From: Pelotomaculum isophthalicicum JI
GTDB taxonomy: Bacteria; Bacillota; Desulfotomaculia; Desulfotomaculales; Pelotomaculaceae
Reading direction: 5' to 3'
Length of the DNA stretch: 64,000 nucleotides
NCBI RefSeq assembly: GCF_029478095.1
Contig: NZ_JAKOAV010000016.1
Span: forward strand, 1 to 64,000
How positions within the stretch are numbered: the first letter of the stretch is position 1; every line of letters begins with the position of its first letter. The position numbers and the translations under genes are program-made. Below the pieces are notes generated by a model. That model was not told the origin of the DNA. It ran no database searches and saw nothing but the letters and a program-made list of their open reading frames with translations. Shown here piece after piece: positions 1-64,000 of the stretch.

Positions 1-53
1 AAATTTTAAGCAGGGTTAAAAAATAATAACATTACTCACTTTTTAAGAATAAC

Positions 54-102
54 AAAAAAGGCTTGAACTCCTTGCAAATACAGGGTTTTCAAGCCTTTTT
101 AT
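54..102. terminator. Rho-independent terminator, possibly bidirectional
   Basis: A hairpin with arms AAAAAGGCTTGAA (54-66) and TTCAAGCCTTTTT (88-100) has A and T tracts on both sides, so it could work in both directions. It lies downstream of the minus-strand moaE-like gene and probably ends that transcript. Confidence 0.7.
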
Positions 103-243
103 AGTTTGTAACTGTCAAAGATGAGATCATACCCCAGTTTGATGGACACGGCAAATGGCTGATACAATAAAACCAGTGGAGGTGTCCATTTTGAAACGTT
201 TTGACAAGCAATTTCTATGTCTGCCTAGACAACCTAATGTCAA

Positions 244-654
244 TTATAATTTTTGCTCAATTTCCGTAACACATTCGGTTTTGATTTTTTCAACCAGGAA
301 TTGCAGGGCATCTACAACATGTGGTCTAATATCGCCGCCTATCATTACATACATTATGTCATCACCAACTTCAAGCCGGCCTTCATTAAGCCAAACTTTA
401 ACATAGAAGATACCATCCATTTTATAAGTTTCCGCAATCGCCGCATCAACTTTCATTGCATCATAAGCAAATTCCATTCCTTTTACCAACGAACCATCAT
501 TAAGCCCTTGGCGGACCTTGGCTTTGGGCGTCTGACGCACAACGCCATTATGGACTAAAAACATCCCTTCCTGTAAAGCCATTGGATCCGCTTTTGCTTC
601 TTTGAGCCATTCATCGATAGATGGTGATACTTTTTTCATCTTTTCAATAATCAT
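244..654 (-). CDS. MoaE-like protein (molybdopterin synthase large-subunit family)
   Basis: About 136 residues. The length and pattern fit MoaE, the large subunit that with MoaD puts sulfur into precursor Z to form molybdopterin in the cytoplasm. Two blocks support this: GMFLVHNGVVRQ near residue 30, matching the MoaE strand before its VRN motif, and a C-terminal block with EGRLEVGDDIMYV followed by a helix, like the RxGxLxxGD region. The lysine expected near the C-terminus (family FWKKE-like segment) is absent; here the end reads TECVTEIEQKL. Catalysis in the standard way is therefore doubtful. The start at 654 is chosen because AGGAG lies 11 bases upstream (666-670); the longer frame has no such site. 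No moaD or other moa gene is next to it. It could be a MoaE paralogue with another role. Confidence 0.6.
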   Translation of the reverse strand: MIIEKMKKVSPSIDEWLKEAKADPMALQEGMFLVHNGVVRQTPKAKVRQGLNDGSLVKGMEFAYDAMKVDAAIAETYKMDGIFYVKVWLNEGRLEVGDDIMYVMIGGDIRPHVVDALQFLVEKIKTECVTEIEQKL

Positions 655-782
655 AAATGAATACACTCCTAATTTTTGCCTTTTGGGGAGAACCACTGTC
701 TCCTCGCGTGCGGTACATTGAAACATATCTACCTGCTGAACTATCCTTAATCTTAAATTGCATCGACATGTTTTTCAACATA

Positions 783-825
783 AAAAAAAGAGCTGACCTA
801 ATTATCAAAGGCCAGCTCTTTTTTT
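783..825 (-). terminator. Terminator downstream of the partial tRNA-Leu copy
   Basis: The hairpin AAAGAGCTG / CAGCTCTTT (787-795 with 813-821) has poly-A and poly-T flanks. It sits directly 3' of the truncated tRNA-Leu copy read on the minus strand and is probably the old terminator of that tRNA. Confidence 0.65.
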
Positions 826-826
826 C

Positions 827-885
827 TTGGTGTCGGAGACGGGACTTGAACCCGTACGGTTGCCCACACGCCCCTCAAACGTGCG
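827..885 (-). pseudogene. Partial tRNA-Leu(GAG), 3' part only
   Basis: These 59 bases are identical to 1638-1696, the 3' part of the intact tRNA-Leu(GAG) below, from the CCA end through the variable arm to the anticodon loop. The 5' third is missing and the sequence diverges abruptly after 885. Same orientation as the intact copy. This fits either an attachment-site duplicate left by an integrated element or decay of one tandem tRNA copy. Confidence 0.85.
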
Positions 886-1216
886 GGGTAAAAAACCGTT
901 GCGCCAAAAAGTTTGTAACCCTTGTACCCCAAGGCTTGCGGCGATTTTGATAGCGCGCTTTTGTCGCTGTTAGTGCGTACATCTTGCTCAAAAATTACAC
1001 GCGAATTTTTTAGAAGGCATGTGCGCGGATAGGATGTGCGCGTCTGATTTATTATTCGTCAGAAGCATTAAGAATCCTTTTTTGTAATCTTGATTGTGCT
1101 GGGCCGGCACTTCATAAATGTGTGGATTAAGTTTATAAGATGATCAAAAAATACCCTTTTTGTGATATAGTTGAGGTAAGAAATAAAGTCAAGTTACTTG
1201 TAACGGGGTGATAACA
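886..1216. other. Intergenic remnant between the tRNA-Leu duplicates
   Basis: I see no intact gene here. On the minus strand a short open frame runs into the truncated tRNA copy and could be the tail of a lost gene, but it is too short to identify. The last bases carry the leader of the vapB-like gene with GGGGTGA at 1205-1211. Confidence 0.4.
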
Positions 1217-1435
1217 ATGGCTATTGAACGTTTAATAGAGGAAATAAAGAAGCTTTCACCGGCTGATCGATACAAGCTGCGTATTACCCTAGAGGCCGAA
1301 GATTTTAGCACATCAGATATTGAGGCATCAAAACAGGCGGCTGGCAAGTGGAATGACATAGACGCAGAGAAATTGATTGAGGATATCTACGAGAGTCGCC
1401 AATACAACCCCAGAAGAGTAGAGGTCGGTTGGTAA
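1217..1435 (+). CDS. VapB-type antitoxin-like protein
   Basis: A 72-residue, charged, helical protein directly followed, with a one-base stop/start overlap, by the broken PIN-domain gene. In VapBC pairs the small upstream protein binds and inhibits the PIN ribonuclease and represses the operon. Recognition rests mainly on size, the sequence IERLIEEIKKLSPADRYKL typical of small antitoxins, and this coupling. ATG 1217 is preferred to GTG 1208 because GGGGTGA (1205-1211) lies five bases before it. With its partner broken the gene is probably orphaned. The exact antitoxin family is uncertain. Confidence 0.55.
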   Translation: MAIERLIEEIKKLSPADRYKLRITLEAEDFSTSDIEASKQAAGKWNDIDAEKLIEDIYESRQYNPRRVEVGW

Positions 1436-1530
1436 TGGCAAAGTTCTTGTTGGATACAGATTGGGCAATTTATTATCTTCGAGGGAAAGAAACCTTTGTC
1501 AAAGCTGTTGATAAGTACCGGGCAAATTAG
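1435..1530 (+). pseudogene. Truncated VapC-type PIN toxin gene
   Basis: The frame starts at ATG 1435, overlapping the vapB stop codon, and reads MAKFLLDTDWAIYYLRG, the N-terminal strand and first acidic residue of PIN-domain ribonucleases, but stops after 31 residues at TAG 1528-1530. VapC proteins are about 130 residues. The remaining acidic catalytic residues are not found downstream before the tRNA, so the toxin is deleted rather than merely frameshifted. Confidence 0.7.
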
Positions 1531-1593
1531 GGGACAACAACAAGGATGGGGGAAACGCAAAAAATAGAGGTGGCAGCCGCAAGCGTTTTGAAA

Positions 1594-1630
1594 AACCAAA
1601 AAAAGCCGTGGATTACTGCCCACGGCTTTT
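1594..1630 (-). terminator. Terminator of intact tRNA-Leu
   Basis: The arms AAAAGCCGTG (1601-1610) and CACGGCTTTT (1621-1630), with an A-rich flank that becomes a U tract on the minus strand, lie directly 3' of the intact tRNA-Leu. Confidence 0.7.
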
Positions 1631-1638
1631 GTAGTATT

Positions 1639-1721
1639 TGGTGTCGGAGACGGGACTTGAACCCGTACGGTTGCCCACACGCCCCTCAAACGTGCGCGTC
1701 TGCCAGTTCCGCCACTCCGAC
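1639..1721 (-). tRNA. tRNA-Leu(GAG)
   Basis: Full cloverleaf on the minus strand: acceptor GTCGGAG pairs with CTCCGAC, discriminator A and encoded CCA (1639-1641). The anticodon stem CACGT/GCGTG encloses loop TTGAGGG, giving anticodon GAG, and there is a long variable arm as expected for Leu. The 3' part is duplicated at 827-885. Confidence 0.95.
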
Positions 1722-1751
1722 ATGTGAACGCAAGTGGCCCTTGCACATGAT

Positions 1752-1780
1752 ATTATAACAGACAGACATTTTGAAAGCAA
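1752..1780 (-). promoter_or_regulatory. Sigma-A promoter of tRNA-Leu
   Basis: On the minus strand TTGCTT (1780-1775), a 17-base spacer and a perfect TATAAT (1757-1752) lie about 30 bases before the tRNA 5' end. Confidence 0.75.
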
Positions 1781-1969
1781 GTGGTTAGTGTGTGGTTAGT
1801 ATTGTAGATTGTTAGTATCACGGATTTTGAGGTGATTAAAGACAGTCTTTGTAGAATGAATATAAAACCTATTGTAATCAGAAAAGATTTGAGATAGACT
1901 AACTTTACTAACTAGCATGTTGACCGTTTGTTTCTTTAGAACTAATAAAAATACATGGAGGAAAATCTG

Positions 1970-2707
1970 TTGTACCCTCAAACTCATGTATACTTTGCTG
2001 AAACTGTACTGGGAAAACAGGGTGATATTGTTACGTTGGGAAGTATTTTACCGGATATGCTTATCGGGAAGGATTTTAACCATAATGAAGCTCACAGCAA
2101 AGGTGTGGAGATATATAATTTTGCCGGAAAGGATAGCTTAATACTGGATTTCGGCAAGGCAGTCTCTACTCACGGGTTTAATCCAAAGGGCTTGGATTAT
2201 TACGGGGATGAGAAATACCTGGATTACGAAAGAGGTTATTGTTTTGAAAAAGCAAGACCTTTTATAGCAAGAACAGTGGAAGCTTGCAATATACCCGTGG
2301 AAATGGGATGGTGGAAAGCTCATAATATTATTGAAATGGGCGTGGAAACTATTATCAGTTCAACTGATTATTATAGTGAAAGAATTAAAACTGCGCTTTA
2401 TAATAGATGTCTGATCAATAAAGTAGATGAAATACTTCGTGAACTATGGAAAAAGAGCAGTCTTAACTTTGCGCGGCGGGTTGAACGGTTTGCCGGATTT
2501 GTTGAAATAGAAAGGGCTACCGCTGAATCGCTGGCTAAAAAATACTATATACAGATGCAGTTTAGACACCATGTGGAGATAGATGTGAAAATGGTTACAA
2601 AGTTAATTAATGATGCTGCGGAAAGTGTGATCTTAGACTTAAATGATTTTTTTAATATTACCTCAGGTTTGGTAAAAAATAATATTGAAGCTTTGCTCAA
2701 TGAGTAG
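1970..2707 (+). CDS. Zinc-dependent phospholipase C-like hypothetical protein
   Basis: About 245 residues, soluble, no signal peptide. The N-terminus has LYPQTHVYFAETVLG, then LGSILPDM, and further histidines (NEAHSKG, STHGF, KAHN, RHH). That arrangement resembles the zinc-dependent phospholipase C/S1-P1 nuclease-like family, where an H near the N-terminus and an LGxxxPD motif are typical and conserved His/Asp bind zinc. The substrate cannot be deduced. TTG 1970 is chosen as start because GGAGG (1957-1961) lies eight bases upstream; ATG 1955 overlaps that site. It stands alone, convergent with pssA. The family call is inference from motifs only. Confidence 0.5.
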   Translation: MYPQTHVYFAETVLGKQGDIVTLGSILPDMLIGKDFNHNEAHSKGVEIYNFAGKDSLILDFGKAVSTHGFNPKGLDYYGDEKYLDYERGYCFEKARPFIARTVEACNIPVEMGWWKAHNIIEMGVETIISSTDYYSERIKTALYNRCLINKVDEILRELWKKSSLNFARRVERFAGFVEIERATAESLAKKYYIQMQFRHHVEIDVKMVTKLINDAAESVILDLNDFFNITSGLVKNNIEALLNE

Positions 2708-2727
2708 CTTTGTTTCAAAGCTTTCTT

Positions 2728-3270
2728 CTAAATTTTGGGTATGCGTAGTGTACTGATCATAGCCAGCGCAAGAATAAAACTGGCAACTAATAATACTATA
2801 TGGCTAGGTATAAGTAAAACAATTATAGCCAGGGCGGTTCCACAAACAGTGATGGGGATACCCTGAAAGTAAGAGGGAGTGCATGACACGTTATACCGGG
2901 CCAGACGTAAGCCTCCGCAAAGTGTAAAAATACAGAAACATACCAATCCCGCCAAGCTCCAATTACCCGCCACGGAGCTGTACATCAAGGCGGCCGGCGC
3001 TATACCGAAAGAAACCATATCAGCCAAAGAATCAAATTCTTTGCCAAACGCCGATGCTGCATTATAACGGCGAGCCAGCATTCCATCGAAACGATCCATC
3101 AAAGCTGCCAAAATAATCAAGATGATGCTCATTGTGTAGTTATGGCTCAGTGTATTAGCCAGGGCTACGACGCCTAGCAGTAGATTGGCTGCGGTACATA
3201 TATTGGGTACTATTGCAATCCTGCTCACATGTACACCCCTGTCTTTTCTTTTAAAGATTAAATGCGTCAT
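2728..3270 (-). CDS. pssA: CDP-diacylglycerol--serine O-phosphatidyltransferase
   Basis: A 180-residue integral membrane protein with about six hydrophobic segments. It carries the CDP-alcohol phosphotransferase signature around residues 59-85: the elements DG, AR, G and two later D residues occur with normal spacing (DRFDGMLARR, then FGKEFDSLAD). It makes phosphatidylserine from CDP-diacylglycerol and serine in the membrane. Its start overlaps the end of the upstream psd gene by four bases, so the two are co-transcribed and probably translationally coupled; the products catalyse successive steps to phosphatidylethanolamine. Confidence 0.93.
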   Translation of the reverse strand: MTHLIFKRKDRGVHVSRIAIVPNICTAANLLLGVVALANTLSHNYTMSIILIILAALMDRFDGMLARRYNAASAFGKEFDSLADMVSFGIAPAALMYSSVAGNWSLAGLVCFCIFTLCGGLRLARYNVSCTPSYFQGIPITVCGTALAIIVLLIPSHIVLLVASFILALAMISTLRIPKI

Positions 3271-3956
3271 TCAGATGTTCGTGTTTTCTCGTCAGGCAAT
3301 ATCCCTATCACAGTTTCTCCGGCTTTGACATGTTCACCCTTTTTTACCAATATTTTAGTGCCGGGTGGGAGGAATAATTCATTGCCGGAACCAAATTTAA
3401 TAATACCGATAATATCACCTGCAGATAAAATATTGCCTTCATTAACCCAGCATTTTATTCTGCGAGCGATAAATCCAGTGATTTGGCAAACCATTATTTT
3501 GAAGCCATTGCTTTCAATACCGATAAAATTTTTTTCATTGATCTCCGAAGCATGGCTTTTAAAGGCCGGTATAAACTTTCCCGGACGATAATGTCTGAAT
3601 TTCACTTCCCCCTGCAATGGTGACCGGTTGATATGCACATTAAAAATAGATAGAAATATAGCGACCCGGATAGTTTTATCCATAATATATTTGTCTTCAA
3701 AGGCTTCTTCTATCTCAATGATTCTGCCGTCCGCCGGTGAGAGAATCAAGTTCCCGTCTTCCGGTATGTTTCTTTTGGGATTACGGAAGAAAAATAGCAC
3801 AAAAAGAAACATCAAGGCAGGAATAGGAGAAAGTATTGGGATATTACGGTACAGGTATGCGAACAGCGCAGCAAGAAGCAACAGATAATGCCAGGTTAAT
3901 CGAAGACTGACGGCAGTCCTGGCAAGCATATTCTCAGATTGATTTTTATTAATCAA
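3267..3956 (-). CDS. psd: Phosphatidylserine decarboxylase
   Basis: 229 residues of the short phosphatidylserine decarboxylase class. Two hydrophobic segments near residues 20-55 anchor it; then come LSPADGRI, HINRSPLQG and, near the C-terminus, KFGSGNELFLPPG. The Gly-Ser in FGS is the expected self-cleavage site that yields the pyruvoyl group. It decarboxylates phosphatidylserine made by the overlapping downstream pssA to phosphatidylethanolamine. The start is TTG, with GGGGAAA about ten bases upstream. psd precedes pssA in the minus-strand transcript. An archaetidylserine-type substrate cannot be excluded by sequence alone. Confidence 0.92.
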   Translation of the reverse strand: MINKNQSENMLARTAVSLRLTWHYLLLLAALFAYLYRNIPILSPIPALMFLFVLFFFRNPKRNIPEDGNLILSPADGRIIEIEEAFEDKYIMDKTIRVAIFLSIFNVHINRSPLQGEVKFRHYRPGKFIPAFKSHASEINEKNFIGIESNGFKIMVCQITGFIARRIKCWVNEGNILSAGDIIGIIKFGSGNELFLPPGTKILVKKGEHVKAGETVIGILPDEKTRTSE

Positions 3957-4134
3957 CTCTTAGGATTTCCCCTTTACCATTTTGTTCACTTGCTAATTAT
4001 ATATTTAAATAATCATAACCTGTAAGGCAATTCATTGCAAGAACTAAGGTTGCTCTACCCTTATTAAATATTAATTTTATCTGCAAAACATGCTGTGATA
4101 GAATGGTTATGAAAAAAACAGGGGAATGTGAACT

Positions 4135-5088
4135 ATGAACGCAGCCCTTTACAACCGGTACTCCGAGCATCTGGTTAAAAAATACGGGAAAAAAGTATAT
4201 AAACTGCCTATTAACCTGCCGGGTACGTGTCCGAATAGAGACGGCAAGGTTGGCGAAGGCGGATGTATTTTTTGCGATGAGCAGGGCTCCGGTTTTGATT
4301 GTCTGTCTAATATGCTTTCAGTTAAACTTCAGCTAAAAGAGAATAAGGAATATTTCAGCAAACGTTTTAAAGCTGAGAAGTTTATTGCGTACTTCCAGGC
4401 TTTTACCAATACTTATCAGCCTTTTGAGCTTTTTCGGGATAATATTCTGGAAACGGTAACTGAAGATGATTTAGTCGCGATATCTATTTCAACCAGGCCG
4501 GATTGTGTTAATGATTGCTACCTGGATTTTTTGCAGGAAGTAAGAAATGATCATAAGATAGACATAAGCATTGAACTTGGCCTGCAAACCGTTAATTATC
4601 ATACCTTGGTACGGGTTAACCGGGGGCACACCCTGGCCGAGTTTATTGATGCGGTTAACCGGATTAAGGCCAGGGATTTTGACGTCTGCGCCCACTTAAT
4701 TCTTAATTTGCCCGGGGACAATTATCAGGACGCTGTAGAAAACGCCAAGGTCCTTTCAGCTTTACGGGTAGACTATGCCAAACTGCATTCCCTTTATGTT
4801 GTCGGGGGTACTCCTCTCGGCGACATGTATCAAAAAGGCCGGTTTGAAATTATTTCTATGCAGGAATATATCGAAAGAGTAGCATGCTTTTTAGAGTATC
4901 TTGATCCGGGAATAGTAATTCAGCGCTTGGTCGGTAAAGGGCCAAAGGATAACTTGCTGTTTTGCAACTGGGGGGTTAGCTGGTGGTTGGTTAAAAAAAA
5001 GATAGAAGACTACATGGAAGGGGAAAATATTTACCAGGGTAAAAAGTTTGATTACTTGAATGGAAAAGCGCTGAAAGGTATGTTTTAA
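4135..5088 (+). CDS. yhcC: Radical SAM protein, YhcC/TIGR01212 family
   Basis: 317 residues, the usual family length. The N-terminus shows CPNRDG and then GGCIFC, which together provide the three cysteines for the radical SAM iron-sulfur cluster, followed by the ISISTRPDC and ELGLQ motifs typical of the family. A cytoplasmic enzyme that cleaves SAM; the physiological substrate of this family is not established. The ATG start follows AGGGGAA. It is monocistronic, and its stop overlaps by four bases the stop of the convergent lytic transglycosylase gene. Confidence 0.88.
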   Translation: MNAALYNRYSEHLVKKYGKKVYKLPINLPGTCPNRDGKVGEGGCIFCDEQGSGFDCLSNMLSVKLQLKENKEYFSKRFKAEKFIAYFQAFTNTYQPFELFRDNILETVTEDDLVAISISTRPDCVNDCYLDFLQEVRNDHKIDISIELGLQTVNYHTLVRVNRGHTLAEFIDAVNRIKARDFDVCAHLILNLPGDNYQDAVENAKVLSALRVDYAKLHSLYVVGGTPLGDMYQKGRFEIISMQEYIERVACFLEYLDPGIVIQRLVGKGPKDNLLFCNWGVSWWLVKKKIEDYMEGENIYQGKKFDYLNGKALKGMF

Positions 5089-5657
5089 TAAAGATAGTGG
5101 TATATATGTTGATGCAATAATACTTTTCGCACATAAAGGCGCGTTTCTGGAAATGGTATTTCATCTATTTTTTCTTCACCCCCGCTGAGATTCTTCCGGT
5201 CAAGCCAGTCTTTGACGTTACCCAGCCCGCCGTTGTAAGCAGCCAGAACAAGTACGATGTCGCCGTTAAATTCTTTCCCTAGGTCTGCGATATACCATGC
5301 CCCCAGCTTTATGCTGGTTTCCGGATCTAATAACTTTTCCATACTAATTGCCGGTTCGCCTATCTGGCGGGCGATCCACTGGCCGGTCTCCGGCATGATC
5401 TGCATCAAACCGCGGGCTCCCCGGTCAGAGACGGCCCGGCTGTTAAAATTACTTTCTGTTTTCATTATCGCCACTAGAAGAAATGGGTCGACGTGATATT
5501 TATTCGCGTAGAAAAATATCGTATCCCGGTAGGGGAAAGGGTAGAAAAACCTCGCGATATTACCGGAATTAAATAATATTAACAATACTAACAGGAGGAA
5601 AAATACTCTGCGCTTAATCCTCCCTCTGTTCAACCTTTTGCGAAAGGCAGCGGCCAA
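5085..5657 (-). CDS. Lytic murein transglycosylase (SLT domain)
   Basis: About 190 residues. A basic N-terminus and one membrane segment are followed by a soluble Slt70-like domain: KTESNFN with the catalytic Glu, GARGLMQIMPETG, and AAYNGGLGNV. It should cleave the glycan strand of peptidoglycan with formation of an anhydro end, outside the membrane. TTG 5657 with GGAG about eight bases upstream is preferred over GTG 5666, which overlaps that site. It is the last gene of the minus-strand group polA-mutM-coaE-slt. Confidence 0.88.
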   Translation of the reverse strand: MAAAFRKRLNRGRIKRRVFFLLLVLLILFNSGNIARFFYPFPYRDTIFFYANKYHVDPFLLVAIMKTESNFNSRAVSDRGARGLMQIMPETGQWIARQIGEPAISMEKLLDPETSIKLGAWYIADLGKEFNGDIVLVLAAYNGGLGNVKDWLDRKNLSGGEEKIDEIPFPETRLYVRKVLLHQHIYHYLY

Positions 5658-5701
5658 AATTATCACTCCGCGAGAAACATGAATTAACTGCTTATAATAT
5701 G

Positions 5702-6331
5702 TTATATTTGATCTGCTTCTTGAACATGTTCATTTTTTAAATCAGCCAGGTGTTGATCTATCTGTCTCTTGGTCTCTTCGGGCGAACCGTTGTTGTCAAT
5801 GACCCGCCGGGCATATTTCAACTTTTCCACTTGGGGCATTTGAGCCGCCACGCGCTTTCGCGCTTCCTCATCGCTCAGGCCGTCCCGCTCAATAAGCCGT
5901 TCAACCTGTTTCTGAGCGTCTACTTTCACTACCCATATCTCGTCCACACTTTTATGCAACCCGACTTCAATCAAAAGTGGAGCGTCAATGACCAGCAATC
6001 TGTCACGGGAATCGGGAAGATTATTAAATTTAATCTTTTCACTTTCTATCGCTTCCACTATTCGTGGATGGGTGATCGCATTTAACTTGGCCAGGGCGTC
6101 CGGGTCGGTAAATACAATCGAGCTCGTTTTTTTACGGTCAAGGGTGCCGTCACTATTTAAGACACCGGGACCAAAAACCTTGACAATTTCCGCGAGAGCC
6201 GGGGTTCCGGGCTGAACAATTTCCCGCGCGACTTGATCGGCGTCAATTACTACAGAGCCCAGACTTTCGAGGTAACGGCTAACGGTGCTCTTGCCACTGC
6301 CAATATTCCCGGTGAGACCAATAACTAACAA
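5702..6331 (-). CDS. coaE: Dephospho-CoA kinase
   Basis: 209 residues, standard length. The P-loop GLTGNIGSGKS is at residues 5-15, followed by VIDADQVARE and the RI(x)ERDGLSDEEARKR lid region. It phosphorylates the ribose 3'-OH of dephospho-CoA, the last step of CoA synthesis, in the cytoplasm. The start is TTG with GGAGGG eight bases upstream. It lies between mutM and the transglycosylase gene; the polA-mutM-coaE order is common in Firmicutes. Confidence 0.95.
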   Translation of the reverse strand: MLVIGLTGNIGSGKSTVSRYLESLGSVVIDADQVAREIVQPGTPALAEIVKVFGPGVLNSDGTLDRKKTSSIVFTDPDALAKLNAITHPRIVEAIESEKIKFNNLPDSRDRLLVIDAPLLIEVGLHKSVDEIWVVKVDAQKQVERLIERDGLSDEEARKRVAAQMPQVEKLKYARRVIDNNGSPEETKRQIDQHLADLKNEHVQEADQI

Positions 6332-6381
6332 TATCGATACCCTCCAACAATATGATTTTCGTTATCTGCGCGTTAGTCATG

Positions 6382-7209
6382 CTAAATCTTCTGGCAGGCC
6401 GGGCAGTAGTATGAACTGCGCCCGCCTATTTTTTTTCGCAATATGTTTTGGCCGCAGCGGCGGCAAGGTTTGCCTTCCCTGTTGTAAACCCGTAAAAGCT
6501 CTTGGTAATTACCGGGCCGTCCATTTCCGTCGATGAAATCCCGCACCGTTGTCCCCCTGTTTTCTATTCCCTCCTGAAGAACATCACGAATGGCATGATG
6601 GAGTCGTGTTATTTCCCGCGGATTGAGGGTTGTTGCCAGGCGTTCCGGGTTTATTTTAGCCCGGTGCAGCGCTTCATCGGTATAGATGTTGCCCAGACCC
6701 GCGATAAAGGTTTGATCGAGCAGAAGCGGTTTAATGCGAACATGTCGCCGTTTCAGTTCTTTTTTCAAGTAACTTGTGGTGAAAACCGCGCCCAAAGGTT
6801 CTACTCCCAGGTCTTTGAACCCGGAAAGGCTATTCATGGAAGAGGCAGGTACTAACCAGATCCGGCCAAATTGCCGCATGTCGGCAAAACGCAGGTGACA
6901 GCTGTTGTCGAGTGCCAGAACTAAGTGAGTGTACTTGGACAGCGGCTCGTCTTGCTGACAATACACCAGGTTGCCGGTCATACGTAAGTGGAACAGTAAA
7001 TTTAACCCGTCATTCAAGATAAACAGTAAATATTTACCGCGCCTGTTTATCTTCAATATCTTTCTACCGGTAATCTTTTCCTTGAATTCATCAATGTCCG
7101 GCGTCCGGATGATTTTAGGAAGCAATATCTGCGCTGCAATAATTTTCAACCCGATCAACTTGGGCTGGAGTGTTCGCATAACAGTTTCTACTTCAGGCAA
7201 TTCCGGCAT
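6382..7209 (-). CDS. mutM: Formamidopyrimidine-DNA glycosylase
   Basis: 275 residues. The enzyme excises 8-oxoguanine and formamidopyrimidines and nicks the strand. The N-terminal PELPEVET supplies the catalytic proline and Glu, so the true start must be the ATG at 7209, not the one three codons upstream. The C-terminal zinc finger is complete (CRRCG ... CPACQ), with the DNA-contact motifs LDQTFIAGLGNIY before it. It lies 13 bases after polA and is presumably co-transcribed with it. Confidence 0.95.
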   Translation of the reverse strand: MPELPEVETVMRTLQPKLIGLKIIAAQILLPKIIRTPDIDEFKEKITGRKILKINRRGKYLLFILNDGLNLLFHLRMTGNLVYCQQDEPLSKYTHLVLALDNSCHLRFADMRQFGRIWLVPASSMNSLSGFKDLGVEPLGAVFTTSYLKKELKRRHVRIKPLLLDQTFIAGLGNIYTDEALHRAKINPERLATTLNPREITRLHHAIRDVLQEGIENRGTTVRDFIDGNGRPGNYQELLRVYNREGKPCRRCGQNILRKKIGGRSSYYCPACQKI

Positions 7210-7222
7210 TTTATTCATCCCT

Positions 7223-9895
7223 TCATTTTACATCATACCAGTTTGGCCCGACTTTTATCACAACATCAAGTGGCACATCAAGTATAACAGCATTTTCCAT
7301 GCACCTTTTGACTAATTGCTTAAGCTGCCCGACTTCCTCGCCTGGTGTATCGAAAATCAACTCATCGTGTACCTGAAGGATCATTTTTGCTTTAAGTCTG
7401 TGTTCAGCTATTTCCCGATGTATATTAATCATGGCAAGCTTGATGATATCCGCCGCGCTGCCCTGGATCGGCGTGTTTATCGCGGTGCGCTCACCGGCAT
7501 TGCGTATAATCTTGTTGGGGCTGAACAAATCCGGAAGGTAACGGCGCCTGTTTAAAAGTGTGGTTACAAACCCGGTTTCACGCGCTTCTTTGATAACCCT
7601 GTCAATATAGCATTTGACCCCGGCATACCGGGAAAAATAGTTTTCGATGTATTGCCTTGCTTCCTGACGTCCTACTTTAATGTCCCTGGCCAGCCCGAAG
7701 TCACTTAACCCGTAAACAATCCCGAAATTTATCGCCTTTGCTCTTCTGCGCGTTTCGCGTGTCACTTCTTCAGGTGAAATAACGAATATCTCCGCCGCTG
7801 TGCGTGTATGTATATCTTCCCCGTTTTTGAACGCCTCAATCAGTACCGGGTCGCCGCTTATATGGGCGAGGATGCGCAGCTCGATCTGGGAGTAGTCCGC
7901 CGTGAGCAATAAATTCCCCGCCCGGCAGGGAATGAATACTTTTCTTATTAATCTTCCTTGCTCGAGACGGATCGGTATGTTTTGGAGATTGGGCTCCGAA
8001 CTCGAAAGTCTTCCGGTGGCGGTTACTGTTTGGTGAAAAGATGTATGCAACCGTCCGGTTTCAGGATTTATCAGAGCGGCAAGTCCGTCGGTATAAGTGG
8101 ATTTAAGTTTCATCAACTGGCGGTACTCCAGTACTTTCGCGACCAAACTGTGGGCGGCCGCCAGTTCTTCTAATACCCCCGCGTCAGTAGAATAGCCGGT
8201 CTTTGTTTTTTTAATTACCGGTAACTTTAGATCATCAAACAATATTTTGCCAAGCTGCTTGGAAGAATTAATGTTGAACTTGCAACCGGCAAGCTTATAA
8301 ATATCACCTGCTAATTCTTCGATCAGGTCCCCCAGGGCTTTGGACATGGATTCAAGTTGAATTTTATCGACGGCCACGCCGTTGATTTCCATTTCCCCGA
8401 GCACCTCAATGAGCGGTAATTCCACATCGTAAAAGAGTCTGTCTTGTTCCTGCAGCTTTAGCTTGCCGTCTAAAAGCCCGGCTAACCGGTTGACGCAATC
8501 AGCCCGGGCTGGCAGCGCTTCATCGCCTCCGGGGAGGATTACGTTAAGATACTCTAAGGAAACGTCCTCCAGTTCCCGGTTTGGGGTGGCAGGATTAAGC
8601 AAATAGGAGGCGATCATGGTGTCGAAAGCCAAGTTTGTTAATTTAATATCGTGTTTGTGCAGAATTTTAATGATGTCTTTTCCGTTGTGGCAGTATTTTT
8701 TTATAGTTGAATCTTCACAAACGGTTCTAAGGACCTCAAGCGCTTTTCCGGGAAAACCGTCTTGTCCAGACATGTTCAGGTAGTAAGCCGTATCTCCGTC
8801 AATTGCAAAGCCGGCTGCGGTGACGCCGGAGTTTGGATTGCCGGCAAGTTCCAGCGACACCCGCCCGGAGGTCCTGACATTTTTTAAGAAGGTATTAAGT
8901 TTGTCCGGGTTGTCCAGACTTTGGTGCGCGACAGAATATGTTTCCAGATTTGATTGCTGGAGCGCTTGAACCGCATTTTGTATTGAACGGTTCTTGCTTC
9001 TTGGCGCATTATCGCCCTTGCCGTCCATGTCTTTAAAATAAATTGATTTAATCAATGTGTTGAATTCAAGTTTTTTTAATAGTTCCAGGAGTTCTTGATA
9101 ATCAGGTCCGGTCCAGCGGCATTGTTCCATGTCGATTTCCACTGGCACATCACGGCAGATGGTAACAAGCTGTCTTGAAAACTCTGCTTGTTGGCCGGAT
9201 TTTTTGAATAGCTGACCGGCCCGGCCGGTGAGTTCGTCGACGTGGGCAAGTATTTCCGCCAAGCTGCCGTATTCTCTAAGAAGCCTGATGGCGGTTTTTT
9301 CTCCAATTCCTGCAATGCCGGGCACGTTGTCTGAAGGGTCGCCGGTCATTCCTTTCAGGTCTATGAGTTGCCGCGGGGTAATTCCATACTTGTCCCAGAC
9401 TTTTCCCTCGTCATACTGATCAATTTCGCTGATTCCTTTTTTTGTCAACATAACCCTCGTTAATGGCGAGACAAGCTGCAGGACATCGCGGTCACCGGTG
9501 ACGATCAGTGTATTCAGACCGGCATCTTCAGCCTTCGCGGAAAGTGTGCCAATCAGGTCGTCGGCTTCGTAGCCTTCGCTTTCGAAAATCATAATCCGCA
9601 TGGCCCGGAGTATTTCTTTCACAATTGGAAACTGGCGCCGTAAATCGTCCGGCGTGGGGTTGCGATGCGCCTTATACTGGTCGTAATCGTTGTGGCGGAA
9701 AGTTTTTTTACCGATATCGAAGGCCACTGCAATTCTGCCCGGCTGTTCTTTGGCCAGGAGTTTTAACAACATACTGGTAAAGCCGTAAACGGCATTGGTA
9801 GGTAAACCTGTGCTTGTGGAAAGCGGCGGTATCGCGTGAAAAGCCCGGTGCACCAGACTGTTGCCGTCAATAAGCATAATGGTTTCAAGAGACAT
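7223..9895 (-). CDS. polA: DNA polymerase I
   Basis: About 890 residues. Domain order: 5'-3' exonuclease (residues 1-290; LIDGNSLVHRAF, YEADDLIGTL, GDPSDNVPG), a 3'-5' exonuclease-like domain (about 320-500) and the family A polymerase (about 540-890; TADYSQIELR, the RRAKAINFGIVYG finger helix, QVHDELIF). The proofreading domain reads SLELAG where active enzymes have a D-x-E motif, so proofreading is probably inactive, as in many Firmicutes. ATG 9895 is chosen because AGGTG lies eight bases before it; the longer frame to 9937 lacks a site. Confidence 0.95.
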   Translation of the reverse strand: MSLETIMLIDGNSLVHRAFHAIPPLSTSTGLPTNAVYGFTSMLLKLLAKEQPGRIAVAFDIGKKTFRHNDYDQYKAHRNPTPDDLRRQFPIVKEILRAMRIMIFESEGYEADDLIGTLSAKAEDAGLNTLIVTGDRDVLQLVSPLTRVMLTKKGISEIDQYDEGKVWDKYGITPRQLIDLKGMTGDPSDNVPGIAGIGEKTAIRLLREYGSLAEILAHVDELTGRAGQLFKKSGQQAEFSRQLVTICRDVPVEIDMEQCRWTGPDYQELLELLKKLEFNTLIKSIYFKDMDGKGDNAPRSKNRSIQNAVQALQQSNLETYSVAHQSLDNPDKLNTFLKNVRTSGRVSLELAGNPNSGVTAAGFAIDGDTAYYLNMSGQDGFPGKALEVLRTVCEDSTIKKYCHNGKDIIKILHKHDIKLTNLAFDTMIASYLLNPATPNRELEDVSLEYLNVILPGGDEALPARADCVNRLAGLLDGKLKLQEQDRLFYDVELPLIEVLGEMEINGVAVDKIQLESMSKALGDLIEELAGDIYKLAGCKFNINSSKQLGKILFDDLKLPVIKKTKTGYSTDAGVLEELAAAHSLVAKVLEYRQLMKLKSTYTDGLAALINPETGRLHTSFHQTVTATGRLSSSEPNLQNIPIRLEQGRLIRKVFIPCRAGNLLLTADYSQIELRILAHISGDPVLIEAFKNGEDIHTRTAAEIFVISPEEVTRETRRRAKAINFGIVYGLSDFGLARDIKVGRQEARQYIENYFSRYAGVKCYIDRVIKEARETGFVTTLLNRRRYLPDLFSPNKIIRNAGERTAINTPIQGSAADIIKLAMINIHREIAEHRLKAKMILQVHDELIFDTPGEEVGQLKQLVKRCMENAVILDVPLDVVIKVGPNWYDVK

Positions 9896-10088
9896 GTGAA
9901 TCGCACCTGCCTTGAATATACTCCCATAGTATTTCACCGCATGAACTCAAAATACCTGCTCTAAAATATACTGTTGTGATAAACAGATCTGAATAAATGT
10001 CAGGGGCAGGTTGATCTGACCAAAAATTTGCAGGACTTTAGCCGGCAAGGGCGAATAAAACCCATATCAAATAATTGAGGTGAGCGTA

Positions 10089-11579
10089 TTGCGTAAATTA
10101 TCTCTTGTTTTTACTTTTGTGTTATTTGTTATTTTTTGTTTTGCCGGACCTGTACTCGCGGGCGAAAACACGGCCATCGGGACAGAAACTTTTGAGGAGA
10201 TACTGAATAATATCCAAAGCCAACACATTAGCAATCCAAACTCGGATACCCTGATCCAGGGTGCTATTGACGGTATGATTAATACTTTGAACGATCCGTA
10301 TACTGTATATTTATCTCCGGAGCAATTAAAAGAATTTCAGGGTTCACTGGAAAGCGAATACGTTGGTGTTGGTATGCAATTACAGCCAGGTGAGCATTTT
10401 CCTGAAGTGATCGGGGTTATTGAAAATACTCCCGCTGAAGAGGCTGGAATTAAAGTAAACGATCAGATCATAAAAGTGGATGGAACTGATGTAATTGATG
10501 AACCCTTGGGAATGATTGTGCAAAAAATCCGCGGGCCGAAAGGGACAAAGGTCAGACTAACCGTCAGAAGGAGCGGTGCCGGTGACTTTGAACTGGAACT
10601 GGTCCGCATGAGTATCGACACGCCGACGGTAATCTGGAAAGTTCTTGATGACGGTACCGGTTATATAGGTCTTAACAAATTCGGTGTAAATACCGCCGAC
10701 GAATTCGATAAAGCTTTGACAAAATTGAAGCAACAGGGTGTGACCGCTCTGATTCTGGACGTCAGGGATAATCCGGGCGGCATTTTGGGGGAAGCGGTGC
10801 GTATCGCCAGTGATTTTGTTGAGTCGGGCCAGTTGGTGACAAGTACCGTTGACAAGAACGGGGAACGTCAGGAATATCATACTAAAGGCGCTGCTATCGG
10901 CTTGGGAATACGTACGGTGGTATTAATTGACCGTAATAGCGCGAGCGCTTCGGAAATATTGGCTGGCGCGCTTCAGGACTATCATGCGGCGACTCTGATC
11001 GGCGGTACAACTTACGGGAAGGGTACTGTCCAGACCATTATCCCGCTTAAATCAGGCGGGGCCTTAAAACTGACCATTGCCAAGTATTTAACTCCAAAAG
11101 ACAGGGTTGTCAACGGGATCGGCTTAAACCCGGATTATCAAGTGCTTACACCTGGTCTGCAGTTGATTGCGGCGCAGAGATTTTTGAAGCCATCTGAAAA
11201 GAATGTGGTAGAATTTGATATAGAAAAGTCAGAGGCGCAAGTTAACGGGATACCAGTAAAAATCGAACAAACGGTCATGCAAAAAAATGGCGTTACTTAC
11301 CTGCCGCTTAGATTTTCTTTTGAGGCGTTGGGATACAAGGTTGACTGGCAATCTTCAAGTAATAGTGTTAGAATAACGGGGTACGGCTCTAACGCGCTTT
11401 TCAGCGCGGAGAACGGGCAGGCAGTTGTCAATGGAAAGGAGACAACAGGCTTGGACCCGCTGAAAATTGAAGAGGGGGCGACATATATTCCCCTTTCTGA
11501 TTTGAATGTTTTTAATATCAGTTGCAAAACAGAAGAAAGCAACCTTTCACTTGAAAAAATGTCCGCGTCCGGGAATTAA
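10089..11579 (+). CDS. C-terminal processing peptidase (S41) with copper amine oxidase N-like tail
   Basis: About 496 residues. A signal peptide ends near GPVLAGE; a helical part is followed by a PDZ domain (YVGVGMQL ... GIKVNDQIIKVDG) and the S41 peptidase domain with DVRDNPGG, the nucleophile serine in NSASASE and the general-base lysine in TYGKGTVQ. The last 130 residues form a copper amine oxidase N1-like domain (KNGVTYLPLRF, then TYIPLSDL), a common wall-related extension in this group. It acts outside the membrane as a serine-lysine protease. TTG 10089 with GAGGTG six bases upstream is preferred to GTG 10080. Single gene. Confidence 0.9.
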   Translation: MRKLSLVFTFVLFVIFCFAGPVLAGENTAIGTETFEEILNNIQSQHISNPNSDTLIQGAIDGMINTLNDPYTVYLSPEQLKEFQGSLESEYVGVGMQLQPGEHFPEVIGVIENTPAEEAGIKVNDQIIKVDGTDVIDEPLGMIVQKIRGPKGTKVRLTVRRSGAGDFELELVRMSIDTPTVIWKVLDDGTGYIGLNKFGVNTADEFDKALTKLKQQGVTALILDVRDNPGGILGEAVRIASDFVESGQLVTSTVDKNGERQEYHTKGAAIGLGIRTVVLIDRNSASASEILAGALQDYHAATLIGGTTYGKGTVQTIIPLKSGGALKLTIAKYLTPKDRVVNGIGLNPDYQVLTPGLQLIAAQRFLKPSEKNVVEFDIEKSEAQVNGIPVKIEQTVMQKNGVTYLPLRFSFEALGYKVDWQSSSNSVRITGYGSNALFSAENGQAVVNGKETTGLDPLKIEEGATYIPLSDLNVFNISCKTEESNLSLEKMSASGN

Positions 11580-11645
11580 GATTGCAGTTATGGTTCAAAG
11601 ATAATTGCTACCCTGGCATAACTTATAATGGGGGAGGTGTTATAA

Positions 11646-13127
11646 GTGCCCAGAACTAAAAAGTCATGTCCGTGCGGTAGTGGAAAGCCTTATGAAAAAT
11701 GCTGCGGTGAAAGCAAGGCCTGTTGTTCGCTCGACCAAGTCCGATGGCGGCGGGCCGGCCAGGAACTGCGCCGCAAACTGGGCGAATTTGCCGATCAGCC
11801 TTCTTTTGCATGGGACGCGGCCCGAGCCCAGGATATGTATTTAGGTTGCATGGATCAAAGATTGATGCTGCATGACGATGATTTTACAATGGAACGTTGT
11901 TTTGAATGGTTTATCTTTGATTTTTATATCTCCAGGGGGTCGACGATTATTGAAACATTCCGGGAAGAATACTCGCACCCTTTGAGTAATTATGAAAACG
12001 TTTTAGTAAAGGAATGGTCTCGTTCACGGATTTCCCTGTACGAGGTCCAAATGGTGTTGCCTGGTAAAGGGCTCGTGATCAAAGATCTTTTAAGCCGTAA
12101 GAAGCTAGTGGTTCATGATATCAACGCAGCGGCTGAGATTAAATCGGGAAGTATCTTGTTGATGAGAGTCCTCAAAGTTGGTGATGAGTACGAGTTTTCC
12201 ACGAGCGGCCTGGCATTGCCGGATTGGTGCAAAGAACCGTTGTTAAGACGGCTTTATCAGGACCGTGAGGATTATTATAATAATAAGATGAAAGGGGTCA
12301 GGGGGTGGGGAACTTACCTGAAAGAACGATCCCATAAAATAAATGCCTGGGTCATGGAATTAGGAACTGATAATACCTGGTTTAACAGCGAGTCAGCCGG
12401 CATGAAGAGGGAGCAATATAAAATAAAGTTGCCTTTGAAAGACTGGCGGGAATTGATAAAGCATATTAAATGCTCAGATGAATTTGTCATTACTCAGGAA
12501 TTAAGAGACCGGACAGGCGTATGCGGCGTGCTGGCCGCCTGGCTCGGTGAATCCCGTTCGATAAAGGGGCTGCGCCGGGTATTGGGCAATATAGTTCTAA
12601 CACCCCGGTCCATCGTGATCACCGCAGGTTCGCCCAAGACATTATCCGCAGGAAAGAAACTCTTCATTAACGGTTTTAAGGAATTTATCGAGGATAGCGC
12701 TGAAGAAATTTCTTATCAAGCGGACGTAACGGCGGAAGCCGTTGCAGAAACTTTTCCTTGGCCTGAACCGGGTTATGCCGTTGTGGCGGTAAGCGTCAAG
12801 GAAGGGCTGGCAGCGCGTGGATATAATATTGAGCAGCAAAGAGCGGCTGCGAAGCTTTGGTTTGATTATTGCTCAAAAGAACAGCCATCTATCCGGAAAA
12901 CGGCCGTGTGGGCAGCTGCGGTAATATATGCTTTTACCAGGTTGGAAAAGGAGGAGGAATTAAAACAACAAGATTTGGCGGGACAATATGGCGTTGCTTC
13001 TTCGACGATCTCGTCAAAGTACCGGTTGCTGTGCCAGTCATTGGAGCTTGTGACTTATGACGAGCGTTATTCTACAAAAGGACCGCCTTTGAAAAGATTA
13101 AGGGGAAATAGGGGTGAGCATCCCTGA
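11646..13127 (+). CDS. SEC-C motif protein with C-terminal helix-turn-helix-like region
   Basis: 493 residues, cytoplasmic. The N-terminus holds a SEC-C zinc motif, CPCGSGKPYEKCC (residues 8-20), the same kind of zinc knuckle that ends SecA, followed by a further CC pair. The large middle part is unrecognised. Near residues 435-465, LAGQYGVASSTISSKYRLL looks like a helix-turn-helix. A protein or nucleic-acid binding role is possible but not shown. The GTG start has GGGAGGTG about six bases upstream. It is followed after five bases by the dedA-like gene. Confidence 0.65.
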   Translation: MPRTKKSCPCGSGKPYEKCCGESKACCSLDQVRWRRAGQELRRKLGEFADQPSFAWDAARAQDMYLGCMDQRLMLHDDDFTMERCFEWFIFDFYISRGSTIIETFREEYSHPLSNYENVLVKEWSRSRISLYEVQMVLPGKGLVIKDLLSRKKLVVHDINAAAEIKSGSILLMRVLKVGDEYEFSTSGLALPDWCKEPLLRRLYQDREDYYNNKMKGVRGWGTYLKERSHKINAWVMELGTDNTWFNSESAGMKREQYKIKLPLKDWRELIKHIKCSDEFVITQELRDRTGVCGVLAAWLGESRSIKGLRRVLGNIVLTPRSIVITAGSPKTLSAGKKLFINGFKEFIEDSAEEISYQADVTAEAVAETFPWPEPGYAVVAVSVKEGLAARGYNIEQQRAAAKLWFDYCSKEQPSIRKTAVWAAAVIYAFTRLEKEEELKQQDLAGQYGVASSTISSKYRLLCQSLELVTYDERYSTKGPPLKRLRGNRGEHP

Positions 13128-13132
13128 CTGGG

Positions 13133-13723
13133 TTGATTGAAGAAGTTTTTACAGCCATTACAAATGTGATATCAGCCATGGGGTATTGGGCAATTGCGAT
13201 TGGCATGGCTTTCGAAAGCGCCAACATCCCCTTGCCGAGTGAAGTGATTTTGCCGTTTGGCGGTTATCTCGTGTCTACCGGCAGACTGGAGTACTTCATG
13301 ACGGTATTGGCGGGAACAATCGGGGGTATGGTGGGCTCGGCAATTTCATATTATCTCGGCGTCTTGGGGGGAAGGCCATTCCTGGCCAGGTATGGGCGGT
13401 ATTTTGGTTTCTCTATGAAACACCTGGCGGTGGCTGAAAGATGGTTTGAGCAATACGGTGAGGCGACAGTTTTTTTTACCCGGCTGATGCCTATTGTGAG
13501 AACTTTTATCTCACTGCCGGCTGGAATTGCCAAGATGAATTTCAATAGGTTCTTGATATATTCTTTTTTAGGTTCACTCCCGTGGAGTCTGCTGCTTGTT
13601 TATATCGGCCTAAAACTTGGACAAAACTGGAAAACGATTGAGTTTTGGTTCCACCGCCTGGATGTTGTGGTGGTACTTGGTATTGTTGCCGTAGTTGTTT
13701 ACCTTTGGCGCAAAAAACGGTGA
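13133..13723 (+). CDS. DedA/SNARE-associated family membrane protein
   Basis: 196 residues with about five hydrophobic segments. DedA features are visible: FESANIPLPSEVILPFGG near residues 25-42 and FTRLMPIVRTFISLPAG near 117-133. Family members are membrane transporters or flippases, several acting on undecaprenyl phosphate or phosphatidylethanolamine. The start is uncertain: TTG 13133 has only GGG directly before it, while CTG 13124 has AGGGGTGA at a better distance. The neighbouring PAP2 phosphatase overlaps it, which fits a joint role in lipid carrier recycling (inference). Confidence 0.88.
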   Translation: MIEEVFTAITNVISAMGYWAIAIGMAFESANIPLPSEVILPFGGYLVSTGRLEYFMTVLAGTIGGMVGSAISYYLGVLGGRPFLARYGRYFGFSMKHLAVAERWFEQYGEATVFFTRLMPIVRTFISLPAGIAKMNFNRFLIYSFLGSLPWSLLLVYIGLKLGQNWKTIEFWFHRLDVVVVLGIVAVVVYLWRKKR

Positions 13724-14313
13724 TAGAAGTGTGCGATAAAATTTTTTCTTATTTTAATAATATGGATTTGGCAGGCTTTAACCTGGTAAATCACACCCTT
13801 CATAACTCTGTCTTAAATAAATTCATGCCCTTTCTCAGCAACGCGGGTGTAGGCGGACTGATCTGGATTATTATCAGCCTGATCTTATTTGCTACCGGAA
13901 GGCCCGCGGTTAGAAAAACAGCTTTTCTGATGCTGGTTGCGGTCATGGCTAGCTATCTGACGGGCGAATGTTTTAAACATCTCTTTCAGAGACTTCGTCC
14001 TTTTGAAACATTAACGGGCGTGGAACTGCTGGTAAAGCCGGTCCACTCCTTTTCATTTCCGTCAGAGCACGCGGCTAATGCTTTTGCTGCCGGGCTTGTA
14101 CTGATGCGCAAGTTGCCCGGTTTTACCTGGTTCTTTATCCTGCTTGCGGTGGCAATGGCTTTTTCCAGAGTTTATGTAGGGGTTCATTATCCATCTGATG
14201 TACTGGCTGGTTCTTTGCTGGGGTTGGCTTGCGGCGCCTTAGTCTTAAAGTATGAAAATAATTTCTTTCGAAAAAATTGGGGTTGGCAGCAGGAAAACTG
14301 GCGTAAGTATTAA
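13720..14313 (+). CDS. PAP2-family phosphatase (undecaprenyl pyrophosphate phosphatase-like)
   Basis: About 197 residues, several membrane segments. The three phosphatase motifs are present: KHLFQRLRP, SFPSEHA and SRVYVGVHYPSD, with catalytic His in the second and third. It would dephosphorylate a lipid pyrophosphate or phosphatidate at the membrane. GTG 13720 overlaps the dedA stop codon by four bases (GTGA), so I place the start there and infer translational coupling; the longer frame inside dedA has a poor sequence. Confidence 0.87.
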   Translation: MIEVCDKIFSYFNNMDLAGFNLVNHTLHNSVLNKFMPFLSNAGVGGLIWIIISLILFATGRPAVRKTAFLMLVAVMASYLTGECFKHLFQRLRPFETLTGVELLVKPVHSFSFPSEHAANAFAAGLVLMRKLPGFTWFFILLAVAMAFSRVYVGVHYPSDVLAGSLLGLACGALVLKYENNFFRKNWGWQQENWRKY

Positions 14314-14386
14314 TTCTTATTGAATTCTATTATCGCAAAATACATAGAATATTTATAGATACATTAATTACAGGGGGAGTCGGCCA

Positions 14387-15310
14387 TTGTCTTCCCAGAA
14401 ATTATCAAGGATTACTAATATCTGGTCAAGGGTAATTGAAAGCGAAAACGGCAGCCTGTCAACCAAGGTTGTGATAGAGGCCACTGAAGTAATTAAACAT
14501 GTGGTCAGCAGGGTTGGAAATGATCTTATCCTGGAGTCTGCCGGTGTCGCAGTCAATATGCCGGAGGGGTTAATTGAAGTAAACGACGGTCTGGTCAGGG
14601 AGATATTTTTAGAGCAAACCGGCGCCGGTGAAGCGGTGGTGCGAATTGTCGCCGAACATCCATGCGAATATAAGGTGATAGAAACTGAGGGCATACCGGC
14701 GAGCACCGCGGTTATCCTGAACCGTGCTTACTTGACAAATTTGATGAGGAATAAAAAGATTGTGATTGATCCCGGGCACGGGGGAGATGATTGGGGAGGG
14801 AAAGGTCCGGTTAACCTTGTGGAAAAAAATGTTGTTGTATTAATCGCAAGAATATTAGCCGATATATTTAACAAGGTTGGAGCGCAAGTTTTTCTGACCA
14901 GGACTGGCGATGAAAATATAAGGTTTGAAAAACGGTTTGGGTTGGCATTAAAGGAGAAGGCTGATCTGTTTATTGGCATTCACACCTATTCCGCAAGGAA
15001 CAGTAAGGTTAGCGGCGCCTCGGTGCGCTACAAACCGTCCTGTGACCGTAGCCGCACTATTGCCGGCATGATAGACAAAGAATTGGTTAAAAAATTGAAA
15101 GTTGAGGACAGAGGTGTTAAAGAATCTCCGGATTTAGTCTTTCCCGGCGGCGTTCCCGGCGTGGAAGTGGAAGTTGTGACGATAACCAATTGGGTTGAGG
15201 AAGGTCTTTTACGTAGTCCCACCATCCATAAAAAAGCGGCGGAAGGTATATTTATCGGGGTAAAAAATTATTTTGCCGCCGCCGGTCAGCAGAATGAGGT
15301 GGTACAGTGA
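14387..15310 (+). CDS. N-acetylmuramoyl-L-alanine amidase (Amidase_3), no visible signal peptide
   Basis: 307 residues. The N-terminal 115 residues look like an AMIN-type beta domain; the rest is Amidase_3: IVIDPGHGG with the first zinc His, a following Glu (VEKNVV), GIHTYS with the second His, and a C-terminal EVEV segment for the catalytic Glu. The enzyme would cut the amide between muramic acid and the stem peptide. The N-terminus has no hydrophobic export signal from the TTG start at 14387, which is supported by GGGGGAG seven bases upstream. Export is therefore unexplained. It overlaps the CofE-like gene by four bases. Confidence 0.83.
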   Translation: MSSQKLSRITNIWSRVIESENGSLSTKVVIEATEVIKHVVSRVGNDLILESAGVAVNMPEGLIEVNDGLVREIFLEQTGAGEAVVRIVAEHPCEYKVIETEGIPASTAVILNRAYLTNLMRNKKIVIDPGHGGDDWGGKGPVNLVEKNVVVLIARILADIFNKVGAQVFLTRTGDENIRFEKRFGLALKEKADLFIGIHTYSARNSKVSGASVRYKPSCDRSRTIAGMIDKELVKKLKVEDRGVKESPDLVFPGGVPGVEVEVVTITNWVEEGLLRSPTIHKKAAEGIFIGVKNYFAAAGQQNEVVQ

Positions 15311-15948
15311 TTTTAGGCAGGATCCCAATCAGGACACATATAATTACCGAAAAAGATGACATGGTTGATGTGGTGAAAAAATATACCGGCGAGGTCGCGG
15401 AAAAAGGCGATATTATTGCCATGGCTGAAAGCGTGGTGGCGATCACGCAAGGCAGGGCTATTTTGCCGGATACCATTAATCCGGGTCTATTGGCAAAGTT
15501 TTTGTGTCTTTTCCCGGGGAAAGACGGGAGCCTTGCCACACCTCGGGCAATGCAGTTGGCGATCCAGGAAGTTGGCAAAACCCGGATCATGCTTGGCGCC
15601 ATTGCGGCGGTTATTGGTAGGATTATTCGCCGCAAGGGAGATTTTTACCGGATTGCAGGCCGTCAGTTAGCGCAAATCGATGATGTGGCCGGGACCATGT
15701 GGCCTTTTGAAAAGCACATTATACTCGGGCCCAAAAACCCGCATGATGTGGTAAGAAAGATAAAGGATGTCACTGGCGTGGAAGCAGTCATCACTGATGT
15801 GAATGACATTAGAAAAGTTGATATTTTAGCCGCTTCGGAGGGAGTTGACCAGAATAGTCTGATTAAAGACCTGGAAGATAATCCTTTTGGTAATGATGAC
15901 CAGCAAACACCGATCATTGTTTTAAAAATGGCTAAGAACAATCCATGA
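15307..15948 (+). CDS. CofE-like protein (coenzyme F420-0:L-glutamate ligase family)
   Basis: 213 residues. The sequence matches the short bacterial branch of the F420-0 gamma-glutamyl ligase family: IPIRTHIITEKDD, AESVVAITQGR, then GAIAAVIGRI and DVAGTMWPFE. Archaeal and actinobacterial CofE adds glutamates to F420; no other F420 gene is seen here, so the substrate in this organism is open. GTG 15307 overlaps the amidase stop by four bases, indicating coupling to a wall hydrolase; a role in wall or peptide ligation is possible but only inferred. Confidence 0.78.
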   Translation: MILGRIPIRTHIITEKDDMVDVVKKYTGEVAEKGDIIAMAESVVAITQGRAILPDTINPGLLAKFLCLFPGKDGSLATPRAMQLAIQEVGKTRIMLGAIAAVIGRIIRRKGDFYRIAGRQLAQIDDVAGTMWPFEKHIILGPKNPHDVVRKIKDVTGVEAVITDVNDIRKVDILAASEGVDQNSLIKDLEDNPFGNDDQQTPIIVLKMAKNNP

Positions 15949-15969
15949 AAAACTTTGAGTCAATCCGCC

Positions 15970-15994
15970 AGCCCGTTATTAACGGGCTTTTTTT
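15970..15994 (+). terminator. Rho-independent terminator after the CofE-like gene
   Basis: The stem AGCCCGTT/AACGGGCT is followed by eight T residues. Confidence 0.85.
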
Positions 15995-16097
15995 CGCTCT
16001 CGGATCTTGTTTGAATAACGTTATCAACTTTTGAGATAATAATTTTAAAGCCGCACTGGCGGTTTTTTGTTGCCGGGAAATTAAAGGGGGTTAAAAT

Positions 16098-17234
16098 ATG
16101 CTGGCGCGCTTTCATCGCAAAGTTCTTTTTATTTTAGTTGTAACTATATTATCTATTGCGCCTGGAGCGGCATATGCGGGATTACCCAGGGTCACCGCGG
16201 ATGCCGCCGTGCTGATTGATGTTGAGACCGGACAGATTTATTTCGCCAAAAATCACACGGTAAGACGCGAACCGGCCAGCCTCACGAAGATTATGACGGC
16301 AGTAATAGCTTTAGAAAATGGCGACTTAAACGATGTTGTCACAGTCGGGGGGAAGGCCGCCGCTGTCTCAGAGGGATCTACCATCGAACTCAACAAAGGT
16401 GAAAAAATTACTCTCGGAGAATTATTGAAAGCGGCGCTTGTCTGTTCCGCCAATGATTCTACCGTGGCCATAGCTGAGCATGTGGGCGGCAGTCATGACC
16501 GTTTTATTGCCCTGATGAACAAGAAGGCGGGCGCATTGGGGCTGTTAGGCACAAGATTTGCCAATACCAATGGCTACCATGATCCGAACCATTATACAAC
16601 TGCTTACGACCTGGCGGTTCTTACGAGATACGCTCTGGGCATCCCGAAGTTTAACGAGTTGGTTCAAACCAGGGAAACAACAGTGAGGTGGACAGAACCG
16701 GCTGACAGGGGGGAAAAAATTGGTAATACTAACCGCTTGCTTACCAGTGGTTATGAGGGAGTGGATGGAGTGAAAACCGGTACCACGTCAATGGCCGGCA
16801 ACTGCCTGATTGCTTCTTCTACCAGAGATGGACGCCGACTGATAGCTGTCGCGCTGCACAGTGACGACCGCTACCAGGATTGCGCCAGAATGTTCGATTA
16901 TGGTTTCAACGTAATCCGTCCATTATCGATAATAACTTCAGGACAAGCAGTTGCAAACCCGGTCGTCGAAGGCGGTGTCAGCCCGGCGGTTGAAGCGGTG
17001 GCTGAGAAAGAACTGCAAGTCCGCATGGACCCGGAGGAGATTCCTAAACTGGAAAAACGGCTCCATATTAATGAGCCGTTGGCCGCGCCAATAAAAAAGG
17101 GACAGAAGTTAGGCGAGGTTGTCTATACTTATAAAAATCAGGAACTGGGCCGCGTGAATCTGTTGGCAGGCGCCGATGTCCTCAGAAAAGGCTGGCACAG
17201 GCAGATTTGGGACAAGTTGCGCTACGGCATTTGA
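16098..17234 (+). CDS. D-alanyl-D-alanine carboxypeptidase (DacF/PBP5-like)
   Basis: 378 residues. A signal peptide ends near AAYAGLP. The serine-transpeptidase motifs are SLTK (about residue 60), SAND and KTGTT, in the right order. A C-terminal beta domain (PBP5_C) follows from about residue 290. It removes the terminal D-Ala of the stem peptide outside the membrane. AAGGGGG lies about eight bases before the ATG. In spore formers such genes often serve growth or cortex maturation; which of the two applies here cannot be told. Single gene. Confidence 0.92.
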   Translation: MLARFHRKVLFILVVTILSIAPGAAYAGLPRVTADAAVLIDVETGQIYFAKNHTVRREPASLTKIMTAVIALENGDLNDVVTVGGKAAAVSEGSTIELNKGEKITLGELLKAALVCSANDSTVAIAEHVGGSHDRFIALMNKKAGALGLLGTRFANTNGYHDPNHYTTAYDLAVLTRYALGIPKFNELVQTRETTVRWTEPADRGEKIGNTNRLLTSGYEGVDGVKTGTTSMAGNCLIASSTRDGRRLIAVALHSDDRYQDCARMFDYGFNVIRPLSIITSGQAVANPVVEGGVSPAVEAVAEKELQVRMDPEEIPKLEKRLHINEPLAAPIKKGQKLGEVVYTYKNQELGRVNLLAGADVLRKGWHRQIWDKLRYGI

Positions 17235-17248
17235 GTTCGCATAATAGC

Positions 17249-17280
17249 TTGACATTTTTATAGCTATCTGTCAAAATAAT
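17249..17280 (+). promoter_or_regulatory. Promoter of the tRNA-Val/tRNA-Tyr pair
   Basis: A perfect -35 TTGACA (17249-17254) is followed at about 17-19 bases by AT-rich CAAAATAAT, the probable -10, just before tRNA-Val. The exact -10 is uncertain. Confidence 0.55.
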
Positions 17281-17287
17281 TACTGAT

Positions 17288-17362
17288 GGGCGGGTAGTTC
17301 AGTGGGAGAACGTCTGCTTGACACGCAGAAGGTCGTAAGTTCAATTCTTATCCCGCCCACCA
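17288..17362 (+). tRNA. tRNA-Val(GAC)
   Basis: Acceptor GGGCGGG/CCCGCCC, anticodon stem TCTGC/GCAGA with loop TTGACAC, so anticodon GAC. CCA is encoded. Confidence 0.95.
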
Positions 17363-17384
17363 ACTTTCATAGTTAGCGGTAACT

Positions 17385-17469
17385 GGAGGGGTTCCCGAGT
17401 GGCTAAAGGGAGCAGACTGTAAATCTGCCGTCGACGACTTCGCTGGTTCGAATCCAGCCCCCTCCACCA
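17385..17469 (+). tRNA. tRNA-Tyr(GTA)
   Basis: Acceptor GGAGGGG/CCCCTCC, anticodon stem GCAGA/TCTGC with loop CTGTAAA (anticodon GTA), long variable arm, encoded CCA. It follows tRNA-Val by 22 bases, probably in one transcript. Confidence 0.95.
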
Positions 17470-17554
17470 AAATGGTCCTTAATCTTCCTTCCTATGGCCA
17501 GGGGGGATTTTTTATATTACACTCTTTAAGTTTTTCCAGACAGAGGTGAGTTTT

Positions 17555-17953
17555 GTGAGACGTTTACTAATTCTTATTCTAGTATTGTCAATTGTCCTTA
17601 CCGGTTGTACCTTGATGCAAAATTCTGAGGCGCCGAAGAAAACGTTCACTGAACAAGATGTGCGCAGCGCCGTAACTGAACTGATTAACGGGATAAACGA
17701 CGGAAATACTGAGGTTGTTAAGAAATATGTTGGTTCCGCCAGTCCTATCGCAGAAAAATTAATTGAAAAGTTAAAAGGCAATGTCAAGCTGTCTAATATC
17801 CGTGATATTTCTATTCAGGGGACAAGAGCGCAAGCGACTGTTACTCTGGAGGTGGTTCCATTAAAAGTATCTAAAGATGTTACTTTGAATTTTGACGCGA
17901 TAGATGTTCTACTGTTAAACAGTCCACTCGGTTTATTGTCAATTCTTCTTTAA
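17555..17953 (+). CDS. Small lipoprotein, unknown function
   Basis: About 132 residues. A lipoprotein signal with a hydrophobic stretch and lipobox LTGC near residue 15 predicts attachment to the outer face of the membrane. The mature part (TEQDVRSAVTELINGINDGN...) resembles small DUF4878-like or NTF2-like lipoproteins in having a helix followed by beta strands, but I do not recognise a family. GTG 17555 is chosen because GAGGTG lies six bases upstream; GTG 17546 overlaps that site. A short AGTG/CACT hairpin with a T tract around 17969-17995 may end the transcript. Confidence 0.65.
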   Translation: MRRLLILILVLSIVLTGCTLMQNSEAPKKTFTEQDVRSAVTELINGINDGNTEVVKKYVGSASPIAEKLIEKLKGNVKLSNIRDISIQGTRAQATVTLEVVPLKVSKDVTLNFDAIDVLLLNSPLGLLSILL

Positions 17954-18088
17954 ATGTAATTATTTGTGGAGTGCTTTTTCACTTCTTTTTTTCTAACCCG
18001 CATGTTATAAAAGGAAATGGTTGTAAATATTTGCTGACTAAAATAAAATAGATGTGTTAATACTCTAAATTAGGGAGGCATTTATAAC

Positions 18089-18931
18089 GTGAATAGCTTA
18101 AAGGTTTGGCTTTTGATGGGCGCGTTATCAATCATCCTAGTGTTGATTGGCGCAGCTGTCGGCGGCAGATCCGGGGCGATGTTGTTTTTTTTAATTTCCT
18201 TGGGTATGAATTTTTTCAGTTACTATTTCAGCGACAAGGTTGCTATTTCCATGACCCGCTCGCAGCCTGTATCCGAAGCTGAAGCGCCTGAATTATACGA
18301 TATAATGCGGAGATTGACTAAGCAGGCGGGGATGCCCATGCCCAGGCTTTATATAACCCCGTCACAGCAACCTAACGCTTTTGCCACGGGAAGAAATCAG
18401 TCCCATGCGGCTGTGGCTGTTACCGAAGGACTTTTCCGCATTTTGAACCGGGATGAGTTGGAAGGTGTCCTGGCGCACGAACTTTCACACATAAGAAATA
18501 AAGATATTCTTATTGGCGCTATAGCTGCCGCTTTTGCGGGCGCGATTACCATGATAGCGAACATAATTCAATGGGGAGCTATTTTTGGTATGGGCCGCGA
18601 TGACGACGAGGGTGGCGGCAGCTTTATTGGAGCGATCTTATTGGCTGTTATAGCGCCGATAGCGGCGCTGATTATTCAAATGGCGATTTCCCGCTCGAGG
18701 GAGTACCTGGCTGATCAAACCGGCGCCCGTATAGCAGGCAAATCCGGAGGCCTGGCAAACGCCTTGCTCAAGCTGGAGAGTGCGGCTCATAGAATTCCGA
18801 TGCAGGTAAATCCCGCGACATCGCACCTTTTTATTATTAATCCGTTTTCGGGTGCATCAATAAACCGTTTATTCAGCACTCACCCGCCTATCAGCGAAAG
18901 GGTAAAGCGGCTGGAAGATTTGCGTATTTAA
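18089..18931 (+). CDS. htpX: Membrane zinc metalloprotease HtpX
   Basis: 280 residues. Two N-terminal membrane segments, then the zinc site HELSHIRNKD (about residues 130-139), two more hydrophobic segments and EYLADQTGARI with the third ligand. It degrades misfolded membrane proteins at the inner membrane. The length matches family members. The GTG start follows AGGGAGGC. Single gene; no stress-regulator site is recognised upstream. Confidence 0.93.
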   Translation: MNSLKVWLLMGALSIILVLIGAAVGGRSGAMLFFLISLGMNFFSYYFSDKVAISMTRSQPVSEAEAPELYDIMRRLTKQAGMPMPRLYITPSQQPNAFATGRNQSHAAVAVTEGLFRILNRDELEGVLAHELSHIRNKDILIGAIAAAFAGAITMIANIIQWGAIFGMGRDDDEGGGSFIGAILLAVIAPIAALIIQMAISRSREYLADQTGARIAGKSGGLANALLKLESAAHRIPMQVNPATSHLFIINPFSGASINRLFSTHPPISERVKRLEDLRI

Positions 18932-18982
18932 TATAAAATTTATTAATCACGCATACACTATTGCAAGAGGTGGTGATAGCCG

Positions 18983-19882
18983 GTGGCCCAGATTATTTCT
19001 ATAGGTTCCACGCAGCATATTGATTTGTTAAAGGATAAACTGGGCAGGGGATTAATGATATTTGAAAGAAATGGGTTTAAGATTAATCTGGAAGAAAGGT
19101 CAGATGGCAAGTTTACCTTTTTTTCTTGTTGTTTAGACGGTTTCCCGGAATACTGTCAGTTGGAAGATGATCCTCAAATTATCATAAAGAAATATGTGGC
19201 GGATTTAATATCTGATATTATTCTGTCTCATTGGGAAGTTTTTTTGTTAAAAAATATTATCTGTGAAAATTATTATTATTATGGGGATGAAGAAAAGAAA
19301 ATAATATATAATTATGCGTTGCAACACATTAACAGGAAATCAAATGAGCCGCGTAAATCGGTTTACTGGTTTAACAGAAAGAGAAGGATTCTTAATAAGA
19401 TATTGGATTATTTAAAACTTAACAACAGTATTATCATTGATGGTTTTATCCGGTTCAGACTTAAAGAATATATTAATGAATTAAAAGATGCGACGGATAA
19501 AGCTGTAGATGACTTTCTTCTGGAAAGGGAATATAGAGAGTTTATTGAATTACTAAAATATTTTGTGGAGATTCAAGAGCCTCGCGCTTATATGGTTCAT
19601 GTCCTGATAAATAACGTTGGAGCTTTTAAGCTGTATGACGATAAGACGCAACCTGTCAGGAGCGATTATCTGGGTGGTTTTTTGGTTGACATGATGGATA
19701 GCGAAATAAATTATGAAGATATGTTGGTAAGTGCTCTTGTTACAATTGCCCCCCAGAAAATTATTTTTCATCATAAAAAGAATGACAGGTATTCGGCAAC
19801 GATAGAAACCATAAAAAAAGTATTTGACGGCAGAGTCAGTGAATGCCCGGGTTGTGAACTATGTACTCCATTGAATAATTAA
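18983..19882 (+). CDS. ytxC: Sporulation protein YtxC
   Basis: 299 residues, soluble. The sequence and its place just before thrS match YtxC, a protein found only in endospore-forming Firmicutes; its biochemical role is unknown. It is rich in Lys/Ile/Tyr and ends with a CPGCELC cluster. The GTG start is preceded by AGAGGTGGTGA. It supports the organism being a spore former. Its transcript probably ends before the T-box leader of thrS. Confidence 0.85.
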   Translation: MAQIISIGSTQHIDLLKDKLGRGLMIFERNGFKINLEERSDGKFTFFSCCLDGFPEYCQLEDDPQIIIKKYVADLISDIILSHWEVFLLKNIICENYYYYGDEEKKIIYNYALQHINRKSNEPRKSVYWFNRKRRILNKILDYLKLNNSIIIDGFIRFRLKEYINELKDATDKAVDDFLLEREYREFIELLKYFVEIQEPRAYMVHVLINNVGAFKLYDDKTQPVRSDYLGGFLVDMMDSEINYEDMLVSALVTIAPQKIIFHHKKNDRYSATIETIKKVFDGRVSECPGCELCTPLNN

Positions 19883-19967
19883 ATGTTAGAAATTTCTACT
19901 TCATTAGATTTATTGACAAATATCCAGCTAATCAATATAATACTGCTGTAATAATATCAATATTAGA

Positions 19968-20206
19968 AACAGGTGTTGAAAAGGAAGAGTAGACCTGTCT
20001 TGGCCATCAGAGAGAAAGTGTCATCGGCTGCAAGCACTTTTGGGTACTATGGGTTGAAAACCACCTTGGAACCGCCGGCTGAAATCACCAGTAAGCCGCG
20101 CCGGAGGCAGCCGTTAACTGTCGTAAAAGAAAGTATATACCCTTAATCAGGGTGGAAACGGGAATATCCCGTCCCTGACAGTTGTCAGAGGCGGGTTTTT
20201 CATTTT
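19968..20206 (+). promoter_or_regulatory. T-box riboswitch (tRNA-Thr) of thrS
   Basis: The leader carries the stem I features (GAAGAGTAG at 19984, CAGAGAGAAAG near 20008, the distal GGCTGCAAGC), a candidate Thr specifier ACC in AAAACCACC near 20060, the conserved T-box AGGGTGGAAACG (20149-20160) and a terminator with GGGATATTCCC-like and GCGGG-TTTTT elements ending near 20206. Uncharged tRNA-Thr would stabilise the antiterminator through the UGGA of the T-box bulge, which predicts a tRNA with UCCA at its end. The exact specifier is inferred. Confidence 0.88.
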
Positions 20207-20238
20207 GCAATAATATGTTTTAGGGGGAAGTGTTAATA

Positions 20239-22161
20239 ATGAGTGCTGTCGATAATATTAAAATTGTTTTACCTGATGGAGCAGAGAGAGAATACCCGGC
20301 GGGAACAACTCTTTTTGAAATAGCGAAGAGCACTAGCCCCCGCTTGGCCAAAGAGGCTCTTATCGCCAGAGTGAACGGCGAGTTGATGGATTTGGCGAAT
20401 CCCATGATGGCTGATGCTTCCGTGGAGTTTCTTTCCTTTGAAGATGAGGCGGGGAAACGGGCTTACCGCCACAGTACCGCGCATGTTATGGCGCAAGCGG
20501 TGCAAAAGTTGTTTCCCGGCACAAAGTTCGCAATCGGGCCGGCTATCGCCGATGGCTATTATTATGACTTTGATACCAGTGAAACGTTTACACCGGATGA
20601 TTTGGGTAAAATAGAGAAAGAGATGGAAGCCATAATCAAGGCCGATTATCCGTTTGAGCGTTTTGAACTCCCCCGGACGCAAGCCCTGGATTTCTTTAAA
20701 GAAAACGGGCAGAACTACAAAGTTGAATTGATCGAGGACCTGCCGGCTGACACTGTACTCTCATTCTATAAACAGGGTGATTTTACCGATTTATGCGCGG
20801 GACCTCATGTTCCTTCCACCGGGAGACTTAAATCTGTAAAATTAATGAACGTGGCAGGCGCGTATTGGCGGGGCAATGAGAGAAACAAAATGCTTCAGCG
20901 TATTTACGGCACATCGTTTCCGAAAAAATCCATGCTTGATGAATATCTTTTCCGGATTGAAGAGGCCAAACGGCGCGATCACCGCAAGCTCGGAGCCGAA
21001 CTGGATTTGTTCAGCATCATGGATGAGGGGCCTGGTTTTCCTTTTTTCCATCCTAAGGGAATGATTCTGCGTAACGAACTGGAGAAATATTGGCGGGAAG
21101 AACATCAAAAGAGGGGCTACCAGGAAATACGCACACCGATTATTCTAAACAGGTCTTTGTGGGAGAATTCAGGACACTGGGATCACTACCGCGAGAATAT
21201 GTATTTCACGAAGATAGATGAAGGTGATTACGCGGTTAAGCCGATGAACTGTCCGGGCAGTATCCTGATCTACAAGAACAAGCTGCACAGTTACCGCGAA
21301 CTGCCGATCAGGCTTGCCGAGCTGGGCCTGGTGCACCGTCACGAGCTTTCCGGCGTGCTGCATGGTTTGATGCGGGTGCGGTGCTTTACTCAAGACGATG
21401 CCCATATTTTTATGCTCCCGGAGCAGATTAAAGAGGAAATTATCGGGGTTATCGACTTGGTAAACGATTTTTATAAAGTATTTGGTTTTAACTACTTTGT
21501 GGAACTGTCCACAAAACCTGAAAAAGCGATGGGATCGGATGAAATCTGGGATATGGCCACCGATGTGCTGCGGGACGCTCTTGACGCCAGGGGATTGAAA
21601 TATAAAGTCAATGAAGGGGACGGAGCGTTTTACGGCCCCAAGATCGATTTCCATCTGGAAGATTCGCTTGGCCGCACCTGGCAGTGCGGCACTATCCAGC
21701 TGGACTTTCAGATGCCGGAGAAATTTAACTTGAGCTACGTGGGTGAGGATGGTCAAAAACACCAGCCCGTGATGATCCATAGGGTGGTTTTCGGCAGTAT
21801 TGAAAGATTTATCGGCATTCTGACAGAACACTTTGCCGGGGCTTTTCCAACCTGGCTGGCGCCGGTCCAGGTGCGTGTGATTCCTATCACCGACCGGCAC
21901 GCTGAGTATGCCCGCAATGTCGTCAAGAGGTTGGAGGAAGCCGGCATCAGAGTTGAACTGGATACGCGTAATGAAAAAGTAAATTATAAAATACGTGAAG
22001 CGCAAACCCATAAGATACCTTATATGCTGATTACCGGGGACAAAGAAATAGAGCGGGACGGCGTTGCCGTGCGGCACCGCGCCAAGGGCGATCTCGGGGC
22101 CATGCCGCTCGGTGAGTTTGAAGGGAAACTGCTGGAAGAGATCAGGACCAAAGAACGTTAA
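20239..22161 (+). CDS. thrS: Threonyl-tRNA synthetase
   Basis: About 640 residues. Order: TGS domain (residues 1-60), SAD/editing domain with HSTAHVMAQAV and CAGPHV, class II catalytic core (MNCPGSI motif, RHELSG, FGSIERFIG motif 3) and the C-terminal anticodon-binding domain (PVQVRVIPITD). It charges tRNA-Thr in the cytoplasm. ATG 20239 is preferred over GTG 20230 because AGGGGG at 20222-20227 is at a proper distance. Expression is controlled by the upstream T-box, so it responds to threonine starvation. Confidence 0.97.
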   Translation: MSAVDNIKIVLPDGAEREYPAGTTLFEIAKSTSPRLAKEALIARVNGELMDLANPMMADASVEFLSFEDEAGKRAYRHSTAHVMAQAVQKLFPGTKFAIGPAIADGYYYDFDTSETFTPDDLGKIEKEMEAIIKADYPFERFELPRTQALDFFKENGQNYKVELIEDLPADTVLSFYKQGDFTDLCAGPHVPSTGRLKSVKLMNVAGAYWRGNERNKMLQRIYGTSFPKKSMLDEYLFRIEEAKRRDHRKLGAELDLFSIMDEGPGFPFFHPKGMILRNELEKYWREEHQKRGYQEIRTPIILNRSLWENSGHWDHYRENMYFTKIDEGDYAVKPMNCPGSILIYKNKLHSYRELPIRLAELGLVHRHELSGVLHGLMRVRCFTQDDAHIFMLPEQIKEEIIGVIDLVNDFYKVFGFNYFVELSTKPEKAMGSDEIWDMATDVLRDALDARGLKYKVNEGDGAFYGPKIDFHLEDSLGRTWQCGTIQLDFQMPEKFNLSYVGEDGQKHQPVMIHRVVFGSIERFIGILTEHFAGAFPTWLAPVQVRVIPITDRHAEYARNVVKRLEEAGIRVELDTRNEKVNYKIREAQTHKIPYMLITGDKEIERDGVAVRHRAKGDLGAMPLGEFEGKLLEEIRTKER

Positions 22162-22170
22162 TTAGACACG

Positions 22171-22200
22171 AAAACGCTCCGGTTTACCCGGAGCGTTTTT
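22171..22200 (+). terminator. Terminator of thrS
   Basis: The arms AACGCTCCGG and CCGGAGCGTT close on a short loop and are followed by T residues. It marks the left border of the defence island. Confidence 0.88.
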
Positions 22201-22318
22201 GTGTCTAATGATGTGGAAAAAAGATATTTACCGGTAGTAAAAGGATATTTTAACCTTGAAGTTGAATAAATTTTGGAGAAATATTAATGCCATTCCCAAA
22301 TAAATAAAGGTGTTAAGC

Positions 22319-22777
22319 ATGTCAGATAATTCCGGCTATACCATTAAAAAAGAGTTGGAACAAATCCGGTACCGCCGGCACCAACTGTTGATAATTTGCG
22401 GCGTTAATCGTACTAAAATTATCCAGGATATAACCAGAGAACTTGCTATTCCCCGTATAAACCTGAGTTTAAAATTAAGCGAAGAATTGCTGGAGGTGCC
22501 GGTTGCCCGGCGCAGCCGGAAAGTAAGCCAATTAGTAGATAAGTTAGTAAGCGAGAGTACAGGGGAAATCTTATGCTTTGAACATATCGAATTACTGTTC
22601 CATCCATTGTTGCAACAAGACCCTATGAGGATATTGGAAAATATCAGCCGCAACAAAATTATTCTTGTTTCCTGGAACGGTCATTATGCAAATGGCAGAT
22701 TAACCTATGCCGAGCCGGAACACCCGGAATATCGCGCGTATAACGAACTGGAAGCGAGCGTTTTTGCCATTGACTGA
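22319..22777 (+). CDS. brxF: BREX type 3 protein BrxF
   Basis: 152 residues. It opens the defence operon. The sequence fits BrxF, a small P-loop-like protein of BREX type 3: a central LLIICGVNRTKI where a Walker A would lie, a hydrophobic strand ending in EILCFEHIELLF, and the family-typical tail with NKIILVSWNG and LTYAEPEHPEYR. The Walker A is degenerate (no GKT/S), so nucleotide hydrolysis is doubtful. Its role in BREX is not known. ATG 22319 is used because AAAGGTG lies six bases before it. 17 bases separate it from brxC. Confidence 0.8.
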   Translation: MSDNSGYTIKKELEQIRYRRHQLLIICGVNRTKIIQDITRELAIPRINLSLKLSEELLEVPVARRSRKVSQLVDKLVSESTGEILCFEHIELLFHPLLQQDPMRILENISRNKIILVSWNGHYANGRLTYAEPEHPEYRAYNELEASVFAID

Positions 22778-22794
22778 GCGGAGGGATGAAAAGG

Positions 22795-25700
22795 ATGAAG
22801 TATAGTGATCTTATTCATTTTGAACCTATTGAATCAGTAGTACAGTTGCGGGAATCAAACTCAAAGGAATATGCCTTCCAGTTATTAGATACTTATGTCA
22901 TTTCAGAACGTATGGCGGAGTCCATCGATGAAATCATTATCGAACAGCTTCAATACGACCACCATGCTGATAATAAGGGGCTTTTGGTAGTCGGCAACTA
23001 CGGAACCGGAAAATCTCACCTGATGAGTGTTATAGCCACCATTGCCGAGCAAGAGGGAGTCAGTGAACGTATAACCGATAAACGGGTAGCGTCCAAAGCA
23101 AAGGAAATCGAAGGCAAATTTCAGGTGATCCGTACCGAGATTGGCGCTTCCATCATGTCCTTGCGGGATATCCTTTGCGGCTACATCGAGGACCACCTGG
23201 CTGAAATCGGTGTGGATTATCAATTCCCCCCGGCCAATCAGGTGCGTAACAATAAAGACGCCTTTATTGGAATGATGGCGGCCTTCCATGAAGTATATCC
23301 CGGCCATGGTTTACTGCTGGTGGTGGACGAACTGTTGGATTATTTACGGGCACGCAAAGAGCAGGAGATTATCCTGGATTTAGGCTTTTTGCGCGAGGTG
23401 GGCGAAATCTGCCGCACCACACGCTTCCGCTTCATTGCCGGTATACAGGAAATGTTATTTGACAACCCCAAATTTCAATTTGTAGCCGGGCAGTTGCGCC
23501 GGGTCCGGGAACGTTTCGAGCAAGTGCAAATCATACGGGAAGATATCGCCTATGTGGTATCCCAACGACTGTTAAAGAAAGATGATCGCCAAAAGGCTCT
23601 TATTCGTGAGCACCTGCAAAAGTTTTCCGCCCTTTATGAAAAATTGAATGAGCGCCTGGAAGAATATGTTTCTCTATTTCCCATCCACCCGGCTTATTTG
23701 TCTACCTTTGAAAAGGTTATGGTGGCGGAAAAACGTGTAATTCTTAAAACCATCAGTTATGAAATGAAAAAACTCCTGAACCGGGAAGTTCCCGGTGATC
23801 AACCTGGTTTAATATCCTATGACAGCTACTGGCCATATATTGAAAATGATCCCTCACTGAAAAGCAACCCCGATATCAGAGAAGTTATGAGCAAATCCAA
23901 AATATTACAGGACCGCATTCAAAATGCCTTTACCCGTCCGGTTTATAAACCAATGGCTTTGCGCATTGTCCGGGCACTGTCCGTGCACCGGTTAACCACC
24001 GGGGATATTAACGCCAGGCTGGGTGTTACCTCAGAAGAACTGCGGGATAACCTCTTTCTTTATGTGGCGTTGCCGGAGGAAGATTCAACATTTTTGCGCA
24101 CCACCATTGAAACAGTGTTAAAAGAGATTTTAAAAACCGTAAGCTGGCAGTTTATTTCCTTTAATGAAGCCAATGGCCAGTATTATTTGGATTTAGGCAA
24201 AGTAGAGGCCATTGACGATTTGATTGAGCAAAAGGCCGGGGGGCTAACAACAGAGCAATTGGATCGCTACTATTTTGAAGCGCTTGCCCTGGTGACCGAC
24301 AGCGCCAAAAATACCTACGTTACCAACTACCGCATCTGGCAGCATGAACTGCCCTGGTGGGAATGTAAGGTAACACGCCAGGGATACCTGTTCTTCGGCG
24401 CGCCCAATGAGCGTTCCACCGCCCAGCCGCCCCGGGATTTTTATATCTATATGCTGCAGCCTTTTGATCCGCCGAAGTTTAAAGACGAGGAGCGGGCAGA
24501 CGAAGTATTCTTTAAGTTAAAGCACAAAGACGAGATGTTCCTGCGGGCTCTTTCCCTCTATGCCGGCGCCAAGGAATTGAGCGCCGTCGCCGCTTCAGGA
24601 ACCAAGCATTTATATGAAGGGCGCGCCGGGGATAATTTAAAGCTGCTGACCAAGTGGCTGCGGGAAAACCTTTTGAGTGCTTTTGAAGTCACTTATAAAG
24701 GCATCACCAAAAAGGTGGTTGACTGGGTTAAAACTATGCCGCCCCAAGCCAGTGTAAGGGAAATTATTGATGCTGTGGCCGCCGCCTGCTTGTCATCCTG
24801 CTTTGAAGAAAAATACCCGGATTACCCCCATTTCAGCAAGTTGAATATGCCTTTAACCAGGGAAAATCTGCCCGGGTATGTGCAGGATGCTTTAAAAAGT
24901 ATTGCCGGAGCTAAAACCAAGAGCGGGACGGCCATTCTGGACGGACTGGTGCTGCTGGAAAATGAAAAGTTGGCTCCCCGCCGGTCCGGCTATGCCAGAT
25001 GGATTTTAGATAAACTGGCGGAAAAGGCGCATGGTCAGGTAGTAAACCAGTCGGAGTTCATAGAAACGGTCTACAGTTGTCAGGGAACAGAGGATATAAA
25101 GTTAACCACCGCCTTTAAATTGGAACCGGAACTGCTGGTGGTGTTGCTGGCAGCGCTGGTCTACAGCGGCGATATTGTGGTGACAGTATCAGGGATCACC
25201 TATGATGCCATGAAGATGGAGCAGTTAATCAAGCTGCCCTTAAGGGAACTTAAGGATTTCAGCCATATTAAAAAGCCCAGCGGGCTGCCGGTGCCCGCTT
25301 TACAGGCACTCTTTGACCTGTTTGGTATTTCCGACGCGCTGTTGCAACAAAATGCCCTGGCGAAGGGTATTGAAGAGTTGCATAAGTATGCCAACAACCG
25401 GTTAATCAATACTGTAAACATTTTGCAGGTGGTTCGCACAGGCATTCCCTGCTGGGACGGCGTTATTTTATCCGCCGCCGAACAGCGGCAGTATAAAGAG
25501 AAGCTGGAAGATCTAAAAGCCTTCCTTGAGGCAGTGCTGGTTTACAACACTCCTGCCAAATTACACAACTTTAAGTTTACCGTAGAACAAGTGACCGAAA
25601 AGCGAGAAGCGCTTAACTTAGTTAAACAGTTGGCAGAGTTGCAGCAGCGGGTGACACAAATCTCCAGTCAGGCCAACTATCTAGTTGCCGCCCAGCAGCA

Positions 25701-26472
25701 TTTACCCCTGGACCACCAGTGGCAGGAGGATGTGGAAGTAGCCCTTGGCGACTTGCTTCATGCCCTGAAAGGGGGGAAATCCTGCGAGGCGGAACTGAAG
25801 CAAATCCGGGTATTGAAGGAACAGTACCAGGAATTTTATTTGGTCATGCACAACAGAGCCAGGCTGAATGCCACTGAGGAGAATCAAAAAAATATTTTGC
25901 TGAATGATCCGGGGGTATCCGCTTTAAAACAACTGGCTACAATTGATTTACTGCCGGAAAACCAGTTAAGCCGGTTGTTAAACCGGGTTAATTCCCTGAA
26001 AACCTGCTGGAGCTTGACTAGAAAAGACCTGGAATATCATTCCATCTGCCCGCATTGCAAGTTCCGTCCCAAAGACGAGCAGCCCGGCGCGGTGAAAAAC
26101 CTGAACGGCCTGGCGGACAAGCTGCAAGGACTTCTGGACGATTGGACCGGGATGCTGCTGGATTACTTCAACGACCCGGAAGTAAAGGAAAATATCACTT
26201 TATTGAAACCGGAGCAGCAAGAGTTAGTCAACGCGCTGCAGGTGCAAAAGGAATTAACACTGCCTATTGATATTAAACTGGTTCAAGCCATTAAGGAACT
26301 TTTACAGGGTATTGAGCGGATAGAAATTACCATGGACGATTTAACGGAGATGGCGGGCAACGGCAGTCCCCTGACCGTCGAAGAGGTAAGGCAGCGTTTA
26401 GAGAAGTTATTGAAGGATCGCATAGGCTCCCAAGCTGCCAACCGTGTACGCATTATGCTCGGTCATAAGTAA
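22795..26472 (+). CDS. brxC: BREX P-loop ATPase BrxC (DUF6079-type)
   Basis: About 1225 residues. Walker A GNYGTGKS at about residues 67-74 and Walker B LLLVVDELLDYL near 175-186 mark an AAA-like ATPase; a CPHC pair lies near residue 1085. BrxC/PglY proteins are large ATPases essential for BREX phage restriction and, in studied systems, for methylation. ATG 22795 is chosen over ATG 22786: GGAGGG at 22780-22785 is nine bases from the former and touches the latter. It lies 17 bases after brxF and 16 bases before the methyltransferase, so the three form one operon. Confidence 0.85.
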   Translation: MKYSDLIHFEPIESVVQLRESNSKEYAFQLLDTYVISERMAESIDEIIIEQLQYDHHADNKGLLVVGNYGTGKSHLMSVIATIAEQEGVSERITDKRVASKAKEIEGKFQVIRTEIGASIMSLRDILCGYIEDHLAEIGVDYQFPPANQVRNNKDAFIGMMAAFHEVYPGHGLLLVVDELLDYLRARKEQEIILDLGFLREVGEICRTTRFRFIAGIQEMLFDNPKFQFVAGQLRRVRERFEQVQIIREDIAYVVSQRLLKKDDRQKALIREHLQKFSALYEKLNERLEEYVSLFPIHPAYLSTFEKVMVAEKRVILKTISYEMKKLLNREVPGDQPGLISYDSYWPYIENDPSLKSNPDIREVMSKSKILQDRIQNAFTRPVYKPMALRIVRALSVHRLTTGDINARLGVTSEELRDNLFLYVALPEEDSTFLRTTIETVLKEILKTVSWQFISFNEANGQYYLDLGKVEAIDDLIEQKAGGLTTEQLDRYYFEALALVTDSAKNTYVTNYRIWQHELPWWECKVTRQGYLFFGAPNERSTAQPPRDFYIYMLQPFDPPKFKDEERADEVFFKLKHKDEMFLRALSLYAGAKELSAVAASGTKHLYEGRAGDNLKLLTKWLRENLLSAFEVTYKGITKKVVDWVKTMPPQASVREIIDAVAAACLSSCFEEKYPDYPHFSKLNMPLTRENLPGYVQDALKSIAGAKTKSGTAILDGLVLLENEKLAPRRSGYARWILDKLAEKAHGQVVNQSEFIETVYSCQGTEDIKLTTAFKLEPELLVVLLAALVYSGDIVVTVSGITYDAMKMEQLIKLPLRELKDFSHIKKPSGLPVPALQALFDLFGISDALLQQNALAKGIEELHKYANNRLINTVNILQVVRTGIPCWDGVILSAAEQRQYKEKLEDLKAFLEAVLVYNTPAKLHNFKFTVEQVTEKREALNLVKQLAELQQRVTQISSQANYLVAAQQHLPLDHQWQEDVEVALGDLLHALKGGKSCEAELKQIRVLKEQYQEFYLVMHNRARLNATEENQKNILLNDPGVSALKQLATIDLLPENQLSRLLNRVNSLKTCWSLTRKDLEYHSICPHCKFRPKDEQPGAVKNLNGLADKLQGLLDDWTGMLLDYFNDPEVKENITLLKPEQQELVNALQVQKELTLPIDIKLVQAIKELLQGIERIEITMDDLTEMAGNGSPLTVEEVRQRLEKLLKDRIGSQAANRVRIMLGHK

Positions 26473-26488
26473 TGGAGGGGAGAAGAAC

Positions 26489-29296
26489 TTGGTTTTCAAG
26501 GATACGAAACAAATAACGATGTTAGATCATGAGCAAGACACCGAAGATCAACCGGTAACCTGCCTGGGGATGACCTTTGCCGATGACGAGGCCCGCCGGG
26601 CGTATTTTACGGAGGAACTGCGCAGAAGACTGCCTGAATTAAGACAAATGGAAGGGTTTCCGATTGGTGAGGATGAAGACATCCTCGCCCTTTCGGACCC
26701 GCCTTATTATACTGCTTGCCCGAATCCGTTCATACCGGATTTTATTAAATATTGGAAAGAGGAAAAGAGAAAGTTATATGGTGAAGACCAAGAGGAGTAT
26801 CACAGGGAACCTTTTGCCGCGGATGTATCGGAAGGGAAGAATGACCCGATTTATAACGCGCATAGTTACCATACCAAGGTGCCTCATAAGGCGATTATGC
26901 GGTACATCCTGCATTACACAGAGCCGGGAGACGTGGTCTTTGACGGGTTTTGCGGAACGGGGATGACGGGGGTAGCGGCCCAACTGTGTGGAGACCAAAG
27001 CGTAATTGCTTCACTTGGCTATAAGTTGACCGAAGATGGGTACATCCTGGATGAAAACAAGCAGACGGTCTCTCGGTTTGGATGCCGGCACCCTGTTCTG
27101 AACGACCTTTCGCCCGCCGCAACTTTGATCGCCGCAGGCTATAACCTGACAGCCGATGCAAAAGGGTTCGCCCGGCATGCCAAGATGCTTTTGGACAAGT
27201 TCAACAGTGAATACGGGTGGATGTATGAAACGCGGGACCCCAAAACTGGCGCAGTTTGTCCGGTTGACTTCACAGTTTGGACCGAAGTATTCAACTGTCC
27301 TCATTGCTCCGGGGAATTGGAATTCTGGAGTCTGGCCTATGACGAGGCGTCAGGGAAGTTTGAAGACCGACTCACCTGTCCTCACTGTTCGGCGGATATT
27401 TCTAAACGTGACCTCGTTAGACTCACAACCACTTACTACGACAATACGGTCGGGTCAATCCGGACGCGGCAGGTCTTGCGTCCGGTCGATATCCGATACC
27501 AGCACATGGGAGTCAAGAAGAGCAAAAAACCTGATCAAGATGATAATGCCGTCCTGGAGAGAGTTGAAAAACTGATGGAGGATATCTATTACCCCACTGA
27601 ATTGATGATGTTTGTTCCGGAGGGGGAAGAATGGGGCGATGACTTTCGACCAACAATCAGCCGTGTTCACGATTTTCATTTGCCGCGCCAGCTCGTCGCC
27701 TTCTCTCTGCTATGGCAAATGACGGATGACCTCCCCAGTGAGGAAATGAAGCGGCTCTGGCGGTTTACATTACAGAGCGTCCTTGTGAGCTTCACCCGCC
27801 GAAATAGGTTTTTAAAGAATGCCTATTCTCAGGTTAATCGTGCACTGAGCGGTACGTTGTATATGGGCTCAACAGTCAGCGAGCCAAGCCCCACCTATGT
27901 ATTGACCGGCAAGATTAAAAGATTTGGCAACGCTATTCCAAAGGGCGGCTCTCCGGCAGTCATAACCACGCAATCTCTCGCCTCAGTGTTGATTCCGGAT
28001 AACTGCGTCGATTACGTGTTCATCGATCCGCCCTTCGGCGACAACTTACCCTATGCCGAGTTGAATTTCCTGTGGGAGGCGTGGCTTCGGGTATTCACCA
28101 ATGCTGGTCAGGATGCGATTGTCAGTAGGAAGTGGAAAAAAGACTTGGCCGTTTACACGAACATGATGACGTCCTGTCTGAAACAGGTTTATCGCATCCT
28201 CAAGCCGGGCCGGTGGGTTACGGTGGAATTTCACAATTCAAAGAACGCCGTATGGACTGCGATACAAGAAGCACTGGGACGCGCCGGCTTCATCATTGCT
28301 GACGTAAGTGTCCTCGACAAGGGGATGAGGACCAAGAAGCAGTTGCATGCCAGAGCGGTTGACAAAGACCTGGTCATATCGGCCTACAAACCGAACGGCG
28401 GGCTCGAGCAAAGATTCCAGCTCATAGCCGGAACTGAAGAAGGGGTCTGGGATTTTGTCCGGACTCACCTGCGCCGGCTCCCCGTCTTTATTGTCAAAGA
28501 CGGGACAGGACAAGTGATAGCGGAAAGACAGCAGGTCTTATTATTCGACCGCATGGTTGCTTTTCATGTTCAACGTGGAGTTACCGTTCCCCTGTCTGCA
28601 GGCGAATTTTATCAGGGGCTGGCCCAGCGCTTTCCCGAGCGTGACGGCATGTACTTCCTGATGGACCAGGTGGTTGAATACGAGCGCCTGCGTGTGGCCT
28701 CCCGTGAGATAATACAACCCGAATTCTTTGTCTCCGATGAATCATCGGCCATCCAATGGCTCAAAGAGCAGCTTGCCAGAAAACCACAGACTTTCAGGGA
28801 GCTTCAGCCGCAGTTTATGCGTGAAACGCAAGGTGGTTGGCATAAATACGAGAAACCTCTGGAGCTTTCGGTATTGCTCGAGCAAAACTTCCTTCGCTAC
28901 GACGGCAGTGATGAATTACCCAGCCAGATTCACAGCTACCTGTCTACGAATTTCAAGGACCTCAGAAAATTGGCCAAGGACGATGAGACCCTTCGTAGTA
29001 GAGGGAAGGATCGCTGGTATGTTCCGGACCCCAATAAACAGGCTGACTTGGAGAAGTTGCGCGAGAAATCCCTGCTGCGCGAATTCGCTTCATATATTGA
29101 AGAAATAAAGAAAAGCAAGAGAAAATTAAAGCTGTTTCGTACCGAGGCCATCCGGGCCGGCTTTAGAAAGGCCTGGGGAGATAATGATTATCAAACAATT
29201 GTCGAGATTGGCCGGCGTTTGCCGGAAAGCGTCCTGCAAGAGGACGATAAATTGTTGATGTACTACGACAACGCGCAAATCCGGCTGGGGATGTAA
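26489..29296 (+). CDS. pglXI: BREX type 3 DNA methyltransferase PglXI (COG1743-like)
   Basis: About 935 residues. SAM-binding motif I is DGFCGTGMTG (residues about 152-161); the catalytic DPPF is near 513-516, followed by GDNLPYAEL. An extra DPPYYTACPNPF occurs at about 70-81, and two CPHC pairs near 270-305 form a zinc ribbon, as in COG1743 DNA methylases. In BREX this enzyme marks host DNA, usually as N6-methyladenine at a non-palindromic site. The start is TTG 26489 with GGAGGGG eight bases upstream; an ATG inside brxC is unlikely. Base composition is more GC-rich than the rest of the island. Confidence 0.83.
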   Translation: MVFKDTKQITMLDHEQDTEDQPVTCLGMTFADDEARRAYFTEELRRRLPELRQMEGFPIGEDEDILALSDPPYYTACPNPFIPDFIKYWKEEKRKLYGEDQEEYHREPFAADVSEGKNDPIYNAHSYHTKVPHKAIMRYILHYTEPGDVVFDGFCGTGMTGVAAQLCGDQSVIASLGYKLTEDGYILDENKQTVSRFGCRHPVLNDLSPAATLIAAGYNLTADAKGFARHAKMLLDKFNSEYGWMYETRDPKTGAVCPVDFTVWTEVFNCPHCSGELEFWSLAYDEASGKFEDRLTCPHCSADISKRDLVRLTTTYYDNTVGSIRTRQVLRPVDIRYQHMGVKKSKKPDQDDNAVLERVEKLMEDIYYPTELMMFVPEGEEWGDDFRPTISRVHDFHLPRQLVAFSLLWQMTDDLPSEEMKRLWRFTLQSVLVSFTRRNRFLKNAYSQVNRALSGTLYMGSTVSEPSPTYVLTGKIKRFGNAIPKGGSPAVITTQSLASVLIPDNCVDYVFIDPPFGDNLPYAELNFLWEAWLRVFTNAGQDAIVSRKWKKDLAVYTNMMTSCLKQVYRILKPGRWVTVEFHNSKNAVWTAIQEALGRAGFIIADVSVLDKGMRTKKQLHARAVDKDLVISAYKPNGGLEQRFQLIAGTEEGVWDFVRTHLRRLPVFIVKDGTGQVIAERQQVLLFDRMVAFHVQRGVTVPLSAGEFYQGLAQRFPERDGMYFLMDQVVEYERLRVASREIIQPEFFVSDESSAIQWLKEQLARKPQTFRELQPQFMRETQGGWHKYEKPLELSVLLEQNFLRYDGSDELPSQIHSYLSTNFKDLRKLAKDDETLRSRGKDRWYVPDPNKQADLEKLREKSLLREFASYIEEIKKSKRKLKLFRTEAIRAGFRKAWGDNDYQTIVEIGRRLPESVLQEDDKLLMYYDNAQIRLGM

Positions 29297-29321
29297 TGTG
29301 AGTAATCTCGTGGTTTAGTAC

Positions 29322-29351
29322 ATAATTATGCTATAATAATAGCATAATTAT
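29322..29351 (+). promoter_or_regulatory. Palindromic operator overlapping a -10 box
   Basis: A perfect 13-base inverted repeat, ATAATTATGCTAT and ATAGCATAATTAT, with a four-base spacer. TATAAT (29332-29337) lies inside it. The antitoxin start is 18 bases downstream with GAGGTG between. This is the expected layout of an autorepressed toxin-antitoxin promoter: a dimer bound here would block the -10 box. Confidence 0.7.
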
Positions 29352-29369
29352 TGACGAGGTGTTGATATT

Positions 29370-29795
29370 ATGCCACAAATTAGACCAATTACCGATCTGA
29401 GAAATACCAATGAAATTTCAGAAATATGCCATAAACCAGGAGAACCGGTTTTTATTACCAAAAACGGATATGGTGATTTGGTTGTGATGAGTATAGAAAC
29501 CTATGAGCGTCAGTTTGCTCTTGTTGAGGTTAACAAAAAGCTCACTGATGCCGGGAAAGAGCTTGCGCAGGGAGTTCCTTTAACACAAATTATACTTAAA
29601 GAATCACAATACCGCTTTTTGACTGAAGTTGCCGGATTGAAGGGTATAAGTATATCTGAGGTAATCCGGCAATTGGTCGACGAAAAGCAGTGTGAGATTT
29701 CATATGCCCAGGCTGAGGGAGCCGTGGAAATGAGTAAAGGTGCTGTTGCTGGAGATGGTAGTAACGTTCACCATGACGAGGTTTTATGTGAATAA
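29370..29795 (+). CDS. Phd/YefM-type antitoxin with extra C-terminal part
   Basis: 141 residues. The first 50 (ITDLRN, EPVFITKNGYGDLVVMS, ETYE) are a Phd/YefM DNA-binding fold. Residues about 80-110 (YRFLTEVAGLKGISISEVIRQL) resemble a ribbon-helix-helix segment. Phd-family antitoxins bind their toxin and repress their own operon; the palindrome over the promoter fits. No Doc, RelE or PIN toxin follows; the next genes are a truncated HEPN and an MNT protein, not the usual Phd partners. It lies between pglXI and pglZ, in the BREX operon. Confidence 0.7.
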   Translation: MPQIRPITDLRNTNEISEICHKPGEPVFITKNGYGDLVVMSIETYERQFALVEVNKKLTDAGKELAQGVPLTQIILKESQYRFLTEVAGLKGISISEVIRQLVDEKQCEISYAQAEGAVEMSKGAVAGDGSNVHHDEVLCE

Positions 29796-29803
29796 GATAG
29801 TAT

Positions 29804-30067
29804 TTGCAGCCTTCTTGCGTTATATACGCAAGGTATAAAGGCGTTTGGGCATGGGATTTGGTGTCATTAGCTGGTAGTGCCGGCTTGCTTGAAAAATGTA
29901 CAAAAGAGCTGAGGGACTTGTTACGCCGTCTTTCTCTATATTATATTGAAACTAGGTATCCCGATAAACGTGCCGTTCTGGAAGCCAAATGCACTAAAGA
30001 GCATACGAAAGAAATTCTGGAACGCTCAAAGGGGGCTGTGAAATGGTTAAAAAACATGTTGAAGTAG
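29804..30067 (+). pseudogene. Truncated HEPN-domain protein (MNT-associated)
   Basis: The last 60 residues (LLEKCTKELRDLLRRLSLYYIETRYPDKRAV, then an E/K-rich helix; read in parts) match the C-terminal half of HEPN proteins that pair with MNT nucleotidyltransferases: the YIxTRYPD element is typical. The N-terminal half, which should carry the first helices, is missing, and only a short TTG frame without a good ribosome site precedes it. A hairpin CTTGCGT/ACGCAAG sits at 29814-29832 in its place. I therefore regard it as a truncated relic. It overlaps the MNT gene by 25 bases. Confidence 0.6.
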
Positions 30068-30366
30068 TTGTGGGTGAATTTATAAAGGCTTTAAAAAGTA
30101 GGAACATTCGTGTTGAAAAAGCCATCTTGTTTGGGTCTTATGCAAAAGGGAGCGCGGGTAAAGATAGTGATATTGATATTGCTGTAATTTCTCCGGACTT
30201 TGGCCAAGACTATGTGGAGGAAGCAGTTATGCTTAAAGAAATCAGTGAAGATATTGATTTAGATATTTCTCCAAGACCCTATTCTCTGGAAGAATATAAA
30301 AATATCAAGAAAGGACAATTCCTTTATGACGAGATTATTTTAAAGGGTAAACTGATTGTAAGCTAA
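30043..30366 (+). CDS. MNT-type nucleotidyltransferase (antitoxin-like)
   Basis: 107 residues, complete. The pol-beta nucleotidyltransferase motif is FGSYAKGSAG followed by DSDIDIAV: a GS(x)9-10DxD arrangement. In HEPN/MNT toxin-antitoxin pairs the MNT protein inactivates the HEPN ribonuclease, in studied cases by adding AMP to it. GGGGG lies about eight bases before the ATG. Its HEPN partner here is truncated, so either it acts alone or the pair is dead. Confidence 0.8.
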   Translation: MVKKHVEVVVGEFIKALKSRNIRVEKAILFGSYAKGSAGKDSDIDIAVISPDFGQDYVEEAVMLKEISEDIDLDISPRPYSLEEYKNIKKGQFLYDEIILKGKLIVS

Positions 30367-30444
30367 GGATATCATTTTTAGTAATCATTACAACGATAAT
30401 GTGCAAATCCGTTCAGGTATGAAGAGAAGGACAGGTGACCCCTT

Positions 30445-32409
30445 TTGAGTACGTGGCGCGATCAGGTGCTGAGGGATTTTCAGGAACCGGTGCCGCCACT
30501 TACGCTGGTGGCGGATCCGGATCATTTGCTGTTGGATGAAGTTCTACTGTCGTCCTTTAAGGACAGCCAAGTGGAATTCGTCCAATACGGTGACCCGGTG
30601 GCCTTTCGTTACCTGTTTGAATTCAGTTATCGTAAAGCGCTGGAAGAGCGAACCTTAAGGTTGCTGGTGCGGGTAAATGATGTTACTCTGGAGCAAATGC
30701 CTTACGATTTGCTGCAAATGGGGCGAAAACTAACCTACCGGGTGCAAACCATATTTCCAAAGCTGTCACCCCAAGTGGTGAAGCAATTGGCCTCCCAGGA
30801 CTTAGATGCCTTGTATGCCGTCCGCGGACAGTATCAAGGCGCTGCTTCTTATGGCGAAACCTGTGATTTTATCTTGCGCAGGGTTTTTAAAGTGGCCTAT
30901 GACATGATCGATAATGAAACGGAACTGGTCAAGTACTTGCTTTCTAAACATTACCGTCAGAGACTATACCCGGAGGTAATCGAGTCATATCTCATCGAAC
31001 AATTACAGATGCAAAAGGGGTTAAATAAGCTGCCGTTGGCAGAGTTGGTAAAATCCCCGTCCTTTTTTTATAGCTATCTGCAAAACCAGTGGGTTGTGTA
31101 TTTGCAAATCCTGCAAGAAAAACCGTTGGTATTAATGGACGATAGCCTGCCAAAGGGCATCTATGGCAAAGAAAAACCCCATCCCTTTGACGATGAAGAT
31201 GTTTACCGTTTATTAGATAACCTGTTTATTGAAGGGTACTTGAAACCGGTGAAGGGCTTTAACAGTAAGCGGTTACCTCAATGGACCCATGTCGGGCTGG
31301 TGATTGATCCTGCCAGCGACCACAAAAATCGTCTTAAAGGACTACTGGTAAACTTAAAGGAGAAGCTTCAGGCAATCGGAAATTACCGGGACTGGTTGAA
31401 TGTCGTTCCGTTGTACGGTGAAATAAAAGATTTAATTTTATCCATGAATTTTACCCAAAATGAAACTGTTCTTAGCGAAGTAAAAGCCGTCGAGGCCGGG
31501 ATGGACGCCCAATTTGAGCTATGGATGCTCCGTAACTATGGAGGGTTGCTAAACCTTCCCTATTTGCCGAAACCGGTGATGCTGCACCAGGTGTCCCATT
31601 ATTTAGCCGCTAAACATTATGCAAAAGTTGCCCTGGTGGTCTTGGATGGTATGAGTTATGTCCAGTGGGCGCAAATACGGAAGCATTTACAGGCGAAAAA
31701 CTTTGTTTTTGATGAGTTGAGTGTTTTCGCCTGGATTCCCACCATTACTTCTATATCCAGACAAGCCCTTTTTACCGGAGAAATGCCCGTATATTTCTCC
31801 CATACCTTGGGAACCACCAGGAAAGAAGAAGCAACATGGAAACTTTATTGGGAGAACCATGATGTGTTCAAGGCTTATACCGGCTATGAAAAAAGATTAG
31901 GTCAAAGAGAAGGGGCTTATCGATCCCCTGATAGTTTACAAAAACCTTCACTAAAAGTGCTTGGCCTGGTGATTGATACCATTGACAATCTGGTTCATAC
32001 GGCCCTGCAAGGGCACAGAGGGATGTACGCTGAGCTCAAGTTATGGCTTGAAAAAGGGTATCTGGCAGGACTTTTGGCAGATTTAATGAATAAAGGCTTC
32101 GAGGTTTACTTGACTTCCGATCATGGTAATAAGGAAAGCCGGGGCATTGGCCGTGTCTCGGAGGGTGTTCTGGCGGAAACACGGGGGGAACGGGTTAGAA
32201 TCTATAAAGATAAGATGTTGCGCGATAAGGCGGCTGCTGCTTACTCTTCATTGGCCTGGACCGGGTCCGGCTTGCCGGAGGACGTGTATGTATTGCTGGC
32301 CAAAAGCGGAGAAGCTTTTATTCAAAAAGGTGAACATGTGGTCAGTCACGGGGGGATCAGCCTGGAGGAAGTAGTGGTGCCTTTTATACACATTACAGGC
32401 AAACAATAA
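30445..32409 (+). CDS. pglZ: BREX phosphatase-like protein PglZ
   Basis: 654 residues. The PglZ domain belongs to the alkaline phosphatase superfamily. Visible pieces are VALVVLDGMSYVQW (about 395) with the metal-binding Asp, TITSISRQALFTGEMP (about 430), and YLTSDHGNKES (about 555) with the DHG metal site. PglZ is a core BREX protein needed for defence and methylation. The start is TTG 30445, with AGGTGA six bases upstream. It is separated from the MNT gene by 78 bases; 16 bases follow before brxA. Confidence 0.87.
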   Translation: MSTWRDQVLRDFQEPVPPLTLVADPDHLLLDEVLLSSFKDSQVEFVQYGDPVAFRYLFEFSYRKALEERTLRLLVRVNDVTLEQMPYDLLQMGRKLTYRVQTIFPKLSPQVVKQLASQDLDALYAVRGQYQGAASYGETCDFILRRVFKVAYDMIDNETELVKYLLSKHYRQRLYPEVIESYLIEQLQMQKGLNKLPLAELVKSPSFFYSYLQNQWVVYLQILQEKPLVLMDDSLPKGIYGKEKPHPFDDEDVYRLLDNLFIEGYLKPVKGFNSKRLPQWTHVGLVIDPASDHKNRLKGLLVNLKEKLQAIGNYRDWLNVVPLYGEIKDLILSMNFTQNETVLSEVKAVEAGMDAQFELWMLRNYGGLLNLPYLPKPVMLHQVSHYLAAKHYAKVALVVLDGMSYVQWAQIRKHLQAKNFVFDELSVFAWIPTITSISRQALFTGEMPVYFSHTLGTTRKEEATWKLYWENHDVFKAYTGYEKRLGQREGAYRSPDSLQKPSLKVLGLVIDTIDNLVHTALQGHRGMYAELKLWLEKGYLAGLLADLMNKGFEVYLTSDHGNKESRGIGRVSEGVLAETRGERVRIYKDKMLRDKAAAAYSSLAWTGSGLPEDVYVLLAKSGEAFIQKGEHVVSHGGISLEEVVVPFIHITGKQ

Positions 32410-32425
32410 TTTTTAGAGGTTTAAA

Positions 32426-33130
32426 ATGGCAAAACCGGTGGGGTTTGATCAAAAAATAAAGTTGCGGCATCTGGACTATATTGCCAGAGAAGCGAGCAGT
32501 TTGGATCGTAAAAATGTACATGAAAAACTAGATGAATTTCTAAATGCAGATATTCGTGGTGCTAAATCCAGAAAAAACGCCGTTACGGTATTAATGAAAA
32601 TCTGGTATTTGACGCCCGGTGAATTAAAGAGTTTACGCCAAAGGGCCTTAGAATTGCTGCCATCCTTATCGTTTCATGATCGTCTTGTTTTTCATTGGGG
32701 TATGACCTTACTGGCCTATCCCTTTTTTAAAGATGTGGTCAATGAATTGGGCACTCTATTCAGATTGCAAAATGAGGTGCCCAGCCGGCAAATAGGCCGT
32801 AAGGTGAAGAGTCTCTATGGGGACAGGCGTAGGGTGGAGGTAGCTACCACAGCGGTATTGATGAGTATCAAATCTTGGGGGCTTATTGAGAGAAGTAAAA
32901 GCAATATTTATACCCTGCCGAAAAAATACGAAATAACCAATGCGGCATTAAAGCTATGGCTGGCTGAGGTGGTCCTGCGGGTTTCGGATTGTCAATACAT
33001 GCCGCTGGAGATGATCCCGGCGGCACAGTTCGTTTTTCCTTTTCAATTTAAAATCAACATTAGAGAATTTGAACATAGCAATTTCATTATCAATCGACAG
33101 GGTTTGGATATGCAGTTGGTTGGTCTTTAG
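32426..33130 (+). CDS. brxA: BREX protein BrxA (DUF1819-like)
   Basis: 234 residues, a soluble helical protein. Size, position directly after pglZ, and pieces such as KNAVTVLMKIWYLTP and RLVFHWGMTLLAYPFFKDVV match BrxA of BREX type 3. Studied BrxA is a small DNA-binding protein. AGAGG lies about ten bases before the ATG. The call depends partly on context. Confidence 0.72.
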   Translation: MAKPVGFDQKIKLRHLDYIAREASSLDRKNVHEKLDEFLNADIRGAKSRKNAVTVLMKIWYLTPGELKSLRQRALELLPSLSFHDRLVFHWGMTLLAYPFFKDVVNELGTLFRLQNEVPSRQIGRKVKSLYGDRRRVEVATTAVLMSIKSWGLIERSKSNIYTLPKKYEITNAALKLWLAEVVLRVSDCQYMPLEMIPAAQFVFPFQFKINIREFEHSNFIINRQGLDMQLVGL

Positions 33131-33162
33131 AATATGTTAATTTTCCAATTTAGGAGAATAAT

Positions 33163-36102
33163 ATGGATTTTAAAGAGTTGCTTGAGAAGTATCAGACATT
33201 ACTGATTGAGAACAATAGCTTGAAAGAAGAAATAATGAGCTTGAAGGCTCAATTGGGTATTATAGAGCCACAGGTTGTTCCTGGTGAAATTCCCAATTAT
33301 ATATCAGAACCAGAAATATTTAATAATGAATTTGCAGGTAAAACTTTGCAATTAAACGTAAACAGTAAGTCAGACAGCGTAGAAAAAATCAAGTTATTCA
33401 TGTCACTCTTTAAAGGACGGGACGATGTTTACGCTAAAAGATGGGAAAACAAAAAGAAGGGGACATCCGGGTATTCACCGGTCTGTTTGCATGAATGGAA
33501 ATCTGAATTATGTGCAAAACCAAAGGGAAAATGTGCAGGTTGCGCCTTTAAGGAATATGCTGTTTTAAATGAAATGGTTATTGATGATCATTTACGAGGG
33601 CGTGACAATTTCGTTGCGGGAATATATCCCTTGTGCCTAGATGAGACATGCTACTTTTTAGCTATTGATTTTGATGATGGAGAGTGGCAAAAAGATATTT
33701 CAGTGATCAGACAAGTGTGTACGGAGTTTAATATTCCTATAGCTGTTGAGCGCTCGCGTTCAGGCAAAGGAGCTCATGCGTGGTTTTTCTTTAAAAGCCC
33801 GATATCTGCCGCTCTGGCAAGGAGATTTGGAAGTGCGCTACTTACCTTCTCCATGAGTAAAAGGCATGAGATAACATTTAAATCCTATGACAGGTTTTTT
33901 CCCAATCAGGACACAATGCCAAAGGGCGGTTTGGGAAATCTGATTGCGCTTCCTTTGCAAAAGGCAGCAAGAAAAGCTAATAATAGTGAGTTTATCGATG
34001 AAAATTTTCAACCGTATAATGACCAGTGGGCGTTTTTAGCTACAATTCATAAACTCTCCGAAAATGATGTTGAAATGCTTTCAACAAAATTGTGCCACGG
34101 GAACGAACTTGGAGTATTGAAAAAAGACGAAGAAGAAAACCAAAAGCCGTGGGAAACAAGCAAAGTCAAATTGCTGAAAAACGATTTTCCACAAGATGTT
34201 GAAATTGTAAAAGCAAATATGCTATTTATCCCGAAGGCAGGCATTTCTCAAAAGGCGTTAAACCACTTGAAACGTTTAGCGGCTTTCAAAAATCCGGAGT
34301 TTTATAGAGCTCAAGCGATGCGCATGCCGACTACTAAAATACCCAGAATTATTTCTTGCTCTGAAGAAACAGCAGAATATCTGTGTCTGCCAAGAGGATG
34401 TGAAGCAGACTTGAAAGCTATATTTGAAGAACTAGGAATGGCTGTTAACTACATTGACAAGACGAATTGCGGCAAAAAAATTGATGTTGAATTCAACGGT
34501 AGCTTGAGAGATGAACAACCTCTGGCATTCGATAAATTGCTCAGACATGATATCGGAGTACTTTGCGGAACTACAGCTTTCGGGAAAACGGTTGTGGCAA
34601 TTAAATTGATTGCCGAAAGAAAAGTTAACACACTTATTCTGGTTGATAAAGTCAATTTGGTTCCACAATGGAAAGAAAGATTGATGAAATTTCTGACGAT
34701 AAATGAGACTTTGCCGGATGAAGATATCAATGAGGGAAAAAAGAGAGGAAGAAAAAAAGCTAATAGTATTATCGGACAAATAGGAGCAGGAAAGGACAGC
34801 TTAAGTGGAGTAATTGATATAGCCATAATGCAATCGTTAAATAGAATGGGTGAAGTCAAGGAATATGTGAAAAATTATGGTATGATTATTGTTGATGAAT
34901 GTCATCATGTTTCAGCTTTTAGCTTTGAAAAGATACTTAAAAGCACAAACGCAAAATATGTTTATGGATTAACCGCAACACCTACCAGAAAAGATGGACA
35001 TCATCCGATCATATTCATGCAATGTGGTTCCATACGATACAGGGATGACGCGAAAAAACAGGCGGAAAAAAGACCTTTTGAGCATTATATTATACCAAGA
35101 TTTACATCTCTAAGGGTTCCGTTGAATAAAGATGAAAGTGACGTTTCAATTCAGGAGTTATATTCCGAAATAGTAATTAATGAGATGCGAAATCAGCTAA
35201 TTGTTGATGATGTGGTTAAAAGCCATGAAGACGGCAGGAACTGTATTGTTTTAACAGAAAGAACCGCTCACGTTAAATTACTTGCCAAAAAAATAAATAA
35301 CAGAATTCCTGATGTGATATCTCTTACGGGTGGTATGGGAACGAAGGAAACCAGAGAAAAAATGAAACGAATAATTAATACACCTGCAGATAAACAGCTA
35401 ACTCTAGTGGCTACAGGTAAATATATAGGAGAGGGTTTTGATGAACCGCGTCTTGATACGTTATTCTTAGCAATGCCTATATCGTGGAAAGGGACTTTAC
35501 AGCAATATGCAGGCAGGCTTCACAGGCTGTTTAAAAATAAAAATGAGGTACAAATATATGATTATGTGGATATCCATGTAAGGATGCTGGAAAAGATGTA
35601 TAATAAAAGGCTTACCGGATATGCTTCAATTGGTTATAAAGCAAAGGGCGAAAGTTTTGCAGCAGAGTCAATAAACATTATTTTTGATAAAAGCAACTTT
35701 TTACCTGTATATACAAATGATATTGTGAATGCAGCAAGAGAAATATTGATTGTAAGTCCGTTTATTACCAAGAAGCGTACTTTGCAAATGCTGCAACACC
35801 TAAGGGTTGTATTGCAAAATAAAGTGAGAGTAATCGTGGTGACTAGGCCGGTTGAAGATTTCAAGGAAAAGAATATGAACGCTTTGCAAGGTACTTTGAA
35901 ATTATTAGAAGATGCTGGAGTAAGTGTGGTTTTTAGATCAAATATTCACCAAAAATTTGCAGTTATAGACCAAAGGATCGTATGGTATGGTAGTATAAAT
36001 CTATTGAGCTTTGGCAGTGCAGAAGAAAGCATCATGCGGCTTGAAAGCCCCAATATTGCATATGAACTTATAAAAAGTATAGGAGAGAGGCAGGTATCAT
36101 AA
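33163..36102 (+). CDS. TOTE-type primase-helicase-phospholipase D fusion
   Basis: 979 residues. A coiled coil (about 1-35) is followed by a primase domain of the archaeo-eukaryotic type (about 85-330): CLHEWKSELC/CAGCAF zinc cysteines, FLAIDFDDGEW with the metal-binding acids, SRSGKGAHAWFFF. An SF2 helicase follows (about 440-830): GTTAFGKT, VDECHH, LTATPTRKDG, AGRLHR. The end (about 880-979) is a single HKD nuclease-like unit, HQKFAVID then YGSINLL, which would work as a dimer. Such proteins are known from TOTE conflict systems. It lies 32 bases after brxA, same strand, but is clearly more AT-rich than pglXI, suggesting separate origin. Confidence 0.85.
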   Translation: MDFKELLEKYQTLLIENNSLKEEIMSLKAQLGIIEPQVVPGEIPNYISEPEIFNNEFAGKTLQLNVNSKSDSVEKIKLFMSLFKGRDDVYAKRWENKKKGTSGYSPVCLHEWKSELCAKPKGKCAGCAFKEYAVLNEMVIDDHLRGRDNFVAGIYPLCLDETCYFLAIDFDDGEWQKDISVIRQVCTEFNIPIAVERSRSGKGAHAWFFFKSPISAALARRFGSALLTFSMSKRHEITFKSYDRFFPNQDTMPKGGLGNLIALPLQKAARKANNSEFIDENFQPYNDQWAFLATIHKLSENDVEMLSTKLCHGNELGVLKKDEEENQKPWETSKVKLLKNDFPQDVEIVKANMLFIPKAGISQKALNHLKRLAAFKNPEFYRAQAMRMPTTKIPRIISCSEETAEYLCLPRGCEADLKAIFEELGMAVNYIDKTNCGKKIDVEFNGSLRDEQPLAFDKLLRHDIGVLCGTTAFGKTVVAIKLIAERKVNTLILVDKVNLVPQWKERLMKFLTINETLPDEDINEGKKRGRKKANSIIGQIGAGKDSLSGVIDIAIMQSLNRMGEVKEYVKNYGMIIVDECHHVSAFSFEKILKSTNAKYVYGLTATPTRKDGHHPIIFMQCGSIRYRDDAKKQAEKRPFEHYIIPRFTSLRVPLNKDESDVSIQELYSEIVINEMRNQLIVDDVVKSHEDGRNCIVLTERTAHVKLLAKKINNRIPDVISLTGGMGTKETREKMKRIINTPADKQLTLVATGKYIGEGFDEPRLDTLFLAMPISWKGTLQQYAGRLHRLFKNKNEVQIYDYVDIHVRMLEKMYNKRLTGYASIGYKAKGESFAAESINIIFDKSNFLPVYTNDIVNAAREILIVSPFITKKRTLQMLQHLRVVLQNKVRVIVVTRPVEDFKEKNMNALQGTLKLLEDAGVSVVFRSNIHQKFAVIDQRIVWYGSINLLSFGSAEESIMRLESPNIAYELIKSIGERQVS

Positions 36103-36133
36103 CTATGGGCATAAAGTTGATTTTATGCAAATA

Positions 36134-36160
36134 AAAAAAGGCCTCTAGGCCTTGATTTTT
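36134..36160 (-). terminator. Terminator of tRNA-Ala, usable in both directions
   Basis: The palindrome AAGGCC TCTA GGCCTT (36138-36153) has an A tract on the left, giving a U run for the minus strand, and TTTTT on the right, which could also end the defence operon. Confidence 0.7.
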
Positions 36161-36161
36161 C

Positions 36162-36237
36162 TGGTGGAGATAAGCGGGATCGAACCGCTGACCTCCTGAA
36201 TGCCATTCAGGCGCTCTCCCAGCTGAGCTATATCCCC
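36162..36237 (-). tRNA. tRNA-Ala(GGC)
   Basis: On the minus strand the acceptor GGGGATA pairs near its complement TATCTCC, the anticodon stem CCTGA/TCAGG encloses loop ATGGCAT (anticodon GGC), and CCA is encoded. It borders the defence island; I looked for a copy of its 3' end at the other border and saw none. Confidence 0.93.
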
Positions 36238-36320
36238 ACGTTATTATTGATTTAGTTTTTTAATGTGCCGCCCGCACTTTTTTAGTCTATCATTTTTTTT
36301 ACTTATGGTCAAGCTTCTTT

Positions 36321-37067
36321 TTATAGTTTTTTCATGAGAAAGGTGCCATATCCCAAGTATTTTTTATATATTTGGATTAACTGCATATATTTTTGCATTA
36401 CATTATTAACTTCCCGGCTTGATCCTGTTCCTCGTGATACTACTTGGTAAGGATCCGGATACAGTATGTTCTTAATATTATCTAATAAACCCGGAAAATT
36501 ATTACGCTGTACTTTGACGGGTGCAAATCCTGTATTTTGAAATAATATCAACCATTCTTCAAAAGAAGGTATATGAGGCAAATTGCAGGCTGCTTGAATT
36601 TGTTCCCTCGCTATCTTGGGCAGAGATTTGCTTGCGCACATCTCTACGCAAATTAATATCCCATTTTTTTTTAATATTCTATTGCACTCTCGCAGTATAG
36701 AAATTGCCGGTAAAAATATTAATACCGACTCAACTAAGATCAAATCAATAACTTTATTTCGGAATGGTGTGTCTCCAGCATCACAAAGCACATACTGCAC
36801 TTGCACACCTTCTTGTGACGCCCTATACGTAGCCTTTTGCAACATTTCCTCAGAGTTGTCCAGGGCAAAAACAAATGCGCCTGAATTTTTTGCTATATGG
36901 CAAGCGGTTCGGCCGGTCCCACATCCGATATCAAGAACAATATCTTCATCAGACAGATCAATTTGTCTAAGCACATTGAGAGTGTGGAAGAATCCCCCCG
37001 GATGTAGGCTGCCTTTGCCCAGGGAAGTAACTGCGTCAAGATAAGTTGTCATAGTATCGTACCACAC
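36321..37067 (-). CDS. Class I SAM-dependent methyltransferase
   Basis: 248 residues. The SAM-binding motif VLDIGCGTGRTACHIA (about 44-59) is followed by ALDNSEEML and the VESVLIFLP strand, as in UbiE/type-11 methyltransferases. The substrate is unknown. The GTG start at 37067 gives a full-length frame but has only a weak ribosome site; ATG 37052 is an alternative. It stands alone between tRNA-Ala and the glycosyltransferase genes. Confidence 0.75.
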   Translation of the reverse strand: MWYDTMTTYLDAVTSLGKGSLHPGGFFHTLNVLRQIDLSDEDIVLDIGCGTGRTACHIAKNSGAFVFALDNSEEMLQKATYRASQEGVQVQYVLCDAGDTPFRNKVIDLILVESVLIFLPAISILRECNRILKKNGILICVEMCASKSLPKIAREQIQAACNLPHIPSFEEWLILFQNTGFAPVKVQRNNFPGLLDNIKNILYPDPYQVVSRGTGSSREVNNVMQKYMQLIQIYKKYLGYGTFLMKKL

Positions 37068-37204
37068 TTTACTTTTGAATAGTTTGAAAATACCTTTGTG
37101 AATCTATATATACTATGTGAATGAGTATCCGGGGGTTCCATGATAACAACTAGTCTGCTGAATAAGTCAATACCGATGACGATATTTCAAAATTCTTGAT
37201 AAAA

Positions 37205-37231
37205 ATAAAAAAACTGGTTCTTTAACCAGCT
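37205..37231 (-). terminator. Terminator of the gtrA-mannosyltransferase transcript
   Basis: The hairpin CTGGTT CTTT AACCAG is followed on the minus strand by a T-rich run. Confidence 0.7.
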
Positions 37232-37252
37232 AACTTTACACCAGAATTGAAT

Positions 37253-37299
37253 ATGAGCCGTGTTATATGCCTAAAGGTCTCCAAAAGCTAATTCGTTCT
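37253..37299. repeat. 47-bp dispersed repeat, copy A
   Basis: Matches 49065-49111 at 37 of 47 positions by my count, ungapped, same orientation. Its nature is unknown. Confidence 0.6.
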
Positions 37300-37316
37300 G
37301 AATCTTCGTCATAGTG

Positions 37317-38420
37317 TTAGCTTATCCACCGTCCAACCACAAAAAGAATAGTTACCGTTGAGAAAACCAGGATGGAAATGACCGAATATACTTGAGTCAA
37401 ACCGTTTTTATACAGTAAGCGGGCCAAGGCGATGTACCCCGGGAATAATACTAAAATATAACGGGGCATTCCAAGGGGCAAGTTATCAACTACTGAAGAA
37501 AATGGAATCAAAAACCCCAGTGTCAGGAAAATCAGTTGCGGCTTGTCCTTTAAATATTTAAAACTCTTTATGATTAAGTAAAGGAATGACAACGCCATTC
37601 CTGATTCAAAAAGACTATAAAAATCGCTGTGATAGAAAAAAATTGTCAGGTTAAGAAATTGGCCTGCGCCCGGGTAGGCAAAGTGGCGGTATCCCCAATA
37701 CTCGCTGTTCAATGAATGGGCAAAAGCCAGGGGGTCTCCGGCTTGCTTCCACAAAACAAGCATGAAGATAGATAGTGATACCGGTATTAAGAGGAGAGGC
37801 AATGCCTTTTTAAGTATTATTTTTTTATTGTTTTCCTGGTATTGCATGTACAAAAAAGCGAAAAATAAGACTACTCCGATATTCCGGGTGAGGGCCGCGC
37901 AACTAGCCAGGAGAACTGCCCATACCCAGCGCCCGTTCCTGGCGAAATAAAAAGATGCCAGGGCAAAAGCCAATAGTAAAGATTCGGAATAAATGGAGGT
38001 AAAAAATATAGCTGTAGGAAAAAATAGCAAAATAAAAACTGTTGTAGTGGCCGTTTTCTTGTCAAAGTCTTCTTTAGCAATAATATAAAGAAAGCAACAA
38101 GCAATAAAAAGCGCAATATTGGAAATCAAAAACCCGGCGGCTACCCCGTTCCCAACAACGTAAGTGAACAGGCGGATCAAAAAGGGAAACATAGGGAAAA
38201 AAGGGGCGCTGTCAAAATCATAACCTTGTCCGGCTATCCTGAGAAACCATCCGGCGTCCCAATGAAGCAAAGAATCAAAAATTACATTGGGATGAAGACC
38301 GTCGGTAGTTGCGGGGAGAAATGGATTTAGAACATCTCTCGTTAGCCAAATTAGAAAAACAATATAAATCTTGTTAAGCAGATAGATATAACCAACACGT
38401 GTAAAATCTTTTCTGGACAC
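37317..38420 (-). CDS. PIG-V-like mannosyltransferase family membrane protein
   Basis: 367 residues with about nine membrane segments. HWDAGWFLRIAGQGYD (about 52-67), FFPTAIFFTSIYSESLLL and ALTRNIGVVLF match the GT-C mannosyltransferase family related to PIG-V (COG5542), which uses lipid-linked sugars. The bacterial substrate is unknown; a role in surface glycan modification is likely. It lies three bases after gtrA, which encodes a candidate lipid-linked sugar flippase, so the two may act together (inference). Confidence 0.78.
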   Translation of the reverse strand: MSRKDFTRVGYIYLLNKIYIVFLIWLTRDVLNPFLPATTDGLHPNVIFDSLLHWDAGWFLRIAGQGYDFDSAPFFPMFPFLIRLFTYVVGNGVAAGFLISNIALFIACCFLYIIAKEDFDKKTATTTVFILLFFPTAIFFTSIYSESLLLAFALASFYFARNGRWVWAVLLASCAALTRNIGVVLFFAFLYMQYQENNKKIILKKALPLLLIPVSLSIFMLVLWKQAGDPLAFAHSLNSEYWGYRHFAYPGAGQFLNLTIFFYHSDFYSLFESGMALSFLYLIIKSFKYLKDKPQLIFLTLGFLIPFSSVVDNLPLGMPRYILVLFPGYIALARLLYKNGLTQVYSVISILVFSTVTILFVVGRWIS

Positions 38421-38423
38421 GAA

Positions 38424-38852
38424 TTAACCCCCGGTTGTTTTGGGCACCATTTTGCCTTTGCGGAAAACCCATAATTTACTAAGGATAAAATTAAAACTAA
38501 ACGCGATAGAAGTCGCTAAAAAAAGCGCTACCATCTGAGAGATATATAAATTTAGCAGTATATATACAGAAGTGCTGTTTATTCCAAGACCAAGCGCGTT
38601 GACCAAAGTGAATTTTAGAAACCTGTTTTTATCGTTTTCATCCGGGCTTGTTTTAAATGTCCAGTACCGGTTGAGGAAAAAGCTGTTGACTATACCGCAA
38701 AAGTAACTGAAACCTTTGGCCACGGCATAAAAAAAGATACTTTCGTTAGGAAGTATTTTTATTATGGTAAAATAAACGACCCAATCAATAAACGTGTTTA
38801 AACATCCTACCGCCGCAAACTTGCATAATTGAGTGATACCCTCGTTAACCAT
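38424..38852 (-). CDS. GtrA-family membrane protein
   Basis: About 142 residues with four membrane segments: FAAVGCLNTFIDWVVYF at the start, then NSFFLNRYWTFK and the end FILSKLWVFRK, the typical GtrA pattern. GtrA proteins are thought to move undecaprenyl-linked sugars across the membrane. ATG 38852 is chosen because AAGGTGA lies just upstream; the longer frame starts inside that leader. It is first in the transcript with the PIG-V-like gene. Confidence 0.87.
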   Translation of the reverse strand: MVNEGITQLCKFAAVGCLNTFIDWVVYFTIIKILPNESIFFYAVAKGFSYFCGIVNSFFLNRYWTFKTSPDENDKNRFLKFTLVNALGLGINSTSVYILLNLYISQMVALFLATSIAFSFNFILSKLWVFRKGKMVPKTTGG

Positions 38853-39108
38853 TATTTCACCTTGCATCATTATGATATAGTATTTTGCTTACATAATTTT
38901 ACGTAATATTTTGAGTTAAATAGTAATCTTATGAATATAACCGACCACATATTACCTTCGACACTAATGCCCGGCATCCTCCTTATCCATTAGGTAAAAA
39001 TACATTTTCTTTAAGTTTAATTTCTTTGGATATTTTTATGCAAGAAAAGAATAACTTTTTTGTTTTTTAGCATAATAAATATATCTTAATCACAGGAGGC
39101 GTGTTAAT

Positions 39109-39333
39109 ATGGAATGGTTGTCAAGAACAGCTTTAGTTCTGGTCATTATTGGCGCTTTGAACTGGTTGTTGGTCGGTCTGTTTCAGTGGGATCTGGTCAC
39201 AGCTCTATTCGGAGGAGACACGGTTAGAGCGTCATCTGACTTTAGCAGGGTAATTTATACGTTGGTTGGACTAGCCGGCCTATATTCCATATCATTCTTT
39301 TTCAGGGAAAATACTGCGGTAAGGGATAAATAA
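39109..39333 (+). CDS. DUF378 small membrane protein
   Basis: 74 residues, two membrane segments. LVIIGALNWLLVGLFQWDLV and a second segment ending GLYSISFFF are diagnostic of DUF378 (function unknown, frequent in spore formers). ACAGGAGGCG lies seven bases before the ATG. Confidence 0.9.
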   Translation: MEWLSRTALVLVIIGALNWLLVGLFQWDLVTALFGGDTVRASSDFSRVIYTLVGLAGLYSISFFFRENTAVRDK

Positions 39334-39409
39334 TATAAGTGAATTATACGAGAAGTTTAATATGGGTATTACTACACTATAATAATAGATTATAAGGAGG
39401 CAGCTGGTA

Positions 39410-39556
39410 ATGATTCCACGCAAGAAAGATCCAGACGAAACTCCTGATGCAGTTATCTCACCCATAGAAGAAGAATGTGACATTTGCCAGGAAATTGAAG
39501 GAGATTGCTGTGCAGAAATATTTGATTCAAAGAATGACAAAAAAACCGCGAGATAA
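39410..39556 (+). CDS. Small acidic Cys-containing protein
   Basis: 48 residues, not recognised. AAGGAGG lies about nine bases upstream of the ATG, and a terminator follows three bases after the stop, so this is very probably a real gene. The protein is acidic (EEECDICQEIEGDCCAEI) with four cysteines in a C-x2-C-x6-CC pattern that could bind a metal. No membrane segment. Confidence 0.65.
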   Translation: MIPRKKDPDETPDAVISPIEEECDICQEIEGDCCAEIFDSKNDKKTAR

Positions 39557-39558
39557 AG

Positions 39559-39582
39559 GAGACCTATTATAGGTCTTTTTTT
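39559..39582 (+). terminator. Terminator after the 48-residue gene
   Basis: The hairpin GACCTA/TAGGTC is followed by eight T residues. Confidence 0.85.
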
Positions 39583-39746
39583 TATAAGCTAAAATAATAA
39601 ACAATGACCTGCGGCCTATTTTGGCGATATTCAGTCCAGTATGAAATTCATATAAATTAATAGCCCGGCCCGGGGGTTGTCAGCATGAGAAACTAGTGCT
39701 ATATTTGGATCACTTAAAAAAGTAATTGTTTAAGGGGTGATGTATT

Positions 39747-40019
39747 ATGAACCACCAAACCAAAAATTACAGTAATGACTACCGGGTAAATATTCTTAAC
39801 AACGGTACTATTATTAGTGTGGAAGTTACTTGCTGCAGCAGGCATATTGGGGAGATGCGTTTCAAAGACGGCGAAAGTAAGAAATGCCCGCTTTGTGGTA
39901 CGGTTCATCAGATGGTTATCCAGCATAATCACTTTCACATTAGACCGGTAAAGCCGGTATCAAATGAAGCAATCGCCGGAAACGATAGTAGTCTGCTTTT
40001 TAAGGAGAAAGCGCTCTAA
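39747..40019 (+). CDS. Small zinc-ribbon-like hypothetical protein
   Basis: 90 residues, soluble. VTCCSRHIGE and KKCPLCGTVH form a likely zinc knuckle; a following HNHFHIR adds further histidines. I do not recognise a family. AAGGGGTGA lies six bases before the ATG. Monocistronic. Confidence 0.6.
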   Translation: MNHQTKNYSNDYRVNILNNGTIISVEVTCCSRHIGEMRFKDGESKKCPLCGTVHQMVIQHNHFHIRPVKPVSNEAIAGNDSSLLFKEKAL

Positions 40020-40190
40020 ATCGCTAAACAGTAGTTAAATCTATCAATTAGCCGGCTTTTAAATATAGCATATTATGCCAGAAGGATTAGTAGAGGAAAT
40101 TAATTCTGTCGTTTGAATCACACATGAACCGTTGACATGAAATGTGGTTACTGGTAAACTTAAGTTTAGCAAATGTAATATAAATATGTG

Positions 40191-40304
40191 CTCTTATCCG
40201 GAGCGGCGGAGGGACTGGCCCAATGAAGCCCGGCAACCGTTGGGAGTTAAGAACCCAAAATGGTGCTAATTCCAGCAGAAGATTTTTCTTCTGGCAGATG
40301 AGAG
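40191..40304 (+). promoter_or_regulatory. SAM-I riboswitch (S-box)
   Basis: The classic S-box is clear: CTCTTATCCGGAGCGGCGG, GGACTGGCCC, ATGAAGCCCGGCAACC, TGGTGCTAATTCCAGCAG and closing GATGAGAG that pairs with the opening CTCTTATC. The expression platform follows to about 40360, where AGAGG can pair with CCTCT. It should lower expression of the homocysteine genes when SAM is plentiful. Confidence 0.96.
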
Positions 40305-40386
40305 GAAGCAATTTTTTGCAGGCCTCTTCTGTTTGAAGGGGCCTTCGGTTTGTCGGAATGGAAGGGCATAATAGGGGGGTATGTAA

Positions 40387-41592
40387 ATGGCTATTGAAAA
40401 AACCTACGCTGAGATTAATGAGAAAATTAGATCCGGCAAGGCGGTAGTATTAACTGCGGAGGAAGTTATTTCACTGGTTGAGGAAAAAGGTGTCTCTGAA
40501 GCCGCCCGCCAGGTGGATGTTGTGACAACCGGTACTTTTAGCCCGATGTGTTCTTCCGGTGTTTTTCTGAATTTCGGCCATTCCAAGCCTAGAATCAGAA
40601 TGACAAAAGCATGGCTTAACGGTATTCCCGCGTACACAGGAATAGCTGCGGTTGATGTTTACCTGGGCGCTACCGAACTTCCGGAGGATGATCCCTGCAA
40701 CAGCAATTACCCGGGCGAGTTCCGCTATGGGGGGGGACACGTAATCCAAGACCTGTTGGAGGGTAAGTCAATAAAATTAGAGGCGTTATCATATGGTACG
40801 GATTGTTACCCCAGGCGGGAGCTGGAAACTTATATTACACTGGATGAAATAAATGAGGCTACGCTGTTCAATCCGCGCAATGCCTACCAAAACTATAACT
40901 GTGCTGTAAATTTAAGCGGTAAAACTATTTATACTTATATGGGAATGCTTAAGCCGAATTTGGGCAACGCCCACTATTGCAGCGCCGGACAACTTAGTCC
41001 GTTGCTGAATGACCCTTACTTTTTGACTATCGGGATTGGCACCAGGATCTTTTTGGGTGGGGGAATCGGTTATGTAGCGTGGCACGGTACGCAACATTTT
41101 CCCGGCATTCAGACAGACGCGGAGAAAAATTCTTATGGCCCGGCCGGCGGTACACTTGCCGTGATCGGGGATTTAAAGCAAATGAAACCTGAATGGTTGG
41201 TCGGTACAAGCTACCTGGGTTATGGCGCTACCCTGACGGTGGGCATCGGCATCCCTATCCCCATCCTTAACGAGGATGTGATGAGTTGCGTTTCTATCAC
41301 TGATCGCGATCTCTACGCGCCTGTTGTCGACTACAGCGAGGCTTATAGCCAGCGCATACCCGGCAATTTAGGCTATGTCAGCTACGCGGAGTTGAAAACC
41401 GGGAAAATTACCATCAACGGCAAAGAAATCCCAACCGCGCCTCTGTCAAGCTACCCAAAAGCCAGGGAGATTGCCGGAGAGTTAAAGAATTGGATTTTGC
41501 GGGGGGACTTTCTACTGTCGGAGCCGGCACGGCTATTACCTTCTTACCAGGATCAAATTACGGCGAAAACTTTGGACATTAAAGGCGTTTAG
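40387..41592 (+). CDS. Homocysteine biosynthesis protein (DUF39/HcyS)
   Basis: 401 residues. DUF39 sulfur-incorporation protein, first known from methanogens (MA1821), needed to make homocysteine from aspartate semialdehyde and sulfide. The family motifs VTTGTFSPMCSSG (Cys-55) and SYGTDCYPRRE (Cys-140) are intact; cysteine persulfide chemistry has been proposed. It is the first gene behind the SAM-I riboswitch, followed by the NIL-ferredoxin and UPF0280 genes with which it forms a pathway. The start ATG follows AGGGGGG. Confidence 0.93.
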   Translation: MAIEKTYAEINEKIRSGKAVVLTAEEVISLVEEKGVSEAARQVDVVTTGTFSPMCSSGVFLNFGHSKPRIRMTKAWLNGIPAYTGIAAVDVYLGATELPEDDPCNSNYPGEFRYGGGHVIQDLLEGKSIKLEALSYGTDCYPRRELETYITLDEINEATLFNPRNAYQNYNCAVNLSGKTIYTYMGMLKPNLGNAHYCSAGQLSPLLNDPYFLTIGIGTRIFLGGGIGYVAWHGTQHFPGIQTDAEKNSYGPAGGTLAVIGDLKQMKPEWLVGTSYLGYGATLTVGIGIPIPILNEDVMSCVSITDRDLYAPVVDYSEAYSQRIPGNLGYVSYAELKTGKITINGKEIPTAPLSSYPKAREIAGELKNWILRGDFLLSEPARLLPSYQDQITAKTLDIKGV

Positions 41593-41637
41593 TAGCTAAT
41601 AGATTGATTATTAATTGAATAGAGGAGTGATTGGCGC

Positions 41638-42039
41638 TTGGCTGCGAAAAAAATAATTCTTCACTTTGGCAAGGATATATCCGACAAGCCTATTATTTAT
41701 CACCTCGCCAAGGATTACGAACTTGTCTTCAATATAATTAAAGCGAATGTCAACCCAAACAAAGAAGGTACTGTTGTATTGGAGCTTACCGGGGAACAAT
41801 ATGCAAAGGGACTGGAGTTCCTTGAAAGTGAAGGTGTCCGGGTGCAGCCTTTGGCTGAACAGTTGTCACGGAACGAATTGAAGTGTACCAGTTGTGGCGC
41901 CTGTACTGATATCTGTCCCACCGGAGCGCTGTACCTGGATAGGCCTTCAATGGAAGTAAGGTTTGACAGTGACAGCTGTGTACTATGCCAGATTTGCGTA
42001 AAGGTTTGTCCGGTCAAGGCTATGGAGGTAAAATTCTAA
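41638..42039 (+). CDS. NIL-domain 4Fe-4S ferredoxin (HcyF-like)
   Basis: 133 residues. The N-terminal 75 residues are a NIL domain; the rest holds two 4Fe-4S motifs, CTSCGACTDICP and CVLCQICVKVCP. It corresponds to MA1822, partner of the DUF39 protein in homocysteine formation, probably reducing a persulfide intermediate. The start is TTG with AGAGGAGTGA eight bases before it. The next gene starts directly at its stop codon. Confidence 0.92.
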   Translation: MAAKKIILHFGKDISDKPIIYHLAKDYELVFNIIKANVNPNKEGTVVLELTGEQYAKGLEFLESEGVRVQPLAEQLSRNELKCTSCGACTDICPTGALYLDRPSMEVRFDSDSCVLCQICVKVCPVKAMEVKF

Positions 42040-42786
42040 TTGGATTATGTTGAACGTTCATACCGGCGGCAGTTCCGCCAGGAAGACTTGACTTACTTTC
42101 AAGTTGTAGTGCGCCAGACTGATTTAAGTATTGGGGTGCGCCGGGACAGATTTTCTTTGGAATTGACGCGCTGGGTGGAAGAAATGGTGCGGGAAGAAAG
42201 GGTTCTTCTTGAAAATTATATCAAGTCGGACCCTGTTTTTCTTAACACGCTGAAACCACATACAGTCAGTCCGGACGCGCCTCCCATCGCGGCAGATATG
42301 GCCGAAGCGGCACGCAAGGCGGGGGTGGGCCCTATGGCTGCCGTGGCGGGCGCCTTTGCTCAATATGTGGGCAAGGCGCTTGTCCGGCGTTCGAAGGATG
42401 TTATAGTGGAAAATGGCGGTGATATTTACCTGCGCAGCACCCGGCAGCGCAGGATCGGGGTGTTCGCCGGCAGTTCCGCTTTGTCCAATCGAATTGCACT
42501 GGAGATCATGCCGGAAGATACACCCATCGGGATTTGCACCTCCTCAGGCACCGTCGGCCCTTCATTGAGTCTGGGTAAAGCCGACGCCACCGTGATCCTT
42601 TCTCCTTCCGCCATCCTGGCTGACGCGGTAGCCACCGCCGCGGGCAACCTGGTTCAAAACAAAGAAGATGTTCAAACTGCGGTAGAATATGCAGTAGGAA
42701 TCGAGGGTATCACCGGCGCGTTGATAATAAAAGACGACAATCTGGCCGCCTGCGGCAAATTGAAGCTCGTCCCGTTAATCATTTGA
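42040..42786 (+). CDS. UPF0280/COG2122 protein (sulfide assimilation, ApbE-like)
   Basis: 248 residues. ApbE-like fold; VENGGDIYLR, GTVGPSLSLGKADATVILSPS (read in parts) and AVAGAFAQYVG are family hallmarks. The archaeal homologue MA1715 aids sulfide assimilation. The TTG start directly follows the ferredoxin stop, with GGAGG ten bases upstream. Same transcript as the two preceding genes, so under SAM control. Confidence 0.88.
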   Translation: MDYVERSYRRQFRQEDLTYFQVVVRQTDLSIGVRRDRFSLELTRWVEEMVREERVLLENYIKSDPVFLNTLKPHTVSPDAPPIAADMAEAARKAGVGPMAAVAGAFAQYVGKALVRRSKDVIVENGGDIYLRSTRQRRIGVFAGSSALSNRIALEIMPEDTPIGICTSSGTVGPSLSLGKADATVILSPSAILADAVATAAGNLVQNKEDVQTAVEYAVGIEGITGALIIKDDNLAACGKLKLVPLII

Positions 42787-42832
42787 CGTTGCCCACAATA
42801 CTTCCTCAGTACTCCTTGCATGATATTGAGTA

Positions 42833-43696
42833 TTAAATAAATACAGATAAATCTGGCGCGTCGAAAATATATTCTTCACCGCAAAAATGGCAATATACTT
42901 CCACCTTGCCTTTTTCCTGCAAGAGTTTTTCAATCTCCTTTCTCCCCATTGCGGCCAAAATATCCCCTACTTTTTCCCGTGAACACTTACAGGCAAAGCG
43001 CACCGGATTTTTTTCCAGGTAACGTACATTCAGGCCATTTACAGCCCGGGAAACAATCTCCTCGGGGGTCATCCCGAGGTTGACCAAGCTGCTTACGGGG
43101 GGCATATCTAGCAGGCATTTTTTCAGGTGGGACAGAATCTTTTCACTTGCACCGGGGAAAAGCTGGATAATCAGGCCTCCCGAAGCTTTTACGCCAGCAT
43201 CGGGACCGACAAGCACGCCCAGTGACACTGCTGACGGAGTTTGTTCCGAGGTTAAAAGATACTGTGCCACATCCTCGCCAATCTCACCTGAAACTAGTTC
43301 CACGCTTCCTGTGAAGGGCTCTTTTAAACCGAGGTCCCTGGTGACATGAAGAAAACCTTTTCCCACCGCGGCTCCCACCGGCAGTTTTCCTTCCTGGGCG
43401 GGCGGCAGGTCAACGTGGGGTTCTTGAACATACCCCCGCACTTCACCCGCGGCGTTTGCCGTGACAATAATTGCCCCAAGGGGTCCGTCACCCAGAATAC
43501 GCATGGTAAGAAGGTCATCACCCTTCAGGTTGGCGCTAAGCAGCAGCCCGGCGGTAAGCCCGCGCCCCAGGGCTGCGCTGGCAACCGGCCAGGTATCGTG
43601 TCTGCGCCTGGCTTCCTCTACAAGGTTGGTGGCAACAGCGGCAAAAACACGAAACTGCCCATCCTCGCCTATTCCGCGCACAAGATAATCCTCCAT
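42833..43696 (-). CDS. hslO: Redox-regulated chaperone Hsp33
   Basis: 287 residues. The redox switch CKCS and, 30 residues later, CHFC near the C-terminus binds zinc and forms disulfides under oxidative stress, which turns on chaperone activity. The N-terminal substrate domain shows VATNLVEEARRRH and MRILGDGPLGAI. Length normal. Single gene, convergent with the homocysteine cluster. Confidence 0.95.
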   Translation of the reverse strand: MEDYLVRGIGEDGQFRVFAAVATNLVEEARRRHDTWPVASAALGRGLTAGLLLSANLKGDDLLTMRILGDGPLGAIIVTANAAGEVRGYVQEPHVDLPPAQEGKLPVGAAVGKGFLHVTRDLGLKEPFTGSVELVSGEIGEDVAQYLLTSEQTPSAVSLGVLVGPDAGVKASGGLIIQLFPGASEKILSHLKKCLLDMPPVSSLVNLGMTPEEIVSRAVNGLNVRYLEKNPVRFACKCSREKVGDILAAMGRKEIEKLLQEKGKVEVYCHFCGEEYIFDAPDLSVFI

Positions 43697-43807
43697 ATAA
43701 ATAATAAGCTCCTTTTACAATATTAATTTTTTTATTATTATAACATTACCGGGTTGTTTTACCGAAACAGCCGTTTCGTGTGGAATGACTGGCAAAAAAA
43801 ATAGATC

Positions 43808-43837
43808 TTTACAGATAAGGCTTGCTTAATATATAAT
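43808..43837 (+). promoter_or_regulatory. Sigma-A promoter of the aro leader
   Basis: TTTACA (43808-43813), an 18-base spacer and a perfect TATAAT (43832-43837) lie upstream of the leader peptide. Confidence 0.6.
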
Positions 43838-43866
43838 TTTAGTAATTAAAAAGTAGGTGTATTTAA

Positions 43867-43959
43867 ATGTCAGCATGCCAAAGCGGTCAAAAGTACTTTA
43901 CCAGCTTTGCACTTGGTTATTTTTATCAAGTGCTTTTTGGCTTGCTTACAAAAAAATAA
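43867..43959 (+). CDS. Phe/Tyr-rich leader peptide of the DAHP synthase gene
   Basis: 30 residues, ATG 43867 to TAA 43957-43959, AGGTG seven bases upstream. Residues 10-24 read YFTSFALGYFYQVLF: three Tyr and four Phe in fifteen. Codons 15-22 overlap a perfect hairpin, GCACTTG (43909-43915) with CAAGTGC (43927-43933). Two further hairpins follow before the aroF start. A ribosome stalled on Phe or Tyr codons would change this folding, the usual principle of attenuation of aromatic synthesis genes. Function is inferred from composition and position. Confidence 0.6.
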   Translation: MSACQSGQKYFTSFALGYFYQVLFGLLTKK

Positions 43960-43985
43960 CATCTGCTTGCGCTGTTGATAAACTA

Positions 43986-44065
43986 CCGCGAGCGGAGTAC
44001 ACTCGCGGGGGAGTTCTTAACTTTATATTAAGATATAGAAGCCGTGAGGGTTAACTTCACGGCTT
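43986..44065 (+). promoter_or_regulatory. Hairpins in the aroF leader
   Basis: Hairpin CCGCGAG/CTCGCGG spans 43986-44008. Hairpin AAGCCGTGA/TCACGGCTT spans 44039-44065, just before the AAGGAGG of aroF. The latter has no clean U run, so it may act as attenuator or by masking translation. Alternative pairings were not computed. Confidence 0.45.
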
Positions 44066-44090
44066 AAATTATTTTAAGGAGGTTTTTAGA

Positions 44091-45017
44091 GTGGTTTTAG
44101 CTGCAAAAAAGGAACCAACCGGGGAAGAGATAGCGGCGGTAACTGACAGAGTATTTGATTTGGGTAATATATCAGGAATTGAAAAACCGGTGTCAGTACA
44201 GGAACCGTATAAATTAGCCAGCCGTAATCCTAATAAAAAAAATACGGTGATAAAAATCGGCAACATTAAAATCGGCGATGGTTCGATTAATGTTATTGCC
44301 GGTCCATGCGCTGTGGAAAATCGTGACCAGTTGATCTCTATAGCCAGGGCTGTTAAAAAATCGGGAGCGACAATGCTTCGCGGGGGGGCTTTTAAGCCTA
44401 GAACTTCTCCTTATTCTTTCCAGGGGTTAGGGGAGGAAGGGCTGAAGATCCTGGCGCAGGCCCGGGAAAAGGTAGGTCTGCCGATTGTTACTGAAGTCAC
44501 AGACGAGGAATCATTACCACTGGTCGCAAAATACGCCGACGTGCTGCAAATAGGAACTCGCAACGCCCAAAACTTTAATTTAATAAAAAAAGTTGCAAGA
44601 ATTGGTAAACCCATCTTACTTAAAAGGGGAATGTCTTCTACAATTGAGGAGTGGCTGATGGCCGCGGAATATATTTTATTAGAAGGCAATGAACAGGTCA
44701 TTTTATGTGAGAGGGGAGTAAGAGGTTTTGACAGCTTTACCAGAAACATCCTGGATATAACCGCTGTGCCAATTATAAAGCATCTTTCTCATTTGCCGAT
44801 AATCGTCGACCCCAGCCACGCAATTGGGAAATGGCGTTATGTGATCAAAACATCCCTGGCGGCGATTGTGGCAGGAGCCGACGGTGTTATCGTGGAGGTT
44901 CACAACAAACCGAAAGAAGCTTTGTGTGATGGAGCGCAGTCTTTACTTCCTGAAAAACTGGAAGTTCTGATTAAAAACATTAAAGAAATAGAGGGTTATG
45001 TTAGAAATTGCGGTTAA
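44091..45017 (+). CDS. aroF: 3-deoxy-7-phosphoheptulonate synthase (AroF/KDO8P-like type)
   Basis: 308 residues. The barrel domain is complete: AGPCAVEN, RGGAFKPRTSPYSFQG, LQIGTRNAQNF, LLKRGMSST, ILCERGVRGF, DPSHAIGKW. It condenses phosphoenolpyruvate with erythrose 4-phosphate, the first step of aromatic synthesis. The usual N-terminal ferredoxin-like regulatory domain is shortened: only about 60 residues precede the barrel, and its first strand is missing. The GTG start with AAGGAGG upstream supports this N-terminus. Control is probably exerted through the leader peptide upstream rather than only by allostery. Confidence 0.93.
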   Translation: MVLAAKKEPTGEEIAAVTDRVFDLGNISGIEKPVSVQEPYKLASRNPNKKNTVIKIGNIKIGDGSINVIAGPCAVENRDQLISIARAVKKSGATMLRGGAFKPRTSPYSFQGLGEEGLKILAQAREKVGLPIVTEVTDEESLPLVAKYADVLQIGTRNAQNFNLIKKVARIGKPILLKRGMSSTIEEWLMAAEYILLEGNEQVILCERGVRGFDSFTRNILDITAVPIIKHLSHLPIIVDPSHAIGKWRYVIKTSLAAIVAGADGVIVEVHNKPKEALCDGAQSLLPEKLEVLIKNIKEIEGYVRNCG

Positions 45018-45029
45018 ATATTATAGCCA

Positions 45030-45164
45030 TTATTCAGCGGTTTTGTTTTTCAGGGATTCTTCTTTTGCTTTTTTAGCGCAAACACCTTTTCTGGCTATTA
45101 TTGAACCGTTTCCTATGGGAGCGGTTGTTCTCTCTTGGGCCGGTTTTGTTTGACGTTTAGCCAA
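45030..45164 (-). CDS. Small Lys/Arg-rich protein
   Basis: 44 residues from TTG 45164 with a strong AAGGAGGG eight bases upstream (45173-45180). Composition is very basic (KKAKEESLKNK, AKRQTKPAQER). No family recognised; it could bind nucleic acid. Without the good ribosome site I would have rejected it. Confidence 0.4.
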   Translation of the reverse strand: MAKRQTKPAQERTTAPIGNGSIIARKGVCAKKAKEESLKNKTAE

Positions 45165-45309
45165 TTTAGTTGCCCTCCTTGATTTCGTGCCTTTACTTGT
45201 CTCTTTCCGCAATGGTACGTAATGAATGGGCTATGTCTATCCGCCACTTCCTTTTGGAATATTGTTATCTTTTTTAAAAAAATAAAACGAAAAAGATTCT
45301 GGTATAGTG

Positions 45310-45668
45310 CCCAAATCATGTCTGATATCAGAAATAGAATTTAACTATTCCGAAAAAATCAGGTTATGGGTCCGTTACAAAGAATATACTAGAAATATTG
45401 TTACCTCTTGTCTAACTGTTAAATTATTCATAGGTGAAATCTTTATTACTCACACCCATTGGGATCATATCCAGGGTTTCCCGTTTTTTACGCCGGCTTT
45501 TATAAGAGGCAATCATTTTGTGCTTTACGGGCAGAACAAAATGAATCTAACTTTTGCCAATCTCATGCGCGGTCAAATGTTGCGGATTTGGTTATTTACG
45601 GCACTAATTTCACAGATGAGGAATATGTTGACAGCAAAATAATTGCCTTTAAAACATTACTGTCATAA
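45310..45668 (+). pseudogene. Metallo-beta-lactamase-fold protein, degenerate
   Basis: One frame holds FITHTHWDHIQGFPFF and NLMRGQM, the zinc-binding core and a following part of a class of MBL-fold hydrolases; another frame continues with ADLVIYGTNFTDEEY, which belongs further downstream in the same family. The N-terminal half is unrecognisable and the reading frame shifts, so an internal deletion plus frameshift destroyed the gene. Confidence 0.7.
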
Positions 45669-45700
45669 AAGATCGATTTGTTAATCGGTCTTTTTTTAAT
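45669..45700 (+). terminator. Terminator between the MBL pseudogene and pilB
   Basis: The hairpin GATCGATT/AATCGGTC is followed by seven T residues. Confidence 0.75.
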
Positions 45701-45885
45701 TAAATAAATGCAAGAAAGGAGGAAAATAATGTATTATTATAGAAGTTATTGTTGGATTAGGGTTCATCAGGTTTTATTACAGCGTAAGGAGTGAGAACAA
45801 TATTTTAACTAAAAAGGATGTACTTACGGTTATCAAAAAACATTTTGGAATATGGGATGTTGACAAATTCCTTGAGGAACATGAG

Positions 45886-47115
45886 TTGCCGGCAGACCGG
45901 CAGGAACCTGAAAACATTGCTTTGGAGGCAGAAGTGAATGAAGCGCCGGTCGTGCGTTTAGTGAATTCAATTCTCTTTCAAGCAATTGAGCAAAATGCCA
46001 GCGATATTCATATTGAGCCGCAAGAGGACCATGCCAGGGTCAGGTACCGGATTGACGGTATGCTCAGGGAGATAATGACAATTCCTCAAAGAATACAATT
46101 AGCGCTGATTTCAAGAGTTAAAATAATATCTGATATGGATATCGCCGAAAAAAGAGTTCCACAAGACGGCAGGTTTCAGCTAAAATTCGGCTTGCGGGAA
46201 ATTGACCTAAGGGTATCCACTATGCCTACTGTTTACGGGGAAAAGATTGTTGCCAGACTCCTGGATAAGGGAAATATGAAATCATTCAAAATTAATCAAA
46301 TAGGATTAGGACCTGAGAATCTGAAAAGGTTTATGAGTGTCTTAAGAAGGCCTCACGGTATGATATTAATCACAGGACCTACCGGAAGCGGAAAAACTAC
46401 TACCCTTTATGCGGCGCTTAATGAAATCAACAAAGTGGAGAGGAATATTATTACCGTTGAAGATCCTGTTGAATACACGCTAAAAGGAATAAACCAGACG
46501 CAAGTTAACACAAAGTCTGGTATGACCTTTGCGGCCGGTTTGCGCGCTATCTTGAGACAGGATCCGGACGTGATTATGGTGGGGGAGATCCGGGACAGCG
46601 AGACTGCCGAAATTGCCACCAGGGCAGCTATGACCGGGCACATGGTGCTATCGACTATTCATACCAACAATGCGGCGGGGGCTATTATCCGCCTTGTCGA
46701 CATGGGTATTGAACCGTTCCTTGTCGCATCATCAGTGCTTGCGGCAACAGCGCAGCGACTGGTCAGGTTAATCTGTCCAAAATGCCGCCGGGCATATGTT
46801 TTAGGGCCAGATGCCCCTGAGCGCGAATTCATTGGAGTAAGTCCGGATAAGCCAGTCACGCTATATAGAGGCTTGGGCTGTGATGAGTGCGATTATGTTG
46901 GTTACCGGGGCCGCCTGGCTATTCACGAGATTTTGCCTGTGACAGCCGCGCTGCGTGCGCTGGTAACTAAAAATGCGTCAGTTGATGAAATTGAGTTAAA
47001 AGCTTTGGCGGAAAAAATGATTAGTCTGAAAACTGATGGTATACGGAAAGCTTTAGATGGGTTGACGACAATTGAAGAAGTTATGCGAGTCACTTATACT
47101 GATCAAGCCTGGTAG
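45886..47115 (+). CDS. pilB: Type IV pilus assembly ATPase PilB, N-terminal domain missing
   Basis: 409 residues of the GspE/PilB core; family members have about 550. Present: SDIHIEPQ, Walker A GPTGSGKTTTLY, the Asp box, Walker B DPDVIMVGEIRDSETA, and the CPKC/CDEC zinc site. It powers pilin polymerisation on the inner face of the membrane. The N-terminal MshEN domain is absent. The same frame stays open upstream to 45730 and reads like the end of MshEN (TKKDVLTVIKKHFG), but the only strong start there, ATG 45729 with AGGAGG, is in another frame. TTG 45886 has GAGGAA six bases upstream and is taken as start. Confidence 0.88.
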   Translation: MPADRQEPENIALEAEVNEAPVVRLVNSILFQAIEQNASDIHIEPQEDHARVRYRIDGMLREIMTIPQRIQLALISRVKIISDMDIAEKRVPQDGRFQLKFGLREIDLRVSTMPTVYGEKIVARLLDKGNMKSFKINQIGLGPENLKRFMSVLRRPHGMILITGPTGSGKTTTLYAALNEINKVERNIITVEDPVEYTLKGINQTQVNTKSGMTFAAGLRAILRQDPDVIMVGEIRDSETAEIATRAAMTGHMVLSTIHTNNAAGAIIRLVDMGIEPFLVASSVLAATAQRLVRLICPKCRRAYVLGPDAPEREFIGVSPDKPVTLYRGLGCDECDYVGYRGRLAIHEILPVTAALRALVTKNASVDEIELKALAEKMISLKTDGIRKALDGLTTIEEVMRVTYTDQAW

Positions 47116-47294
47116 TAGTTAAATACTAAATTGTGACAAATAAAAACATTAAATTGTTGTAAAAAATAAAAATGACTGAAAATATTTCCTGGGTATAAAG
47201 GAATTTCAATTATTGCAAAGAATCAATAAAGAGAGGTAAATACTAGCATAAATTTGCCATAATATTCATGTTAAAAATTTAGTGGTGAAATAAA

Positions 47295-48509
47295 ATGCGG
47301 TTTAAGTTTTTTTATAAAGCTCGCAGTAAGAATGGCAGACTGGTTACCGGGAAACTCGAAGCGGGAGACCGGCGTGAAGCGATAGACATGATCGGAAAAC
47401 GCGAGCTCTTCCTGGTGGAAATCAAGGAAGTATCCGCCGATAGGTATATTATTCCGGTTGATATTTTCCATAAAAGAGTAAGTGCAAGGGAACTGGCTCT
47501 TATATGTCATCAGTTAGCCACTATGACACAAGCCGGCATCCCGCTGCTTCAGTGTCTAAATATATTAATACAACAATGTGACAATGGGATCCTTAAAAGA
47601 ACATTAAAGAAAGTAACAGAACATCTTAAAGAAGGCATGTCCCTGGCAGACTCGCTTAAATCATACCCAAAAGTATTCCCGCCATTATTGATAAATATGG
47701 TGAATTCGGGGGAGGTTAGCGGGATGCTTGATCAAGTGCTGAACAGGCTCGCCATGAACATGCAAAAGGAATATGAGCTTATAGAAAAAATAAAATCGGC
47801 TATGACCTATCCGGCAGCCGTTTTAGTAGTGGCTATAGTCTCAGTGGTTGCGTTATTAACGTTCGTTATCCCAAAATTTATCTCGTTATTAAATAGTATG
47901 ATGGCTCCTATTCCGTTTGCTACCAGGTTGATTGTCCAGTTCGGTAGTATTTTTCATGACTATTGGTATTTAGCCGCATTTTCATTCTCGGGAGTTGTGT
48001 TTTGCTACAAGCGGGCGATTACAACTGAACGTGGCAGAATACTTAAAGATAAAACAATTATTAAAATTCCGGTGATCGGCCCTTTGATTCAAAAGATGAT
48101 TATATCCCGCTTTTGCCGTTCGTTTAGCGCACTCTTAAAGAGCGGGGTTCCTGTTTTGCAGTCACTCGATGTGGTTAAAAATATCACGGGGAATTATGTT
48201 GTCATAAAAAGTATCGAAGAGGCGGAGCGCAGTATCAAAAAAGGCGATGGTATCTCTTTACCGTTACACAAAAGCGGGGTTTTCCCACCGATGGTAATCA
48301 GGATGATCGCCATAGGTGAGGAAACAGGAGCTGTTGATACTCTACTAGAGAAGGTCGCTGACTTTTATGAGAAAGAAGTTGAAGAACTGGTCGCACGTTT
48401 ATCTTCCCTAATCGAGCCGGTTTTAATCGTTGGAGTGGGGGGAATAATTGGTTTTATCATTTTGTCCATTATGCTGCCGATGTTCAGTATGATGAACTAT
48501 ATAAAATAG
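47295..48509 (+). CDS. pilC: Type IV pilus inner-membrane platform protein PilC
   Basis: 404 residues, full length. Two repeated GspF domains, each with an LALICHQLATMTQAGIPLL or FCRSFSALLKSGVPVL start and three membrane segments in all. It is the membrane platform that couples PilB to pilin assembly. The ATG lies 180 bases after pilB with no terminator seen between, so it is probably in the same operon. Confidence 0.93.
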   Translation: MRFKFFYKARSKNGRLVTGKLEAGDRREAIDMIGKRELFLVEIKEVSADRYIIPVDIFHKRVSARELALICHQLATMTQAGIPLLQCLNILIQQCDNGILKRTLKKVTEHLKEGMSLADSLKSYPKVFPPLLINMVNSGEVSGMLDQVLNRLAMNMQKEYELIEKIKSAMTYPAAVLVVAIVSVVALLTFVIPKFISLLNSMMAPIPFATRLIVQFGSIFHDYWYLAAFSFSGVVFCYKRAITTERGRILKDKTIIKIPVIGPLIQKMIISRFCRSFSALLKSGVPVLQSLDVVKNITGNYVVIKSIEEAERSIKKGDGISLPLHKSGVFPPMVIRMIAIGEETGAVDTLLEKVADFYEKEVEELVARLSSLIEPVLIVGVGGIIGFIILSIMLPMFSMMNYIK

Positions 48510-48573
48510 TCAGTGTTCATGTGATTAATTATGTCTTGACGGGGAAGTCTTGCCTTATCAGAGGTGGAAAAGA

Positions 48574-49068
48574 ATGTGCCATAATATTAGATTAGTAAAA
48601 AACGAAAGTGGCTTTACTCTAATGGAACTGATGGTGGTAATCGTTATTATCGGCGTATTGGCCTCTATCGCCGTTCCCACAATGAGCAAGCAAGTTGACA
48701 AAGCCAAGGTGAAAAGGGCCATGGTGGAAATGAAAACTATGAAAACGGCAATAGACGTTTATAAAGCTGAAAAAGGTTCATATCCGGCAACTGCGCAGAT
48801 TAATGATGTTCTTAAGGATTATGGCATAAACTTCGGGGCGACCTCATGCAAAGACCCGTGGGAGAAGCCGTATGTATACTCAACGGATGTCAACACTGCT
48901 CCGTCAGCTTATAAGATTGTTTCCTATGGCCCGGACGGTGGCTTTACTACCGAAAACGATAATATTATGGCAACCGGTAGTACCAACCCGGCTGAAAGTA
49001 CTTCGAATGCCGATGCCGCTCTCTTTAGCTATAGGATAAATTCGGATGGTAGTACACCTGCACCATGA
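48574..49068 (+). CDS. Type IV major pilin / GspG-like prepilin
   Basis: About 164 residues. Prepilin leader with cleavage in ESG/FTLMELMVVIVIIGVL, followed by the long N-terminal helix and a GspG-type globular part (KTAIDVYKAEKGSYPAT, then DPWEKPYVY). Probably the main fibre subunit. ATG 48574 has AGAGGTGG six bases upstream; the earlier TTG is not needed. The C-terminal 25 residues are Ser/Asn/Ala-rich. Its stop lies inside the 47-bp dispersed repeat. Confidence 0.9.
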   Translation: MCHNIRLVKNESGFTLMELMVVIVIIGVLASIAVPTMSKQVDKAKVKRAMVEMKTMKTAIDVYKAEKGSYPATAQINDVLKDYGINFGATSCKDPWEKPYVYSTDVNTAPSAYKIVSYGPDGGFTTENDNIMATGSTNPAESTSNADAALFSYRINSDGSTPAP

Positions 49069-49111
49069 GCCGCGTTATATGCCCAAAGGCCGCTAACGGA
49101 GAATTAGTTCT
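49065..49111. repeat. 47-bp dispersed repeat, copy B
   Basis: The partner of 37253-37299. It starts at the last codons of the GspG-like gene and ends just before the next prepilin gene. Confidence 0.6.
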
Positions 49112-49117
49112 TAAGAG

Positions 49118-49618
49118 ATGAAGCGAAATATAAAGATAAAAAGCCTGGTTAATCCTTTTGGAATTTCGTTAATTGAGGTAATGATTGTAGTTGCCATTAC
49201 CGGTGTGATCATCGCGCTTGTCTTGCCGGATTTTAATAGATTAATCGGGCGTTACAGCCTGGAATGCGTGGCCAGGGAAATGGTTTCGGATATACGCGCT
49301 CTTCAACAAAATGCCATAAAAGACGAAAGCTTTGGTTATTGCGTGCTGTTTGACAATGCTGCAGATTGTTATCAGCTGATTAATACCGGCACAGGTGTAA
49401 ACGCTTATAAAACAATAAAGCTTCCTGCCGGTGTGAATTTGGAACGTTCAACTTTTGACCAAACTAACGATAAACGTCTATTTTTTACCGCGAGCGGAAA
49501 TCCCTTCGGAGGGATAGGTGGTCATATCACTCTTCAGGACCGGGTAACCGAGGATTACCTGTATGTTATTATTGACTCCGTCGGCAGGGTGCGGATCAGC
49601 AAAAGCGCTCCCAAGTAG
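49118..49618 (+). CDS. Prepilin-like protein (GspH/FimT type)
   Basis: 166 residues. The leader ends at NPFG/ISLIEVMIVVAITGV, followed by a GspH-like part. A minor pilin that may prime assembly. The ATG has only a weak ribosome site. It overlaps the next gene by one base. Confidence 0.85.
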   Translation: MKRNIKIKSLVNPFGISLIEVMIVVAITGVIIALVLPDFNRLIGRYSLECVAREMVSDIRALQQNAIKDESFGYCVLFDNAADCYQLINTGTGVNAYKTIKLPAGVNLERSTFDQTNDKRLFFTASGNPFGGIGGHITLQDRVTEDYLYVIIDSVGRVRISKSAPK

Positions 49619-50055
49619 TGAAATCCATATTTAAAAAACCTTGTTTTCGCTGGGGTGCCAGGTTGAGACAAATTATTATACAAAATGAGCGGGGCTTTAC
49701 ATTGATTGAAGTGCTGGTGGCATTAGCGATTCTCGCTGTGTCGCTTGTGGCGATGATGGACAGCTTCACTACGGCCAGCCGTGGTAATGCTGACGTATAC
49801 CGTTATAATGTTGCTTTGTCGCTGGCTCAAAGCAAGATGGAAGAAATAAAAAACAACCCTTTTATTTCTGTGGCGGATATTGGTCCAGTTGATTTTACCG
49901 AGGAAAGCGACTATTCCGAATTTGCCGGTTATCAGTACACTGTAGCTGTCACAGACAACAATTTAATCAATAAAACGGTTGTCGTCACGGTTTATTACAA
50001 TGATGAAGGTACCCCGAAAGAAGTGGCTCTGACGGGAGAAATTACGAGGAGGTGA
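49618..50055 (+). CDS. Prepilin-like protein (PilV/GspI type)
   Basis: 145 residues. NERG/FTLIEVLVALAILAVSL is the cleavage site and hydrophobic helix; SLAQSKMEEIKNNP downstream is typical of PilV/GspI. Minor pilin. GTG start overlapping the preceding stop. Confidence 0.87.
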   Translation: MKSIFKKPCFRWGARLRQIIIQNERGFTLIEVLVALAILAVSLVAMMDSFTTASRGNADVYRYNVALSLAQSKMEEIKNNPFISVADIGPVDFTEESDYSEFAGYQYTVAVTDNNLINKTVVVTVYYNDEGTPKEVALTGEITRR

Positions 50056-50059
50056 AACC

Positions 50060-50593
50060 GTGGGTCATCTTAAGAACGAGCGCGGTTTCACCCTGGTTGA
50101 ATTAATGCTTTCGACTCTCTTGATGAGCATACTTTTCTTGACGGTATGGGATATTTTCAGCCAGTGCTCTATATTCTGGAGGCGGGCGGGAGATAAGGTG
50201 GATCTTTATGACAGCCTGCGCATATCGCTGGATAGGATGTGTAGGGAAATAATATGCGCGAAAAATATATCAACATTTAGTGACGTCAACAGCCTCACTT
50301 TTGTCAATGCTGATGGGGATACTATTCGCTATTATTGTAATTTAAATGAATTGCTTCGCAGGGAGAAGGGCGTATCAAGTCCGTTGGCGAGTGATATTGT
50401 AAATGTCAGTTTTACTTATACCACCAACGCGGGGCTGGTTATTGACCAGACCAATATTGCCGGACAAAAACTTTTGCCCAATTGGACAGACTCCATAAGC
50501 CTTCTGACAATATCATTAACGGCGAGGAAACAAGGCGTTCCCGTTGGCCCGGTTGTTCTCACTCAAAAAGTTCGATTGAGGGCGTTGCCGTGA
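50060..50593 (+). CDS. Prepilin-like protein (PilW/GspJ type)
   Basis: 177 residues. NERG/FTLVELMLSTLLMSILFL, then a GspJ-like beta domain (LRISLDRMCREI). Minor pilin. GTG start with GGAGGTG five bases upstream. Overlaps the PilX-like gene. Confidence 0.86.
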   Translation: MGHLKNERGFTLVELMLSTLLMSILFLTVWDIFSQCSIFWRRAGDKVDLYDSLRISLDRMCREIICAKNISTFSDVNSLTFVNADGDTIRYYCNLNELLRREKGVSSPLASDIVNVSFTYTTNAGLVIDQTNIAGQKLLPNWTDSISLLTISLTARKQGVPVGPVVLTQKVRLRALP

Positions 50594-51633
50594 AAAGTAT
50601 TGGTAGTGAATCCGGCCAGACACTTGTTTTGGTTGTGATGATTACATTGCTGATCCTATTACTAAGTTTTTCAACACTCACTCTGGTTAGCGAGTGCCGC
50701 AAGGCATCCTTCGTAGAAAAAACAATGGTTCAGGCTTATTATATTGCAGATGCCGGTGTAGAGCGCGCACTTGCCAAAGTCAAGTCGGACAATGACTGGC
50801 TTTGGAATGAAGTTCATTTTGATTCTGATAGGGAAGTAGAATTTATCCTCAATCAAAACTATGCCGGCGGTGTAATCACCAGGGTAACAGTTAAAGAGGA
50901 AAGCATTTACCCTGCAGTTCCACTGTCTAGGGAAGATGTCGCTTATACCAATATTTTAATAATTTCGGAAGGCACTTGTGAAAATAGTAGAAAATCGCTT
51001 GAAGTGAGGGCAAGAGTAAATGCGCCGCTGCATTTCGCCAGGGGTGTGTGGGTTAATTCACCGGATTCGGAGTTTGGCAACGGCAATGCCGGTGCTGTTA
51101 CAGTGCCGCCCTTTCCGGCTCTGGATCTGTCGATGTATGAAAAAAACTATGATGTAAAATACATAGGCAATAAAACTATTTCCGGTGATTTCCAAGTCAA
51201 CGGGATTGTATATGTTGCGGGTGATGTGACGATATCGGGGAATTATCGTGGGGTTGGCGCAATTGTTGCCGGAGGTAATGTATATGTTTCAGGCGACTTG
51301 AAAAGATATCATGATGATCAAGCCAGCAGCCTGGCAATTTTATGTTTTGGCAGCGGAGGTATAACAATTGCTGACGGCAAAGAAGTCTGGGCATTGCTGT
51401 ACACGCCTCCCGGCGGTCCATCGGACGTGCGGGTGGTCAATATCGGGAGCGCCGCAATAGTACACGGCAGTATCATCTGCGATAAAATTATAATAAACCC
51501 TGCTGCCAATGCCCTGGTTCAATACGAAAAATCTTTATCAGATAATCAGCCGGATTGGACCACCACTAATATAAGCGTTACTTCATGGCAGGAACCAAGT
51601 CCTTTATTACTAAATAAGAGGAGCATATTTTGA
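50590..51633 (+). CDS. PilX-like pilus protein
   Basis: About 347 residues. ESGQTLVLVVMITLLILLL is a prepilin-like segment without the usual Gly-Phe site; YYIADAGVERALAKV after it is typical of PilX N-terminal proteins. The long C-terminal part contains repeated beta strands with Gly (VAGDVTISGNY, VAGGNVYVSGDL), resembling a bactofilin-like or beta-helix stack. GTG 50590 overlaps the previous stop, so the earlier frame start is rejected. Probably exported with the minor pilins. Confidence 0.75.
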   Translation: MKSIGSESGQTLVLVVMITLLILLLSFSTLTLVSECRKASFVEKTMVQAYYIADAGVERALAKVKSDNDWLWNEVHFDSDREVEFILNQNYAGGVITRVTVKEESIYPAVPLSREDVAYTNILIISEGTCENSRKSLEVRARVNAPLHFARGVWVNSPDSEFGNGNAGAVTVPPFPALDLSMYEKNYDVKYIGNKTISGDFQVNGIVYVAGDVTISGNYRGVGAIVAGGNVYVSGDLKRYHDDQASSLAILCFGSGGITIADGKEVWALLYTPPGGPSDVRVVNIGSAAIVHGSIICDKIIINPAANALVQYEKSLSDNQPDWTTTNISVTSWQEPSPLLLNKRSIF

Positions 51634-52775
51634 AAAGGTTGTTAAGAAATGGCATTATCAGTCCTGCCGGTTTGAAAGCGTTGCTTGCCGGAAGATTGAT
51701 CCGTAAGCTGGCGCCAAAGAAGACAGATTATGCGGCAGTTGACATCGGTTCAAGGGAAATCAAAGTAGTGCAAGTCAGTATTGCGGACGGCAGCCCTGTG
51801 GTTACAGCTTCCGGCCGGCTTCCTACACCCGTGGGCGCTCTGGATACACCGATTAATGAAAGTGAATTGGTAAACGCGCTTAATAAGGTTATTTTGGCTT
51901 CAGGGATTCGTGTAAATGAAGTGATCGCCACTATCAGCGGCGACAGAGTAATCACGCGTCATGTCAAATTGCCGGTGATGCCTGCAAGGGAGTTGGAAGC
52001 CGCCGTAAACTTTGAAATTGAGAGATTTGTTCCAGTTCCTGTTGAGGAGTTAATCATAAGGTACGTTAATTTGGGTGTTATCAAATCAGGTGGCGAGAGA
52101 TTCTTTCATCTCCTGCTGGCGGCTGTGCCTGCTTCTTTTGTTTATGATTACTATGGTATTTTTGCCAAGGCTGGTCTGAATATCGCGGTGATCGATCTTC
52201 AGTCTCTCAGCCTGTGGCGTTTATTCAGCGGTCTCAAGACTTCCGCCGCGAGAAAAGGGACGGTGGGCATCTTTGACATCGGGGCGTCCACCACTCAGTT
52301 TTTGGTGGTACGAGACCGGGCACTTCAATTGACCAGGACGCTTCCTGTGGGCGGAAACCTGCTCACCCGGTCGTTGGCGGCGCACTACGGACTCGGCTAT
52401 TTGGAAGCTCAGCGGATGAAAGAGGATGAGGGTGAGCTGTTTAGTGTTGAACAAGCCGCATCAGCAACCGCTAGCGCTATGCAAACGGACTTTTCATTGC
52501 GCGACGGACTTACCGGTTTGGTGCGTGAGATCCGCAGGTCACTTGATTACTATGCCGCCCAGGAGAACGCCACGGCGATTGAAAGGTATATCATCAGTGG
52601 TGGTACCAGCAAAATGAAAGGTTTTCGGGATTTTTTCGCTGAGGCAATGGGGACGCCGGTAGATTTTGGCTATCCGGGTGTGCCCGGCGTTCCGGGAGAT
52701 GATCCAACTGCCGCCCGGTTCGATCCGGCTTTCGCGGTGGTTCTGGGTTCCGCGTTGCGTGAGGTGGTTGAATAA
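51630..52775 (+). CDS. pilM: Type IV pilus assembly protein PilM
   Basis: 381 residues, actin-like ATPase fold. AAVDIGSREIKVVQV (about 30-44), FDIGASTTQFLVV and IISGGTSKMKGF are the phosphate and adenosine motifs. In pili, PilM sits in the cytoplasm and binds the N-terminus of PilN. TTG start overlapping the preceding stop codon. Confidence 0.93.
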   Translation: MKRLLRNGIISPAGLKALLAGRLIRKLAPKKTDYAAVDIGSREIKVVQVSIADGSPVVTASGRLPTPVGALDTPINESELVNALNKVILASGIRVNEVIATISGDRVITRHVKLPVMPARELEAAVNFEIERFVPVPVEELIIRYVNLGVIKSGGERFFHLLLAAVPASFVYDYYGIFAKAGLNIAVIDLQSLSLWRLFSGLKTSAARKGTVGIFDIGASTTQFLVVRDRALQLTRTLPVGGNLLTRSLAAHYGLGYLEAQRMKEDEGELFSVEQAASATASAMQTDFSLRDGLTGLVREIRRSLDYYAAQENATAIERYIISGGTSKMKGFRDFFAEAMGTPVDFGYPGVPGVPGDDPTAARFDPAFAVVLGSALREVVE

Positions 52776-53489
52776 ATGTATAAGGTGAACATTTTACCTC
52801 TGGAGTTGCATGATAACATTAACTTTGATGTCAATAAACTGATTAAGGTAATGACAGTTTCTATTATTGCGGTTGTTCTGCTGATTGGCTATGGCGCTTT
52901 TGTTTTCAGGCTTTACATGACTGGAAAGGAAATTGCCGAGACGGAAAAAGAGTTGGCTCAGTTGCAAGATACCGTAAAACAGGTTGAGGAGATTAAAAAA
53001 CAGCGGCAGAATAATGAATTAATTGTTCAGAATTTCAAAGATCTGGTTGATAATAGAAAGACTTGGTCAAATATGTTGGAAGAATTAAATTCTTATCTGC
53101 CTGTGGATATCTGGCTGGAGAGCATAGATGTGTCATTTATTGAACCGCAGAGCCCGGCCGGGATTGATGGACAGGGGGGCGGTCAGACTAAAACACAGGC
53201 CAAAGGTATGCCGGCCCGGTCACAAACAAATATTGACCGGACAGGCACCGGCAAGGAGTCAAATGTTGACCAGGACCTAAAAGGAATTTCACAACTAGCT
53301 GTACCGTCTCCAAACGTTCTAACTGTGGAGGGTTATTCCCGCAGTTTGCCTTCTGTCGGTATTTTTGTAAATAGTTTGGGCAAAATGCCATATATAAAAA
53401 AAATCAGGCTTAGTGAAATAAAAAAAGATGATGGACAAGCCGCCGTGAAGTTTAAAATTACGGCAACGATCGGGGAGAGTGGCGAGTAA
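52776..53489 (+). CDS. pilN: Type IV pilus assembly protein PilN
   Basis: 237 residues. A short cytoplasmic start, VNILPLELHD, is close to the PilM-binding motif of PilN; then one membrane segment (about 27-49), coiled coil and a beta domain. A Gln/Gly/Thr-rich linker lies around 130-165. ATG directly follows the pilM stop. Confidence 0.9.
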   Translation: MYKVNILPLELHDNINFDVNKLIKVMTVSIIAVVLLIGYGAFVFRLYMTGKEIAETEKELAQLQDTVKQVEEIKKQRQNNELIVQNFKDLVDNRKTWSNMLEELNSYLPVDIWLESIDVSFIEPQSPAGIDGQGGGQTKTQAKGMPARSQTNIDRTGTGKESNVDQDLKGISQLAVPSPNVLTVEGYSRSLPSVGIFVNSLGKMPYIKKIRLSEIKKDDGQAAVKFKITATIGESGE

Positions 53490-54199
53490 TGCGGCAGGAA
53501 TTGCAGTCCGGCCGGAGAACGATCCTGCTGGTTCTTGGAATCGTGGTCTTGTGCCTGGTTTTTATTAAATATGTTTTTATGCCACAGTATCACAGACAAT
53601 GTGAAAACAATGACAGGATTGCCGACTTGCGGTCAAAATACCGGGCTGCGGTGGCAGCGGCGGAGTCATTGCAACGTGAAACAGAGCTTGCCGGCAAAGT
53701 GACAGATCAGTTGAATGAGTATAAGGTGCTCTTTAACAACGTGATGGATGACGGGATGGCTTTTGTTTATATTGCTTTAAAGGCTATGGAGGCGCAGGTT
53801 GAGATCGTATCGGTAGTTCCCGCAGCGGTTCATGACAAAGGGACTTATCTGGAGTATCCGGTAAAGTTCGAAGTACGCGGCGGTTATCACGAAGTATGCA
53901 GTTTTATTAGGGAGATAGAGAGTTTCCCAAACTTAACTGAAATTAGAATGTTTAAAATAACTGGTTACGATAATAATATGATTCGTCTACCGGATGCTGC
54001 TCAAAAAAAACAAAAAGCTATGGGTGAAGAGCTTCTGAAAATACCTCCGGCAAAATACGGCGAAGTAATGGCCACGCTTGATATTGTTACTTATTCCTGC
54101 CCTTCGCCGGTGGCCGGGATGCATATGGAGCAAATTACAAATTGGGCTGTCGGGAGGGATAACGCTTTTCTAATGTCAGCTATTAGGAATAAGAATTAG
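53489..54199 (+). CDS. pilO: Type IV pilus assembly protein PilO
   Basis: 236 residues. One membrane segment (about 13-30), a coiled coil, then the PilO fold with KFEVRGGYHEVCSFIREIE. It forms the periplasm-side alignment complex with PilN; here it faces the wall. ATG overlaps the pilN stop by one base; last gene of the pilus operon. Confidence 0.88.
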   Translation: MRQELQSGRRTILLVLGIVVLCLVFIKYVFMPQYHRQCENNDRIADLRSKYRAAVAAAESLQRETELAGKVTDQLNEYKVLFNNVMDDGMAFVYIALKAMEAQVEIVSVVPAAVHDKGTYLEYPVKFEVRGGYHEVCSFIREIESFPNLTEIRMFKITGYDNNMIRLPDAAQKKQKAMGEELLKIPPAKYGEVMATLDIVTYSCPSPVAGMHMEQITNWAVGRDNAFLMSAIRNKN

Positions 54200-54333
54200 A
54201 ATAAAAATAATATCATTTGTTGTTGTTATATGTTATTTTTTTATTTTTTGACGAATTATGTATGTAAAAGGGTTTTTGCCATTAATGGGGAATAATTATA
54301 ATAAGCGTTGTCGCATGATAAAGGGGGATATCT

Positions 54334-55758
54334 TTGCTGGATAAATCGACAATAAAAGAAGTATTGGACGTTGCAATGGCTAAAGGCGGTGATTTCGCGG
54401 ATATTTTCATCGAAGAAAAGAAGACTACCGGTATCGGTTGCGAGGCGGGAAAAATTGAGCGGATACAGTCTGGTATGGACATGGGGGCAGGGATTAGGGT
54501 TTTATCAGGTGATACGACAGCGTACGCGTATACTAACAATTTAACTCGCAAAGGTCTTGTAGAAGTGGCAAGGATAGTTAACCATGCCGCGCATGGTTTA
54601 AAAAAAGAAGTTAGTTTGAATTTGACTAAGGTAAAGCCATCAGTTGATTTCATTTATAAAGAACGCCCGGATGAAGTGTCTACAGAAAGGAAAGTCGCCG
54701 TGGTGGAGGCTGCCGACCGCACAGCCCGGGCGGTTGATTCCAACCAGATTAAACAGGTTATTGTCGGTTATGCGGACGTAGTACAGAAAGTGGTTATAGC
54801 AAACAGCGCCGGCGTATTTGTTGAAGATGAACGGATTCGCACACGTTTGTTAGTGCAGGCGGTGGCGGCGGCAGATGGTAAAATCCAAACAGGTTACGAG
54901 GCTGTAGGCAGCTTAAGCGGCTTTGAACTTTTTGACCGCTGCCATCCCGAAGAGGTTGCGGAAGTGGCGGCGCGCCGGTCTGTGCAGATGCTGGCGGCAA
55001 AGCCCGCGCCTGCCGGTAAGATGCCTGTAGTCATGGCTGGTGAAGCAGGCGGCACGATGGTGCATGAAGCATGTGGCCACGGCCTGGAGGCTGATCTCGT
55101 GCAGAAGGGTCTGTCCGTTTATGCTGGAAAGAAAGACCAAGAGGTGGCCTCCCCGGAAGTGACTGTGATTGACGATGCGACCATAAGCGATCGGTATGGC
55201 TCCTACCGCTTTGATGATGAGGGAACCCCCGCGCGTAAAGTTGAACTAATCCGTAAGGGGATGTTGACAGACTACCTGTACGACCGGCTGACTGCCATGA
55301 GGGAAACCAACGATTCTAACGGTCACGGCCGGCGGGAATCATATCAGCATAAACCCATTCCGCGAATGAGTAATACTTATATTGCACCTGGCAAGACGGA
55401 TCCGGATAAGATTATCGGGAATATAAGAGAAGGGTTGCTGGTTAAAAAGATGGGAGGTGGTCAGGTAAATACAACAACCGGAGATTTCGTTTTTGAGGTG
55501 ACGGAGGGCTACTTGATCAAGGATGGTGAAACAGGCCCAATGGTGCGTGGCGCCACCCTGACCGGAAACGGGCCCGATGTGTTGCGTACCGTGGAAGCGG
55601 TTGGAAGCGATTTGGGTTTTACAATTGGTACCTGCGGTAAAGATGGACAAGGTGTTCCAGTGAGCGACGCGCAGCCCACCATATCAATTAAACAGCTTAT
55701 TATCGGGGGGACCGCTCATCCCCCGGAGAGGTCTGCGGGAAGGATTATCAGACTGTAG
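54334..55758 (+). CDS. tldD: TldD/PmbA-family metalloprotease
   Basis: 474 residues. The zinc motif HEACGHGLEADL (HExxxH) follows GEAGGTM; the end has GLxVKKMGGGQVN and TGNGPDVL typical of TldD. Such proteins act in pairs with TldE/PmbA in processing peptides; no tldE follows here. TTG start with AAGGGGG upstream. Single gene. Confidence 0.92.
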   Translation: MLDKSTIKEVLDVAMAKGGDFADIFIEEKKTTGIGCEAGKIERIQSGMDMGAGIRVLSGDTTAYAYTNNLTRKGLVEVARIVNHAAHGLKKEVSLNLTKVKPSVDFIYKERPDEVSTERKVAVVEAADRTARAVDSNQIKQVIVGYADVVQKVVIANSAGVFVEDERIRTRLLVQAVAAADGKIQTGYEAVGSLSGFELFDRCHPEEVAEVAARRSVQMLAAKPAPAGKMPVVMAGEAGGTMVHEACGHGLEADLVQKGLSVYAGKKDQEVASPEVTVIDDATISDRYGSYRFDDEGTPARKVELIRKGMLTDYLYDRLTAMRETNDSNGHGRRESYQHKPIPRMSNTYIAPGKTDPDKIIGNIREGLLVKKMGGGQVNTTTGDFVFEVTEGYLIKDGETGPMVRGATLTGNGPDVLRTVEAVGSDLGFTIGTCGKDGQGVPVSDAQPTISIKQLIIGGTAHPPERSAGRIIRL

Positions 55759-55858
55759 CAGGGTCCCTGCTGAACTGGTTAATGATATTAACTAACTAAC
55801 AACTAAAAGTTGTTAGTTATAGCTGAGTTGCAGGCTATAAACGGAGGCCGTATACTAC

Positions 55859-56197
55859 ATGAATATGTTTTCCTGGATGCTGGTAGGTCACATGGTAGGT
55901 GATTTTCTGCTTCAAACAGGCTGGATGGCTAAAAAAACTATCAACATTACTTCTTTATTAACCCATTGTTTGGTATACACTTTGACTATCTACATTGCTG
56001 TCTTGCCTGCGGGGGGTCTAAGTCTAAAGGCTATTATCGTTATCTTTGCCAGCCATATTGTTCTGGATCATAGAAAGTTTGTACTCTTCTGGGTTCGCCG
56101 GGTTAACAATGCTGAGAGTCTGCCATGGATGAATATTGTTATTGATCAGTGCTTTCACCTGTTGGTACTGGCATTAACGGCTCAGTATCTGAATTAG
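55859..56197 (+). CDS. DUF3307 membrane protein
   Basis: 112 residues, three or four membrane segments. LVGHMVGDFLLQTGWMAKKK-like start and FASHIVLDHRKF are typical of DUF3307 (function unknown). GGAGGC lies about nine bases before the ATG. An ACAACTAAAAGTTGT hairpin precedes it at about 55800. Confidence 0.8.
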   Translation: MNMFSWMLVGHMVGDFLLQTGWMAKKTINITSLLTHCLVYTLTIYIAVLPAGGLSLKAIIVIFASHIVLDHRKFVLFWVRRVNNAESLPWMNIVIDQCFHLLVLALTAQYLN

Positions 56198-56290
56198 AGT
56201 AAATTAACGTTTGCAGGCTTGTATAATACAACAAAATTTTTATGGACAGGGTAGTTAAAATATGATAAAGTTTTTAACGAAGTGAAGACA

Positions 56291-56415
56291 TGAGTTAGAA
56301 GACCTGCCTGATGTGCGGACTAACAACCTGCCACGAAAGAGGGGTGGTTAAGATAAGTAAAGAATTGGCCGCGAAGGTCTTTTCTCTCATGAAAGAGACC
56401 GTCGTGGTTTTTGTT
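56291..56415 (+). promoter_or_regulatory. Structured leader with terminator, unassigned riboswitch candidate
   Basis: A terminator hairpin GGTCTTTTCTCT (56376-56387)/AAAGAGACC (56392-56400), extended by outer pairs and followed by TTTTTGTTTTTTG, precedes the HdrD-like gene. AGAAGACCT (56297-56305) can pair with AGGTCTTTTCT, the terminator's left arm, giving an exclusive antiterminator. Between them lie CCTGCC, GCGGAC and a CCAC/GTGG hairpin. I could not match this to a known class. Confidence 0.55.
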
Positions 56416-56469
56416 TTTTGTTTTTCATGTTAGAAAAAGTACATATCAATATGAAGGGGGAGTGTGGGG

Positions 56470-58518
56470 ATGCTCAGTACGACAGGCATCATTGTATTCA
56501 TTTTGCTTCTAGCTATAGCTGGCTACTTTTCTGTGATGGGGTTAGCCAAGCTTTATAACAGAGTGAGGATAGGCCGTCCTATCGACCGCTCCGATCGTCT
56601 TATGGAACGTATAATGGGGTTTTTCGGCCGCCAGGATTGTCAGCGTAAGATTGCACGGGAGCCGGGTGCGGCCCTGATGCACCTTCCTATTCTATACGGA
56701 TTAATTTTATTTGCTCTTGGCGCGGTTCATTATGTCCTGGAAAAAGTGATAGGCCTGGTTATATTTGGGTCACCGTACTTTTATTTAATTACTGAAATTG
56801 GCGGTATTGCGCTTCTGTTCGGGATTTTGTTCTCAGCCTGGCGGCGTTATATTCAGAAAATTCCCCGCCTGGACACGGGAACTTGGGAACAAGAAAGATT
56901 TATTGTCTTTCTTATTTCAGATATCAGCTTGATTGTTGTAGCCTTCTTCCTTTCCTATGGGTTTAAACTCATCGGCTCACCCGATTATTTTGACCATTGG
57001 CGGCTTTCCATGGCTCCGGCGAGCCTTCTGGTAGCCTCCTTGTTTAGCAGTGTGGACCCTGCCATGGCCGGCAAGCTTTCGTTGGTCTTTTGGTGGGTGC
57101 ATATATTAGCCGCTTTTACCATGATCGGTGTTCCGCGTTACTCTCCATTGCTTCACCCTGCGGCCGCCCCGCTTAATATTATATTCAGGTATTTGGACAA
57201 TAAGATCGAGCCGATGGAACCAATCGACTTTGAAGATGAAGAGAGAGAAACCTTCGGCGTTAATAAGCTGGCGGATTTTACCTGGAAAGATCTGCTGGAT
57301 TGTTATGCCTGTGCCGAGTGCGGCCGCTGTCAGGATAACTGCCCGGCTTATTTGACCCAGAAGCCACTTTCCCCGAAAAAACTGCTGGCTGAAATCAAAG
57401 AACACCTGGAAGAGATCGTCCCCGGCGAACCGCGGATCAAGACGGTTGACGGTCATTGGGTGTTTGATCAGCAGGAGCAAAAGTCAGAAGATGCTGAGGA
57501 TGCCAAAAAGTTGCTTGGTGAAGTGATTGACGAGCATGCAATCTGGGCTTGCACTACATGCCGGGCCTGCCGTGAACAGTGTCCCAATATGAACGAGCAT
57601 GCCAACAAAATCATGCAACTCAGGCGGGCGTATGTTTTGGACGAGAGCGATTTTCCTGCCGAGGCTCAGTTGACCTTTACCAATATGGAACGGAACTCGA
57701 ACCCCTGGGGGATTGGTTGGGCTGACCGCGCTAACTGGGCTGCCGACCTGGATGTCAAGATCCTTGGTGAGGTTGAGGATGCGGAAAGTGTGGAGTACCT
57801 CTTATACCTTGGCTGCGCCGGATCCTTTGACGAGAGAATAAAGAAAGTATCGACTGCCCTGGTTAAGGTTTTGAATGAAGCGGGAGTAAGTTTCGGCATT
57901 CTGGGCACAGAGGAAAAGTGTTGCGGAGATTCGGCACGGCGGTTGGGTAACGAGTACCTGTTCCAGAGTTTGGCTGAGGAGAATATCGAAACCTTTAAGG
58001 GCTATGGGGTAAAGAAAGTTATTACCGCCTGCCCGCACTGTTTCACAGTGATGAAAAACGATTACAAACAGCTTGGCGCTGACTTTGAGATAATGCACCA
58101 CACCCAGTTGATTGATCAATTAATCAAAGCCGGTAAGATTAAGCCGGGCGCGCTGGGAGAACAAGTAAAGGCGACCTATCATGATTCCTGTTATCTTGGA
58201 CGTTATCATGAAGAATACAGTGCTCCAAGGAATGTTATCGCCGCCGTAAAAGGTGTTTCCCTGGTTGAGATGCCCCGGTCAAAACAAAAAGGCTTCTGTT
58301 GCGGCGCTGGCGGCGGACGCATGTGGCTTGAAGAAGACATCGGCAAACGTATCAATATAGCGCGTACTGAACAGGCTCTGGAACTGGATCCACAGGCTAT
58401 CATCTGCAACTGCCCGTTCTGCCTGACCATGCTGGAAGACGGCTTGAAGGATAAGGAAGCGACTGATCGAGTTAAGGTATATGATATTGCTGAACTAGTT
58501 GCTAAGGCTTCTTCTTAA
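56470..58518 (+). CDS. HdrD-like membrane iron-sulfur oxidoreductase
   Basis: About 682 residues. The N-terminal 250 residues form a NarI-like membrane part with about six segments. Two 4Fe-4S motifs follow (CYACAECGRCQDNCP near 280; CTTCRACREQCP near 360), then two CCG domains with EKCCGDSA/ACPHC and HDSCYLGR/FCCGAGGGRMW/CNCPFC. This is the heterodisulfide reductase D-like protein often found next to electron transfer flavoproteins; it likely passes electrons between a dehydrogenase and menaquinone. ATG 56470 has AAGGGGGAG seven bases upstream. Preceded by a structured leader; no etfAB is in the window. Confidence 0.9.
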   Translation: MLSTTGIIVFILLLAIAGYFSVMGLAKLYNRVRIGRPIDRSDRLMERIMGFFGRQDCQRKIAREPGAALMHLPILYGLILFALGAVHYVLEKVIGLVIFGSPYFYLITEIGGIALLFGILFSAWRRYIQKIPRLDTGTWEQERFIVFLISDISLIVVAFFLSYGFKLIGSPDYFDHWRLSMAPASLLVASLFSSVDPAMAGKLSLVFWWVHILAAFTMIGVPRYSPLLHPAAAPLNIIFRYLDNKIEPMEPIDFEDEERETFGVNKLADFTWKDLLDCYACAECGRCQDNCPAYLTQKPLSPKKLLAEIKEHLEEIVPGEPRIKTVDGHWVFDQQEQKSEDAEDAKKLLGEVIDEHAIWACTTCRACREQCPNMNEHANKIMQLRRAYVLDESDFPAEAQLTFTNMERNSNPWGIGWADRANWAADLDVKILGEVEDAESVEYLLYLGCAGSFDERIKKVSTALVKVLNEAGVSFGILGTEEKCCGDSARRLGNEYLFQSLAEENIETFKGYGVKKVITACPHCFTVMKNDYKQLGADFEIMHHTQLIDQLIKAGKIKPGALGEQVKATYHDSCYLGRYHEEYSAPRNVIAAVKGVSLVEMPRSKQKGFCCGAGGGRMWLEEDIGKRINIARTEQALELDPQAIICNCPFCLTMLEDGLKDKEATDRVKVYDIAELVAKASS

Positions 58519-58855
58519 TGTGTTAGAAAATATTGATTAATAAATAACGGGAGCCGGAAGTCAGAGACTGGATGCCGGAATAAGTGAAAGGTTCTTTCCG
58601 TATTCCCTTCTTGTTTCTGTTAATCCGGCTTCATCATTTTTATCAGTTAATCGCAAGGTTACATTTCACTATACTTATAACAGGGGCTTATTGTGGATCC
58701 TAAATGGTTATGTTATAGTTATAAGCCAGGAGTCAGAAGTCAGAATGAGAAAACGGTTTATCGTCCCGGAGTATTCTGAATTCTGACTCCTGAATTCTGA
58801 ATACCTGAATAGTAAACATTTAATATTTGATTTTGTTTTTGAAAGGAAGTGTTCA
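58519..58855. other. Intergenic region with a dispersed repeat
   Basis: It holds the inverted-repeat element described separately at 58728-58810. The first half has a short similar piece (GGAAGTCAGAGACTGG near 58556) and imperfect hairpins; I see no gene. Confidence 0.5.
58728..58810. repeat. Dispersed repeat with inverted halves, copy 1
   Basis: It begins AGGAGTCAGAAGTCAGAAT, ends TCCTGAATTCTGAATACC, and the halves are largely inverted. A similar unit lies at 61817-61903. Probably a non-autonomous mobile element or structured intergenic repeat. Confidence 0.7.
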
Positions 58856-59611
58856 ATGTTGCTGGAAATAAAGAACCTGTCCTTAACAATCGAGGGTGAT
58901 AAAGGTCCTGTGGAGATCCTTAAGGATATCAATATTGTTTTCGAAGAACGCTTGCTATATGTTTTTACCGGACCTAACGGGGGAGGGAAGTCATCCCTGG
59001 CCAAAGTAATCATGGGTATTTATAAACCAACAAGTGGTAAAATCATATTTAACGGCGAGGATATTACTGAGCTTGGAGTGACCGAGCGGGCCAGGTTAGG
59101 TATTGGTTACGCGTTCCAGCAACCCCCCCGTTTTAAGGGCTTGACGGTTGGAGAACTGTTGCAACTAGCAGTAGGAAAAGATAAAATAATGCGGGAATTC
59201 AGTCTGCTTTATGATGTAGGACTTTGCCCTCAGGATTACCTGGAGAGAGAGGTGGATATCAGCCTTTCCGGTGGTGAACTCAAACGGATCGAGATCGCCA
59301 GCCTGTTAGCCAGAGAGCTAAAGATCGCTGTTTATGACGAGCCGGAAGCGGGTATAGATTTGTGGAGTTTTAGCAGATTGACTGAAACGTTTCAAAATTA
59401 TCACAGAACGCACGACACTACAATTGTGCTGATATCGCACCAGGAAAGAATATTAAGTCTCGCTGATGAAATTATCCTGGTAGCTGACGGGATGATCAAA
59501 GAACAAGGAAGTAGAGACGTTATTTGGCCTTTGATTATGGAGGATGCTGGTTGTAACTGCCGTGACGCTTGCAGCGAAGGGAATGAAGAAATTGTTGAAT
59601 GCCATAGATAA
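58856..59611 (+). CDS. SufC-like ABC ATPase of a minimal Suf system
   Basis: 251 residues. Walker A GPNGGGKSS, Q-loop YAFQQPPR, signature LSGGELKRIEIA and Walker B VYDEPEAGID match SufC, the soluble ATPase of iron-sulfur cluster assembly. The C-terminus has an extra cysteine cluster, DAGCNCRDAC, then EIVECHR, that standard SufC lacks. The next gene encodes the SufB-like scaffold. No SufD, SufS or SufU is adjacent, which fits the minimal two-gene type. Confidence 0.87.
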   Translation: MLLEIKNLSLTIEGDKGPVEILKDINIVFEERLLYVFTGPNGGGKSSLAKVIMGIYKPTSGKIIFNGEDITELGVTERARLGIGYAFQQPPRFKGLTVGELLQLAVGKDKIMREFSLLYDVGLCPQDYLEREVDISLSGGELKRIEIASLLARELKIAVYDEPEAGIDLWSFSRLTETFQNYHRTHDTTIVLISHQERILSLADEIILVADGMIKEQGSRDVIWPLIMEDAGCNCRDACSEGNEEIVECHR

Positions 59612-60512
59612 ACATATGTTGCGAACTGTCGCGGGTATGCACGATATCCCCCAGGGAGCTTATAACATCCGTAAGAACGGAGCGGGAATCAGTCGCAATA
59701 CCACGGCAAATATTGAGATTAGAACGAAGGAAGATAAACCTGGAATCGATATTATAGTCAAGCCGGGAACAAAAGGCGAGAGTGTCCACATACCGGTGAT
59801 TTTAACAGCTGAGGGCTTGGAAGACCTGGTATATAACACTTTCGACATAGGAGAGGGAGCCGATGTCCTGGTTGTTGCCGGCTGTGGCATACATAATCCC
59901 GGGGATATGAATGCGCGGCATGACGGAATACATAATTTTATCGTCCGGAAAGGTGCGCGTGTTCGTTATGTTGAGAAACACTATGGTGAAGGAACCGGCC
60001 AGGGCCAAAAAATACTCAATCCGAAAACCATCGTTGAGCTGGAAGAGGATGCTTTTGCGGAGATGGAACTGGTGCAAATAAGCGGTGTTGACAACACAAA
60101 ACGTGACACGGAGGCGCGTTTGCATAAGAATGCTCACCTGTTATTAACTGAGCGGATGCTTACTGACGGCAATCAGTTTGCTGAGTCGAAAGTCCAAGTT
60201 GAACTATTGGGGCAGGATTCTTCTGTCAGGATTATTTCCCGTTCAGTGGGCAGGGATAACTCCAGGCAAATATTTTACCCGCGCGTGGTGGGTTTAAACC
60301 GTTGCCGGGGTCATGTGCAATGTGACTCAATAATCATGCATGAAGCACAGATTAGTTCCATACCTGCAATAGCGGCGCATCATGCGGATGCCCAACTGAT
60401 CCACGAAGCCGCTATCGGGAAGATTGCCGGTGAGCAGTTGATTAAACTCATGTCGATGGGGCTTTCTGAATCTGAAGCTGAAGAAACCATTCTTAAGGGA
60501 TTTTTGAAATAA
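59583..60512 (+). CDS. SufB/SufD-like scaffold of a minimal Suf system
   Basis: About 309 residues, shorter than SufB (about 470). The C-terminal core has QCDSIIMHE, with the cysteine matching the catalytic Cys of SufB, and AQLIHEAAIGKI, with the matching Glu; histidines lie between (AAHHAD). It should form a complex with the SufC-like protein and build iron-sulfur clusters. The start is uncertain: ATG 59583 lies inside sufC with a close GAAGG; ATG 59544 and ATG 59616 are alternatives. Overlap with sufC shows tight coupling. Confidence 0.85.
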   Translation: MKKLLNAIDKHMLRTVAGMHDIPQGAYNIRKNGAGISRNTTANIEIRTKEDKPGIDIIVKPGTKGESVHIPVILTAEGLEDLVYNTFDIGEGADVLVVAGCGIHNPGDMNARHDGIHNFIVRKGARVRYVEKHYGEGTGQGQKILNPKTIVELEEDAFAEMELVQISGVDNTKRDTEARLHKNAHLLLTERMLTDGNQFAESKVQVELLGQDSSVRIISRSVGRDNSRQIFYPRVVGLNRCRGHVQCDSIIMHEAQISSIPAIAAHHADAQLIHEAAIGKIAGEQLIKLMSMGLSESEAEETILKGFLK

Positions 60513-60660
60513 TTTGCAATAGGATTAAAAATGCAATTGTTCCAACCTGCCGGGTTTTTTAAAGCATTGGGAGGTTGGTTTTTTGTCTGTTGCTTTAGTT
60601 AATGTGATTTTTTGTTATAATACTAAAAGGATTTATCAATAAATATGGAGGTTTTTAGCC

Positions 60661-61809
60661 ATGCCAACCAGCTGGAGACGCTTACTGTTGTTTGCATTAG
60701 TAGCTGCTTTTTTAGCCGGAATAACATTTACAGGCGGCTGTGATTTTACCAGGGGTCTTTTGCTGGCTAAAAAGGGGAATCAGGTTGGTGCGCAGGTAAA
60801 TGTTGATTCACCGCTGGGAACAGGTCCTGACGCTGTTGCTAATGTAGTTTCCAGTGCCAGCCAGGCTGTAGTTAAAATTTCTACGAAAAAGGTTAGCGGC
60901 GAGGCTGCCGATCCTCTTTTCAACGACCCTTTCTTCCGCCAGTTTTTTGGTTTGCCTTTCAGCCCCAGGCAACAGGAAGAAGGTCTCGGTTCAGGGTTTA
61001 TCATCTCTAACGATGGTTTTATTTTAACAAATGAACATGTGATTGATGGCGCTAATGATATTGCCGTTACTGTGACCGGCTTTGATAAGCCGCTGGCGGC
61101 AAAAATAGTTGGTTCTGACTACAACTTGGATTTAGCTCTCTTAAAAATAAATACCAATTCAGATCTGCCCTTCTTAAATCTTGGCAATTCCGACCAGATT
61201 AGGGTGGGCAATTGGGTGATCGCTATTGGAAACCCCTATGGACTGGATCATACTGTAACGACCGGAGTGATTAGTGCCAAAGGCCGACCAGTTAATATAA
61301 GCGACCGGCAGTATGAAAACTTGCTTCAGACAGATGCTTCCATTAACCCCGGCAACAGTGGCGGGCCTTTGCTCAACCTGCAGGGTGAAGTAATTGGGAT
61401 CAACACGGCTATTAACGCTCAGGCTCAAGGTATTGGTTTTGCGATCCCAACGAGCACTGTTCAGCGTGTGCTTGAAGATTTGAAAAACAGTGTTAACAGT
61501 GTAAGCCCGTGGATTGGCGTTCAGGTGCGCCCGGTGGATGAGGAAGCGGCCCGCTACCTGGGGTTGACGAAAGCGGAAGGGGCTCTGGTAACAGGAGTGA
61601 TTGCCGGCAGCCCGGCGCAAAAAGCCAGCCTAAAGCAATGGGATGTGATTGTTGAGTTTAATGGGGTCAAGATCAACAACGCGGATGATCTGGTCACGGC
61701 TATCAAGGCTACTCAAGTGGGAAATAATGTGAAGGTTTTAGTTGTACGCAACCGGCAACTTAGCTCAGTAAATATTTCAATAGCTGAAAAGCCGAGAAAT
61801 ATTAAATAG
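60661..61809 (+). CDS. HtrA/DegP-like serine protease with PDZ domain
   Basis: 382 residues. An N-terminal membrane segment with a possible lipobox, FTGGC, is followed by a trypsin-like domain: TNEHVIDG (His), DLALLKI (Asp), NPGNSGGPLL (Ser), then one PDZ domain (ALVTGVIAGSPAQKA). It handles damaged proteins outside the membrane. A TATAAT at about 60616 is a likely -10. Single gene. Confidence 0.94.
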   Translation: MPTSWRRLLLFALVAAFLAGITFTGGCDFTRGLLLAKKGNQVGAQVNVDSPLGTGPDAVANVVSSASQAVVKISTKKVSGEAADPLFNDPFFRQFFGLPFSPRQQEEGLGSGFIISNDGFILTNEHVIDGANDIAVTVTGFDKPLAAKIVGSDYNLDLALLKINTNSDLPFLNLGNSDQIRVGNWVIAIGNPYGLDHTVTTGVISAKGRPVNISDRQYENLLQTDASINPGNSGGPLLNLQGEVIGINTAINAQAQGIGFAIPTSTVQRVLEDLKNSVNSVSPWIGVQVRPVDEEAARYLGLTKAEGALVTGVIAGSPAQKASLKQWDVIVEFNGVKINNADDLVTAIKATQVGNNVKVLVVRNRQLSSVNISIAEKPRNIK

Positions 61810-61816
61810 GAGTACT

Positions 61817-61903
61817 CAGGAGTCAGAAGTTAGAAGTCAGAATTAAAGAATTGTTTATTGTCTTGAGATATTCTAAATTCTGACTACTGAGTTCTGAATA
61901 CCT
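61817..61903. repeat. Dispersed repeat with inverted halves, copy 2
   Basis: The same start, AGGAGTCAGAAGT, and end, TTCTGAATACCT, as copy 1, with changes inside. It lies between the HtrA gene and the next gene. Confidence 0.7.
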
Positions 61904-61926
61904 ATGAGGGAAATGCAGGTTTAGTT

Positions 61927-62436
61927 ATGGTTAACTGGAACAGGATTTACAATCTGTTAGATGATATTACCCCCCTGGCCGTGAACTGCGGCCTTCTTTG
62001 CGGGTCGGCTTGTTGTACAGAGTGGGAGCAGGGCGCCGGTATTTACCTCTTGCCCGGGGAAGAAGGCATGTTCAGCGGGCTCGAGGAATGGCTGGTACGG
62101 GAAGAACGCTCCACCGGGGAATATGGGGTCATTATTCGTTGTAACGGAACCTGTCCCAGGGAAAGAAGACCTTTTGCCTGCCGGACTTTCCCAGTCACGC
62201 CGTATCTTTCGCCAGAGGGGAAATTAGAGTTGCGTCTGGATGAAGCGGCTGTACTTCTTTGCCCCTTAGTAAAAGCAGGCGACATAAGGATATTGGAAAA
62301 ACGCTTTTTAATGCGGACTAGACTCGCCTGGGAGGAACTCCTGCGCGAACCGCAGATTAGAAAAAATATTGAATGGAAATCACGCCAAGTTGACATTATG
62401 GAAAAGGATCCATGGAGGAAACTGTTAGAGCTTTAG
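61927..62436 (+). CDS. Cys-cluster protein, YkgJ/UPF0153-like
   Basis: 169 residues, soluble. CGLLCGSACC near residue 21 and RCNGTCPRERRPFACRTFP near 75 form a cysteine pattern like the zinc/iron-chelating YkgJ family, but not identical. Function unknown; metal binding is likely. The ATG start has a weak ribosome site. Convergent, directly abutting the deacetylase gene. Confidence 0.6.
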   Translation: MVNWNRIYNLLDDITPLAVNCGLLCGSACCTEWEQGAGIYLLPGEEGMFSGLEEWLVREERSTGEYGVIIRCNGTCPRERRPFACRTFPVTPYLSPEGKLELRLDEAAVLLCPLVKAGDIRILEKRFLMRTRLAWEELLREPQIRKNIEWKSRQVDIMEKDPWRKLLEL

Positions 62437-63753
62437 TTAACGTGGCGCAACAGTTTCAGGGATACCGGCGGGCGGGTAACGGCGCATTAACTCTTGCCTG
62501 GTCATAACCACATATTTGGGTGATAGTTTTTCTCTATATGTCTTTGAATTCTTAAAGCCGCCAGGATGGAAAAGTGACAGGAGCAGATTTTCGTACCAGC
62601 CTGTAAACATACGGAAAAGGCCTGGCTTTAATTCATACGTTGTAAAACCAAGACGTACCGTACCGCGGTGCAGAAGGGTGATTCCCAACAATAGCTTCGC
62701 TTTGCCGTACCGTTTATCGTCTTTCATCAGTCTGGCCAGTTTAGGTAAACTATGACGTACTTCCCGCATGGCGATGACAGCAATTCGTTCAGTCGAGGAG
62801 TGTTCACCCAGCAGTTTCAATAAAAGGTCGTTGTTAATATGAATTTCAATGTAATAGTCTCCCTTTTTTAGCAGGGAGCCATCTTTCATCAACCACTCTT
62901 GCCCGTGGTAACGGCGAAGCGCCAGCCGCCAGATGAATGATTGATCATCTTTGATGTCTTTAATCCCGGAAAGCAGCCTGATTATCCTGTCAACAAAACT
63001 CCATAAAAATATAACCATCCTTTTTGCCGCTGAACCATTATTTTTACCTGCCATGATCTCTTCCAACGGGGCCACCCGCAAGCCGCGCAGGGTTATTCCC
63101 TCCAGGATTTGGGGCAGGGCGGCAATCACCCGGTCTGGCCCTCCCGGAGCGGCGCCAGGCGCGGAGTCGCTGTCGTGGAAAATAAGGATGACTCCGTCCC
63201 GCAGTTTATTCAATACCCTGCGCGTTATGCTTTCCGGCGTGGCATGTTTGGCCCAGTCCCAGCTCATGTAAGTCCAGAGCACTACTTTTAGACCCCTGCT
63301 CCAGTAGTACCATAGTGAAGACAAGTTGTAGAGCCCCCAGCATGGACGAAAATAAATCGGTTTTTTACCGGTTAGTTCTTCGAGTACGCGATTGGTATCG
63401 GTAATTTCAGTGATTGTGGCGCGAGGGCCCAGCAGCCAGGCGGCTTTGTGCCTGAAGCCGTGGTTGCCTATTTCGTGTCCGGCTGATGTAATCTGTTTAA
63501 TTAAATCAGGATATAATTTGGCCTTGGCGCCGGTAATAAAAAAACTGGCCTTTACCTGATGGCGGTTTAGTATATCCAGTATTTGCGGGGTGTAACGGGG
63601 GTCAGGTCCGTCGTCAAAAGTAAGGACGACTGTACCTTTCCCTTTTGTGGCGCGTGATATGACGCCAACTTGGCCGAAACGGGTCAGAACCGTAGGGGCG
63701 ACAATATATACAATCAGAATTATTAATAAGATTTTAGCGAAGTAAGGTTCCAC
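62437..63753 (-). CDS. Polysaccharide deacetylase with YkoP-like C-terminal domain
   Basis: 438 residues. One N-terminal membrane segment, then a NodB domain (about 35-230): VLTFDDGPDPRY with the catalytic Asp and metal Asp, and HEIGNHGFRHK with the metal His residues, then LIFHDSD. The last 170 residues (YYIEIHINNDLLLKLL, VVMTRQELMRRYP) match the YkoP-type domain seen fused to or beside such deacetylases. It would deacetylate a wall polysaccharide outside the cell. Start at ATG 63753. Confidence 0.87.
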   Translation of the reverse strand: MEPYFAKILLIILIVYIVAPTVLTRFGQVGVISRATKGKGTVVLTFDDGPDPRYTPQILDILNRHQVKASFFITGAKAKLYPDLIKQITSAGHEIGNHGFRHKAAWLLGPRATITEITDTNRVLEELTGKKPIYFRPCWGLYNLSSLWYYWSRGLKVVLWTYMSWDWAKHATPESITRRVLNKLRDGVILIFHDSDSAPGAAPGGPDRVIAALPQILEGITLRGLRVAPLEEIMAGKNNGSAAKRMVIFLWSFVDRIIRLLSGIKDIKDDQSFIWRLALRRYHGQEWLMKDGSLLKKGDYYIEIHINNDLLLKLLGEHSSTERIAVIAMREVRHSLPKLARLMKDDKRYGKAKLLLGITLLHRGTVRLGFTTYELKPGLFRMFTGWYENLLLSLFHPGGFKNSKTYREKLSPKYVVMTRQELMRRYPPAGIPETVAPR

Positions 63754-63822
63754 AAAAAACCCCTCTCGTTCGATACTGGAGTAGAAATAAAGCGTGTCTG
63801 TTCCGGTTAAGTCTTTGAGTTA

Positions 63823-64000
63823 TCAGCAAAGCCGGTTATTGGCAAAGAATCTCTCCACCGGATAGAACATGTAAAAGAATGACATGATAGCCAGTAATGT
63901 TGTACTTATAATGATGGGAGCTTGAATCCCCATGTATTTTGCCACGACACCACCAATAGCCGGTCCAATGGCCACACCCATGCCTTCAATAGTGGAAAAG
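63823..64000 (-). CDS. MFS transporter, C-terminal end (partial)
   Basis: The frame runs off the window's right edge and stops at TGA 63825-63823. The 58 visible residues include GMGVAIGPAIGGVVAKYMG and a membrane segment ending FYMFYPVERFF, as in the end of major facilitator transporters. Substrate not deducible. Confidence 0.7.
   Translation of the reverse strand, partial: FSTIEGMGVAIGPAIGGVVAKYMGIQAPIIISTTLLAIMSFFYMFYPVERFFANNRLC

Follow-up and report, generated by a model that had tools for sequence, protein, structure and literature searches.

The window analysed here, a stretch of DNA of 64,000 nucleotides, carries a BREX operon that is followed by a gene for a 979-aa chain, the product of the forward-strand ORF 33163-36102 with an ATG start (ORF translation). 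The operon was recognised in an earlier note on the same DNA, and Pfam, NCBIfam and PADLOC assign it to BREX type 3, with BrxF, BrxC/DUF6079, PglXI, PglZ-3 and BrxA (Table 1). BrxHII helicase was found in this operon neither between pglXI and pglZ nor after brxA (helicases below 80 bits would escape). The site where most BREX-3 operons have brxHII is occupied by a Phd-like/HEPN/MNT module. A HEPN-MNT module lies at the same place in a relative (L182:12552-13728), set between duplicated fragments of the end of pglXI and the start of pglZ; the HEPN frame is shorter in the window than in L182. In the middle of pglXI (window 26994-28365) DNA similarity to the nearest operon is missing, and PglXI is 58% identical versus 91% for BrxC and 83% for PglZ, which looks like an exchange of the specificity part.

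Operon and gene together form an island between thrS and a tRNA-Ala, the latter lying after the gene on the opposite strand. In a genome of the same genus (G484), window 9319-22161 and 36162-37172 are both preserved as flanks at 82-84% DNA identity, but the island is absent and 2.8 kb of other genes lie between thrS and tRNA-Ala instead. In the 64%-complete assembly of a same-species genome (G483), the BREX contig breaks off in pglXI and the one with the flank at window 36371; the gene was not found in this assembly, which is therefore uninformative.

Table 1. Features of the island and of the gene behind brxA (window positions), and the protein encoded downstream of the gene in three relatives
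Feature	Position	Strand	Evidence
Island: BREX-3 operon and primase-helicase-nuclease gene, between thrS and tRNA-Ala	22162..36161	.	comparison with G484
brxF	22310..22777	+	NCBIfam NF033453 BREX_3_BrxF, 133 bits
brxC (DUF6079)	22786..26472	+	Pfam PF19557, 1397 bits; PADLOC BrxC
pglXI methyltransferase	26444..29296	+	PADLOC PglXI, 1272 bits
Module between pglXI and pglZ: Phd-like antitoxin, truncated HEPN-like frame, minimal nucleotidyltransferase	29370..30366 (within 29302-30388)	+	Pfam
pglZ (type 3)	30445..32409	+	NCBIfam NF033449, 658 bits
brxA, last gene of the conserved BREX-3 cassette	32426..33130	+	PADLOC BrxA, 182 bits
Junction with ribosome-binding site AGGAG (33152-33156)	33131..33162	+	sequence
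Prim-Pol / SF2 helicase / HKD nuclease gene	33163..36102	+	ORF, Pfam, conservation, AlphaFold2 model
N-terminal helix, coiled-coil-like, aa 3-30	33169..33252	+	AlphaFold2 model
Prim-Pol (AEP) domain, aa 74-305	33382..34077	+	PF22548, conserved residues, fold match
XPB/UvsW-like helicase, aa 343-830	34189..35652	+	Pfam, conserved residues, fold matches
Single HKD (PLD) nuclease domain, aa 852-972	35716..36078	+	PF13091, residues, fold matches
HKD motif	35947-35970	+	sequence, HQKFAVID, aa 929-936
GSIN motif	35989-36000	+	sequence, aa 943-946
Terminator-like hairpin and T run, after the gene	36138..36160	+	consensus scan
567-571-aa protein without Pfam match	L083:12956-14671, L090:12983-14698, L097:12996-14699		

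The combination of an AEP primase, an SF2 helicase and a phospholipase D (PLD)-like unit in one chain, read in the earlier note from the letters, was confirmed by Pfam, residue conservation, an AlphaFold2 model and fold matches. Pfam places AEP-TOTE (PF22548) at aa 74-305 (336 bits, cut-off 27), ResIII/DEAD at aa 447-609, Helicase_C at aa 682-789 and PLDc_2 (PF13091) at aa 852-972 (44.9 bits, cut-off 27). Helicase motif I (GKT) corresponds to aa 474-476 and DECHH to aa 578-582. HxKxxxxD and GSxN each occur in a single copy, which is the signature of single-HKD nucleases.

The AlphaFold2 model of the protein was built on a 50-row alignment (mean pLDDT 83.7) and the PLD part was modelled alone (pLDDT 85.3). 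The Prim-Pol domain matches a CRISPR-associated Prim-Pol from Marinitoga (7nqf_B, Z 25.0, rmsd 2.4, 204 residues aligned, 30% identity). For the helicase, the best fold match is XPB, XPB-Bax1 and NER complexes included (6p4w_A, Z 25.4; 6p4f_C, Z 24.2, rmsd 4.0); T4 UvsW (1rif) matches with Z 21.0. The match to XPB and T4 UvsW starts at about residue 343 and thus includes the part ahead of the motor, a segment known in XPB as the damage-recognition domain. The PLD part resembles Nuc (1byr, Z 15.5), SauUSI (7clg_A, 15.4), NucT (15.3) and BfiI (13.2), in a fold whose non-nuclease members score well too; another SauUSI chain (7clg_B) matches the helicase part with Z 17.4.

Loss of catalytic residues, which the earlier note had named as evidence against its reading, was checked on the alignment: all are intact in this protein and conserved. 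Residues D169, D171, S200, H205 and D243 of the primase and K475, D578, E579, Q781, R785 and R788 of the helicase are invariant (50/50 rows), and the primase cysteines 108, 117, 124 and 127 are kept in 46-47 of the 50 rows. D169/D171 correspond to the catalytic DxD and S200/H205 to the conserved His motif, with D243 as the probable third acidic catalytic residue. The HKD domain is present in 39 of the 50 rows, with H, K and D all kept in 33 of these; one of the 39 has Y for H and five are degenerate, with the triad partly or wholly gone. Across this alignment the chain thus has a fixed primase-helicase core, to which the nuclease is an optional addition that is intact in the window protein.

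The junction was then found to separate two histories. As described earlier, the gene is co-directional with brxA (end at 33130) at a distance of 32 bases, and AGGAG stands 6 bases upstream of its ATG. It is also AT-richer than the BREX methyltransferase gene, as had been claimed: its GC is 37.1% (GC3 32.8%) versus 50.6% (58.6%) for PglXI. Values for the other BREX genes are 47.7/55.5 (BrxC), 46.2/50.9 (PglZ), 42.9/47.1 (BrxF) and 42.3/44.4 (BrxA). DNA homology of the cassette to the operons of G479, G482 and G442 stops at 33126-33128, the stop codon of brxA, and that of the gene to its closest relatives runs from about 14 bases before the ATG to near the stop; these two limits show that units of separate inheritance have been joined at this point. 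The nearest kin of the cassette belong to the same family and the same order, and those of the gene are scattered over phyla. Separate acquisition, as proposed earlier, is thus supported by the GC contrast, the differing nearest kin and a junction that falls between the brxA stop and the ribosome-binding site of the gene. In the sequences compared, cassette and gene are each conserved independently and come together only here. A terminator scan gave 5 sites in the region versus 3.6 expected, so the hairpin behind the gene is weak evidence; the promoter scan gave 21 consensus matches versus 13.0 expected in an AT-rich stretch, which speaks neither for nor against a promoter of the gene's own.

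Association with BREX was examined from both sides. BREX-3 genes were present in none of 66 loci of relatives outside this genome (fetched flanks; loci of 3.8-22.9 kb with very unequal flank lengths), and in one of them (L067) a BREX-1-like pglZ lies 7.3 kb away. On the BREX side, the 57 fetched stretches and the window were counted, 24 incomplete loci were dropped and 34 complete operons were retained, the window included; beyond the window, 40 listed BREX-3 places had been fetched, those left out being mostly weak, partial or second copies. The primase-helicase-nuclease gene was present in none of the other 33. Some species may occur in both collections. The closest operons by BrxC identity (G479 91%, G482 88%, G442 83%) end at brxA and have unrelated genes behind it. 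In the phylum sample, the gene and BREX-3 co-occur in 7 of 398 genomes versus 4.0 expected (p 0.09, or 0.17 without the genome of the window), which is not convincing. In the same sample, matches to both share a contig only in the genome of the window and in G086, where they are about 308 kb apart. A DNA search with brxA plus the gene gave no plasmid record covering 80% (0/37 matching records). Phage records matched as well, all 1520 of them at below 80% coverage.

A functional tie of the gene to BREX is therefore not supported: absence of a BREX link in relatives, named in the earlier note as part of the result that would refute its reading, is what was observed (0/66 relatives' loci, 0/33 other BREX-3 operons), and the recurrent presence with BREX-3 genes expected of a BREX core component was not seen in either collection. 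The BREX setting of the three-part chain is a single case. In many other bacteria the gene occurs by itself, as a mobile unit, so that its pairing with this operon looks like a one-off addition and not an established team.

Within the order, 11 of 113 genomes match the gene (the class set is the same 113 genomes), and in the phylum sample 34 of 398 do. Scanning of genome contigs gave 39 loci; in about 22 a single open frame spans the available match, the others being split, truncated or at contig ends. Nearest relatives (79-82%) come from Clostridiales UBA4821, Anaerovirgula, Anaerosolibacter and Geosporobacter, and close ones (73-74%) from Ignavibacteria and Desulfuromonadales. In a protein tree with many open forks, the gene falls among clostridial, ignavibacterial, bacteroidotal and desulfobacterial copies; its nearest neighbour is from a Clostridiales MAG (82%) and not from its own order. 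Neighbours of the relatives match defence models (AbiE, Fic, Schlafen AlbA_2, pAgo, DpdE). At loci L064-L102, 278 PADLOC families (families, not genes) were matched by 119 of 216 near ORFs and 163 by 114 of 186 far ORFs of the same loci, a weak defence-gene enrichment.

Taken together, we favour, at a little better than even odds (about 0.55), a self-contained and horizontally mobile DNA-attacking enzyme, appended 3' of a five-gene, helicase-less BREX-3 cassette as an accessory effector and not as part of the BREX core. The domains, the catalytic residues, the unique junction and the separate histories are the observed part of this explanation. The defence-type neighbours of the relatives speak for it; their weak enrichment, the triad losses and the H-to-Y change among the 39 HKD domains count against it. 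By this reading, two chains would pair by way of the N-terminal helix and the HKD domain and share a single active site, the arrangement of single-HKD nucleases. On invading DNA, the Prim-Pol/Cys-rich part and the part resembling the XPB damage-recognition domain may bind to a free end or to a replication or recombination structure. Powered by ATP, the helicase could then translocate and carry the dimeric nuclease along the DNA to the cut, by analogy with SauUSI, and the Prim-Pol might prime or extend on the exposed strand, or sense primer-template ends. Read-through from the operon probably leads to co-expression with BREX.

The strongest rival, which we nevertheless hold to be unlikely, is a mobile-element helicase-primase that serves replication, repair or target handling of transposons or integrative elements, the window copy being a passenger beside BREX. 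It owes this rank to transposon contexts. A second full copy in the same genome (contig C38, L154:4755-13834), of DUF1653-AEP-helicase-PLD architecture with DUF1653 and not the helix at its N-terminus, lies within a Tn7-like element between tnsA and tnsB-tnsC-tniQ/tnsD, and its end overlaps tnsB by 13 bases. The relatives with a DUF1653-like head (L174 and L175) gave no match to the Tns proteins of C38. Three plasmid relatives without PLD were inspected: one adjoins TniQ and an integrase, another a recombinase and a DUF4158 gene, and the third three tandem tyrosine recombinases; since nuclease-less relatives travel with integrases, TniQ and a transposase-type gene, a mobile-element function also fits. 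In the part of PMC8211822 available, non-CRISPR relatives are described as typically residing in mobile or transposable elements, mostly with a helicase domain, and many of the copies found here are broken or truncated. However, no transposase or integrase stands beside the window copy among the ORFs scanned, a PLD nuclease is odd for a replication helper, and most PLD-bearing relatives are without a shared surrounding element.

Less probable again is that the protein stands in for BrxHII, adding a helicase and a second nuclease, and is a working BREX part here. An SNF2/BrxHII-type helicase, missing from the window operon, is present in 23 of the 34 complete BREX-3 operons, 21 times between pglXI and pglZ and twice after brxA; no helicase was found in the other 11 (helicases below 80 bits would escape). 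The partly available PMC12839542 gives BrxHII in 77% of type-3 taxa, with a presumed DNA-unwinding role. The one good argument comes from L104 and L105 (BrxC 72-73%), which keep the SNF2 helicase right after brxA, in the same slot as the window gene. Against this, the closest operons G479, G482 and G442 have neither helicase, by which a regular replacement of BrxHII by the gene was rejected, and the complete G442 genome is without a full-length SNF2 homologue (best 40 bits); this clade thus seems to do without. Seven further helicase-less operons are also without the gene, XPB/UvsW-type and RapA-type helicases differ, and the helicase of another BREX-like operon in the same genome, on contig C11, shares 56% identity with its L105 counterpart. 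That a BREX-3 system which has lost or lacks BrxHII took up the chain after brxA as a restriction arm, unwinding, priming and cutting by one protein, is slightly more doubtful still. A role in DNA repair, with the protein as a nuclease-fused equivalent of archaeal XPB-Bax1 that would open damaged DNA, incise it and refill it with a Prim-Pol able to fill gaps, would suit the XPB and NER fold matches but is very improbable, its patchy presence, frequent decay and scatter over phyla being unlike a housekeeping gene.

The favoured reading, an accessory DNA-attacking effector, can be set beside described systems. Prim-Pol/helicase proteins are known as CAPP_A type 3 ('CAPP-Helicase'), typically in mobile elements when outside CRISPR loci (PMC8211822, available part). 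The order, Prim-Pol then helicase, and the Prim-Pol fold match are shared with this type, whereas the window protein adds a C-terminal HKD nuclease; the term 'phospholipase' is absent from the main text of that paper. Unlike in CAPP cas1/cas2 operons, none of the ORFs scanned at 16098-42786 was assigned to cas by PADLOC, and the NCBIfam model PrimPol_Msp scores 99.7 bits, below its cut-off of 200. The AEP domain is far above the cut-off for AEP-TOTE, the family of proteins of TOTE conflict systems (term taken from the part of PMC12458937 available), but the TPR, OB/cold-shock and TBP genes of those systems were not found by Pfam among the operon and flanking genes scanned. SauUSI, an ATP-driven translocase with an SF2 motor and a PLD-type nuclease in one chain (PMC7913695, available part), is the precedent for the helicase-nuclease pair and matches both parts of the fold; the window protein differs by its C-terminal nuclease and added Prim-Pol. 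Pfam detected in it no counterpart of the SauUSI target-recognition domain for methylated sites, a task that other parts of the chain could serve. With BREX auxiliary nuclease effectors it shares a nuclease fused to an SF2 helicase at the edge of the BREX core; the available part of PMC12839542 places HKD nucleases chiefly in type-1 BrxL and type-2 BR helicases, and its main text is devoid of the terms 'AEP' and 'TOTE'. In the library searched, no paper describing the three-part chain or its BREX link was found. The primase-helicase pair, PLD-helicase chains and accessory nucleases near BREX are already known, and the combination is a variant of these.

Within the widespread Prim-Pol/helicase family, one branch is thus armed with a nuclease; its members move about singly and are able to settle behind a defence operon. 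Nature offers two comparisons: related BREX-3 cassettes with nothing of the kind, an SNF2 helicase or this gene after brxA, and nuclease-armed versus nuclease-less members of one family. The case is also a warning that operon adjacency in a single genome is not partnership.

Several minor observations concern the slot and the other loci. Behind brxA, L107, L119, L182, L183, L104 and L105 carry differing genes (SNF2 helicase, ADDB_N-like and, by eye, OLD-like ATPase, Schlafen-like, AAA plus S8 protease), which resembles an accessory slot. In the genome of the window, gene fragments on contig C7 (L155:2-10996) match aa 125-214 and 754-830; a BREX-1-like brxC-pglX-pglZ set precedes them by about 1.5 kb, and a BrnT-like/CopG-like pair (names by eye) adjoins them. 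The C11 operon (L167:2-12983) reads brxC-pglX-OLD-like ATPase-pglZ-BrxHII-like helicase, PglZ being assigned by Pfam and the rest by similarity or eye, and C15 (L168:8123-19139) holds, by eye, a DUF499-centred BREX-like set. An all-against-all comparison of neighbours, by which a recurrent operon partner was sought, gave small groups only. In three of the closest relatives, a 567-571-aa protein without Pfam match is encoded about 70-90 bases downstream of the gene (Table 1); it has a distant homologue in L177 and is a possible partner.

Follow-up and report, generated by a model that had tools for sequence, protein, structure and literature searches.

The leader lies directly upstream of a gene for a membrane Fe-S reductase, within the window, which is the entire 64-kb stretch of Pelotomaculum DNA that was analysed. 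The elements of the locus are as follows.

56243 to 56271, plus strand: promoter-like site, TGGACA and TAAAGT spaced by 17 nt, the latter preceded by TG
56292 to 56308, plus strand: B12 box GAGTTAGAAGACCTGCC, the antiterminator strand, with one mismatch to the B12-box pattern
56325 to 56349, plus strand: P13-like hairpin AACCTGCCACGAAAGAGGGGTGGTT, aligned with P13/L13 of cobalamin riboswitches
56368 to 56412, plus strand: intrinsic terminator, a stem (56368 to 56408) and a U run, kept in six genomes
56375 to 56390, plus strand: left arm of the terminator, shared with the antiterminator, where it pairs with 56290 to 56305
56456 to 56462, plus strand: GGGGGAG, the ribosome-binding site for the downstream gene, conserved wherever that gene is intact
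56464 to 58518, plus strand: HdrD-like membrane Fe-S reductase (Fer4, two CCG domains)

The start of transcription is predicted at about 56277 to 56279. By pattern alone the promoter-like site is not above chance; it is kept in 6 of 6 genomes, and conservation of the locus begins there. Translation of the downstream gene probably starts at ATG 56470. The label HdrD-like, given to this gene in the first-pass annotation, is a fair one; Fer4 and two CCG domains are found in the protein. The closest solved chain is 9ojn_A, an ‘iron-sulfur-binding reductase’. A role as ETF:quinone oxidoreductase is suggested by resemblance only, and the inspected neighbours of the gene include no etf gene.

A minimal SUF-like pair, consisting of a SufC-like ATPase and a SufB/D-like protein (58856 to 60512), is conserved 3′ of the reductase gene. 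The pair is probably independent, since a gap of approximately 340 bp that contains a promoter-like sequence and a hairpin precedes it, and control of these genes by the leader was rejected on the same grounds. Elsewhere the window contains a T-box leader (19967 to 20179, 110 bits) and a SAM riboswitch (40191 to 40304, 90 bits).

Conservation and the competing pairings

The leader block is present in six species of the Pelotomaculum clade, all of one family. A covariance model of the leaders, run over 113 genomes of the order, found no member beyond these six. The block also occurs in another genome of the species that the window comes from. The leader is identical in the MAG PtaB.Bin013, and nearly so in P. 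terephthalicicum JT. Conservation runs from the -35 hexamer to the terminator and drops beyond it, with poorly conserved flanks; identity to the window averages 41–44% over the upstream 60 nt and is 75–88% within the block. The three g9 genomes carry the same leader behind a different upstream neighbour. On maximum-likelihood branches, the leader has evolved at about one third of the rate of the flanking suf genes in five of the six species. The exception is STF1_190, which has also lost the antiterminator. The core of the hairpin at 56325 to 56349 is invariant in the six genomes, except that three of them lack 2 nt of the loop. A DNA-pattern search with this hairpin in genome and viral collections returned the Pelotomaculum clade together with unrelated sequences, and the latter were discarded as having nothing else in common with the leader.

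A strong terminator about 55 bases before the gene had been described from the window alone, and it is both real and conserved. Its sequence is GCCGCGA.GGTCTTTT...AAAGAGACC.TCGTGGT followed by TTTTT, and it ends approximately 51–57 nt upstream of the likely start codon. Alone it folds with about -22 kcal/mol, and with -19 to -22.5 kcal/mol in five relatives. A simple terminator scan of the window missed it, presumably because of a mismatch or bulge in the stem. The fold of the whole leader is more stable than that of its dinucleotide shuffles (z -2.4, 0 of 200).

The proposed pairing of AGAAGACCT (56297 to 56305) with the left arm of the terminator is confirmed, the partner being 56375 to 56383, and extends further through ATGAG (56290 to 56294) and CTCAT (56386 to 56390). 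The computed energy of the duplex is -19.1 kcal/mol; shuffles of the segment average -9.5, and 1 of 1000 of them does as well as the real sequence. Before the right arm of the terminator is transcribed, the antiterminator makes up 99% of the ensemble. In the full transcript the two states lie within 0.2 kcal/mol of each other (-41.7 for the antiterminator and -41.5 for the terminator). The leader therefore has the make-up of an attenuator, namely two exclusive pairings of similar stability of which the antiterminator forms first. Energetics and conservation both bear out the first-pass view that the pairings are mutually exclusive, and the separate hairpin placed between them in that annotation is the one at 56325 to 56349. 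Among the relatives the antiterminator pairing is strong except in P. terephthalicicum (fraction 0.47) and STF1_190 (0.03, lost), which weakens the attenuator reading.

Covariation was also considered, as its absence for the two pairings among relatives had been named as evidence against the first-pass reading. In the six sequences, seven of nine core antiterminator pairs never vary and nearly all pairs of both pairings are invariant. The absence of usable covariation thus neither supports nor refutes the pairings, because the pairs lack variation rather than being broken.

Kinship with cobalamin riboswitches

The B12 box at 56292 to 56308 is the sole such site in the window at up to one mismatch. 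Comparison of two lists, of exact B12-box sites in 25 family genomes and of RF00174 (cobalamin riboswitch) matches, places 72 of 74 sites inside such a match, and the box is therefore a specific marker. BLAST with the leader gives short matches to its positions 42–67 in many genomes, and those that were inspected are the 3′ ends of cobalamin riboswitches.

A profile was built from 49 3′ ends, each spanning the box and P13 region, of genuine RF00174 riboswitches from relatives, with no leader in the training set. The best match of the window to this profile is the leader itself (56286 to 56365, 30.6 bits, E 9e-6), the next having an E value of 0.15. With training sequences of its own family removed the leader still scores E 2.5e-6, and in the genome-wide ranking it follows directly after the genuine cobalamin riboswitches. 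Against the profile of 49 ends, the leader of P. terephthalicicum reaches 27.5 bits and that of PtaU1.Bin035 25.2 bits. When the profile is split, the box only gives E 0.002–0.005, and the part behind the box gives E 1.7, which is weak evidence by itself; the best window match of this second part sits directly behind the box, and drops to second place when the own family is excluded from training. In the reverse direction, a model of the six leaders retrieved full cobalamin riboswitches in five genomes of other genera with the box in the same register, and three further matches that are similar terminators only. Common descent of the leader with cobalamin-riboswitch 3′ ends is well supported by these sequence comparisons. 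The homology is weakened by the three g9 leaders, which reach no significant score with the 3′-end profile (11 bits or less, or no match), and by the E value of 1.7 behind the box.

Several related loci were recorded alongside. A search with profile R2 of loci with homologous genes in other genera found no cobalamin riboswitch before those genes. Three loci in other genera (L143, L145 and L146, at about 1590–1640 of each) have GGCCACGAAGGTCTTTT... terminators that resemble that of the leader and are without a B12 box. The window's own genome has a cobalamin riboswitch of 67.6 bits with a degenerate B12 box, AGCCAGAAGACGCCCTG (G000:C15:67870-68052, minus strand). An exact B12 box outside any RF00174 match, with GCCGGCACTGTGA upstream, occurs at G015:C79:17781-17796 and is perhaps another riboswitch remnant.

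The ligand-binding core of the riboswitch is absent. RF00174 has no match in the window at the gathering score, and its matches in the genome lie elsewhere, none on the contig of the leader. An Rfam search of 56190 to 56500 at E values up to 10 yields no cobalamin family and chance matches only (CopA-like, snoR17), and T-box, SAM and other Rfam leader models do not match at the leader. Only about 12–15 nt separate the predicted start site from the B12 box, and the core with L5 (the GCCACTG region and four-way junction) is missing from them. The hairpin aligns with P13, the RNA has no L5, and visual inspection does not bring out the usual loop motif. As there is neither an RF00174 match nor a core, the leader is not a cobalamin riboswitch by the defining test, and the term riboswitch, used in the first-pass annotation, is unjustified without a sensor. 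A circularly permuted cobalamin aptamer was considered because GTGCGGAC...CTGCCACG resembles pieces of the core; it was rejected, as the P13 alignment explains that stretch better.

The statement that the leader belongs to none of the known classes has to be corrected. No full class matches and no Rfam family is found by the covariance search that had been proposed as a check, while the box and P13-like hairpin are those of a cobalamin-riboswitch 3′ end, a kinship brought out by the 3′-end profile. A match to a known class had been named as grounds for dismissing the riboswitch reading, and the match to the cobalamin class is a partial one.

Possible function and alternative readings

Riboswitches are usually described as an aptamer joined to an expression platform. 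In experimentally studied cobalamin riboswitches, whether P13, the antiterminator or the terminator forms depends on an L5-L13 kissing loop, and the riboswitch of P. megaterium metE is a repressing, transcriptional example (PMC10653944). Like RF00174 members, the leader has a B12 box followed by a P13-like hairpin and an antiterminator opposed to an intrinsic terminator. It is wired in the same manner as a riboswitch that the organism carries ahead of a CbiM-like gene, where, as read from the sequence, the box AGCCAGG faces the terminator arm CCTGGCT. Unlike RF00174 members, it has no P3-P6 and L5 core, its L13 has no clear partner motif, and its downstream gene is not a corrinoid gene. As the core is absent, the leader has no known way to sense cobalamin.

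The favoured reading, held to be more likely than not, is that a cobalamin riboswitch lost its core and that its 3′ half, left behind the promoter, now forms the leader and acts as a transcription attenuator. Since the switching and stop-signal parts are preserved and the vitamin-binding part is missing, the leader probably regulates transcription without sensing B12, and no response to cobalamin would be expected in the cell. The aptamer would have been lost, with the B12 box, P13-like hairpin and terminator retained directly behind the promoter. The box would pair with the terminator's left arm immediately after transcription of that arm, allowing RNA polymerase to read into the Fe-S reductase gene. 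With no core to hold the box, read-through should be the default. If the pairing fails or is blocked by some factor, the terminator would form and transcription would stop. A protein, a second RNA or a ribosome positioned at ATG 56290 might mask 56290 to 56305, and such masking would lead to termination. Computation shows the elements themselves, their sequence homology, the lack of a core, the competition between the pairings and the conservation in the clade, whereas regulation in the cell, default read-through and insensitivity to cobalamin are inferred. The mutually exclusive antiterminator and terminator are shared with the attenuators of amino-acid operons and other such leaders. Unlike those attenuators, the leader has no conserved leader peptide and no T-box, and its antiterminator strand derives from a B12 box.

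One of the six leaders, that of PtaU1.Bin035, stands without its gene, and the relevant feature there is as follows.

G008:C74 locus, about 3579 to 3701, minus strand: what is left of the decayed Fe-S reductase gene, 3′ of a leader that is intact

In this genome the promoter, the leader and the terminator are retained at 86% identity and everything 3′ of the terminator has decayed; about 50 codons of the gene are left as a decayed stretch and the ribosome-binding site is gone. Changes found in PtaU1.Bin035 only, at sites conserved in the other genomes, number 5 of 103 in the leader, with no gaps, against 17 of 73 in the 5′ gene remnant, with 14 gap columns (p 4e-4). Restricted to the safest 60 nt of the remnant, the same test gives p 0.12. 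A role of the leader independent of the downstream gene is possible, because the leader is intact where the gene has decayed.

A tentative and rather unlikely extension is that the platform without its aptamer became a conserved RNA of its own, either a small RNA or an attenuator for a new signal, and outlived its target gene as in PtaU1.Bin035. If true, selection would have kept a platform after aptamer loss, which would illustrate how riboswitches decay or are reused and a route by which attenuators or small RNAs arise from them. Such derivatives are missed by covariance models made from complete aptamers. A literature search with narrow terms, mostly of papers outside subscription, returned no description of a platform retained after aptamer loss.

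The same gene-less copy bears on a somewhat unlikely rival, in which the promoter-to-terminator unit of about 137 nt functions, exclusively or as a second role, as a stand-alone trans-acting small RNA derived from a riboswitch, the gene being served by read-through. It would account for a leader better preserved than the gene remnant and kept after the ribosome-binding site was lost. It remains a candidate only, because the p value of 4e-4 becomes 0.12 with the safest 60 nt; moreover, the gene loss in PtaU1.Bin035 may be recent, and in all other genomes the gene is present at a constant distance. SreA of Listeria is a SAM riboswitch with its aptamer retained, unlike the Pelotomaculum leader, from which the aptamer is gone. 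SAM riboswitches of Listeria are reported to act in trans (SreA; PMC8079631), a precedent for a riboswitch-related transcript that ends at its own terminator and may be retained for a separate function.

It is unlikely that the leader is a relic, in which a former riboswitch has become a constitutive leader that senses nothing and whose antiterminator always wins. Without its core the switch would be expected to stay in the ligand-free, or on, state; the antiterminator prevails as long as the right arm has not been transcribed; and the switch has decayed in STF1_190. The slow evolution of the leader in the other five species and the retention of both competing arms argue against this.

An unrelated new riboswitch class, as the first-pass annotation had it, with an antiterminator that resembles a B12 box by chance, is very improbable. 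No Rfam family matches, and the conserved stretch 56350 to 56367 has no recognised counterpart in cobalamin riboswitches; the profile matches, significant in both directions, argue strongly against it, and the sequence evidence does not point to a new ligand-binding class.

A small protein gene or leader peptide from ATG 56290 is scarcely credible. This ATG is kept in 5 of 6 genomes, a 33-codon frame MSRKTCLKCGQTTCHERGVEEISKDEAAKVFSS with a CxxC...CH pattern is open in PtaU1.Bin035, and the frame of STE_194 is open too, though shifted from codon 5 onwards. A conserved ORF was rejected because TAG stands at codon 3 both in the window and in P. terephthalicicum and at codon 7 in PtaB.Bin104, and because of 1- and 2-nt indels between species. 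The CxxC...CH frame is open in that form in PtaU1.Bin035 only, and is broken by stops or indels in most relatives.
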